Origin: Lachnospiraceae bacterium
GTDB taxonomy: Bacteria; Bacillota; Clostridia; Lachnospirales; Lachnospiraceae
Assembly (NCBI GenBank): GCA_017542245.1
Contig: JAFXXN010000006.1
Coordinates: forward strand, 1 to 38,826
Length of the DNA stretch: 38,826 nucleotides
Reading direction: 5' to 3'
Shown in pieces: positions 1-38,826 of this stretch (position 1 is its first letter; the number at the start of each line of letters is the position of its first letter). The translations under genes were made by a program, and so were the position numbers. Below the pieces are notes generated by a model, which made no database searches, was not told where the DNA came from, and saw nothing but the letters and a program-made list of their open reading frames with translations.

Positions 1-57
1 TATATTCGTCAACTTAAAAGTGAGCCACTCGCTGATTTGATTTTGAGCCACCTAACG

Positions 58-831
58 CTAGCTTGAAAGTGAGCCACTTAGTTTCTTCACTTTCTTTGTT
101 TTTGCTAACCGATATGATTCACCATTCATATCCAATACATAGGAATTGAAGGTTAGTCGGTCAATCATCGCAGCAACCATGGCTGTGTTTTCAAAAAGTG
201 TTGTCCACTCTGAAAACGGTAGATTTGTAGTAGTTATAATGCTTCCACGCTCGCTCCGGTCTGCTATTATCTTGAAAAGCAGTTCTGATTGATAGCGGTC
301 AAAGCTTACATAGCCCATTTCATCCAGAATTAACAAATCCACACGCTGGATACGTTTTTCCAAACGGCCGAGAGAATAGTTGTCTCTGGCTTCGGATAAT
401 TCCGTAGATAAGGATGCTGCATTTTTAAACAAAACCGTCATTCCCAAGGAACAGGCTTTTAATCCGAGGCCGATAGCCATATGCGTTTTGCCCCGGCCGG
501 GATTGCCCAGCATTGTTATATTTCGACGTTCTTTAATAAACTTGCAACTGGACAGTTCATCTACGAACAATCGGCTTATTTCGCCGTTATAACGGCTTAC
601 ATCCAGTTCGTCCAAGGTTTTTGTGTATGGGAAACCGGCTTGCTTTAAACGACGTTTATTATTATTTTCCTGCCGTTGTTCAAACTCGGCTTTCATAAGC
701 ATAAGCAAAAGATCGGCGAAGTCCGAATCTGGAGATGCTTGCCTTAGTTGTTCGGAATAAGTAGCAAATGTTGGTACCTTAAGTTGCTTGGCTAGCATTT
801 TGATTTGCTCATTAATTAACAGCTGACTCAT
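58..831 (-). CDS. istB: IstB-like ATP-binding helper protein of IS21 element
   Basis: This is the 257-residue AAA+ helper that activates the IstA transposase and helps choose target DNA. A Walker A motif (GNPGRGKT, residues 109-116) and a Walker B motif (LLILDEMGY, about 165-173) are clear, and the N-terminal region has the usual IstB helical character. The length is typical of the family. The start is set by a strong AAGGAGGTG site lying inside the end of istA, so translation is probably coupled to istA. The reading frame is uninterrupted, which suggests a functional or recently active element. Confidence 0.95.
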   Translation of the reverse strand: MSQLLINEQIKMLAKQLKVPTFATYSEQLRQASPDSDFADLLLMLMKAEFEQRQENNNKRRLKQAGFPYTKTLDELDVSRYNGEISRLFVDELSSCKFIKERRNITMLGNPGRGKTHMAIGLGLKACSLGMTVLFKNAASLSTELSEARDNYSLGRLEKRIQRVDLLILDEMGYVSFDRYQSELLFKIIADRSERGSIITTTNLPFSEWTTLFENTAMVAAMIDRLTFNSYVLDMNGESYRLAKTKKVKKLSGSLSS

Positions 832-2200
832 AGTTTTTCACCTCCTTTCCAAGACCAAGTTGGTCGTATTGATGGAGGTCAACTTGAAGAATCTTTACTG
901 GATCCTTGATGGGTTGTTCTTTTTGAGAAAAACTATGAAGTATTTCAACCATCCTGGAGTAATCGCCGTTGAGATGTTTCATCTCCTCAAGAACTTCAGG
1001 TGGTATGTTTTGTTTCACCGGTGCAGCATTCAAAATGGCACGTTTTCGTTTTTCCAGCAGAGGCATGTAGTGTTCTAACTGATAAACATTATTGTCTCTT
1101 GAAAAACAACGACTGTGGCTGGCAATCAGCTCACCTTTATAATAGATTTCCACGGTTTCCGGATATCCTTTTACCCCGACCAGCATACCAACATACTTAA
1201 TAGGAACGGAGTAGTTATTCATACGGAAACGAACGGTAGAGAAAGCATTTACTCGGACATTAGCACTTTTGGCTATTTCAAAGTGGTAACCGGGAAGCCT
1301 CTGTAAAGCCTCTTTTTCTATGTTGAACATGGTGCCTACACTTGAGGGCTTTCCTTTAATGCTATGACTTTCATATTTAAGGCAACGGCTGAGAAGCAAT
1401 TCGTTAAGCAAAGTAATGTCCGTTACCCTGGGGACTGGAACAAGAATGTTTCTTCGGCTCCAACCTACCAATCCTTCGACAAGGCCTTTTTCGTGTCCTT
1501 CGGCGGGATTGCAGAACACGGCTTCAAAACCATAGTGTGCAGTTAAAGCGGTATATCCGGCCTGCGCTTTCGCATGTAGCCCAAAACCATCCTTTACGGC
1601 AACCTTGCCATTATCGAAAATGACTTTTGATGGAACACCTCCAATGGTATCAAAGATACGCACAACGGCATCCAAAAAGCTTTCTTCATTCTGACGATGA
1701 TATGCAAGAACAATAGGGCGGCAACTATAGCACAGCCTGGCACAGAAGATATTTATCTTGGTCTTTTTTCCAGAAAGATAAACCTGTGCTTCGCCCCAGT
1801 CTACTTGTATAGCTTCGCCAGGATCGAATTGAAGAGGAATGAAAGCTTTTGGCTCGTTTTCTTTAATTTCATGTACTTTGGCACGAACCGTAGATTCCCC
1901 ACCGGCAAATCCCTTCTCCTCAACAAGGCGATCATAGATACGCTTTGCTGTATGAGATTGCTTCTTAAGTCCTTCCTTGGCGTCTTCCTCAAGGCACTGA
2001 CGGATGAAATCCACAGTAGATTCTGTAAGGATTGTCGATTCACGTTCCGGGACCTTTCGTTCCCAGGGGACTGCATTTCCTTCACAATACTTTTTAACGG
2101 TATTTCTGGAAATGCCCATACTTTTGGCGATCTTCCGTTGGCTTTCGCCAGCGAGAAAGCGCTTACGTATTTCATAATAATCTTGCATTGTGATAACCAC
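812..2200 (-). CDS. istA: IS21-family transposase IstA
   Basis: This DDE transposase of about 462 residues cuts and joins the element ends. The N-terminus has a resolvase-like helix-turn-helix (about residues 10-40, with SQRKIAKSMGISRNTVKKY). The catalytic core shows D134 (QVDWGEA), D196 (VIFDNGK) and a glutamate within 234-242 (AEGHEKGLVE). A GTG start at 2200 sits about 8 nt after GGAGGG; an ATG four codons later is the alternative. No frameshift or stop is seen. It overlaps istB by 20 nt, as is usual for the family. Confidence 0.95.
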   Translation of the reverse strand: MVITMQDYYEIRKRFLAGESQRKIAKSMGISRNTVKKYCEGNAVPWERKVPERESTILTESTVDFIRQCLEEDAKEGLKKQSHTAKRIYDRLVEEKGFAGGESTVRAKVHEIKENEPKAFIPLQFDPGEAIQVDWGEAQVYLSGKKTKINIFCARLCYSCRPIVLAYHRQNEESFLDAVVRIFDTIGGVPSKVIFDNGKVAVKDGFGLHAKAQAGYTALTAHYGFEAVFCNPAEGHEKGLVEGLVGWSRRNILVPVPRVTDITLLNELLLSRCLKYESHSIKGKPSSVGTMFNIEKEALQRLPGYHFEIAKSANVRVNAFSTVRFRMNNYSVPIKYVGMLVGVKGYPETVEIYYKGELIASHSRCFSRDNNVYQLEHYMPLLEKRKRAILNAAPVKQNIPPEVLEEMKHLNGDYSRMVEILHSFSQKEQPIKDPVKILQVDLHQYDQLGLGKEVKNYESAVN

Positions 2201-2306
2201 CGTTCTTTCCCTCCGAATATAAAAGTCTTATATTCAGAGTAATGTAACGAGTGGCTCACTTTCAAGTCAGCGTTTTTGTAAAAAATGGCTCACTAATAGG
2301 TTAGCA

Positions 2307-2544
2307 TTTATATCCTTTGATGAGTTAATCATACAACGAAAGTCCGGTTTTGATGTCTCCCGGCAGGAGACACTTTCAAAAAATGAACCACTAACCCGTT
2401 TCGGGTTGACCTCATGGCCCGTTGGTCCAAAACGCAAACGGACAGCAAGTTCCCCTGCTGTCCGAATTCTTTAATTTCAGCATATATCCTGCTGGCATAC
2501 GATTCTCCTACATTTGCTATATTATGAACCACTAACCCCGTCCC
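2307..2544. other. Non-coding, hairpin-rich stretch between IS21 and macrodomain gene
   Basis: There is no credible gene here. The stretch holds three perfect inverted repeats: TGTCTCC/GGAGACA near 2358-2375, AACCCG/CGGGTT near 2394-2408, and CGGACAGCA/TGCTGTCCG near 2438-2464. The motif ATGAACCACTAACCC occurs twice, at about 2387 and 2525. It resembles the end of an older mobile element rather than a promoter region. The last hairpins could also help end transcription of the macrodomain operon, although no good U-tract follows them. Confidence 0.45.
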
Positions 2545-3213
2545 CTAGGGTCCCACTTTTACATTCAGAAGCATATTGTTTCCGTCCTCAACCACAACGC
2601 GGAACTGTGTGCCGTCCTCTTGAATCCTTCCACCTAAGATGTTCGTCAAAGCATCTCCCGTGGAAAGATGCATTTCCTTCGTTGTATTACCGTCGAAATA
2701 CGCAAGCACCTTCTGATATTCCGAATCAGAAAACGCACACAACAGCACCTTCAGCTCATAGTCCGGGTACTTTGCCACAAAATTCCGAACCGCCTCACAG
2801 CATCTCTTAGCGGACTCTTTCGCAGGATTCTCAAGTCTTCCGCCAAAGATTCCGGAACTAATCAACGGAAACGAAATACTGTGATATTCATTATCCTTCA
2901 GCACTACCAATGAATTAAAATATGCCGCAAACAACTCATCAAACGCCTCCGGCGTATCAGCAAAATTCGGACCCACCGCATGAATAATCCCCTTCGCATT
3001 CGATAATCCAAACGCCGGAGTAATTACCGCATCTCCGTCCTCCAACGGCGTCTTGTACTCACGACATGCCGCAGCAAGTTCCGAAGATCCTGCCTTCTTA
3101 AATATCACGCCGCAGATTCCGCCGCCTTCCGCAAGGTAGCGGTTTGCCGCATTCACAATCACATCCGCATTCTGGTCCGCACAGGAACCGTGAATTAATT
3201 CAATCGTTGCCAT
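2545..3213 (-). CDS. Macrodomain protein (O-acetyl-ADP-ribose deacetylase-like)
   Basis: This 222-residue macrodomain probably binds ADP-ribose and may hydrolyse ADP-ribosyl groups. The signature NAAN (residues 21-24), the glycine loop GGGICG (30-35), HAVGP near 79 and a C-terminal ISSGIFGG loop match the YmdB/TARG-type fold. The domain covers about the first 170 residues; the last 50 form an extra beta-rich tail I do not recognise. A GGAGGGG site precedes the ATG. It is the last gene of the helicase operon, 27 nt after the HD gene, which hints at a shared role in nucleotide or ADP-ribose signalling. The exact substrate cannot be read from sequence. Confidence 0.88.
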   Translation of the reverse strand: MATIELIHGSCADQNADVIVNAANRYLAEGGGICGVIFKKAGSSELAAACREYKTPLEDGDAVITPAFGLSNAKGIIHAVGPNFADTPEAFDELFAAYFNSLVVLKDNEYHSISFPLISSGIFGGRLENPAKESAKRCCEAVRNFVAKYPDYELKVLLCAFSDSEYQKVLAYFDGNTTKEMHLSTGDALTNILGGRIQEDGTQFRVVVEDGNNMLLNVKVGP

Positions 3214-3240
3214 TTAACCCCTCCATATCAGAGCACAATC

Positions 3241-3705
3241 TTATCCCAGCCCAAATTCCTTACAAAGCGCATCATAACGGGCCTGTTCTTTTTCTTTGAC
3301 AGGCTTCGATAAATCATTCATCACATGATGCATTACATCCGCATCCTTTAATACCTCGTCCATCGAAGAATCAATATTAGCTTTGTCATCATGGTGGTAA
3401 ATAGCTGAACAGATAATATCAATCTCTTCTTCCGTCATATCTTCCTGCTTTTCCAAAATCTTCCTTGCAAGCTCTGCTCCCAGATGCGCATGGTCATCAT
3501 AAGAACCGGTCTTATAAGCATGAAGGTCGTGAAGCATGGCGGCTATGGCTGCAAGTTCCGGATCCAACCCGCGTTTCTTTGCAATCAATGTAGCGGCAAG
3601 TGACACGCCGTACAGATGATTAACGGCACTGTTACGCTTATCCTCGTCTTCCATCTTGTTCAGTTTCTTTTCTACTACCTTGCGGATTTCCTTTAATCGG
3701 CTCAT
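3241..3705 (-). CDS. HD-domain metal-dependent phosphohydrolase
   Basis: This is a 154-residue single-domain HD hydrolase. The metal-binding set is visible: H30, the H59-D60 pair (AAMLHDLHAY), H104/H105 (IYHHDD) and D121 (LKDADVMHH). Proteins of this size act on nucleotides or cyclic nucleotides, but the substrate is not evident. AAAGGAG lies just before the ATG. It starts 17 nt after the stop of the large helicase and is followed by the macrodomain gene. That order is consistent with a nucleotide clean-up role in the same pathway, which is inference. Confidence 0.85.
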   Translation of the reverse strand: MSRLKEIRKVVEKKLNKMEDEDKRNSAVNHLYGVSLAATLIAKKRGLDPELAAIAAMLHDLHAYKTGSYDDHAHLGAELARKILEKQEDMTEEEIDIICSAIYHHDDKANIDSSMDEVLKDADVMHHVMNDLSKPVKEKEQARYDALCKEFGLG

Positions 3706-3722
3706 ATTACTCCTTTCAGGAA

Positions 3723-6700
3723 TTATTTTTCCATCGACTTTATTCTTGCATAAACACTTTGTAATTCAGGCCCGGCATTTCCTCCGCTCATGGCCATTGC
3801 TATATTCGCTTTCTTTCTGGCTTCAGTGAAGTCTCCTATGTCGCAGTATGCGCCCGCTAAAGAGGTATATAAAGCCGGTGAACCAATTGATTTTCCATAA
3901 ATGGAAATATATTTTTCCGCAGTTTCGATTGCCTTTTCCGGTTGCTCTAACTTGCGAAGGATTGACGTATACCTTGAAAGAATGCTTCGAATTACCTGTC
4001 TGTCATTGCTTCTTTCAAAAATAGTTTCAAACAGTTTTTTTGAATAAATGTAATCGGAACTGTCCTTCATTTCCTGTGCTAGACGAATCAATTCAGAATC
4101 ATCTGTATCATCAAAGTTCAGCTTATTAATCCGCATCTCATTTAATTTATATAACTCTTCTTTTCGTACGGTCGTATAATGCGAATCAACCCATCTTCCG
4201 CCAATCAGGTAATAAGTTTCTCCATCTAATGTATAAGATTCGCGCTTACTCTTTGTCGTTTTGCTAGTTTCGTTTTTTTCTGTCTCTGGAATGCTATCTT
4301 TAAAAGGCATCGATGACTGAATATTATTTTCCACAGTTGACGCAGTTACAGAATCATCTCCAGAGAAATACCGAACAATCTCCCTTTGAACACTTATAGG
4401 ATATTTTAAAATCTTATATGAATAACCTTTCGCACTTACTGTATCTACATCTTTTATACCTTTTTGCGCTCCGAGTTCCGTTTGAATATTAACAAACTCA
4501 CCTTTAATGTTTCGTTCTTCAACATACCCATGTTTTAGTAAAAACCTCCAAATAACGGCTGCAGATGTTTTTTTAACGTTTGACTGCTCCGTAATTCGAT
4601 TTAACTCATCCCGAATCTCAACAATTGAAAGCATATCCTGATAGGTAAACTGCGCTGCTTCCTCTCTCGTCATTTGAAATTCATCTTTTCGTTTGTTATT
4701 ACTAATTTTCGTTTTTACTAATGGCTCAGCTTCTAATTCTTTCATTGGCTCAGGATCTATTTCGTCTGTCTTTATGCCCTTAAAATCCCGAATCTCTGAA
4801 AGAAAAGCTTCCCCATACTTAGAAAATTGGCTTTCTCCTACACCGCTAATCTGAAGCATTTCCCATCTCGTAGTCGGCTGAACTTCTGCCATCCTTTCAA
4901 GTGCTTTATCTGAAAATACATAAGATGCCGGAATATGTTCTATAGATGCAAGACAAGTGCGTATGATTTTGAGCTTTTCTAATAGAAATCTTGCCTGCTC
5001 AACCCTGTTAACCTCAGGATTTTTAGGGTTATTATTGATAACAATCTCCTGTATTGACGGGCTCTTTATAACAATCGATTGCGGTTTTTGATTCGAACTT
5101 ATTTCTTGTTTTTCTCCCACCACATCTACATATTTCATTCCTCTGGTAAATGCAATCGGATAAACAAAATCTTTCTCTACTCCTGAATCAAATGCAACCG
5201 TAAAGTCTTTCACTGTACCATTTGAATTCAGACCCACTTCAATAATCTGACCGGTACCATAAGCAATTTGAATAATCCTCTCCCCACATTTAGGCTCTCT
5301 GACAAAAGTATTTCCAGCTAGTGAATTAGCCTTCGGTTCAGAACAAACTGCATATGGTTTTGAGGGCGATACTGCTTTGGGTTTTCCTCCCTGAAGTATA
5401 GATTTTATCTTGTTTTTTTGAGACTCGTCCTTTGTACTTTTTGTATTTCGTATAGCATTAGGATTCTTTAGTTCCTCTATAAATACAGATTTTTCCGATG
5501 TAAATGTAAATATATTCAAACGGTCCTTAGCTCTTGTCATGCCGACAAAAAATAAGCGACGTTCTTCTTCTCCTTCTTTTTCTTCGCTTTTAGATTTGGG
5601 TTCTGTAATTAGAGAATCCTTCTGCGGAAATACTCCATCGCAGACATCCATTAAATAAACCTCGTCATATTCAAGCCCCTTTGAAGAATGAATTGTAGAA
5701 AGAACAAACTTTGCACTATAATTGGGCTGCATGTTTTTTAATAAGCCGTACAGATATCCCATTCTCTTTTCAAAGCTTTGTAATGTTTTTTCACGATACG
5801 CAAGATTCGTCAGAATAAAAATCTTGTTCTGATCCATCCCGTTTCGCTCCATATATTCGCCATAACCCATATAATTTACAATCCGATAGATTGCTTTGTC
5901 CGGAGTCTCACGGAACATATTTATAAAATGTGTTCTGGTAGAATTACACTTTCCAAGTACCATTCCGGAAACATTGGCAAATCTAGCAGCTTCAAGCACC
6001 GGAGTATTCTTGCTTTTACTTATAAGACACATATTTTCCGCCTGATTCTTTCGAAGAAATGTCTGAATCTTATAATAAATCTTCATAAAGAGTTCCGTGT
6101 TATATGGGTCCTCTGCAAAACGCATGATATTAATCACATCCTGCACAACACGATGTGTAAAAAAAGTCATTTCAAGGCCCTTGATTCGATATGGAATTCG
6201 GTTCCTGTCCAGTAAATCTACGAGTGGCAGACAACTCTCATTTAAACGATATAATACTGCTGTTTCCTGTCTGCAATCCTGAGCAACCTTTAAAAGATAA
6301 TTATACTGGTTGTTCCTTGACTTTAATTCAATATATCGGATATCACTTCCTTCTGAACGAACCGCCTGCATTGTCTTTTTATGACGATAAATATTTCGCT
6401 GAATAAAACGGTCCGCTAAATCAACGATTTTTGCATTCGAACGATAATTGTGACTCATTACAAGCACTTTTGCTTCAGAATGTGTTTTTTCAAAATCAAG
6501 AAGTGCCTCCGGATACGCTGCTCGGAATCCATAAATACTTTGATCTTCATCCCCGACCATAAAAAGATTTCCGTTTACACCCGCAAGCAAAGCAATAATC
6601 TTATGCTGAATTTTCGAAGTATCCTGTGCTTCATCTACACAAATATACTTAAATTGGTTCCTGTAAAAATCCAATAAATCCGCATCGCCACGAAGCATTT

Positions 6701-7310
6701 CATAAGCATAAACCATCTGATCATCATAATCCATCAGTCGATTTGCTCTTAAATACTGATTATATTGGTCGACCACCTCTAAAAGCGGAATTTCTTCTCG
6801 CTCACCAATTTCTTGAATTTCATCATCCGTAAGCATCATATTTTTGCAATATGTAATCCAAGTCTTCACGACACGTACATCACTCTCTGTCGGATACTCC
6901 GGTAAGAGTTCCTCAAGAATATTGCTTACTATCTTATTTATCTCTTTTTCATCCGTCAAAAGCTCGAACGGCTCTTTTCCTATTTTTCTGCCATAGGCCT
7001 GAATTATCTTTGCACAAATTCCATTGATTGTTCTAAACTCTACTTCTGCTGCTAAATCATCTCCAAAAATAGACGCAAATCGTTGTCCCATATCTTTTGT
7101 TGCGGCAATTGTATAGGTTAATACAAGAATATTCTCCGCAGGAATATTCTTACAAAGAATCATATAACCGGTCCGGGTAACAAGTACTGTTGTTTTACCG
7201 CTTCCGGGAACAGCAAGAAGCAGAATCGGTCCTTCGACCGATTCCACTGCTTGTAACTGTTGTTCATTTAATTGACGCCCATAATGGAAAATAAACTCAG
7301 ATGGTTCCAT
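3723..7310 (-). CDS. UvrD/PcrA-type SF1 DNA helicase with HRDC and C-terminal TPR
   Basis: This 1195-residue 3'-5' DNA helicase is much longer than PcrA/UvrD (about 720). Helicase motifs run in order: Walker A (VPGSGKTT, about 34-41), motif II (VDEAQDTS, about 224), GDEDQSIYGFRAA (about 253), HSSKGLEYDEV (about 548) and VGMTRAKDR (about 587). They cover the first 620 residues. An HRDC-like domain follows at about 780-845 (with ISGVGESQFSKYG), and TPR-like helices lie at about 1080-1190. The middle contains basic, low-complexity linkers. It starts 7 nt after the upstream gene, whose end supplies the AGGAAA site. It may be a repair helicase or part of a defence cassette; the operon context fits either. 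Confidence 0.9.
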   Translation of the reverse strand: MEPSEFIFHYGRQLNEQQLQAVESVEGPILLLAVPGSGKTTVLVTRTGYMILCKNIPAENILVLTYTIAATKDMGQRFASIFGDDLAAEVEFRTINGICAKIIQAYGRKIGKEPFELLTDEKEINKIVSNILEELLPEYPTESDVRVVKTWITYCKNMMLTDDEIQEIGEREEIPLLEVVDQYNQYLRANRLMDYDDQMVYAYEMLRGDADLLDFYRNQFKYICVDEAQDTSKIQHKIIALLAGVNGNLFMVGDEDQSIYGFRAAYPEALLDFEKTHSEAKVLVMSHNYRSNAKIVDLADRFIQRNIYRHKKTMQAVRSEGSDIRYIELKSRNNQYNYLLKVAQDCRQETAVLYRLNESCLPLVDLLDRNRIPYRIKGLEMTFFTHRVVQDVINIMRFAEDPYNTELFMKIYYKIQTFLRKNQAENMCLISKSKNTPVLEAARFANVSGMVLGKCNSTRTHFINMFRETPDKAIYRIVNYMGYGEYMERNGMDQNKIFILTNLAYREKTLQSFEKRMGYLYGLLKNMQPNYSAKFVLSTIHSSKGLEYDEVYLMDVCDGVFPQKDSLITEPKSKSEEKEGEEERRLFFVGMTRAKDRLNIFTFTSEKSVFIEELKNPNAIRNTKSTKDESQKNKIKSILQGGKPKAVSPSKPYAVCSEPKANSLAGNTFVREPKCGERIIQIAYGTGQIIEVGLNSNGTVKDFTVAFDSGVEKDFVYPIAFTRGMKYVDVVGEKQEISSNQKPQSIVIKSPSIQEIVINNNPKNPEVNRVEQARFLLEKLKIIRTCLASIEHIPASYVFSDKALERMAEVQPTTRWEMLQISGVGESQFSKYGEAFLSEIRDFKGIKTDEIDPEPMKELEAEPLVKTKISNNKRKDEFQMTREEAAQFTYQDMLSIVEIRDELNRITEQSNVKKTSAAVIWRFLLKHGYVEERNIKGEFVNIQTELGAQKGIKDVDTVSAKGYSYKILKYPISVQREIVRYFSGDDSVTASTVENNIQSSMPFKDSIPETEKNETSKTTKSKRESYTLDGETYYLIGGRWVDSHYTTVRKEELYKLNEMRINKLNFDDTDDSELIRLAQEMKDSSDYIYSKKLFETIFERSNDRQVIRSILSRYTSILRKLEQPEKAIETAEKYISIYGKSIGSPALYTSLAGAYCDIGDFTEARKKANIAMAMSGGNAGPELQSVYARIKSMEK

Positions 7311-7317
7311 ATATATG

Positions 7318-7851
7318 CTATTTTCCTATTTCCTTTGGCTTATAATAATATGCTCCATCCCTGTATTCCAAATAATCCGTCGTGGTTCTGTTTATAAGAT
7401 CCACCGCAACATTCTCCGGATAACAGGGCATATACCAGTAATAATAATCACCTAGAATCAAATAATTATTCGCATGACCATAGAAATACCCGATAACCGA
7501 CTCTTTATTTATTGTTTGCACAAGGCATTCAAACAGTAAACTGTCTTCTTCTGATAACCATTTCTTTACCAGGTACTCATGCGGGGCTGTTTTTGCATAT
7601 GTCGTAGCAAATTTCCATTTATGACTTTCGGCAAATACTTTCGCTTCTTCTATCGAAAATGCAATTGCCGCATCTTCACTTTGGCGCTCTTTTTCATATT
7701 CAACGAGTTTTGCATCGGCTTCCGCCCGGGTAGCAAATACTAACGGCTTATAATTCTCGTCAAAGAGATGCCGGCCGTTATCGTCATCATAAAACAGCCC
7801 CCATTTCAGTATTCCGTTTTCGTCAAAAGATAATACATATAGTTTCGACAT
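7318..7851 (-). CDS. Hypothetical protein, 177 aa
   Basis: I do not recognise this family. It is a soluble, aromatic-rich, slightly acidic protein with no signal peptide or membrane segment. The C-terminal half is notably rich in tyrosine and tryptophan (GDYYYWYMP, then YRDGAYYYKP at the end). The centre carries a long acidic helix (about residues 50-70). It lies 24 nt after the cyclotransferase-like gene and 7 nt before the helicase, so it is certainly in the same transcript. It could be a helicase partner or a ligand-binding domain. Confidence 0.7.
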   Translation of the reverse strand: MSKLYVLSFDENGILKWGLFYDDDNGRHLFDENYKPLVFATRAEADAKLVEYEKERQSEDAAIAFSIEEAKVFAESHKWKFATTYAKTAPHEYLVKKWLSEEDSLLFECLVQTINKESVIGYFYGHANNYLILGDYYYWYMPCYPENVAVDLINRTTTDYLEYRDGAYYYKPKEIGK

Positions 7852-7875
7852 TTTTTCTCATCTCACCTAAGGCCT

Positions 7876-8886
7876 CTATGAACGAGGCCAATGCGCACTA
7901 TAATACTTATTTTGATGATCTGCATCTGCTCTGATGTAGCACACATCTGCAATCGGAGATGTACATCCTTTTACATAATCATATGCAAAAGCAGCGCTTT
8001 CACCCATCTCCATAATGCCTTCAATAATAGTAGAGGCATATGCCATTGATACTTCTGACATCGGGCAAATCGGCTTGGTATTCTTATTGGTAAATGTTAC
8101 CGCACGAATACCTTGAATTTCGCCGAGTTCAAACACATCGGGATACCAGTTCGCGCTTCTGCCTTCTGCAGAATGAATATGATCCAGCTGGCATTCCTTA
8201 ATTAAATATGCCCTTGCAATGCAATATCCAAAGTGGTTTACATCCAAAAAGGATACAGCGGATTTTTCCCAGGCACCTTGGTTATAATTTGCAAAATACA
8301 TATTGTAGGGAAGTTCAACTTCCATCCATTCGGTCGGCATGGTTGTATCTGCACAAGGACGATATTCTCTACCATTACGTTCGCAATAATCACCTTCAAT
8401 ATAGCAGGAGAGACGTTCATAAAGCATATTGGAGCCATATGCTACATACCATACATACTCATTCTTATATGGCTGTGCTTCATAAGGAATTAAATCACTG
8501 CCGCTTACATCGTGATTATATACATACACATATGCTTCAACACGGTTGAAACAGTCATCTTCTACAACGGCTGTTTCACGAAGATAAAGACTGCCTTCAC
8601 CTTCAAGCTGGTCTATACGGGATAACTGGTCTTTGGAGACTTTATAAACTTCACCCTTTACCTTACCTTCCCCTTTTACAATGCCGGGGAAAGATCCGAG
8701 TTCGTACATAACGAAGCCATCAATTTCACCGCGCATTACAGGGTCCGCAGGTGCAAGGAAGTGATTATAATTTCCCTTACCTTTAAGAAGCGTTCCATAT
8801 ACAAATACAAATGCTTCCGTTTCACGATTAATCTCAAGTGCATTGTTTCTGTTATTCAGTTTTGAAGTAAGAATGATGTTTGCCAT
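7876..8886 (-). CDS. Tandem gamma-glutamylcyclotransferase-like protein
   Basis: The 336-residue protein has two AIG2/GGCT-fold units. The first (about residues 24-130) starts with the signature VFVYGTLLKGKGN and continues with FPGIVKGEGKVKGEVY. The second (about 145-320) starts with WYVAYGSNM and retains the YGSN glycine loop. Family members release 5-oxoproline from gamma-glutamyl amides or peptides, and many are only distantly active. A tandem arrangement is less common than single domains. The ATG is set by AAGGAGGAAAC. It lies between a WYL-like regulator and the helicase-HD-macrodomain genes. Substrate and activity are unknown. Confidence 0.75.
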   Translation of the reverse strand: MANIILTSKLNNRNNALEINRETEAFVFVYGTLLKGKGNYNHFLAPADPVMRGEIDGFVMYELGSFPGIVKGEGKVKGEVYKVSKDQLSRIDQLEGEGSLYLRETAVVEDDCFNRVEAYVYVYNHDVSGSDLIPYEAQPYKNEYVWYVAYGSNMLYERLSCYIEGDYCERNGREYRPCADTTMPTEWMEVELPYNMYFANYNQGAWEKSAVSFLDVNHFGYCIARAYLIKECQLDHIHSAEGRSANWYPDVFELGEIQGIRAVTFTNKNTKPICPMSEVSMAYASTIIEGIMEMGESAAFAYDYVKGCTSPIADVCYIRADADHQNKYYSAHWPRS

Positions 8887-8953
8887 GTCTGTTTCCTCCT
8901 TATCATGGTTGCTTGTTTTTGTTAAGCCTATTAAACCATGAAAAAGAGAATCG

Positions 8954-10042
8954 TCATGGAAGCATCGTTTCCACCCCTTGCTGCCGATCTTCGGTAATGT
9001 CTCTTACGTCTTCAGTATAAAATTCCGTATAGTCTTCTCCGCATTCTTCCCCGGAATATGCTCTAAATAGGAGTTTCCCGTCCTGGCCGCGTCTCGGTTC
9101 TACCCGGACATGCCTAAGCGGATCTACCTGTCCGAAAATATAAATATTTAAATATATTCTCGATTTATATGCTATCTGCAGCCGATCTTCTACAGATGCA
9201 GTGTCAGATATGAACAACTCCCTTTCACTCCGAAATTCATTAACATACCCGTCTTCCAATAATTCTTCTACTTCGTCTAAGAAATCTTCAAAACCCGGTT
9301 TCGTACTGCCCCAGACAAATCGGATTCGGTCTTTCGAATAGTCAGAAAGTTGCCCCCAGATCGATGCCGCAAGTTCTATGGCGATACCGCTTTCCGTCTC
9401 ATACTCTTTCCATAAAGAATCTAATATTATCGTTGTCTGATATATGCTAAGCTGCATTACAAGCGGTTGCATGGTATTCGGAGTATAATAAATCCTTTTC
9501 CCGTTTGCATCCTCTTTAACTTTTATGGGGACAGACATAAGCTGACCGCCAAGGCGAAACTCACCCGGGTCTTCTCCGTTCTCCGCCATAAGTTTGTGAT
9601 CTAATTTGCGGATATTTAAACGCACCATACGCTCGGAAATTCCGAGTTCCTCTACTAAATCTTCTTTACTTTTCCCCTTCCTTGGATGAAGCGCCTTTAC
9701 CATAGCAATCCCGGAATCCGATACAATGGGGACTTCTAAAAGATCTGTAAAGCGCTCCCTATCTTCGATATGGTGCGATGAACAGATATCCATTAACGTC
9801 TTTTTGAATTTCTCATACTGCCTCTGGCGTATAACGGCACTGTAATTAGAGGATAATAAATACTCATTCATCCCTTCTGCGATACGATAAAGGCAGTATT
9901 CATCAATCGCTCTTCTGTCGTCTTCCGCTCCTTCATAAGGAATCACCTCCGTGCATCCCCGGATTCTCCATAAGATAGGTGCTTTTATGTCTTTTAACCA
10001 TCGATTAAGTCGTTCTTCTATTTTTTGATTAACCGAACGCAT
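8954..10042 (-). CDS. HTH transcriptional regulator, WYL-like
   Basis: This is a DNA-binding regulator of about 362 residues. A helix-turn-helix is visible near residues 120-150 (SKEDLVEELGISERMVRLNIRK), and the C-terminal third (about 285-350, with DPLRHVRVEPRR) resembles the WYL ligand-sensing region. I chose the ATG at 10042, five codons inside the longest frame, because AAGGAGGTAATT precedes it. It is the first gene of the 2.5-10 kb operon (67 nt before the cyclotransferase-like gene) and probably controls it. WYL regulators often sit in defence islands. The WYL assignment is moderate; it could be a related HTH family. Confidence 0.55.
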   Translation of the reverse strand: MRSVNQKIEERLNRWLKDIKAPILWRIRGCTEVIPYEGAEDDRRAIDEYCLYRIAEGMNEYLLSSNYSAVIRQRQYEKFKKTLMDICSSHHIEDRERFTDLLEVPIVSDSGIAMVKALHPRKGKSKEDLVEELGISERMVRLNIRKLDHKLMAENGEDPGEFRLGGQLMSVPIKVKEDANGKRIYYTPNTMQPLVMQLSIYQTTIILDSLWKEYETESGIAIELAASIWGQLSDYSKDRIRFVWGSTKPGFEDFLDEVEELLEDGYVNEFRSERELFISDTASVEDRLQIAYKSRIYLNIYIFGQVDPLRHVRVEPRRGQDGKLLFRAYSGEECGEDYTEFYTEDVRDITEDRQQGVETMLP

Positions 10043-10112
10043 AATTACCTCCTTCACACTCGCAAATTCTTCACATTCACAATCTCATAGATAACGGATT
10101 AAACCATAAAAT

Positions 10113-10640
10113 CTATCCTATACTTTTTAACAATTCTTCAGCTCTTTTCTTATCGAAAACCCATTCCTTTGGTATCTCATCAACTGTACCGGCTGCTATC
10201 GATTTGCTGGTCCACTCTTTATATTCTCTTAAAACTGTATCACCATATCCTGCTCTGGATTTTTTCATTTCTTCAGCGATTTCTTTTGGAGTAGCCAGAT
10301 ACATTCTAGGTAATTCATCACTCTTTACATCTTTAAATTGAACAAGACAAAAGATAGTTTTTTCCCCATGAGCCTTTAGCCAATTATCAATGGCCGCATG
10401 GTAATCCTTATCTTTCATAAAGCCTTGTGTAAGGCCCCAACTACCATCCTGGCTTCCCTTTACTGAAACCTTAAGCATATAATCACCCTGCGATATCAAC
10501 AAGTCATACTCCGGTTGATTGGCACCATATTGGACCGAAACATTAATCCCAAATCTAGCAAATTGAGCTGCTGCAAAGGCCTCGGCAGAAACCCCGATGT
10601 ACCATGAACCTACTTCTCTTTGTTCAGCTGCCTTTGCCAT
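10113..10640 (-). CDS. PD-(D/E)XK-like restriction-fold protein
   Basis: The 175-residue protein looks like a small endonuclease-fold domain. GSWYIGVSAEAFAAAQ (E20) gives the first helix, PEYDLL supplies D46, and YMLKVSVKGS gives the third strand with K61. In canonical enzymes position 59 would be D, E or Q; here it is serine, so activity may be weak or lost. The C-terminal half is basic and helical. A GAGGAGGG site lies inside the end of the McrC fragment, and the stop of that fragment is only three bases before this ATG. It may be the last gene of the defence island. A DNA-binding, non-cleaving role is possible. Confidence 0.6.
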   Translation of the reverse strand: MAKAAEQREVGSWYIGVSAEAFAAAQFARFGINVSVQYGANQPEYDLLISQGDYMLKVSVKGSQDGSWGLTQGFMKDKDYHAAIDNWLKAHGEKTIFCLVQFKDVKSDELPRMYLATPKEIAEEMKKSRAGYGDTVLREYKEWTSKSIAAGTVDEIPKEWVFDKKRAEELLKSIG

Positions 10641-10643
10641 TTT

Positions 10644-10838
10644 TTAACCCTCCTCAATCGCTTTTTTCAGTTCTTCTAAATTGTCATTATTTACATCAAC
10701 AAAGAATATCCGTACGCTGGTATTATCTCTGCTATGGTATTCAATTTTGGTATGCCCCCTCATCTCATCCGTTACTGGGTATAATAACCAGACATCGGCA
10801 TTTCCGTATTTCTTGGAATATGCATACATCTGATACAT
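10644..10838 (-). pseudogene. C-terminal remnant of McrC (5-methylcytosine restriction subunit)
   Basis: The 64 residues match the last part of Firmicute McrC proteins: YQMYAYSKKYG followed by VWLLYP and a FFVD strand near the end. Intact McrC has about 300-400 residues and works with the McrB GTPase to cut methylcytosine DNA. Neither the rest of McrC nor McrB is present. The frame upstream of the ATG closes with a stop after about seven codons. I read this as a relic. A small possibility is that the ATG is used and a short protein is made to couple translation to the next gene. Confidence 0.75.
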
Positions 10839-10938
10839 ATGATACCTTAACCGTATTCATACAAAAACACCCTTTTTTATTAGAATAGTTGTTTTCAAAA
10901 TAGTTCTTTCTCGTATTTCTAATCATAATAATGTTTTC

Positions 10939-12210
10939 TTACAATTTTGATAAAGACTCCATAAGACAATTTGCTATTCCCTTTGCCATTAGAGGCGGTA
11001 CAGCATTACCAACTTGAACAAACTGCGCAGTTCTAGGGCCTTCAAAATAAAAGTTATCTGGAAAAGACTGTATTCTTGCAGCTTCTCTAACCGTAATTGA
11101 TCGATGTTGCTCAATAGAAGGATGTATAAAATAGTGACCATCTTTAGATAAATGCGCTAATATGGTATGACAATAATTCATATCGCCTTCAACCACTTTA
11201 AATCTATCTACAAATGAATTCCTATTACGATGTGTCTTTAAACTCTCTGGCAAATCGTCATACTTTAATCTTTCATGTTGATTGTTAAACCATAGATCAA
11301 TGGCTCTTTTGTAGATTTCTATATCTTGATGGGTATGCGGTCTTGCCATATGACATGTTAATACATCTTCTTTCTCGCGAATATGTTCCTTTCTTACATA
11401 CGGTTTAATACTTCTCATATCATATGTACTATAGTTATTTGATACTTTTCCTGGTAGTAATGCTGGTAAATCAAATAATAAATCCTGTACAATATCTATT
11501 TTCTTAATTATTTGAAACTCTGGATAGGTTAATTCCAGTTCTTTTCTCCATCCTACAATAATTATTCTCTTCCTACTCTGTAAAACCCCGAAGTCTGAAG
11601 CATTTAGTTCTCTATAGTCCAGTTCATATCCAATTCTCTTAATATACATCTGTAGGTTTTTAAATGCCTGTCCACCACGAGCTGTTTTAATTCCAGAAAC
11701 ATTTTCAAAAACAAACATTTTAGGTTTATATTTTCTTAAAAACTGCACATATAATTTATAAAGCTCATTTCTCGGATCTTGCTCCATCGGAATTATCATG
11801 TGACTACTCTGAGCTCTTCCGACTAGTGAATATGCTTGACACGGAGGCCCCCCTATTATTACATCAACATTATCAATGCCTCTCTGGGACATTATGCTAT
11901 CAATTCGATCATATATTTCTTTCATCGAGGATTCAGACATCTCTCTATTAATGACCGAATCTACTTCAATTTTGGGAACAGAACGTAGAAATGCTTCTCG
12001 ACTAATAATTCCCTTTTCATAATCATAATATATGTCAAGCTGATTCTTTTCCTTTAAGTAATGATAAGCACCTCGTGTTTCTAAAGTTTCCGAAGCATGC
12101 TTATTCATTTCCACATGTGCCACCGGTAAAAAACCGCACTGATAAAAGCCTTCTGAAAGGCCGCCTGCGCCTGCAAATAAATCAATATAAGTCAATTTTC
12201 TTGTTTTCAT
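10939..12210 (-). CDS. drmMII: C5 cytosine DNA methyltransferase (DISARM DrmMII-like)
   Basis: This 423-residue enzyme transfers a methyl group from S-adenosylmethionine to cytosine C5. Motif I (DLFAGAGGLSEGF, 10-22), motif IV with the catalytic cysteine (GGPPCQAYSL, PPC at about 119-121), motif VI (FENVSG, about 166-171), motif VIII (QSRKRIIIVG, about 211) and motif X (QVGNAVPP, near 400) are all intact. The target-recognition region lies at about 240-370. It is 24 nt after drmB. In class 2 DISARM this enzyme marks host DNA as self. The sequence it methylates cannot be read here. A solitary restriction-modification methylase is the alternative, but the drmA/drmB context argues against it. 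Confidence 0.92.
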   Translation of the reverse strand: MKTRKLTYIDLFAGAGGLSEGFYQCGFLPVAHVEMNKHASETLETRGAYHYLKEKNQLDIYYDYEKGIISREAFLRSVPKIEVDSVINREMSESSMKEIYDRIDSIMSQRGIDNVDVIIGGPPCQAYSLVGRAQSSHMIIPMEQDPRNELYKLYVQFLRKYKPKMFVFENVSGIKTARGGQAFKNLQMYIKRIGYELDYRELNASDFGVLQSRKRIIIVGWRKELELTYPEFQIIKKIDIVQDLLFDLPALLPGKVSNNYSTYDMRSIKPYVRKEHIREKEDVLTCHMARPHTHQDIEIYKRAIDLWFNNQHERLKYDDLPESLKTHRNRNSFVDRFKVVEGDMNYCHTILAHLSKDGHYFIHPSIEQHRSITVREAARIQSFPDNFYFEGPRTAQFVQVGNAVPPLMAKGIANCLMESLSKL

Positions 12211-12234
12211 ATAAATAACGCCTTATTTTCTTAT

Positions 12235-14091
12235 TTATATAAGATCTCTAATTTCACTAAAGAATCCAATATTAGGCTCATCAATTGTCCCAACCACAAC
12301 GCCTCTATCTAATAACCTGTTTCCTAAGTCAGACTCACAGCACGTTTCTGGTAATAGCGCACAATTATGACACGCAGCAAGATTACAGGAATCACTTCCC
12401 TGCCCAAGTGACTGTATACATATCGGATCAGAAGTACACCAAAGAGCATTTTTAAGAGCTGATATGACAGTATCCTCTATTCTGCCTTTTTCACCTTGTC
12501 TAACCAAACCACCTAAAGACCCTTCTGAATCACCTGATGCTGTATAAATCAAAACTCCACACATGTGGAAATCATTAGAATCTTTCTCACAATAAATCCT
12601 TTCTCGAATAGATGAACTACCATACCCACATTCAAAACTTAATTGATTTATTATTAGATGAGAAAAAGTATGTATCAATACAAATTCAGGGCGAAGTTCT
12701 CCAGTCAACCCGCTACCAAAGAAAGAAGCTTTATAAGCATTTTCCATTCTTTTAATTCTATTAATTACACTTTTATTTTTTGCCCAATTTGAGAGGTTTA
12801 ATTCATTGAACTCGAAGAAAATGCCTTCCCCATATGTTTCTACTGCTGGAATCCATTTCCCATTTCCAAGTCGTAAATCTTCGATGCTCTCCTTGCGCGG
12901 TTTATTACTTGGCTTAAGTCTAGAAAACCCAACAAATGCTCGAGTCTCCTTCAATTTAGGAACTAAAGAAATACTCTTAAAGAATTTTGAAATTACTGGG
13001 TCGTAATCACGAATCGGTATATTAATAGAATGAAAATACTGACTATCATTTCCACTGGATTTTATCAACACTTCATATTCCGAAAACCTATATTTGTCTT
13101 CTGAAGTCTCTTCCGTTACTTCCGGCAACCGTTCTTCCTCTGTATTCTTTTTCAAAAAAGCGGCATATAGTTTTTCAAAATTCACATTATTTTGGGCTGC
13201 TAAGAATTCAATTAATGATTTATTCAATTCACCATTTATACGAGAATTGTTTAATGCTTCGTAGTTATTCTCGACAATCTTTATTATTTTCTTATCAGAA
13301 ATATCCCCTAAAGTTGGAATATATAATGAACTTTCTATCCTAGGAAACCAAACATTTGTTGCTCCTCGAAGTACTACTCTTACCTCCTCAAAACCACAAC
13401 TACATCCCTTTTCAAGATCCTCTTTAATACCTAACCAAGGCCTACTACCCTTACATTTATACTCTATTCTCGCCAAACCATTTTTTTGAGTTGCACCTGC
13501 CATTGATTTTTTTGCACCACAAGTACATTCAAAATATACGCCACTCAAGCCAGAAGATGCGCCACCGGTACTTCGCCTTATCCTGCATCCTTTGGCTGGA
13601 TCATAACTATGACCGCTATCCTTATGCACCCATTCAGCCACTGGAAAATCATCAATATGTCCGTTAGGGCAAATAACAACAAATCTTTCCGGAATCATTT
13701 TCCTTCTAAATTTCTTTTTATTATCACATTTTCGACCAGTTTTCCATTGATAAGCATCACACTCCGGCTGAGTCTCATAATAAGTAGTTTTTCGCATACT
13801 ACCACAAAAGGGACAGTAATACCATGTAGGAAATCTTATCGCAGGAATTGTTAAATTAAAATTCTCGTGATCAACTTTAGAATCTCTAAAATCAGGAGGC
13901 CATCTGAGTTCTTTAACACCCAGATGATCAGCAAATCTTCGATCTTCAATTACAAAATCTTCAAGAGTGTTATATCTCCACATATCCAATCCGGCAATCA
14001 TCAATGTTTCATCATATGGAAATGGAACCATTGATCCTACTCCCCACGGACTAATTAAGGAATTTCGCCGCATAGGTTTCATCATTTTCAT
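12235..14091 (-). CDS. drmB: DISARM DrmB, DUF1998-domain protein
   Basis: The 618-residue protein is the DUF1998 partner of the DrmA helicase. Its N-terminus (RRNSLISPWGVGSMVPFPYDE) is characteristic. A first cysteine cluster (CPFCG near 93, further Cys to about 125) suggests zinc binding. The DUF1998 region lies at about 470-600 with HTFSHLIINQLSFECGYG and a final cluster CHNCALLPETCCE. The start is given by GGAGG within the last codons of drmA, 4 nt before this gene. DrmA and DrmB form the core complex of DISARM and are needed to restrict incoming DNA. No truncation is seen. Confidence 0.9.
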   Translation of the reverse strand: MKMMKPMRRNSLISPWGVGSMVPFPYDETLMIAGLDMWRYNTLEDFVIEDRRFADHLGVKELRWPPDFRDSKVDHENFNLTIPAIRFPTWYYCPFCGSMRKTTYYETQPECDAYQWKTGRKCDNKKKFRRKMIPERFVVICPNGHIDDFPVAEWVHKDSGHSYDPAKGCRIRRSTGGASSGLSGVYFECTCGAKKSMAGATQKNGLARIEYKCKGSRPWLGIKEDLEKGCSCGFEEVRVVLRGATNVWFPRIESSLYIPTLGDISDKKIIKIVENNYEALNNSRINGELNKSLIEFLAAQNNVNFEKLYAAFLKKNTEEERLPEVTEETSEDKYRFSEYEVLIKSSGNDSQYFHSINIPIRDYDPVISKFFKSISLVPKLKETRAFVGFSRLKPSNKPRKESIEDLRLGNGKWIPAVETYGEGIFFEFNELNLSNWAKNKSVINRIKRMENAYKASFFGSGLTGELRPEFVLIHTFSHLIINQLSFECGYGSSSIRERIYCEKDSNDFHMCGVLIYTASGDSEGSLGGLVRQGEKGRIEDTVISALKNALWCTSDPICIQSLGQGSDSCNLAACHNCALLPETCCESDLGNRLLDRGVVVGTIDEPNIGFFSEIRDLI

Positions 14092-14095
14092 ATTG

Positions 14096-17000
14096 TCATT
14101 CCTCCATTTCCATATACTTGTTATTTAAAACGCGTGCTTCACAAGAAGCATCCACGTTTCGCATCGAAGTAGGAGTCTTAAATCCTCGATCCAACCAAAG
14201 CACATTGGGTTTATTTCCTGAACCATATATTAGAGGAACTGCATCTCCTAATGATTCATCATAATTCTTCTGGGGTATCCATCTTTGGGGATTCCAGTCC
14301 TCCCAGCATTGAAGAATATACTCTATCTGTTTTTGTGTGTCCTGCAATTCTCTAAAATCAATGCTATTAACACGACTTTCTATAACTGTTCTCGCATGAT
14401 CAATAACATCCTGAGCCGGATATTTGGCCGGTTCTTCATTATATGCATCTCCTTGTTCCAATCTTATTAGTCCAATAAGAATTGCATGTAAAGCTCGTTC
14501 ACGAACCGGTGCAGAAAAAGGCGTAACACTGGTCGGTTCTACATTGCAATATAACCTCGAATGATAGTACCTGAAAGATTCATAATGAGATTTATCTCTC
14601 GGTTTATTTGGCCTATAAAGTACGAATACAACACCTGGCGAATTTTCAGAATCTCTACCTACTCGGCTGGTTGCCTGAATGTATTCAGATGTGGTTTTGG
14701 GCTGCCCTGCAACAGTCATCAGGCCCAATCTTTGTACATCTAGTCCTACTGAAATCATATTTGTGGCTAAACAAATATCTATTGGGTGCTCTTTCACAAC
14801 ACCAGTTTCATCCTTAGTCGGTGGATATGCGATATTTAGATTTGACAGGCTAGCAGTCACTTTATCTCCCGGAATTCGGCTTGTTAGTTCTTCATCTCTC
14901 CAAATATATCTGCGATGTTCTCTATATTCATCTTTATTTTCAAAACGCTTTTCTGTATAACGGCGTTTATACATTACATCAAGATGCTGACTAATATCTG
15001 CTTTAATCCATGTTTGAGCTTGCCCCAATTCTCTAATGCTGTTGTAATAACCCATATTTGTCCAATAAGGATCCCGTAATTTTTCATCCGACACATCCAT
15101 AGCTTTAGCCCCGTAAAGAAGTGATGCATATAATCTAATTGCTGTGGTGGCATCTGATGGAGAACCAGATGCCAATATTCCCACATATTTTCTGCCTTTC
15201 CTAGTAACATCTTCTTCAGCAAAGAAAGAATTGCCAGCATTTAGTCCAGCCGGCGGAAATTGAAACACTTTTTCAGTTGGGCAGCCATATAAAGCATGGC
15301 ATTGTTCCTTCGCTCTACTTATTGTTGCTGTGGATGCTATTATTTTAGGAGATATTATTCTGCTTTCAATCTCTTGAGTGCAAAGATCATTAATCAACGT
15401 TTCATAATGGCCAACCATGGATCCTAATGGACCAGAAATCAAATGTAACTCATCCTGAATTATTAAATCCGGAGCTGTTTTTTTTATTCCGTCATAATAT
15501 CCAAAAATCTTTTGTGCCTCCGGTTTAAACGGCAAAATAGCAAATTTATCTACAGTACCAATAATCAGTGTGGGTGGTTTTTCATATATGTCTTCATCCA
15601 CAATATAAAGCGGCAACGAGTGTGCACCTGAAAAAGCACAAGATTGCATAGTATTAGAACACTGAAAAACAAACTTTTTGCTCTTGTGTGGACCTGGAAT
15701 AACTCTATATCCTGGTAATCGTCTCTGTTTGCCGATTTCCACAATGCCCATTTGTGCCCCACACCAAGGGCATTTCAACATGATGAACGGATTACTGTTA
15801 GTCTTATTCAAATATAATTCGTTATATTTTGTAACAGCATCTTTCTTCGAGTTTGGCGAAGTTTCTCCACCTACCCATAAGCCTATACTTATCTCTTCGG
15901 CACCCAGTTTATCTTCATTATTTCTTCTAATTATCTCACATGCACAGATCATTGCAGCTGCACGTTCATATTGCTGAGCTGTTAATAATCTTAAAGTATA
16001 TCTCATTAAAATACTTGTTCCAAAGCTATCAGAATTTAATAGTTTGCGAAGAAAAATGGTATATGCGGAAAGGCCTAAATATGCCTCTGTTTTTCCGCCA
16101 CCAGTTGGGAACCAAATCAAATCCACTATTTCTCGTTCCTCACCATCTGGATGTCGCATTGATTCTAAATTCATTAATATAAATGCGAGCTGGAAAGGTC
16201 TCCATTTACCATATACCTTTTTTTCTGAGTTATACCATGTAGACTGATCATCTATTTCAGGGAGTCTTGATACCAAGCTTTCCAATTTAATCTCATTTTC
16301 ACCATCATCTATCCATTTTTGTAATGGCAATCCATAATGAAGCTGTTGAAGTAGCATTGCCTGATTCATCCATTGAAATGCCTGTCTTACTTCATCATCA
16401 CTGTCAAGAAGTTTGATTCCATTTCTCATCCGACTCAAACAACTTTTACAATTTCTAATATGTCTTTCAGCCGTTCCTGCTAACGCTACCTCTATGGACT
16501 CTGCTTCCACCTCAAGTTTTTTTATCCATTCTTCATATCGGTCGCAGAGTGTTCCAAGTTGCTGTACTACATCCTTGTGTTTATCTGGATCACTCATTTC
16601 AAGCATGCTTAGAGAAACACCCGGTGTAGTGCTGGGAATTATAGGATTAATTTCATATGACGGAAAAATAGAACTATGAATCTCTCTTACTTCTCCATTT
16701 TCTTCTTTCCAATCAGCCGCACAGCCATGTCCCACGGCGTAGTTTTTTACGTTACGATATAGTAAGGCGTTAGATAAATAGTCCTCATCTTTATTAATCT
16801 TCAAATTATCAGGCAAAGTTACAAAACCAACACTAGAAAACAAACCAATCTTTACTTGAAAAAAACTATTTTCTTCTTCTGAACCGGATTCTTCTGTCCT
16901 AGTATTTTCAAGTGTGAACGTATAGATTGAGAAATCCTCTTTTTCATATCGGAATGTAACATCTACACACAAACCGGTATCATTTACTTCTATTTTCTGA

Positions 17001-17533
17001 ATCGCATCTCCTTTATTAGGTAAATGAATAGCGTTTTGTGTATTCCATTCTATTTTATTTCTATAATACTTTTGAGTTTCCTTTCCCGTTTCAGTATCTT
17101 TTTCAGTCTTTTTCTTATACTTCCCTGCGTTTACAGAAAGATTTATAATATCATCATTTTTTATTGCTACCGTAAGACTTAAAGCAGATTGTTTATATGC
17201 ATTTGATCTATCAATTAGTTCTTCCGCTTCCTCAAAGTATTCATAACTGTTATAGTTCTTATCATTTTCCGAAGCCGAACCGGAATACGCTTCCTCATCG
17301 TCATTTGTCTCATTCTCGGGTATTACATCATCTTGATTATCCAGAACAGTTTCTGAGTTTACTTTTGTTTTCTTGGGAAATAGAATACCAGCAATGTATC
17401 GAGTTGTAGGCGGATCAGTGATCAATATCTCCTCTCCATTTTCCTGAATAAGTCCAGGCCAATCAATTGGATCAGGTCCCATCAATTCTCTCTCAACATA
17501 TTCAACCAATAAGTCCCTTCTTTCCTTATGCAT
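14096..17533 (-). CDS. drmA: DISARM DrmA, large SF2-type helicase
   Basis: This 1145-residue helicase carries the DrmA-type Walker A motif (FPTGGGKTEAYLGL, about 470-483). It has a DELH box (IIQDELHLISGPLG, about 690-703), a SAT-like motif (IASTATISRA) and a C-terminal helicase motif (SRVGRDSENSPG, about 965). The first 450 residues form a long N-terminal region with an acidic linker near 65-110. A zinc-ribbon-like pair (CPWCGAQ) lies at about 595. AAGGAGAAAAATTA precedes the ATG, and the gene overlaps the NERD-helicase end by 8 nt. In DISARM it binds and unwinds DNA with DrmB and is autoinhibited until triggered. The identification is firm on motifs plus neighbours. Confidence 0.93.
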   Translation of the reverse strand: MHKERRDLLVEYVERELMGPDPIDWPGLIQENGEEILITDPPTTRYIAGILFPKKTKVNSETVLDNQDDVIPENETNDDEEAYSGSASENDKNYNSYEYFEEAEELIDRSNAYKQSALSLTVAIKNDDIINLSVNAGKYKKKTEKDTETGKETQKYYRNKIEWNTQNAIHLPNKGDAIQKIEVNDTGLCVDVTFRYEKEDFSIYTFTLENTRTEESGSEEENSFFQVKIGLFSSVGFVTLPDNLKINKDEDYLSNALLYRNVKNYAVGHGCAADWKEENGEVREIHSSIFPSYEINPIIPSTTPGVSLSMLEMSDPDKHKDVVQQLGTLCDRYEEWIKKLEVEAESIEVALAGTAERHIRNCKSCLSRMRNGIKLLDSDDEVRQAFQWMNQAMLLQQLHYGLPLQKWIDDGENEIKLESLVSRLPEIDDQSTWYNSEKKVYGKWRPFQLAFILMNLESMRHPDGEEREIVDLIWFPTGGGKTEAYLGLSAYTIFLRKLLNSDSFGTSILMRYTLRLLTAQQYERAAAMICACEIIRRNNEDKLGAEEISIGLWVGGETSPNSKKDAVTKYNELYLNKTNSNPFIMLKCPWCGAQMGIVEIGKQRRLPGYRVIPGPHKSKKFVFQCSNTMQSCAFSGAHSLPLYIVDEDIYEKPPTLIIGTVDKFAILPFKPEAQKIFGYYDGIKKTAPDLIIQDELHLISGPLGSMVGHYETLINDLCTQEIESRIISPKIIASTATISRAKEQCHALYGCPTEKVFQFPPAGLNAGNSFFAEEDVTRKGRKYVGILASGSPSDATTAIRLYASLLYGAKAMDVSDEKLRDPYWTNMGYYNSIRELGQAQTWIKADISQHLDVMYKRRYTEKRFENKDEYREHRRYIWRDEELTSRIPGDKVTASLSNLNIAYPPTKDETGVVKEHPIDICLATNMISVGLDVQRLGLMTVAGQPKTTSEYIQATSRVGRDSENSPGVVFVLYRPNKPRDKSHYESFRYYHSRLYCNVEPTSVTPFSAPVRERALHAILIGLIRLEQGDAYNEEPAKYPAQDVIDHARTVIESRVNSIDFRELQDTQKQIEYILQCWEDWNPQRWIPQKNYDESLGDAVPLIYGSGNKPNVLWLDRGFKTPTSMRNVDASCEARVLNNKYMEMEE

Positions 17534-19274
17534 TAATTTTTCTCCTTATAAACAGCTGATTGTATTCTTCACTTGCGGACTTTGTTTCTAAAACAAATAA
17601 TCCCGAACGTGCTCTGCTCAACGCTACATACATTAATTGTTCTGGACTAAATCCATCAATATCGGTAAGAATTACAACCTTACTATCAAGTCCTTTAAAA
17701 GATTGAATTGTTGAAAAAGTAATGTGATTTCCGCTTTTAAATGTAAAATCACGAATTTTAGTAGTGTCAATTCTTGAAACAATTGATTTTTCTCTAGTAT
17801 ATGGAGAAAGAATAATAATATCTCCATTTTCAATGTGTTCTTTATCAGTCAAATTAAAAAGCAATTCTTCAAGTTTTACTAATTCCTCATCCTCATTCTT
17901 ATAAGTCGTATAAGACACTGGGGGACCTACTATTTTTGACCATAAGTCAGAAGGTGCTTTAAATCCAGTAATGATCTCTATTGCAAAACAAATTTGTCTC
18001 GTATTTCTACAATTCTCCACTAACTTACATCTAGCAAATGCTGTTCTATCTTCAATAAGGTCAAACATGTTCTGCCCAGACATTCCACCGGAATAAATAG
18101 CTTGATTTGAGAAATCGCCAAACATTTTCCAGCATCCTCTTTCAAAACCTTTAATTAGAAGTAAATCCAGAACATCAAGATACTTTTCATTAATCAGATC
18201 CTGCGCTTCATCTATAATTATCTCATCATATTCTGGTTCTTTCTCCAAAAGATACTCTAATGCCATATCTGGGAGTGTATTTTTATAGAATTCATTCTTT
18301 GCCTCTTGTGAGGAAGGAATCGTTATAGTTTCATTCGCTTTTTTTACTATATCAAGCAAAAGTGAATGAAAAGTTCCAACAAAACTAGGAATTCCCATAT
18401 CGTTTTCCGCTTTAAAAGCTTCCTGAAACCATTTCCCCAGACTTGAATTATAACAAATAAACGCTACTTTTTTGCCCTTTAAAACCTCATTACGAGCCTG
18501 TTTCATCGCTAAAAGTGTTTTACCAGTTCCCGCAGGTCCATAGACAATAACTCGTCTGTTCTCTTCTATCTGATCAAGGCATTGATACTGTTTATTAGTC
18601 AAAGATATAAGCTCCTGATCCGCATAATCTATTTTTGCGCGTAATGCTACCGTTTTATCAAAGTCTTTACGTAAAATAGACAAAAGATAATTCACATCAT
18701 TAACATTTGGGATTTTGTTTTTTGGCATCGGTCCATATGTTCTTTCCCATGCTGCCCTTGCGCCGCTGGATAAACGTACTATATAGTCTCTAACCTTTTT
18801 TCCATCTTTACAATCAAATACTTGCCAAGGTTCCTCTTCCGCACCAACCGTTTCATAATCAATATCCGGAAACATAGCTCCTATTCCATATATCATTTTT
18901 TCAACATTTTTATGATCAATATCCGTCCTAGAAGGAACTATTTTTTCCATAATACTGTGAATAGCATCCCAAGCTTGTTCAAATGGTCCACGAGATTTGC
19001 TATCCGTTTCACCGAATCGATTTGTAAAATACCATATTCCATCTTTTCTACTTACTCGTCCACCCTTTACTTCGAGCGCAAAAATACCATATTTAGGTGC
19101 TAACACAAGAAAATCAACCTCACCATGAATAAGTGAAACATGCTGTGCTATTCCCAAAGAATGCAGTACAATCCAATCATCTGTATTGGGAGCTTCTTCA
19201 AACCATTTAAATATCTTTTTTTCTGCGTCACTTTTCACATTCGGTGAAATCACCGCTGGAATCATCCTTGCCAT
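17526..19274 (-). CDS. NERD nuclease domain fused to SF1 helicase
   Basis: The 582-residue protein joins a nuclease-related (NERD) domain (about 14-130) to a UvrD-like helicase. The nuclease site D54-x13-E68-x-K70 (GEVDFLVLAP, then FALEVKGG) fits a PD-(D/E)XK enzyme. Helicase motifs are Walker A (GPAGTGKT, about 245-252), DEAQD (about 352), STIQSFKGLD (about 522) and VALSRARSGLF (about 548). AAGGAGATGAACT precedes the ATG. It overlaps drmE by 13 nt and drmA by 8 nt, so all are translated together. No phospholipase-D nuclease (DrmC) occurs in the locus, so this protein may replace it; that is inference. All catalytic residues appear intact. Confidence 0.9.
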   Translation of the reverse strand: MARMIPAVISPNVKSDAEKKIFKWFEEAPNTDDWIVLHSLGIAQHVSLIHGEVDFLVLAPKYGIFALEVKGGRVSRKDGIWYFTNRFGETDSKSRGPFEQAWDAIHSIMEKIVPSRTDIDHKNVEKMIYGIGAMFPDIDYETVGAEEEPWQVFDCKDGKKVRDYIVRLSSGARAAWERTYGPMPKNKIPNVNDVNYLLSILRKDFDKTVALRAKIDYADQELISLTNKQYQCLDQIEENRRVIVYGPAGTGKTLLAMKQARNEVLKGKKVAFICYNSSLGKWFQEAFKAENDMGIPSFVGTFHSLLLDIVKKANETITIPSSQEAKNEFYKNTLPDMALEYLLEKEPEYDEIIIDEAQDLINEKYLDVLDLLLIKGFERGCWKMFGDFSNQAIYSGGMSGQNMFDLIEDRTAFARCKLVENCRNTRQICFAIEIITGFKAPSDLWSKIVGPPVSYTTYKNEDEELVKLEELLFNLTDKEHIENGDIIILSPYTREKSIVSRIDTTKIRDFTFKSGNHITFSTIQSFKGLDSKVVILTDIDGFSPEQLMYVALSRARSGLFVLETKSASEEYNQLFIRRKINA

Positions 19275-21859
19275 AGTTCATCTCCTTTTTCTTCAGACAA
19301 TATTTTGTTTGTATCACTATAATTCACAAATAACCACTCTTGGCCTATATCCATTATCTTTAATATTTTTGTAGGTCCAACACCTTCAATTTCCAGCTCT
19401 ATCGGATCCCAAATATTATATGGATCCGTAATATGTTTTTCCTGAATGATTTGTCCTATACTATCTGTCAATCTATCCGATAAAATCCTTCCAGCCTTAA
19501 TATGCGCTCTTTTTATCGTTTCGCCTGCGTCATATATTTCATCTAGCTTTTCCAACAAAACCGAATCTTGCGTAACATGCGCGATTGCTATTAAATCCTC
19601 TTTTCTTTTTGGAATTATTATTTCATCGTTATATATCCAATTGCGAATAGTTTGTATATTTCTATCACATCCCTCTTCTTTTAGTCTTTTTGCAATATCG
19701 TCAATAGAATTAAACGAACTTTCAATTTTCAATGCCTCTTGCCAAATCTCCGAAATTGCCCTTAAGTGAATTTTGTTATTAGATTCCAAAATCTTATCGG
19801 CAACTTCCTTTATCAAATCCTTCGAAGCTTCTCGAATAACAACAAAATCTCCAATTGATAATTCCTCAACCTCTTTAACATCTATTCTATTAGTTATTTG
19901 CTGGATCATTTTTGTACAAACAATTATTTTATGTCCTTTTCGAAAAAGAGAAAAAGAACCGCCAACATAACTTACCGGTTTTGCTTCTGTTATTTCTTCG
20001 CCATCTTTATTACCGTTTGAACAGTACTGTCTGTATTTATTCTCAAGCAGAACATATTCCAAATCATCCTGCTCCGTTATTATTCCATTTTCAGTCTTTG
20101 TTAATTCCTCTTTAGTCTCTGTTTTTATAATAATATCCGTATTCTTTTTATCTTTAGAAAAACTGTTCTGAACAATTGTCTTATTATTGGAATTATTTAG
20201 TTTTTGCTTCCATGATTTTGTGTGTGCACAACACCATCTTTTTTCAATTCCATAGTTTAATAAATATACTTTATTAACTTCATACCCATATATTATTTTT
20301 CTTATATATTCTGCTCGAAACCATCCAACAATAATTACAATATCAAAATCTGTTCTACGATTTTTTAAATAATCTCTTATGGTATAAACATGTAATTTAT
20401 AATTATATGCATTCTCCGGCAATACACCCAAAATACTTTTTCTAATATCTCCGGAATTCTCATTATTTCCGCATATGACACAGATTTTCTTCCCCTCGCA
20501 TTCCAATAATAATTCTAAGATTTTGTTCCTTTTGGGGAAAACAAAAGCATCAGTATTAATAGTTTTTAACAAATCTATTATTTCTTTATAATCTTCATAT
20601 GTGTTTTCCGTTATAAACGGCTTTTCTTTTTCCAATATTTTTTCACACGAGCTTAAGTCTTGATCATATCTATTTCTTTCAGCCTTATTTATTTCTCTAA
20701 TATTCCTTAACAAGAAAAAAGCATAGGAAAACAGTTTTGTATAAATAGCGTTTATACCCATTGATTCATTTTCCAGCTTACTTCTATATTTGTTTAGTAA
20801 CGAGAAGATTGTATCAATTTGTTCAAATTTGACATCCTCATATACTATTTTTTCACCCATGCAGGAATCTATTCTTTTTCCAAATTTTGTAGCTTTAGAC
20901 TCACATAAGTTGCTTGTTATACTATCGGCATCCCATCGCCAAATATTAAATCCTCTATCTTTCAAAACGTCTAAATCAAACGAATTAATAGTATCCGTAA
21001 CACAAACAATCGGCACCTTATACGTTTTTAATTCATCAAGTTCGACCAATTGGCTTTCTACATCACATTCCGCCAAATTGATAATTACAGATTGACATTT
21101 TTCACCCCGTCTAATGGCTTCATTAACATAAGCTATTTGACTTGAAAAAACCAAGGAAGGTGTTCCAGATTCTTTGTCCTTTATAAGCTCTATTTTCCCA
21201 GAATAATCAGTCTGTCCAACAAGAAAATAATCAAACATACTTTCATTATTTATCTTAATAGTCTTAGCTTGATCTTTGCTTTTTGTAATAAATGCAACAT
21301 AAAATAAAGAATCTGTCATATATGTCTTCATATCTGACAATTTACTCAAATAACTATTTTGCAGCGAAAGAAGTCTTTTTATCTTGGACTTTTCTTCATA
21401 ATATTTCTTTTCACTAGATTTTTTTATTTTTTTTGTTTTTTGAAAATAAGGCGCAAATTCTAATTTCATAACATCCGTACAACCAGATGTTTTTACATAT
21501 ATAGCCTTTTCACCATTAAAAGCGCGCTCTGATTCAATTCTATCAAATTCAACCACTGCATTTCCAAGCTTAAGCATTTGTCCATGCACAAAATCTTCCG
21601 GATTATATTTTTTTTCAATCTTACCTAAATAAATATTATAAATAAGCTTGGAAAGCATAAATAAAAACGGAAGCTGATCCCCATCTGGGAACACAAAAAG
21701 GTTGTATTTCCCTTGGTTTTTAATCATTTTTTCAAGCATAAAAACACTCGCCTTGATTATTTGAGGAATCGATTCTGTTACCCCATCAATCTCAACACTT
21801 ATATTATCCAGGCATTTCTCGGATTCTATTATTTGTTTTATATACTCGCTCCACTCCAT
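19262..21859 (-). CDS. drmE: DISARM DrmE-like protein
   Basis: This 865-residue protein is AT-rich in coding sequence. I call it DrmE because of its size, its N-terminal pattern (FPDGDQLPFLFMLSKLIYN near 58, then LKLGNAVVEF near 96) and its place next to drmA/drmB. No catalytic motif is obvious. Residues about 440-600 look like an alpha/beta fold with parallel strands (KICVICG, DIVIIVGWFR), possibly a degenerate helicase-like domain. Residues about 720-760 form a probable helix-turn-helix (CDRNIQTIRNWIYNDEIIIPK). A GAGG site precedes the ATG. Its biochemical role in DISARM is not known to me. Identity is moderately sure without a profile search. Confidence 0.72.
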   Translation of the reverse strand: MEWSEYIKQIIESEKCLDNISVEIDGVTESIPQIIKASVFMLEKMIKNQGKYNLFVFPDGDQLPFLFMLSKLIYNIYLGKIEKKYNPEDFVHGQMLKLGNAVVEFDRIESERAFNGEKAIYVKTSGCTDVMKLEFAPYFQKTKKIKKSSEKKYYEEKSKIKRLLSLQNSYLSKLSDMKTYMTDSLFYVAFITKSKDQAKTIKINNESMFDYFLVGQTDYSGKIELIKDKESGTPSLVFSSQIAYVNEAIRRGEKCQSVIINLAECDVESQLVELDELKTYKVPIVCVTDTINSFDLDVLKDRGFNIWRWDADSITSNLCESKATKFGKRIDSCMGEKIVYEDVKFEQIDTIFSLLNKYRSKLENESMGINAIYTKLFSYAFFLLRNIREINKAERNRYDQDLSSCEKILEKEKPFITENTYEDYKEIIDLLKTINTDAFVFPKRNKILELLLECEGKKICVICGNNENSGDIRKSILGVLPENAYNYKLHVYTIRDYLKNRRTDFDIVIIVGWFRAEYIRKIIYGYEVNKVYLLNYGIEKRWCCAHTKSWKQKLNNSNNKTIVQNSFSKDKKNTDIIIKTETKEELTKTENGIITEQDDLEYVLLENKYRQYCSNGNKDGEEITEAKPVSYVGGSFSLFRKGHKIIVCTKMIQQITNRIDVKEVEELSIGDFVVIREASKDLIKEVADKILESNNKIHLRAISEIWQEALKIESSFNSIDDIAKRLKEEGCDRNIQTIRNWIYNDEIIIPKRKEDLIAIAHVTQDSVLLEKLDEIYDAGETIKRAHIKAGRILSDRLTDSIGQIIQEKHITDPYNIWDPIELEIEGVGPTKILKIMDIGQEWLFVNYSDTNKILSEEKGDELWQG

Positions 21860-21861
21860 GC

Positions 21862-23898
21862 TTAATCCTCAATATATCCCTTTTCTTTAGCAACTGCATA
21901 TATTATTTCAGCCTGTTTAGCCTGTTTATAAGAAGGTTTTTTTCCTCTTCTCAACAATGTTCCAACACTAAAAGATATACTTCTTTGCCATGGTTCCAGA
22001 TTATTGGTGTCTTTGGCCCACTTTGAAATGCCAAGCCAAACGTCACCAGATACACTTGCAACTCTATCTATAATCTGCTTTTCTTCCTCTGTTGCTTCAT
22101 TAAAAGATGATTGACCAACTTTAGAAGTGGAAACTACTTCCTTTGCTCCCTCAAGAAGAAGTTCCTTTTTTAAATCATCTGATAATTCTACATTTTTCAA
22201 TAACAACTGTTCCCAACAAACCTTTTTCTTGCAATACTCTCCTACATTCGCATTATTGGGTGGGTTAATTATATGATTTTTAACGATTTGAGAAATCCTA
22301 ATAATCTCTCTTTCTAGTGCCGATGACAATGCTTGATTTTTCCATATTCTATCTAAATCTATCCTTTGTGCAGACAGATGAGATATTAATGCAATAGTAT
22401 ACGTTACTATATTTGCCCTATATCCTCCATATTGTTGCTGCGCAACAAGTTTCTCCGTTCTTCTGAATAATATACATTTTGCAACTAGTAATTGATAATA
22501 GTGTTCATCCGGCAAATAATTACCGCGTTCTTTAATTATTATCATAAAACGCTTATAGTTCTTCTGCGCTCCTTCACTAACAAAAAACGGTAACTGATTC
22601 CATGTGTTTTCATATTTTGCCATGTCGGTTTTTGTAAACAACGGATGTGTCTCCTTAAATGCTTTTCTTTTAGCTGGAGTCCCTTCTCTATTTAGCATAT
22701 CGGCATATTGACCACGTGCTCTCTCAAAAAACCAATTAATTGGTTTTTGCCCATTAATCGCTGGTGCCCATATTACTCTTGATAAATCTTCTAGTTTCCT
22801 GTTAAATGGATCGTTAGAAGAAAAATCTGCCATTTGAATTTTATTCTGAGTATTAGCACATTCGGATATCTTATGTACAATTTCATCCATCTTATCCTCA
22901 TTATGAACAACAGATATCTTCATCTGAACAAACACAGTTTTTAAATCAACCTGTGAATCTTTTTCCTTCGTAATATTGTAAATAGAAGCCGTGGTTTGGC
23001 CACCATTTACAATCTGCATATCCCGTATACTTGATATATACTTTTGTCCATTTCCATCATCATCTAGTTCAATGCTTTCAGCCGTTACAGAAATACCATT
23101 ATTATATGCTAGAAACATTTGAGGCTCATTTCTTAGAGTATCTCGTATACCTTTATTTACAGCTCCCTTTACCTGCAAAAAAGATCTCACATTTTTTTCC
23201 AGTAGTCTGGCACCATGATCTGCATATATAGCAGACAAAATGTCACCTCTTATAATTGCAATATATGCATCATAAACGTCACTTTCATAATTAGCCAAAC
23301 AGGGAATTCTATATTCAAATACATCTTTAAAATTAATTTCGATAGTTTCTCTCATCTTTCCAGATGAGACACACCGATATAATCGGTCCATATCCCATAT
23401 TCCAAATGAAACATCAGCTTCTCCGATTTTTATATTATTAAATGGAATCGGTTTACAATTTCCGTTTGTAAGTGCTACTAAATTAACTTTCTTTATATTT
23501 GTTTTATTTTTACTAATTATTAATGCAAATTCATAAATGTCTTTATCCTTTTCAAATGATTTATACAAATCATTTGTTGCTTTTCGATATATTTGAATTG
23601 CTCTTTTTAATGCTGCATCTACATCTTGTTTTGCCACATTTTGAACTTCATTTTCCTGATAATACAAACTAACATAAATAGTCAGTTCACTAATATCCTC
23701 ATTTATAGCATATGCGTTAATTTGCAAACCATAGGCTCTATACGGACAAACAACAGAATTCTCAATTTCTCCAACTTCTTCAAGATAGTCCAACATGACA
23801 GACGTAAAAAAGTCTTCTCTATTCCAGCCAAAATTATCATTATCAGTTAAAATATTAATTTGTTCTGCAAAATCCCGAAAGAAATCGTTAAAACTCAT
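21862..23898 (-). CDS. AIPR-family (abortive infection phage resistance) protein
   Basis: The protein has about 678 residues. The AIPR core (about 225-510) is recognised by LAYNNGISVTAE (about 260) followed by MQIVNGGQTTASIYN (about 293-307) and a conserved NPPN segment later. The N-terminal 200 residues are mixed alpha/beta and may be a nuclease-like or binding domain. I use the ATG at 23898, which has GAGGG about 8 nt upstream; a GTG five codons earlier lacks a site. It ends 2 nt before drmE, so it heads the DISARM-like operon. The family was named from a phage abortive infection system; its chemistry is not clear. It is not a standard DISARM gene. Confidence 0.85.
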   Translation of the reverse strand: MSFNDFFRDFAEQINILTDNDNFGWNREDFFTSVMLDYLEEVGEIENSVVCPYRAYGLQINAYAINEDISELTIYVSLYYQENEVQNVAKQDVDAALKRAIQIYRKATNDLYKSFEKDKDIYEFALIISKNKTNIKKVNLVALTNGNCKPIPFNNIKIGEADVSFGIWDMDRLYRCVSSGKMRETIEINFKDVFEYRIPCLANYESDVYDAYIAIIRGDILSAIYADHGARLLEKNVRSFLQVKGAVNKGIRDTLRNEPQMFLAYNNGISVTAESIELDDDGNGQKYISSIRDMQIVNGGQTTASIYNITKEKDSQVDLKTVFVQMKISVVHNEDKMDEIVHKISECANTQNKIQMADFSSNDPFNRKLEDLSRVIWAPAINGQKPINWFFERARGQYADMLNREGTPAKRKAFKETHPLFTKTDMAKYENTWNQLPFFVSEGAQKNYKRFMIIIKERGNYLPDEHYYQLLVAKCILFRRTEKLVAQQQYGGYRANIVTYTIALISHLSAQRIDLDRIWKNQALSSALEREIIRISQIVKNHIINPPNNANVGEYCKKKVCWEQLLLKNVELSDDLKKELLLEGAKEVVSTSKVGQSSFNEATEEEKQIIDRVASVSGDVWLGISKWAKDTNNLEPWQRSISFSVGTLLRRGKKPSYKQAKQAEIIYAVAKEKGYIED

Positions 23899-23950
23899 AT
23901 CATAAACCCTCACAAAGTCTACTTATTGATCTGTTTTTGTATCCCTTTAG

Positions 23951-24169
23951 TTATCGTTCAATATCCGGAATCACTTCCATAATATCGCCTATATCGCATT
24001 TCAATTCTTCGCAAATCTTAGTTAGTACAGGTAAAGCAACTGGCTGATTCTTAACCATTTTTGCCATTGTGCTACTACTCATCCCAGTAGCATCCTGTTG
24101 TACACAGTATTGCAAATTGGGAGTACCATAAATTGGCTTCGTTGTTTCAAATATCCGGTCCCAAAAATC
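23951..24169 (-). pseudogene. Truncated XRE/Cro-type HTH regulator
   Basis: An open frame of 72 residues with no start codon reads as a small Cro/C1-type repressor. It begins DFWDRIFETTK and ends with MSSSTMAKMVKNQPV and KICEELKCDIGDIMEVIP, the hallmark C-terminal part of this family. The frame opens directly after the TGA of the DUF4190-type gene, and the first internal ATG would remove the DNA-binding helices. The middle (PIYGTPNLQYCVQQDATG) is unlike intact members. The most likely reading is that the 5' end was lost when the AIPR/DISARM island joined here. It lies 52 nt before the AIPR gene. Confidence 0.7.
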
Positions 24170-24505
24170 TCAAAATCCAAGCATCGAATGATTCTGAACA
24201 AACACCATAAACAGGATGTATGAAGAGAACATGGACTGTCCGATTGCAGCTACACCGAGTGCAATCCCAATGACGGGTTTCGCTGCCTTCGGCATTTGCT
24301 TCTTTCCGCGGATTCCCATCACAATCGCCGCGATTCCGAAAATCAAACCAAGCAAACCGAGACAGAACGAAAATACCACCGCCAGAATTCCGGTAACCAA
24401 AGCCTGGTCGCCGATGATTCCGGTGTCCTCTTTATACTGACTTGTACTGTATTCCGTCAGTTCTTTCTCATTTTGTTCGGTATCGTATTCCTGTTTCTCG
24501 CTCAT
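24170..24505 (-). CDS. DUF4190-type small membrane protein
   Basis: The 111-residue protein has an acidic N-terminal tail (about 1-35) followed by two hydrophobic segments in the DUF4190 style (VTGILAVVFSFCLGLLGLIFGIAAIVMG-like, about 37-65, and a second at about 77-105). The annotated ATG follows AGAAGGAC; the longer frame upstream overlaps the preceding gene and has no site. Function is unknown; such proteins are common in Firmicute envelopes. It is the last intact gene before the island boundary, and its base composition is clearly richer in GC than the DISARM genes. Confidence 0.75.
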   Translation of the reverse strand: MSEKQEYDTEQNEKELTEYSTSQYKEDTGIIGDQALVTGILAVVFSFCLGLLGLIFGIAAIVMGIRGKKQMPKAAKPVIGIALGVAAIGQSMFSSYILFMVFVQNHSMLGF

Positions 24506-24546
24506 CGAAAGTCCTTCTCTTGTGCATGCCTTCTCCTTTATTACAA

Positions 24547-25161
24547 TTACTGCACATCCTGCTCGTAAGGCAGACTCCTTACAAGCGAATTGTCCTCTTT
24601 CAGGAACAACTGCCCGTCTTTCGAATAAAACTCGGTATTCTTCGCATCGCACTCCACATGGAACAAAACTCTGTAAAATACAACGCTTCCGTCCGCTTGC
24701 TCCACACCGATATAAGGGAACGGATCCGCCTGCCCTTCCAGATAGAGATTGCTGTTGATTTCGTTGATTTTCTCGCCGATTCTCAATGTAAAAATCTGGT
24801 CCTTAAACTCAACCGGAACCTCGTACTGACTCGCATCCGTGCCGAGATAACCATACTTGCATTTCGGTCCTTCCACTTCAAACATCGCCGGCACGCCCGT
24901 GCCAAAATAGCCGCCCAGTTTCACAATATCCGCACCATTTCCATCCGTATCCGGCACAGTAATCACATCATCGTTCGGATTTCCGCTCCAATGATATGTG
25001 GTCACAAATCCCCTGCTTCCATTGCCGGATATTACCGTATCAAAATTCCCGCATGTCCCGTGCGTCGCATTGTTATAGCCGGTACAGCCGAGGATAATCA
25101 GCCCGATCAGGACAAAGGGAAAAATCATTTGAAGTTTTTTGCTCACTGTTCTTCCAGCCAT
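24547..25161 (-). CDS. Putative lipoprotein, 204 aa, unknown function
   Basis: The N-terminus has basic residues, a hydrophobic stretch (about 12-26) and a lipobox-like ILGC with Cys at about 26, so export and lipid attachment are likely. The mature part is beta-rich and acidic (GNPNDDVITVPDTDGNGADIV) with no recognised domain. The gene overlaps the end of the carbonic anhydrase gene by 19 nt; AGGAAAAG precedes the ATG. A later GTG (five codons in) is a possible start. Linkage to carbonic anhydrase suggests one transcript but not a shared role. Confidence 0.65.
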   Translation of the reverse strand: MAGRTVSKKLQMIFPFVLIGLIILGCTGYNNATHGTCGNFDTVISGNGSRGFVTTYHWSGNPNDDVITVPDTDGNGADIVKLGGYFGTGVPAMFEVEGPKCKYGYLGTDASQYEVPVEFKDQIFTLRIGEKINEINSNLYLEGQADPFPYIGVEQADGSVVFYRVLFHVECDAKNTEFYSKDGQLFLKEDNSLVRSLPYEQDVQ

Positions 25162-25718
25162 TCTACTTTTCCTGTTTCAATATCATAAACCGCACCGATT
25201 ACATCGAGTTCCGCGCTGTCAATCTCCGGATGATCCGCAAATGCCTGCTTAATCACACGCACACCATGTTCCACATTGAGCACCGTCGCCTTATAATCAT
25301 CTGTCTCATCACCGATTGCCTCACGGATATCTTCCATGATGTATCGGATATATCTGTCCGTTCCGCCATGGCTTTGAATTGTTGCCCCGACAGCACCGCA
25401 CTTCGTATGGCCGAGCATCACAATCAGATTTGCATCCAAATGCGATGCCGCATACTCAATGCTTCCGAGCTGATGATTGTCCAGCACATTTCCGGCAACA
25501 CGAATCACAAAGAGTTCCCCGATTCCAACATTAAAAATCGTCTCGGGAATCTCCCTCGAATCCGAGCATGCAATCACAATCGCATACGGATGCTGCCCTT
25601 CAATTGCAGTCTTTAAACGCACTGCACTGCTGACATTTCCGGTATGCTGATCACGCTCGACGTATTCAGCGTTGCCGAGTTTGAGTTTTTCTAGAATATT
25701 ATAATTATCTAATGTCAT
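25143..25718 (-). CDS. Beta-class carbonic anhydrase
   Basis: The 191-residue zinc enzyme interconverts carbon dioxide and bicarbonate. The metal ligands are C51 and D53 (ACSDSRE), H104 and C107 (GHTKCGAVGA). The strand VIRVAGNVLD (71-80) and the final VIGAVYDIETGKV are typical. Length is normal for short bacterial beta enzymes. It probably acts in the cytoplasm to supply bicarbonate for carboxylases. The site before the ATG is weak. It is the first gene of a short operon with the lipoprotein gene. Confidence 0.93.
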   Translation of the reverse strand: MTLDNYNILEKLKLGNAEYVERDQHTGNVSSAVRLKTAIEGQHPYAIVIACSDSREIPETIFNVGIGELFVIRVAGNVLDNHQLGSIEYAASHLDANLIVMLGHTKCGAVGATIQSHGGTDRYIRYIMEDIREAIGDETDDYKATVLNVEHGVRVIKQAFADHPEIDSAELDVIGAVYDIETGKVEWLEEQ

Positions 25719-25773
25719 ATTCGCTATTTATATTGCCATGTAAAATGGTATTCATTCCTCATCACACGTCAAA

Positions 25774-26967
25774 TCAATAATCATGCAGTTTTTTCGAATC
25801 CTTTACCTTTAGGGCATCTTCAAGATTAGTTGTGTAGAAATCGGTCTCAAATCCATCATTATCCTGCACAACCAAATGATCAGGCTGTTTCTTATACTTA
25901 AAATGAAGTCCATACGACCATTTATCATTCCCATCATGATAAGTTATTACCAAAACCGAGTTTAAGTCTCCAGAATCAATCTTTACTCGATCTCCTGTCG
26001 TATCACCATTTCCGTCACAGAATGAATATACATAATTATTATCAAAATCAATTATATAATATACATCATATGATCCACCACGGTTCTTGTATGCATAAAT
26101 ACCCTTGTTCCCATCTTTTACAGAGTCCTTATCATTTGTTGAATATGGAACGCTATTCTTCTCCTTCTCTGCCTTTTCCTTTTCTGCTTTTTCTTTTTCA
26201 GCCTTCTCTTTTTCGGCCTTCTCTTTTTCAGCTTTCTCTTTCTCGGCTTTCTCTTTCTCGGCTTTCTCTTTCTCGGCTTTCTCTTTCTCAGCTTTCTCTT
26301 TCTCGGCTTTTTCCTTCTCCTCTTTTTCTTTTGCCTCTTTCTCAGCCTTTTCCTTTTCCTCTTGCTCTTTTGCTTTTCGTTGTTCTTCTGCCTTCGTTTC
26401 CTCTGCTTCTATTTCTTTTTTGGATTTTACATAGAGAACAACCTCTTCATCTGTCATCACTTCTTCATCTATATAATTTTGCTTCTGAACAACATATGAT
26501 TCATCATAATCTTTTATCTCTTCATTTGTGGATATATCCATTACCTTTATGTTTTCAAACCCAAGGTCCTGAAGGCTCTTTACTGCTTCCACACACTCTT
26601 TATTCTCCAAGTTGGGAATTTTCACTAATTTGGACTCATTCTCATCTGAAATCATCTCTGATGAAATGTCTGACGAATTCTCCTTTAAAACTGTATCCAT
26701 TGGTGTATCATTACCTGTAATGGTTGCTACTACAATCCAAACAGTCATCACAGTGCCCAATACAGTTCCTATAATGCCAAAGATTAGTCCCATAACAGCC
26801 GGTGCACTCGGCGGGAGATTTTGGTTTTTATTCTTTTTAATATCAACTATAGCAAACACTATAGCTACTATACCAAAGACAATGCCCGAACCATAACAGC
26901 AGCACAGGAATAAACTAATAATTCCGAATAAAATCGACAAGATACCATATAGTTTTGTTTGTTTCAT
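25774..26967 (-). CDS. Membrane protein with DUF4190-like N-terminus, PASTA-like domain and KAEKE repeat
   Basis: Four parts are visible in 397 residues. Two to three membrane segments occupy about 8-90. A PASTA-like unit follows at about 113-182 (IPNLENKECVEAVKSLQDLGF). A highly charged coiled-coil repeat built mainly of KAEKE units spans about 190-275. A C-terminal beta domain covers about 280-397 (NKGIYAYKNRGGSYDVYYIIDF). A PASTA-like unit plus a long charged spacer suggests a wall-facing anchor or sensor, but no kinase domain is present. GAGGTTGGG precedes the ATG. It is the last gene of the lipoprotein/zinc-ribbon cluster, 72 nt downstream of the zinc-ribbon gene. Confidence 0.75.
   Translation of the reverse strand: MKQTKLYGILSILFGIISLFLCCCYGSGIVFGIVAIVFAIVDIKKNKNQNLPPSAPAVMGLIFGIIGTVLGTVMTVWIVVATITGNDTPMDTVLKENSSDISSEMISDENESKLVKIPNLENKECVEAVKSLQDLGFENIKVMDISTNEEIKDYDESYVVQKQNYIDEEVMTDEEVVLYVKSKKEIEAEETKAEEQRKAKEQEEKEKAEKEAKEKEEKEKAEKEKAEKEKAEKEKAEKEKAEKEKAEKEKAEKEKAEKEKAEKEKAEKEKNSVPYSTNDKDSVKDGNKGIYAYKNRGGSYDVYYIIDFDNNYVYSFCDGNGDTTGDRVKIDSGDLNSVLVITYHDGNDKWSYGLHFKYKKQPDHLVVQDNDGFETDFYTTNLEDALKVKDSKKLHDY
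26160..26325. repeat. 15-bp coding tandem repeat (KAEKE)
   Basis: About ten copies of a 15-bp unit (plus-strand form ctctttctcggcttt) lie inside the membrane protein gene. The central four copies are identical or nearly so, while the outer ones have drifted. Each unit encodes five residues, so copy-number changes would keep the frame and alter spacer length. The pattern predicts slipped-strand length variation between strains. Confidence 0.9.
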
Positions 26968-27039
26968 AATCCCAACCTCTTTTCAATTAATCCCTATAAG
27001 CCTACGGAAGATAATACATCGTTGTATTCTTGTTTTTTT

Positions 27040-28245
27040 CTAAAGACTAAAGCCCATCATACCAAGAATAAACCCTGCAAATGCAACTATTATAATAAAA
27101 ATAATTACTGTAACGATAATTTCCACTATCATTTTCGTTTGTTTTTTTTGCTTTTCCATTTTTTGGTGCTCAGCATCTTTTATCCAATAAACAACCCTAT
27201 TGTAAGTGTTATCTATTCGTTCGAATCCTTCTGTATTTCCAAAGGACAATCTTGCATTTTGATATATTTGATTGATTTTATCTATCCACGCCTTATTCCT
27301 GGCATGAGCTCTGTCTCTCGCCATAGCACTTGGAAAACTTACATTTCCATATATCAAGGGAACGTTGATACTTGAAACAGCAAAATTCATAAACTCAAAT
27401 ACATCTTCCTGCGTATTGGGAACGTGAAAATTTCGAATCAAATCCAATGTTTTATTCTCAATCTCCAGTGCCTTTTGAGCTGCTAATTGCTGTTCTTCCT
27501 GCGGAGTTTTCTTTTTGGCAAATATTGCCTTCTTTTCTTTTTCGTATTTCTCGTTTTCTATATCAGCCAATTGCTCTTTAAACTGAACTACAGGGCCGAA
27601 CACTTCCCGCTTTTCTTTATCAATTTTAGCAATTGCTATCTTATAGAATTCATCAATTTGATCAAATGGTGGAGTATCTCCAAAAGAAGATTTGGCTATT
27701 CCATATGCCTGGTCCATCAACGTACGCCACGCATCATTTCGCTCATATAAAACCTTCTTGGAATCACTTTGAATTTCAGCGTTTCCTGCCACATGGGACC
27801 ATTTAATATTAGTAGCAGCAAAGCATATTATTTCATATGTATCTACCGGCTTCCCCGGAACATCGCAGGTTCGGATTGCCATGTTAATTTTCTCATCAGT
27901 ATTATCGTTTTTTTGCAGGTTAATCTTCCCTATTTTTTCTACTGCAATTCCAAAATCCGTTTTTTTACGTTTTCGCTCAAGATTATCAATGTTACTCTTT
28001 AGTTTTTTCACTGCTTCAGAAGAAGATACATTACTGAATTCATGCCAGCAATACGGGCAAATAGCCTGATAAGATTTGGCCTGATAACCGCATTGAGGGC
28101 ACATTTTGGCCTGCACGGTTTTCGGCACTTCTTCAGATACGTTTTCTTGTTTTTGTTGAGCGTTCATGGAAAAAGGAGTCCCGCATGCATAACAAAACAT
28201 TGCATCGTCAGGTAATTCTTTTCCACATTTCATACAGAATTTCAT
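27040..28245 (-). CDS. Double zinc-ribbon protein with duplicated domain and C-terminal membrane anchor
   Basis: The 401-residue protein has two N-terminal zinc ribbons (C4, C7, C18, C21 and C49, C52, C63, C66). A coiled-coil stretch (about 75-105) is followed by two copies of an unknown helical domain (about 119-206 and 267-355). A C-terminal membrane helix lies at about 372-395. The two copies share an IR-x-x-x-VP start, an FA (FAATNI and FAVSSI) core, an RN(D/K)AW motif and an SFG(D/N)T motif. No signal peptide is present, so most of the protein faces the cytoplasm. GGAGA precedes the ATG. It lies 40 nt after the 298-residue lipoprotein gene. The function is not recognised. Confidence 0.75.
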   Translation of the reverse strand: MKFCMKCGKELPDDAMFCYACGTPFSMNAQQKQENVSEEVPKTVQAKMCPQCGYQAKSYQAICPYCWHEFSNVSSSEAVKKLKSNIDNLERKRKKTDFGIAVEKIGKINLQKNDNTDEKINMAIRTCDVPGKPVDTYEIICFAATNIKWSHVAGNAEIQSDSKKVLYERNDAWRTLMDQAYGIAKSSFGDTPPFDQIDEFYKIAIAKIDKEKREVFGPVVQFKEQLADIENEKYEKEKKAIFAKKKTPQEEQQLAAQKALEIENKTLDLIRNFHVPNTQEDVFEFMNFAVSSINVPLIYGNVSFPSAMARDRAHARNKAWIDKINQIYQNARLSFGNTEGFERIDNTYNRVVYWIKDAEHQKMEKQKKQTKMIVEIIVTVIIFIIIVAFAGFILGMMGFSL

Positions 28246-28285
28246 AAGTTAGGTCTCCATTTTAGGTTTTCCTTCAAATATAGAT

Positions 28286-29182
28286 TTACTTATCTGCTTC
28301 AGCTTTATCTTCTTTTTCATCCGCACTATCATCAGGTTCAGAACTACCTTGAGAAATTCGAACGGAAATAATAGTGTTAGATACCTGTTCCGCTCCAATC
28401 ACTTTCCAAATCTGCTTCTCATCTTCGCCCATAAAAATGACTTTTTCATCTAAATCAGCACCAGAATTATCTGTATACTTAATTGAAAACTCATTTTTAG
28501 ATGCCAATTCCTGAGCTTCCATAATAGTTAACCCTTTATAATACATATCCAAATAATCATTAATCATCATGCATTCAAGATTGATTTGCTCATTTTTATC
28601 AAACGCATCTCCATCTTCTACATTCTGACCAACCACAACATATTCATTTTCTTTTCCCGTTTCAATTGAAGGAGACCCCTTTATATTCGTAAACCCGATT
28701 CGTTCCAATTTCTGGACAGCGCGACCATACAATAGTCCTTCCACGCTCTCAAACACTAAAGCACTATCTCCTGTTCCCTCTTTTGTCGAAAGATTATACA
28801 TTTCCATAGACGCTTTTTTATGCTTCACATCACATGAAAAAGAAGTGTCACCTTTAATTTCAATAGTTTTGGTAACCTTTATACTCTTCTTACCCAGCTT
28901 ATTAATTCGTAATTCGTGGGTTCCCTCTTTTACATCCACAATAGCAGATAATGATTTGCCATCTGCAACAGTTCCCACTTCTTTATCATCTATAAATACT
29001 GCTATATCATACGGATATGATGAATTTGAGGCCAAATTAACACTTAAATATAGCTTATATGTGGGTTTTTTAGCTTCTGCTTCAGCATCAACCGTTGTGT
29101 CTTCCTTTTGAAATAACGCACATCCTGTAAGCATCAATAATAGAATGAATAGTACCAAGAATATCAAATTTCTTTTTTTCAT
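28286..29182 (-). CDS. Lipoprotein with PEGA-like and PASTA-like regions
   Basis: A clear lipoprotein signal (MKKRNLIFLVLFILLLMLTGC, lipobox LTGC with Cys at 21) is followed by a PEGA-like beta domain (about 42-130). A PASTA-like segment comes next (about 145-205, AVQKLERIGFTNIKG), then a tail ending in an acidic stretch. It is paralogous to the next gene upstream: IDDKEVGTV, EGTHELRINKLG and CDVKHKKAS are matched there. The two were probably formed by duplication. GGGAG precedes the ATG. An extracytoplasmic wall-associated role is likely; no enzyme motif is visible. Confidence 0.75.
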   Translation of the reverse strand: MKKRNLIFLVLFILLLMLTGCALFQKEDTTVDAEAEAKKPTYKLYLSVNLASNSSYPYDIAVFIDDKEVGTVADGKSLSAIVDVKEGTHELRINKLGKKSIKVTKTIEIKGDTSFSCDVKHKKASMEMYNLSTKEGTGDSALVFESVEGLLYGRAVQKLERIGFTNIKGSPSIETGKENEYVVVGQNVEDGDAFDKNEQINLECMMINDYLDMYYKGLTIMEAQELASKNEFSIKYTDNSGADLDEKVIFMGEDEKQIWKVIGAEQVSNTIISVRISQGSSEPDDSADEKEDKAEADK

Positions 29183-29199
29183 ACATTTCTCCCTTATAG

Positions 29200-30735
29200 T
29201 TATCTACAACACCTGCCACATGGTTCTAGATTTCTATCTTGTATTTCTTTCCAAGTTCCTTCCCAACAATTATCTCCTGCGCAAGTTGCTTTTCGATGGT
29301 ATTTCTCACCTGTAGGGGTAATATAATACCCCGATTTAATGTTTGCAGATGGAACAGTGGGTTCCGGTGTCACTTCCGCCTTAGGCTTCTGTTGATTTGG
29401 TTTCTCAACTTCCTTAGGTTTTTCTTCTTGTTTAGGTTTTTCTTCTTGTTTAGGTTTTTCCTCTTCTTTTGGCTTTTCAGGTTCTTTTTTATTAACCGTT
29501 ATCGAAACCGAAATACTCAGTTCACTATCATATGCTTCTAGGATGTCATAATTGGATTTTACAGTTAATACACTATTCCCTTGAAGTTTTCCAATAATGT
29601 CTAAATATATAATCGTTATATTCGATGACTCCAAATTGCTGATTTCTTTTACTGAATATGAAACATTATTATTGGATAAGGAAAAATCGAAATCCTCCTT
29701 TGTTAATCCGGCCGGACTTGCTTTTATCGTTACTGTCATATTATCGCCAATATAGACATTTGCGCTACTTGGATCATGAGTTTCTGTTAGCGATATAACC
29801 TCCTGATATGGATTAGAAGCCTTATCTGCATATGACAGCAATAAATTAATCTTTTTCCCCGATTGTTTTTTTATATCTATAATTTTCCACTTATCTTCTT
29901 TTAATTCCAAATCGGCTTTTACTCGTTTATTTAACTCCTTTTCATTTGGATAACTTACGTAATTAAATATAAATCCACTTTTTTCTCCCAATTCCTCAAT
30001 TTCGAAGAGACTCTTCCCTTTATAGTTATGTATGAGATACTCGTCGATTGGCATGCAATCCAAAATAATAGGGATTCGTCGATCAACCGCTATTCCGGGA
30101 TTTTCATTCTGATTTACAACCATCCATGCATTTTCATCTGTGATATCCTCATCCGACTTTACGTTAACATTAACAAACCCGTTTTGCTTCAGCTGGCTCA
30201 TAGCATCAGCTAAGACCATATCGGAATAGTCACCTACAACTATTTCTTCGCTATCTTCAATCCCATCTTTTGTTGATATAATTTTAATCTTTATGGATGC
30301 ACCTTTATGCTTTACATCGCAACAGTACGTGATATCCTTTGAAATTGTAATTATCTCTGTATCCTTAAGATTGTCTCTTCCTAACTTAAGAATGCTAAGT
30401 TCATGTTCCCCTTCAGTTAATACAATTTTCTTAGTAAAGAGTTTCCCACTAGGAACAGTTCCAATTTCATTTCCATCAATACAAATTACCACATCATAGT
30501 CATTTTTGTTTTTCTTGTTTGTAAGCGATTGTATTTCAAAAAACACATTATGCTTAGGCTTGTAAATATCATCTTCAGAGGAATTCTCCGTAACGCTTTC
30601 CTTTTTGCTCGAACATGCAACTAAACCTAAAAGCAACACAAAAAGAACTACCAACACCGTTTTTCTGGTAATTAATGAAAACTTGTCATTACAAGTTGCA
30701 GTTTCAATTAATTCAAAAGAACATTTACGCATCAT
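29200..30735 (-). CDS. Larger paralogous lipoprotein with C-terminal cysteine motif
   Basis: About 511 residues. I start at the ATG at 30735 (a second ATG follows at once), after an AAAGGGG site; the longer upstream frame overlaps the HTH gene. A signal region (about 25-41, LLLGLVAC lipobox) leads to PEGA-like and PASTA-like units as in the neighbour (IDGNEIGTV, EGEHELSILKLG, CDVKHKGAS). A beta-rich region and a KPKEE/KPKQE spacer (about 425-455) follow. The last 40 residues contain GEKYHRKATC and EPCGRCC, a motif common at the ends of secreted or nuclease proteins and probably metal-binding. Its role is unknown. Confidence 0.75.
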   Translation of the reverse strand: MMRKCSFELIETATCNDKFSLITRKTVLVVLFVLLLGLVACSSKKESVTENSSEDDIYKPKHNVFFEIQSLTNKKNKNDYDVVICIDGNEIGTVPSGKLFTKKIVLTEGEHELSILKLGRDNLKDTEIITISKDITYCCDVKHKGASIKIKIISTKDGIEDSEEIVVGDYSDMVLADAMSQLKQNGFVNVNVKSDEDITDENAWMVVNQNENPGIAVDRRIPIILDCMPIDEYLIHNYKGKSLFEIEELGEKSGFIFNYVSYPNEKELNKRVKADLELKEDKWKIIDIKKQSGKKINLLLSYADKASNPYQEVISLTETHDPSSANVYIGDNMTVTIKASPAGLTKEDFDFSLSNNNVSYSVKEISNLESSNITIIYLDIIGKLQGNSVLTVKSNYDILEAYDSELSISVSITVNKKEPEKPKEEEKPKQEEKPKQEEKPKEVEKPNQQKPKAEVTPEPTVPSANIKSGYYITPTGEKYHRKATCAGDNCWEGTWKEIQDRNLEPCGRCCR

Positions 30736-30763
30736 TATAGTGCCCCTTTTCAGGTTACTTTCA

Positions 30764-30985
30764 TCAGTTTGGTAAATCTTTTTTCTGTCTTTTCCTGTAT
30801 CCAACCCAATCTCCATTTTTAATCCGTTTATCCTCCGGTCTTGGAGCTTCATCCGGGATAGCCCACGAGGCTCCAAACTTATAAGCCCCTTCTATTTTTC
30901 CGTCAGCGCACCATAACTGTACTGTTCTGGGATGTAGGTTATATTTAGCTGCATATTCTTTTGCCGAGATATAGTCCTTGTTCAT
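30764..30985 (-). CDS. Small excisionase/MerR-type HTH protein
   Basis: The 73-residue protein has a winged helix-turn-helix of the excisionase (HTH_17) kind: YISAKEYAAKYNLHPRTVQLW, then a GKIEGAYKFGASWAIPDEA wing. The start at 30985 is decided by AGGAGACAACAT; the longer frame upstream has no site. It lies 28 nt before the larger lipoprotein gene. Such proteins act as excision factors or small repressors. No integrase is nearby, so a local regulator role seems more likely. Confidence 0.8.
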   Translation of the reverse strand: MNKDYISAKEYAAKYNLHPRTVQLWCADGKIEGAYKFGASWAIPDEAPRPEDKRIKNGDWVGYRKRQKKDLPN

Positions 30986-31141
30986 ATGTTGTCTCCTATA
31001 GACACGAAAAGCATCTTCCCTATCAAATTCTTTATTTGTAGAAAGATGCTTTACTTTGCGTCCATAAGTGCAGCTGACTACCATCTGACAGGCTCTCGAG
31101 CTTTGTGCCGCCGCGTTTCCACGGTTTTACCTAACTATTCA

Positions 31142-31161
31142 ATTACAATAATAATTGTAAT
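31142..31161. promoter_or_regulatory. Perfect palindrome upstream of HTH gene, possible operator
   Basis: ATTACAAT-AATA-ATTGTAAT is an 8-bp perfect inverted repeat about 160 bp upstream of the small HTH gene, in a gene-free stretch (31086-31239). Symmetry and position suit a protein-binding site, but no -10/-35 pair was found that would fix its role. Confidence 0.35.
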
Positions 31162-31239
31162 CGAACAGACGAAATATGTCTATCAATCAACCGTAGAAAA
31201 ATATGAACAAACGTTAAACATTTCTTGATAAATGTAAAC

Positions 31240-31288
31240 TTTGCCACCGCCACGGTGGCAAATAACGGAGATTACTCATTTAGTAATC
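31240..31288. terminator. Two consecutive hairpins after the DUF1232 gene
   Basis: A perfect 10-bp inverted repeat with a 3-nt loop (31240-31262, TTTGCCACCG arms) lies next to a 7-bp repeat (31270-31288, GATTACT arms). They lie just downstream of the DUF1232 gene on the minus strand. The U-tract is weak, so the strand and terminator role are not certain. Confidence 0.5.
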
Positions 31289-31300
31289 CCCGTCACATGC

Positions 31301-31570
31301 TTACACTTCCCTGTAATACCCATATTCTCCGTCATAATTGTAATCGTCCTCATACCCGTCATCGTTGTTCCCGGGAGCAGGAAGGACTCCGAGTGCCCAG
31401 CAGATGTTCAGAACGAGTCCGCCAAGGCCGCAGATGCTGATAATCAGATCGTCAATCCAGCCGATTCCGGCGATGAGATCCGGTACAAAGTCAACCGGTG
31501 CCACGAAATACAGTAATGCCAATGCTGCGCAAAGTGCTGCGAATACCCAAAACTTTTTCTTGTCTTCCAT
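31301..31570 (-). CDS. DUF1232 (YkvA-like) small membrane protein
   Basis: The 89-residue protein has the DUF1232 signature YFVAPVDFVPDLIAGIGWID (about 21-40), flanked by hydrophobic segments (about 10-25 and 40-60). AAAGGAGGG precedes the ATG. The tail is acidic and tyrosine-rich. The function of the family is unknown; members are small inner-membrane or peripheral proteins. It lies 18 nt after the 88-residue gene upstream and probably shares its transcript. Confidence 0.85.
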   Translation of the reverse strand: MEDKKKFWVFAALCAALALLYFVAPVDFVPDLIAGIGWIDDLIISICGLGGLVLNICWALGVLPAPGNNDDGYEDDYNYDGEYGYYREV

Positions 31571-31588
31571 AGTCTTTCCCTCCTTTTC

Positions 31589-31855
31589 CTATGCTACACA
31601 ATACTCTTCCTTCAGATATGGAAGCATGAACTTCATTCTCTTTACCAAGCCCATGACGCCGGTGTCGTGGGTCTTCTTGCAGAGCAGGTCGTTTAAGCGG
31701 ACACCGCCCTTGCACATTTTATACGTGTTGTCCGTGTAGAGCTTGGAGAACGCGTAAACTCTCTCTCCGTTCGGGAGAACCAAGTAATAATCCAACAACT
31801 TGTCTCTGCCCTTAAAATTCTTAACCGCTACTACCCATACATTTGTCTTTACCAT
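31589..31855 (-). CDS. Hypothetical protein, 88 aa
   Basis: A small basic protein with no signal peptide or recognised domain. It opens with beta strands (TNVWVVAVKNF) and has a Lys/Arg-rich C-terminal half. The chosen ATG at 31855 has only a weak AGAAAGA site; the longer upstream frame is unlikely, since it runs towards the terminator of the next gene. Co-directional and adjacent to the DUF1232 gene. I do not recognise a family. Confidence 0.55.
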   Translation of the reverse strand: MVKTNVWVVAVKNFKGRDKLLDYYLVLPNGERVYAFSKLYTDNTYKMCKGGVRLNDLLCKKTHDTGVMGLVKRMKFMLPYLKEEYCVA

Positions 31856-31950
31856 AATTGATTCTTTCTGCCGTTTCTGCGGTGTTTTCACCGCTTTTAG
31901 TTTTCTGATGGTATCATAATACCCCTTTGAGAGTCCCACTAGTGTCCCTC

Positions 31951-31987
31951 ACAATAAAAAACAGGAGCAAAATCATTGCTCCTGTCT
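31951..31987 (-). terminator. Rho-independent terminator of the 62-residue gene
   Basis: A perfect 10-bp stem (acaggagcaa / ttgctcctgt, 31961-31985) with a 5-nt loop is followed, reading on the minus strand, by a run of T (31955-31960). It lies 26 nt past the stop at 32013. Confidence 0.9.
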
Positions 31988-32012
31988 CATATGCATTATG
32001 TAATTCTTACGA

Positions 32013-32201
32013 TTACTTCAAAACGTTATTTACAACGTTCTTAACATCTTGCTTATTAATATCTACCGTTTTTGTTTTGTCATTCACTTTTTTAATTACA
32101 TCATCGGCAACCTTCGAATCAAGGGCCGTATTTACCACCTTCTTTACATCGTCTTTATCGACGTTCTTAACAAGGTTTTCAGCTTCTTTTTTAATGTCCA
32201 T
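32013..32201 (-). CDS. Small helical repeat protein, 62 aa
   Basis: The protein is almost wholly charged and helical, with two related segments, KDDVKKVVNTAL (about 16-27) and KQDVKNVVNNVL (about 50-61), so it arose by internal duplication. AAGGAGGGCGG precedes the ATG, and a strong terminator follows. No domain is recognised. It resembles small stress-type proteins in general character only. Confidence 0.65.
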   Translation of the reverse strand: MDIKKEAENLVKNVDKDDVKKVVNTALDSKVADDVIKKVNDKTKTVDINKQDVKNVVNNVLK

Positions 32202-32322
32202 TGGACCGCCCTCCTTGAAGAATTATTCTCTGTCATGAATGCTTTTTATGACTATCTTTATTATAGCACCCGGTGGTAGATAATGCCATGAATAGATTGT
32301 GTATTTTTTGTTAATTCTGACG

Positions 32323-32643
32323 CTATTTTTTCCTGTTTTTTTCAAGAACAAAGTTATACGCTACTGCGAGGCCGATGGAAATTGCAACGATGCCCAAAGT
32401 CATACCTATAAAGCCTGCCGAGTTCCGTTTCAAAAGCAGAATCGGTAACCCGAGCAATTCAAATAGTCCCGCATAGATAAACCAAATGGTGCCAACGGCA
32501 TGGTTGTACTTTTTGATATCTTTTACTTCAGGCGGATTTACCCCGGCATAGAATCCTGCAGCCTTTTTCGAGTTCCAGGACCAGATTCCGATGCCGACCA
32601 AAACCAGCGCCACGGCGCTCCAGATAATAAAGCCAATAACCAT
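32323..32643 (-). CDS. Small membrane protein, three predicted helices
   Basis: Hydrophobic segments lie at about 3-23, 48-71 and 75-97 of 106 residues, with a cytoplasmic loop (SKKAAGFYAGVNPPEVKDIKKYN) between the first two. The pattern is like DUF3784-type proteins, but the identification is not firm. AAGAGGAATCG precedes the ATG. It lies 15 nt after the peptide deformylase gene and is probably co-transcribed with it. Confidence 0.65.
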   Translation of the reverse strand: MVIGFIIWSAVALVLVGIGIWSWNSKKAAGFYAGVNPPEVKDIKKYNHAVGTIWFIYAGLFELLGLPILLLKRNSAGFIGMTLGIVAISIGLAVAYNFVLEKNRKK

Positions 32644-32658
32644 AAGCGATTCCTCTTC

Positions 32659-33069
32659 TTAAATCACAATCCCCTTCGTGTGATCAACTTCATGCTGGAT
32701 AATCTGCGCAATCCATCCGGTATACTTGCCGGTCTTCTTCTGAAAGTCCTGATCCAGGTATTCGACCTCTATTTCGACATATCTTGTACAAGGTCTCTTG
32801 CCTTCCAGGGAAAGGCATCCTTCCTCAGTCTTAAATGGTTTCAATTTCTTTGTAATAACCGGATTTACCATCGCAAACTGGAACGGGCCCGATGCGACGA
32901 CAATGATACACTTTCGCACGCCTATCATATTTGCCGCCATCCCTACACAACGGTCTGAATTAGCTCGTAACGTATCCAAAAGGTCCGTTACTACCTGCTT
33001 GTCTGCCTCTGTTGCAGGTTCAGACTTCTGTGCCAGAAATATGGGGTCTTTGACGATATCTTTTACCAT
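32659..33069 (-). CDS. def: Peptide deformylase, short form
   Basis: The 136-residue metallo-enzyme removes the formyl group from new proteins. Motif 1 is GMAANMIG (43-50), motif 2 EGCLS (C85) and motif 3 QHEVDH (H126, E127, H130). The usual glutamine of motif 1 (GxGxAAxQxG) is asparagine here, which is seen in short clostridial members. The ATG at 33069 follows AGGAGATAAGTG; a GTG one codon earlier is possible. The stop codon of the NERD gene lies within this site, so the two are coupled. Confidence 0.9.
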   Translation of the reverse strand: MVKDIVKDPIFLAQKSEPATEADKQVVTDLLDTLRANSDRCVGMAANMIGVRKCIIVVASGPFQFAMVNPVITKKLKPFKTEEGCLSLEGKRPCTRYVEIEVEYLDQDFQKKTGKYTGWIAQIIQHEVDHTKGIVI

Positions 33070-33072
33070 CAC

Positions 33073-33675
33073 TTATCTCCTAAGTAAAGCTATTATCTGC
33101 TGTTGTGTTTGTTGGGAAAGCGTTCTTTCTGCAGGTTTATGTATTGCATTGTCAATATCGTGCCGAGTTCTCAATACATTGGGACTCTCTACCGGACTGT
33201 TCATCTGAACAAAAAAAACATATCCTTCAACCCATACTTTTATGTTGTTATCCTTCAGCATACGCGAAAGAATATATATTTCTCTCTTAACCTGATGTAT
33301 TGGATTTTTAAGAGTTTTTACATATGTGTTTCCACCGGAAGAAGTCTTGAATTTCGTCCATTCACGGTCATCTTCTTCTCCATGGATAACTCCTGAAAAA
33401 TACTTAACCTCAATGATGAACACTCCATTTTCATTGACAATTACATTATCAAGCTCAGTCTGCTTTCCGTCAGCATATACCGGAACATTAGTGAATAGTT
33501 TATCTTCTTTACGCAAAACTTCGCAGATAACATTGGTAGCAATCTGCTCGCCCATTCTCCCGGCCTGTTTCTCAGGTGGTTCGTATGATACTCCGCCTTG
33601 AATAACCAGCCAAATAATAAGCGCTATAAAGCAAATAAACGCAATTATTACTATTAAGCTAACGATTATATCCAT
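33073..33675 (-). CDS. Membrane-anchored NERD-domain nuclease-like protein
   Basis: An N-terminal membrane helix (about 3-26) is followed by a NERD domain (about 38-150). The nuclease-type residues are visible as TELDNVIVNENGVFIIEVK (D and E-x-K spaced as in the family). The C-terminal 50 residues are helical. A GAGGA site precedes the ATG. NERD proteins are thought to act on nucleic acids, but a membrane-tethered, stand-alone form has no settled role. It is followed directly by peptide deformylase. Confidence 0.85.
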   Translation of the reverse strand: MDIIVSLIVIIAFICFIALIIWLVIQGGVSYEPPEKQAGRMGEQIATNVICEVLRKEDKLFTNVPVYADGKQTELDNVIVNENGVFIIEVKYFSGVIHGEEDDREWTKFKTSSGGNTYVKTLKNPIHQVKREIYILSRMLKDNNIKVWVEGYVFFVQMNSPVESPNVLRTRHDIDNAIHKPAERTLSQQTQQQIIALLRR

Positions 33676-33752
33676 TAAATCTCGTAAATCCTCTGTCTCA
33701 CCAAATACGCCCGCTACCCGGATAGAATGCTCCGCATACAGCCTACGCTATG

Positions 33753-33797
33753 AAAAAAAGAGTCTTCCGGATAATCCGAACCAGTCGGACGCTCTTT
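33753..33797 (-). terminator. Probable terminator of the MerR/FtsH-like operon
   Basis: On the minus strand AAAGAG pairs with CTCTTT across a shorter inner hairpin (TCCG/CGGA) and is followed by seven T (33753-33759). It lies 39 nt after the stop of the last gene at 33836. The stem is imperfect, so confidence is moderate. Confidence 0.55.
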
Positions 33798-33835
33798 GCA
33801 CGGGCGCATTATAATTATAACAAAACTACTATGAA

Positions 33836-34102
33836 TTAACCATCTGTTTCAACTGCACACAGTCTCTGACTATCAAGTTCTCTCTCCGCATCTCCTGCCC
33901 GAACACTGATATAGTATGCGAATCCGAAGCAGGCTAGTAATACCTGCTGTGCAAAGAACAAAGCATTTGAGTTGTTCTGCCCCGTCAGAATGCTTACATC
34001 TTTCGTCTCAATAATCATTATGATTTGTGCCACTAATGCGACTATCGCCATAATCGCACTAATTATCTTTATGCTTTTCAATATAACCTTCATATCCTTC
34101 AT
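33836..34102 (-). CDS. Small membrane protein, 88 aa
   Basis: Two hydrophobic segments (about 10-30 and 45-66) are joined by a short loop; a charged tail follows. AAAGGAGGGAAACG precedes the ATG. It is the last gene of the MerR-led operon, 21 nt after the FtsH-like gene. It might anchor or be a substrate of the soluble protease, which is inference. No family is recognised. Confidence 0.65.
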   Translation of the reverse strand: MKDMKVILKSIKIISAIMAIVALVAQIIMIIETKDVSILTGQNNSNALFFAQQVLLACFGFAYYISVRAGDAERELDSQRLCAVETDG

Positions 34103-34123
34103 ATTCGTTTCCCTCCTTTTCGC

Positions 34124-35464
34124 TTAGCCTTTTCTCTTATGTGATTTCGATGCATGCAGGTTCGGCTGGGGCATCTGTTGCGGAACCCGTTTCGAAGAAT
34201 TCCAACCAACCTTATCGATAACCTGCTCAAGTTCTTTATAGGTCAGAACATTCTTCTTCACCAGCTTATCAGCAATCACTTTCACCAGTTTAGCGTTATC
34301 TCTTATAATATCGAGCGTAACATCATACACTTCATCGAGGAGTTCCTCGATATGCTGATCTCGATTATCCAGACAATAATTGGAATTGTTATCATGCCGA
34401 AAATCAAATGAATCAAATCCATCTCCGCATATGCCGGAAACAAAAGTGTCTGCTATATCGTATGCTCTTCTCACATCGGTATGGCATCCTACATCGACAA
34501 TATCAAGAAGCACAGATGAAGCTGCTTTTCCCCCGAGTTTAACGGAAATATCTGCTATAACATCATTTTCTGTAAGCGTACACTCTTGCCTGTCAGTTGC
34601 TGTAGTACCGCCACCATAAAAACTGCCACCCTTAATGGACACTGCCTTAACCGAGTTTGGTCTCCAAAACTCCGATACAACAGCATGGCCGGCTTCATGA
34701 ATGGCTATCACTTTTGCTTTCTCTCCCGTACAGGGTTCTGCCTCGCATGTTTCACTAGTAAGATAACGAATACATGCATTCTCAAGATCCGAATCCTCGA
34801 TTACATCCTTCCCTTCATACGCGGCATAGATACCGGCATCATTCACTATCATTTCAAGCGATGCACAAGTACATCCCGACAGTAGGAATGACAGCTTATC
34901 CAAATCAACGTCCTTACTCACTTTTTTCTTGGATAAAAAGAATTCCAGAATAAGTTTCGCATCATCTCCTGACGGGAATTCCATTTCAATCTTTCTGTCA
35001 AAACGGCCTTGTCTCTTTAAGGATCTCGGAATACCAAAATCCTGATTAACGGTTGCAATCACCATAACGTTTTCATTTTTGCACGCCTCAAATCCGGCTT
35101 GTATCGCAGCATACTCCTGTGAACATCCGTGGTCGCTTTCCGAGTCCGTAAACTTGTCCATATCGTCCAACATAATTACCGACGGAGCGTTCTTTTTTGC
35201 CTCGCGAAATATGTAAAGAATCTGCTTAATGAGTTCGTCCTTCGGACGATTCTTTCGGATTGTATAAGTATTACATCTGCATTCTTTCAGGAAACACTCC
35301 GCCATAAGGGTTTTGCCAACACCTGGTTCTCCGCACAACATGATTCCTCTGGGCGGCTTCACTCCAAGTTTTTTGTATTTCTCGATATTCTTCATGGAAT
35401 CGCAACACATCAGCAATTCCTGTTTGATACTGTTGTAACCGATAATTACATCAAATGCTGACAC
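34124..35464 (-). CDS. Soluble FtsH-like AAA metalloprotease
   Basis: The 446-residue protein keeps the AAA+ and M41 peptidase parts of FtsH but lacks the two N-terminal membrane helices of typical FtsH (about 600-650 residues). Walker A (CGEPGVGKT, about 43-51), Walker B (VIMLDDMDKF, about 97-106) and LKRQGRFDR (arginine finger region) are clear. The zinc site HEAGH lies near 258, with a later aspartate in GCHTDVRRAYDIA as likely third ligand. A GTG start follows AAGGAGGATTAGCGA. It overlaps nothing but lies 3 nt after the glycine-zipper gene. It probably degrades soluble or small membrane proteins. Confidence 0.85.
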   Translation of the reverse strand: MSAFDVIIGYNSIKQELLMCCDSMKNIEKYKKLGVKPPRGIMLCGEPGVGKTLMAECFLKECRCNTYTIRKNRPKDELIKQILYIFREAKKNAPSVIMLDDMDKFTDSESDHGCSQEYAAIQAGFEACKNENVMVIATVNQDFGIPRSLKRQGRFDRKIEMEFPSGDDAKLILEFFLSKKKVSKDVDLDKLSFLLSGCTCASLEMIVNDAGIYAAYEGKDVIEDSDLENACIRYLTSETCEAEPCTGEKAKVIAIHEAGHAVVSEFWRPNSVKAVSIKGGSFYGGGTTATDRQECTLTENDVIADISVKLGGKAASSVLLDIVDVGCHTDVRRAYDIADTFVSGICGDGFDSFDFRHDNNSNYCLDNRDQHIEELLDEVYDVTLDIIRDNAKLVKVIADKLVKKNVLTYKELEQVIDKVGWNSSKRVPQQMPQPNLHASKSHKRKG

Positions 35465-35467
35465 TCG

Positions 35468-35761
35468 CTAATCCTCCTTTTTTTGCATTTCCAAACAAGC
35501 CTGTATATGTTTAGCCTCTAATCCCGCTGTTTCAGAAACAGCCTTGTTAATACATTTTTCTTCAACTTTCTTGCATACATACATAATTCCAAGTGTCAAA
35601 CATGCACCACCAGCTAGGCCTACCCCTGCTCCTGCTAAACCTGCTCCAACAATTACCGGACCCATTTGTGCCCTTCCGGCATTAATCAAACTCTGCACAA
35701 ATACTTCAGGCCCTCCAGCCAACTTTGCTGCCTTAGTTAGTTCTGCATAATTCCAACTCAT
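35468..35761 (-). CDS. Glycine-zipper small protein, 97 aa
   Basis: The centre (about 34-60) is a glycine-rich hydrophobic stretch (GPVIVGAGLAGAGVGLAGG) like a glycine-zipper membrane segment, flanked by a helical, charged C-terminus. The ATG at 35761 is given by AGGAGGAGTGCT. It is co-transcribed with the FtsH-like protease and lies 10 nt after the acidic small gene. It may be a membrane-inserting regulator or protease substrate, perhaps toxin-like; that is a guess from shape only. Confidence 0.65.
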   Translation of the reverse strand: MSWNYAELTKAAKLAGGPEVFVQSLINAGRAQMGPVIVGAGLAGAGVGLAGGACLTLGIMYVCKKVEEKCINKAVSETAGLEAKHIQACLEMQKKED

Positions 35762-35771
35762 AGCACTCCTC

Positions 35772-35978
35772 CTAATCTTCTTCAACTTCAAGAATCTCAA
35801 AATCTGCCTGTCCTTCCATGTAATCATGACCACCCATTTCTAAAATCTCATTTCCTTGACTGAAACAGCCGCATGTGTAACAACCAACCTCTGTTGCCTC
35901 CTCTTCGGTGTCAAATTCCTCATCCAAAATTGTTTCCGTGCCATCAGGCCAAAGCATGTTAATTAAATATTTCATCAT
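35772..35978 (-). CDS. Acidic small protein, 68 aa
   Basis: About a quarter of the residues are Glu or Asp. The first third is beta-like (YLINMLWPDGTETILDEEF) and two cysteines lie close (CYTCGC, about 33-38), which may bind metal. No domain is recognised. AGGAGGTTGAATTT precedes the first ATG. It starts 15 nt after the MerR-family gene. The strong negative charge could mark an antitoxin- or adaptor-like partner of the basic neighbours. Confidence 0.65.
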   Translation of the reverse strand: MMKYLINMLWPDGTETILDEEFDTEEEATEVGCYTCGCFSQGNEILEMGGHDYMEGQADFEILEVEED

Positions 35979-35993
35979 AAATTCAACCTCCTT

Positions 35994-36890
35994 TTACATA
36001 TTGTAATATTTCTCACTTTTACCATTCCAATACTTTTTGAAGCCTTCTAAATCTTCAAACCCACCAAAAAACGCAAGCGACTCAACAATACTCATCATTT
36101 TGTCTTCTCCCAATTTCTCTCTTACACTTTTAGAAAAATCACCCCCTGAAATAATCATGATAATTAGATATTCTGCAAAACTAGCGCGCGACACAGTACT
36201 GTTACAGGAATTATGTTTTCTCATAAAGCTATAAATTTCTTCAACATAACACTGTGTTTCCTTGCTCTTATAATCTATCAAACTCATTTTTGATAATTCT
36301 ATTAAGTCATCAAGGAGAACTTCTCCATTTAGCATTAGCATCTCAATACCCGGCTGTAACCGTTTGGGTATTCGTTCTCTAATAATCTTTTTCAACTCTT
36401 TTTTATCATCAACATTCTCCATATACTTTGTGTAATCCATGTATTCTTCAATACATATATTATTTATTTCTATTTTCAACCATTGATCGCGAGCTATATT
36501 GGCAAACTCAGTTACAGAGTGGTTATCTATTCTTTCTTGCCCCGGAAATACTCCAAACATCCTGATCATTTTTGCAAATGCCAAGTTTCGCTTCAATAAT
36601 TCAAGTTCTTTTTCCATTTCTCCTATTTTGTCAGTAACAGACTTATATAAATCTGTGTTAGGATTATCCAATATTTCTTTAATCTCAGAAATAGAATAAC
36701 CAAGTTCTTGGAAGAACTTAATTGTCCATATACGGTCGACTTCTTCTTCAGTAAATTCTCTGTAAGAATGATCTCTCTCATCTGCACTGAGAGAACCTCT
36801 TTTTCTTATCAAGAGTCCCTCTTTTTCATATACAATAATGCTTTTTCTCGAAACCCCCAATTTATCTTTTAAATCTTTAATTCTGTACAT
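35994..36890 (-). CDS. MerR-family transcriptional regulator with large C-terminal domain
   Basis: The 298-residue protein starts with a MerR winged helix (YRIKDLKDKLGVSRKSIIVYEKEGLL, about 2-27) and a second helix region (REFTEEEVDRIWTIKFFQELGYSISEIKEIL, about 65-95), followed by a dimer coiled coil (about 105-135). About 165 residues beyond this form an unknown helical domain, probably the signal sensor. AAAGGAGGG precedes the ATG. The promoter just upstream has the long spacer and dyad expected of a MerR-activated promoter, so it is likely autoregulated. Confidence 0.85.
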   Translation of the reverse strand: MYRIKDLKDKLGVSRKSIIVYEKEGLLIRKRGSLSADERDHSYREFTEEEVDRIWTIKFFQELGYSISEIKEILDNPNTDLYKSVTDKIGEMEKELELLKRNLAFAKMIRMFGVFPGQERIDNHSVTEFANIARDQWLKIEINNICIEEYMDYTKYMENVDDKKELKKIIRERIPKRLQPGIEMLMLNGEVLLDDLIELSKMSLIDYKSKETQCYVEEIYSFMRKHNSCNSTVSRASFAEYLIIMIISGGDFSKSVREKLGEDKMMSIVESLAFFGGFEDLEGFKKYWNGKSEKYYNM

Positions 36891-36920
36891 TTTCTGCCCT
36901 CCTTTTTCTAACTACTAAGT

Positions 36921-36951
36921 ATTTTAATACATTGTCCTTGGGGCAATGCAA
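36921..36951 (-). promoter_or_regulatory. MerR-type promoter with 19-bp spacer and dyad
   Basis: Reading on the minus strand, TTGCAT (-35, 36946-36951) and TAAAAT (-10, 36921-36926) are separated by 19 bp. The spacer, with the two bases of the -35 that adjoin it (36931-36947), holds the near-perfect dyad ATTGCCC-CAA-GGACAAT. A long spacer carrying the operator is a hallmark of MerR-family promoters, where the regulator twists DNA to align the boxes. It lies 31 nt from the regulator's ATG. Confidence 0.7.
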
Positions 36952-36962
36952 TACTTTTTTAT

Positions 36963-36997
36963 AAAATAATTAAGGAGCAGGTTGTTCTGCTCCTTAC
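36963..36997 (-). terminator. Terminator-like hairpin of the 72-residue gene
   Basis: A perfect 9-bp stem (aaggagcag / ctgctcctt, 36972-36995) with a 6-nt loop lies 54 nt past the stop at 37051, followed on the minus strand by an AT-rich but imperfect T-tract. Confidence 0.65.
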
Positions 36998-37050
36998 CTA
37001 ATATAATCCACTATTCATTTTTTAAATTTTAAGCATCCTTTTTTAGCCGA

Positions 37051-37269
37051 TTATCTGTTAGCTTTATGCGTTATGGTTTCTACCAATGTTCCATTAGGAT
37101 ACATTACAGCAGAATACTTACTTTGGCCTCCATTTCCGCTTGCTTTAAGAATACTTTTGTCTGATGGTGTCCTATACGCCGTAATTGAATCAAATATGCC
37201 ACTTGATATTCCTGATAATAATCCTGTTGTTACGCCCGATTGGAGTGTGCTTAAAAAATTACCCATATT
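37051..37269 (-). CDS. Hypothetical protein, 72 aa
   Basis: The N-terminus is rich in Gly, Ser and Thr (SGVTTGLLSGISSGIF); the rest is polar with no recognised domain or clear membrane span. I use the ATG at 37269, preceded by AGGAAAGGAAATAAT; the longer frame starts inside this site. It has its own downstream hairpin, so it is probably a single-gene unit. A small secreted or regulatory peptide is possible, but nothing proves it. Confidence 0.5.
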   Translation of the reverse strand, partial: NMGNFLSTLQSGVTTGLLSGISSGIFDSITAYRTPSDKSILKASGNGGQSKYSAVMYPNGTLVETITHKANR

Positions 37270-37423
37270 ATTTCCTTTCCTCATACTATGAAAACATTTT
37301 TTACTTCTTTTTGATGTTTTTATTATATCTATTCACATATAAAATAAACATGTCACAAAGTGCGAAACAATAAGTGTATTTTTACAAAAAGTGAATAATC
37401 CATGCGGAATGTGTTTTTACGAG

Positions 37424-37456
37424 CATAAAAAAAGAGAGAGGCGAACCTCTCTCTTT
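37424..37456 (-). terminator. Strong rho-independent terminator of TPR protein gene
   Basis: A perfect 11-bp stem (37431-37456) closes a four-base loop that reads TTCG on the minus strand, a very stable tetraloop, and is followed by seven T (37427-37433). It lies 31 nt past the stop at 37488. Confidence 0.95.
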
Positions 37457-37487
37457 GTTAGCATTATTTTATATCTTTTTGGGCAAA

Positions 37488-38564
37488 TCAATATGCAGTC
37501 TTGAAATCTCCTAATTCTTTCAGATAACTTCCGAACTCATTCAGGCAACCGTTAAAGACTTCATCCGAAAAATGCCCGCCCCAGGCGCCACCGTCTTCCG
37601 TAGGAATATACTCTATTTCGATTCCCTGATCCGCAAGTTCCTTCACGCGCTGACTGACAGTCGGATACAATTCCGCATGTTTTTTTACCGCCTTTAACAG
37701 TATACTCATATTATAATCACTAAATTCATTCCCAATGGGCGATCCATATAGTCCTTTCAGGAAATGAAAAGTCTGCAAAAATCCATCTTCAATCAGAGTC
37801 GGACAATATTCCAACTCGACACCGTAGTATTCGTATTCACTCAAATCTTCTTTTACCCAACGAACCATTACATCCGGGGTACGGTCAGTTGGCTCTTGTA
37901 GCAACTCATACCGGTATCCAAGTCCCTCCATGTACTGATTAAGCACCGGATTGGAATGGTCAAACCAGTCAGTCCACGCTATGGACGACGGATCAATTTC
38001 CTCACTCTCCGGCACATTATTATCTTCCTCTAAAGCACCCTTATCATCAAGTGACGACCGGTCATTTGCTCCCTGGGTTTCAAGATCGGCCTTTTCGCGG
38101 AGTTCCTTAAGTTTTTCAAGAAGTCTCTGAAGGTATTTGTCTACCATCTCCGAATTATCGGAGTTCTTCATTTCTTCCAGACTATTTGCTGCATTTTCAA
38201 TGAGTTTGATTGCCCCGTCCGGATCCCCGTCACCGGCCTTCTGATCGGCCCATCTGATTAATGTATCAATTAAAGCTTCGTATGCCTCTTCGTTTTTGGG
38301 GTCAATCTTTATCGCCTCCTTGAAACTTAAAACAGCCTGTTCATAATCAAGCTCCGACAGATATTTATTGCCGAGATCGACCTGCCTTGCCGATTTGCGG
38401 GACGCTGAAGTTGCAGTTGCGGTTACAATACCAATGGCAGCTAACACAACGATAACTAACACAACGCTTACGATAATAATCGGCGTTTTCTTTTTCTTTT
38501 TGATAACCGTTTCCGAACTGCTTTCTTTTGATACTGTTTCCGATTCGTTTATTTTAGAATCCAT
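37488..38564 (-). CDS. Membrane-anchored TPR protein
   Basis: The 358-residue protein has a charged cytoplasmic tail (1-27, KKKKK), a single membrane helix (about 28-51) and an outward-facing body. TPR-like helices lie at about 59-130 (NKYLSELDYEQAVLSFKEAIKIDP). An acidic linker (about 165-195) leads to a C-terminal domain (about 200-358) I do not recognise. It is probably a single-gene unit with its own promoter (38583-38609) and strong terminator. A scaffold or envelope-binding role is likely. Confidence 0.8.
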   Translation of the reverse strand: MDSKINESETVSKESSSETVIKKKKKTPIIIVSVVLVIVVLAAIGIVTATATSASRKSARQVDLGNKYLSELDYEQAVLSFKEAIKIDPKNEEAYEALIDTLIRWADQKAGDGDPDGAIKLIENAANSLEEMKNSDNSEMVDKYLQRLLEKLKELREKADLETQGANDRSSLDDKGALEEDNNVPESEEIDPSSIAWTDWFDHSNPVLNQYMEGLGYRYELLQEPTDRTPDVMVRWVKEDLSEYEYYGVELEYCPTLIEDGFLQTFHFLKGLYGSPIGNEFSDYNMSILLKAVKKHAELYPTVSQRVKELADQGIEIEYIPTEDGGAWGGHFSDEVFNGCLNEFGSYLKELGDFKTAY

Positions 38565-38582
38565 TGTTGTTCCTCACTTCTG

Positions 38583-38609
38583 ATTATACGAATAATATTT
38601 ATCACACAA
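38583..38609 (-). promoter_or_regulatory. Candidate promoter of TPR protein gene
   Basis: On the minus strand TTGTGT (38604-38609) and TATAAT (38583-38588, perfect) are separated by 15 bp, a little short, at 18 nt before the ATG. The -10 is good; the -35 is weak. Confidence 0.4.
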
Positions 38610-38734
38610 TTGACATTCATTATACCCTTTTCGTTTTGATTCCACAAGGAATGCCTGAATTACATATAAAACCCCGTAATGCCAATTTGGTGTGCTACCC
38701 GTCAAGGGGACAGTGAAAAATAATAAGTGATTGG

Positions 38735-38770
38735 ATACCGTCAGTTGAGGAATGAATCAGCTGGCGGTAT
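38735..38770 (-). terminator. Hairpin after transposase stop
   Basis: A 14-bp stem (two G-U pairs; ATACCG/CGGTAT at the base) with an 8-nt loop lies directly after the transposase stop on the minus strand, with a T-rich run a little later. It probably ends transcription of the element. Confidence 0.6.
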
Positions 38771-38773
38771 TCT

Positions 38774-38826
38774 TTATGCTGCTACTGCAAATGCTGCATG
38801 ATATTCCATCGGGGTCATCCGATGAA
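38774..38826 (-). CDS. IS3-like transposase, C-terminal 16 residues (partial)
   Basis: The frame ends in HRMTPMEYHAAFAVAA-like residues (first residue cut). MTPMEY close to the stop is typical of the end of IS3-family OrfB integrase-type transposases. The gene continues beyond the window, so only the end is supported. Confidence 0.5.
   Translation of the reverse strand, partial: HRMTPMEYHAAFAVAA

Follow-up and report, generated by a model that had tools for sequence, protein, structure and literature searches.

The PADLOC rule for type II DISARM requires DrmA, DrmB, DrmC, DrmE, and DrmMII, according to the available part of PMC9252829. For the Serratia DISARM system, the accessible text of PMC9142583 reports loading of DrmAB at 5′-overhangs and describes DrmC as dispensable, and therefore, a replacement nuclease may be unnecessary. 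TALON couples a YprA homologue with a NERD endonuclease (available part of PMC12458937). The operon analyzed here resembles class 2 DISARM in that DrmA, DrmB, DrmE, and DrmMII are encoded in one operon, but it lacks DrmC, contains a NERD-helicase between DrmE and DrmA, and carries an AIPR gene before DrmE. It falls outside the type II rule for want of DrmC, the other four proteins being present, and outside type I (class 1) because it contains drmE, which type I forbids; DrmD and DrmMI were not among the PADLOC matches listed for ten window proteins. With the Serratia system it shares the DrmA-DrmB pair, including a homologous DrmA, but it has a C5-methyltransferase, DrmE, and the NERD-helicase, whereas the Serratia system has an adenine methyltransferase, DrmD, and DrmC, which we take to be part of the class 1 gene set. 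On balance, the sequences moderately favor the view that the operon represents a distinct, widespread sub-kind of DISARM-type anti-phage system, in which the NERD-helicase acts as the nuclease, DrmE is a pseudo-helicase, and AIPR is an optional component.

The window, i.e., the whole stretch of DNA that was analyzed, is an entire contig of 38,826 b from a MAG with a contamination of 8.58%, and the operon lies 10.9 and 14.9 kb from the contig ends. The ORF map agreed with the six ORFs, the gene order, and the tight spacing described in an earlier note on this DNA: the genes for AIPR, DrmE, NERD-helicase, DrmA, DrmB, and DrmMII form a single compact run (23898-10939), all on the minus strand and with a maximal gap of 24 nt (successive spacings of 2, −13, −8, 4, and 24 nt from 5′ to 3′). 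Two terminator-like sites were found on this strand, inside drmA and drmB, and none between the genes; their frequency is at chance level. Directly upstream of the AIPR gene lies a 5′-truncated remnant of a Cro/C1-type HTH gene (HTH_26; 23951..24130, minus strand), possibly a former regulator; it matches PF13443 with 46.7 bits and covers positions 19-63 of the 63 in this profile. On the other side, a remnant at 10829-10644, without a match in the Pfam scan, presumably resembles McrC. A TPR protein is encoded at 37488-38564, distant from the operon.

The profile models of NCBIfam and PADLOC bore out the identities that had been assigned to DrmA, DrmB, DrmMII, and the DrmE-like protein. DrmA (14096..17533), a YprA-family helicase, reached 959.1 bits with NF038325 (NCBIfam, cut-off 950) and is homologous to the Serratia DISARM DrmA of PDB entry 7s9v (E 4.1e-133). 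Its margin over NF038325 is thin, because its nearest relatives (L021, L022, L023, L030, and the L107 record) score under that cut-off. It was the only DrmA gene found in the genome, and it is 38-39% identical to DrmA of seven DrmE-type loci in related genomes. DrmB (12235..14091), an MZB/DUF1998-type partner of DrmA, is encoded by a separate gene 4 nt from drmA and matched NF038324 with 452 bits (cut-off 240) as well as PF09369. The C5-cytosine DNA methyltransferase (10939..12210) matched the PADLOC DrmMII model PDLC02649 (561 bits), TIGR00675 (188 bits, cut-off 100.65), and PF00145.

The absence of drmC from the operon, and from its immediate surroundings, held up: in all six reading frames of the genome, PLDc_2 matched at six sites, none of them on the contig of the window, and Pfam found none among 26 scanned window stretches, a subset of the ORFs. 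Since the contig extends only 10.9 and 14.9 kb beyond the operon, a drmC gene may lie farther off. In the flanking ORFs of 33 other loci with a NERD-helicase, PLDc_2 occurred in at most 1 of 148 and a C5-methyltransferase in 21 of 148; a PADLOC scan of the same 148 ORFs had only methyltransferase models among the matches listed and is uninformative on DrmC. PLD genes are scarce near the sampled loci without NERD-helicase as well (2 of 76 flanking ORFs). Therefore, the replacement of DrmC by the NERD-helicase is not proven by this contrast, and the absence of drmC alone does not separate a subtype. A PLD protein of 269 aa that precedes the methyltransferase at L107/L160 was rejected as a drmC candidate; because it is related only to PLD-helicase fusions of L023 within the set, it appears to be the truncated end of a PLD-helicase gene. 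A PLD screen by motif alone was too strict and was set aside.

The NERD-helicase (17526..19274) consists of a NERD nuclease-related domain (residues 16-125; PF08378, 42.5 bits, cut-off 22.1) fused to a helicase region. It matched the DRT-associated PADLOC model RTasNERD-Hel end to end with 165 bits (residues 1-568 on profile positions 1-516 of 519). The NERD residues E18, E52, D54, E68, and K70 and the helicase residues G246, G249, G251, K252, D355, E356, and R554 are identical in all 42 aligned rows (41 distinct). The NERD domain thus has the conserved acidic residues and the E-x-K of PD-(D/E)XK nucleases, and we take E52, D54, E68, and K70 to be the catalytic ones.

The association of this protein with DrmA was quantified in a sample of the best 80 of 558 confirmed DrmA relatives, with counts given over 83 loci. 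Two duplicates (L071 of L019, L029 of L024) were dropped, as were L081, L084, and L085, in which a longer antisense ORF masked DrmA. In 34 of the 83 loci, the window included, the gene directly upstream of DrmA encodes a NERD-helicase, and in 33 of these 34 it overlaps DrmA or ends at most 20 nt from it; long overlaps are a product of mechanical ORF starts. The 33 other loci carry 10 phylum labels, and DrmE, whole or as its C-terminal part, precedes the NERD-helicase in 30 of the 34. L086, with a NERD match 3.7 kb from DrmA, was left out of the 34. The recurring unit is DrmE-NERD-DrmA-DrmB. The pairwise distances of DrmA and the NERD-helicase are correlated with r=0.885 (34 loci), a value that still includes shared ancestry; for DrmA and DrmB the correlation is 0.952 (32 loci), and none of 2000 permutations reached the observed values. 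When plasmids were searched with the NERD-helicase as seed, 10 of 24 records also matched DrmA, no more than about 3 kb away, compared with a baseline of 86 DrmA matches in 72,556 records. The other 14 had no DrmA counted nearby, and Burkholderia aenigmatica was left out of the count due to a weak DrmA-like match on the opposite strand near the NERD-helicase.

These results bear on the possibility that the operon is a class 2-like DISARM in which DrmAB works alone and the AIPR and NERD-helicase genes are passengers that were inserted independently. The dispensability of DrmC in Serratia, together with the scarcity of PLD genes near loci without NERD-helicase, implies that DrmAB may need no dedicated nuclease. 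NERD-helicases also occur in other contexts: the PADLOC model sits beside reverse transcriptases, outside DISARM, and at other DrmAB loci the NERD-helicase can stand after DrmB. DrmA loci without an upstream NERD-helicase include L025, L052, L055, and L061, and on the DrmA tree the NERD label changes 8 times when L086 and L037 are counted as carriers. However, tight packing at one position across 10 phylum labels, correlated divergence, and invariant active-site residues would not be expected of a passenger, nor would a plasmid search seeded with the NERD-helicase be expected to arrive at DrmA. We regard two passengers as unlikely; AIPR alone may still be one.

The AIPR gene (21862..23898; ATG start at 23898, alternative GTG upstream at 23913) encodes a protein with an AIPR core domain (PF10592, 328 bits, cut-off 25) and AIPR_N (PF22879, 125.5 bits). 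It is homologous to MzaE of the MZA system but remained under the NCBIfam cut-off for MzaE (416.5 bits compared with 1050), and the remaining Mza genes presumably have no match in the window. An AF2 model (pLDDT 86, pTM 0.49) yielded nothing significant in a fold search (best E 0.21, with FokI, a ParB-N domain, Shedu, and HindIII only weakly suggested), and therefore, no fold was assigned. Profile searches against PDB sequences gave chance-like matches only, for AIPR and for DrmE. AIPR is patchy, occurring near DrmA in 9 of the 83 loci with 6 changes on the DrmA tree, and our best reading is that it is an optional part of the operon.

The recurrence of AIPR and NERD-helicase at the same position, on which the earlier note had made the proposal of a subtype depend, was found in other genomes. 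AIPR stands immediately before DrmE in the window, L021, L022, L030, and L107/L160, and AIPR-DrmE-NERD-DrmA is present in a Butyrivibrio MAG, where the contig end cuts the arrangement, in a Phascolarctobacterium MAG, in an Acholeplasmataceae MAG, and in an IMG/VR record. The latter three copies (L022, L030, and L160) contain all six genes, with the methyltransferase in first place: the set recurs, but only the window showed precisely this order, in which the methyltransferase is last. With this recurrence, and with no drmC beside the operon, a distinct DISARM subtype without drmC is supported, and as the arrangement is largely repeated across many phyla, it appears to be a genuine form of DISARM. 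Among viral-contig loci with a DrmA relative it was present in 1 of 17 (L160; 25 of 38 AIPR loci on viral contigs were mapped), and DrmA had no match among 50,697 phage records. A literature search, with thin coverage of subscription papers, found no paper that pairs a NERD-helicase with DISARM.

DrmE (19262..21859) matched NF038316 with 423 bits (cut-off 80) and also PF24957. Its AF2 model (pLDDT 85, pTM 0.72) matched SF2 helicases in Foldseek with low TM-scores and contains two RecA-like domains, in a predicted SF2-like part at about residues 20-580 that is followed by a DrmE_C region. In an alignment of 38 rows of low identity, 6 of them split rows without the Walker A part, the Walker A lysine (GK[ST]) was absent from all 32 rows with residues at the site; GK[ST]-like strings occur elsewhere in L025, L041, and L062. 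DrmE is thus predicted to be an SF2-like pseudo-helicase without the ATP-binding lysine. DrmE alone found no relatives as a search seed because it is too divergent. Among 299 genomes of the window's family, four others contain DrmE, none with a NERD-helicase between DrmE and DrmA; two DrmE matches under the cut-off, in G299 and G656, were left out.

From these data, we infer a defence function, the formation of a complex, a division of labour, and a role for AIPR. DrmMII would methylate a C5-cytosine site in the host DNA as a self mark, and the DrmA-DrmB helicase would load onto unmodified phage DNA of 5′-overhang character and then translocate. DrmE might serve as a scaffold or a DNA-binding sensor on the DrmA-DrmB complex. 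Degradation of the phage DNA, a role proposed elsewhere for DrmC, would fall to the NERD-helicase, which is predicted to be a nuclease driven by ATP, and AIPR could be an optional extra sensor or a back-up effector. A more far-reaching version, in which DrmE-NERD-DrmA-DrmB is a separate DISARM-type class with at least 10 phylum labels, DrmE, as an SF2 pseudo-helicase, recruits the ATP-driven NERD nuclease-helicase as the effector nuclease, and AIPR adds a third sensor layer, is tentative and falls somewhat short of an even chance.

Alternatively, DrmAB and DrmE could sense phage DNA, and the NERD-helicase, AIPR, or both could kill or arrest the cell. The family name of AIPR stands for abortive infection phage resistance, and for PglW and DndF it has been suggested that the NERD domain acts as a suicidal back-up effector (available parts of PMC12839542 and PMC10853773). 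In contrast, the C5-methyltransferase of the operon suggests self/non-self marking, and ARMADA, a tested relative, uses a direct non-abortive mechanism (PMC12458937, in its available part), so that we consider abortive infection improbable. That the operon is a TALON-like or DRT-related system instead of DISARM is very improbable: it shares the combination of a YprA-family helicase and a NERD-type nuclease with TALON and the match to RTasNERD-Hel with DRT-associated proteins, but its NERD domain is fused to a helicase and encoded inside a DrmAB operon, its DrmA exceeds the DISARM DrmA equivalog cut-off, its DrmB is a separate gene, in contrast to the C-terminally fused, ARMADA-like YprA that TALON combines with TPR-CSD and TBP genes, and no TBP, cold-shock, or reverse transcriptase match was found among the window proteins scanned.

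The PADLOC type II rule would miss the operon, and in five plasmid stretches that were checked, DrmA was annotated only as 'helicase-related protein'; therefore, such loci are probably undercounted. The destruction of phage DNA by DISARM was called a mystery by Bravo et al., since DrmC can be dispensed with and annotated operons often lack it (PMC9142583, available part). The predicted SF2 pseudo-helicase fold offers a hypothesis for the role of DrmE, and an intact-looking nuclease-helicase at one position in a broad group of DrmA loci is a concrete candidate effector that can be mutated.

The operon occupies 23898 to 10939 of the minus strand and encodes, in transcription order, AIPR, DrmE, a NERD-helicase, DrmA, DrmB and a C5-methyltransferase, with successive distances of 2, -13, -8, 4 and 24 nt. 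The window coincides with an entire contig (C132, 38,826 b). The underlying genome is a 4.72 Mb draft, 97% complete with 8.6% contamination, and a single DrmA gene was found in it. The NCBIfam cut-offs were passed by DrmA (959.1 bits vs 950), DrmB (452 vs 240) and DrmE (423 vs 80), and the Pfam cut-offs by AIPR and NERD; PADLOC's own DrmE model gave a weak match (31.7 bits), and the top model for the methyltransferase was PADLOC DrmMII (561 bits). The AIPR start proposed in an earlier note, ATG at 23898, is more likely than GTG at 23913 because it is preceded by a GTGAGGG stretch and aligns with the Butyrivibrio locus L021.

Further features, all on the minus strand, surround the operon. Just upstream of AIPR lies a 5′-truncated HTH_26 (Cro/C1) remnant (23951-24130), which may once have regulated the operon. 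Downstream of the methyltransferase, a 175-aa protein (10113-10640) matches PDDEXK_5 weakly, under the cut-off; a short remnant between the two, with some resemblance to McrC, gave no match in a Pfam scan. A UvrD/PcrA-type helicase of 1,195 aa that carries an HRDC domain (3723-7310) is possibly a further defence or repair gene, and IstB (IS21-type) together with a Mu-transposase-C protein at the low end of the contig (58-2200) is a sign of mobility.

A genome-contig scan with a DrmA alignment confirmed at least 558 relatives, and the 80 best entered the analysis. Together with seven DrmE-bearing loci from related genomes and the window, these made 88 sets, or 83 loci after removal of two duplicates and of three loci in which an antisense ORF hid DrmA. 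A full NERD-helicase was directly upstream of DrmA in 34 of the 83 loci, including the window, but the fractions are not informative on DISARM at large, since the best 80 are those closest to the window's DrmA. L086, counted in a raw tally of 35, was spurious. The remaining upstream neighbours were DrmE (27 loci), an SF1 helicase without NERD domain (14) and a NERD fragment (1); the other 7 loci, L086 among them, had a different gene, no gene or the end of the contig there. Recurrence in unrelated genomes, proposed earlier as support for a distinct subtype, was thereby observed for the NERD-DrmA neighbourhood: the 33 other loci carry ten phylum labels (Bacillota, Mycoplasmatota, Ignavibacteriota, Bacteroidota, Myxococcota, Verrucomicrobiota, Pseudomonadota, Acidobacteriota, Actinomycetota and Dormiibacterota), taken from submitters' titles, with many of the genomes being MAGs. 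In 30 of these loci and the window taken together (34), the NERD-helicase came after DrmE, either complete or as its C-terminal part.

Further arrangements were seen. The 14 SF1/UvrD-type loci are mostly actinobacterial (L056, L063, L068, L072, L074, L076, L077, L082, L089, L091, L093, L095, L096, L098), and a gene for a protein of some 1,600 aa often comes ahead of the helicase. In L038, L040, L042, L044, L045, L048-L052, L055, L057, L059-L061 and L065, two genes apparently share the coding of DrmE, a first of about 330 aa and a second of about 510 aa that matches the C-terminal part. A NERD-helicase directly follows DrmB in L015, L019, L058, L075, L097, plasmid loci L157 and L158 and viral loci L163 and L164.

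Close to the window's lineage, the DrmE-NERD-DrmA arrangement is rare. Counting the window's own genome, DrmE was found in 5 of 299 genomes of its family and, above the cut-off, in 4 of 391 of its class. The seven other DrmE loci from related genomes have DrmE-DrmA with no NERD between; two have a NERD-helicase after DrmB.

The nearest DrmA relatives among the best 80 of 558 (59-65% identity; L021, L022 Phascolarctobacterium, L023 Firmicutes UBA5509 and L030 Acholeplasmataceae) group with the window with strong support, in a quick tree without mixture model that gave long-branch warnings elsewhere. L022 and L030 read MTase-AIPR-DrmE-NERD-DrmA-DrmB; L021 has AIPR-DrmE-NERD-DrmA before its contig breaks off, and nothing upstream of AIPR there matched a methyltransferase; L023 lacks AIPR. 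An AIPR search of viral contigs recovered the six genes again in one IMG/VR record (L107/L160); an AAA_5 ATPase and a DUF2357/PDDEXK_7 protein come next in that record, and a serine recombinase lies at a greater distance. The methyltransferase is first in the complete relatives and last in the window. Among 17 viral loci found with DrmA, the order DrmE-NERD-DrmA is confined to L160, and no match to DrmA was obtained in 50,697 phage records. In viral loci L108-L130, AIPR often has two genes (about 670 and 330 aa) ahead and a C5-methyltransferase alongside, apparently another recurring AIPR operon.

The absence of drmC claimed in the earlier note was borne out within the window: a PLDc_2 search of the whole genome found six places, on contigs C49, C90, C181 and C185, and none on the window's contig. 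Flanks of the 33 other NERD-type loci comprised 150 ORFs of at least 120 aa, with a maximum per locus of two on the upstream side and three on the downstream side. Two were excluded for size (L040:17044-20070 and L023:17433-20591, the latter itself with a PLD match), and in the 148 scanned, PLDc_2 was absent from families with at least two members, thus at most 1/148. C5-methyltransferases made up 21 of the 148, and 8 were Vsr endonuclease genes alongside them. PLDc_2 was also scarce downstream of non-NERD loci in the sample (2/76 ORFs). The missing PLD neighbour is therefore a trait of the whole DrmA sample, not of NERD-bearing loci alone, and the contrast is no proof that NERD replaces DrmC.

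The chief rival explanation treats NERD and AIPR as passengers in the operon. For NERD, this is disfavoured by its constant gene position, by active-site conservation and by a reciprocal plasmid search; for AIPR, the same points weigh less. The NERD-helicase query matched 24 of 72,556 plasmid records and the DrmA query 86; at least 10 of the 24 had DrmA within about 3 kb, judged by eye among the DrmA matches listed and leaving out one weak opposite-strand case. These ten include near copies (three Rhizobium leguminosarum-type and two R. rhizogenes plasmids). NERD was upstream of DrmA in 3 (for D. psychrotolerans this requires a circular record) and downstream in 7. Annotated examples are NERD-DrmA-DrmB in R. 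opacus pROB02 and D. gobiensis P4, and UvrD-DrmA-DrmB-NERD in R. rhizogenes pC6.5c and Azospirillum; the stretch shown of a Priestia megaterium plasmid has DrmA-DrmB and no NERD gene. Abortive infection by the operon is a possible further alternative.

The operon contains the DrmAB core of DISARM but falls outside PADLOC's type II definition for want of DrmC, and we rate it as a variant of DISARM, itself a known kind. According to Bell et al. (PMC12458937), many DISARM-like classes are uncharacterised; there, the word NERD occurs twice, in the TALON passage. None of the papers seen in the literature library searched links a NERD-helicase to DISARM. That DrmE-NERD-DrmA-DrmB forms a separate DISARM-type class with the NERD nuclease-helicase as effector is a tentative proposal, judged slightly less likely than not. 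A DISARM-type anti-phage restriction operon is the best explanation overall and is somewhat favoured, with confidence in this explanation, and in the separate-class proposal, slightly lowered by the finding of PLDc_2 in just 2 of the 76 ORFs beside non-NERD loci. Serratia DrmAB prefers unmodified 5′-overhang DNA, as described in PMC9142583, and by analogy the operon would most likely act by restriction of phage DNA, the predicted nuclease being the NERD-helicase.
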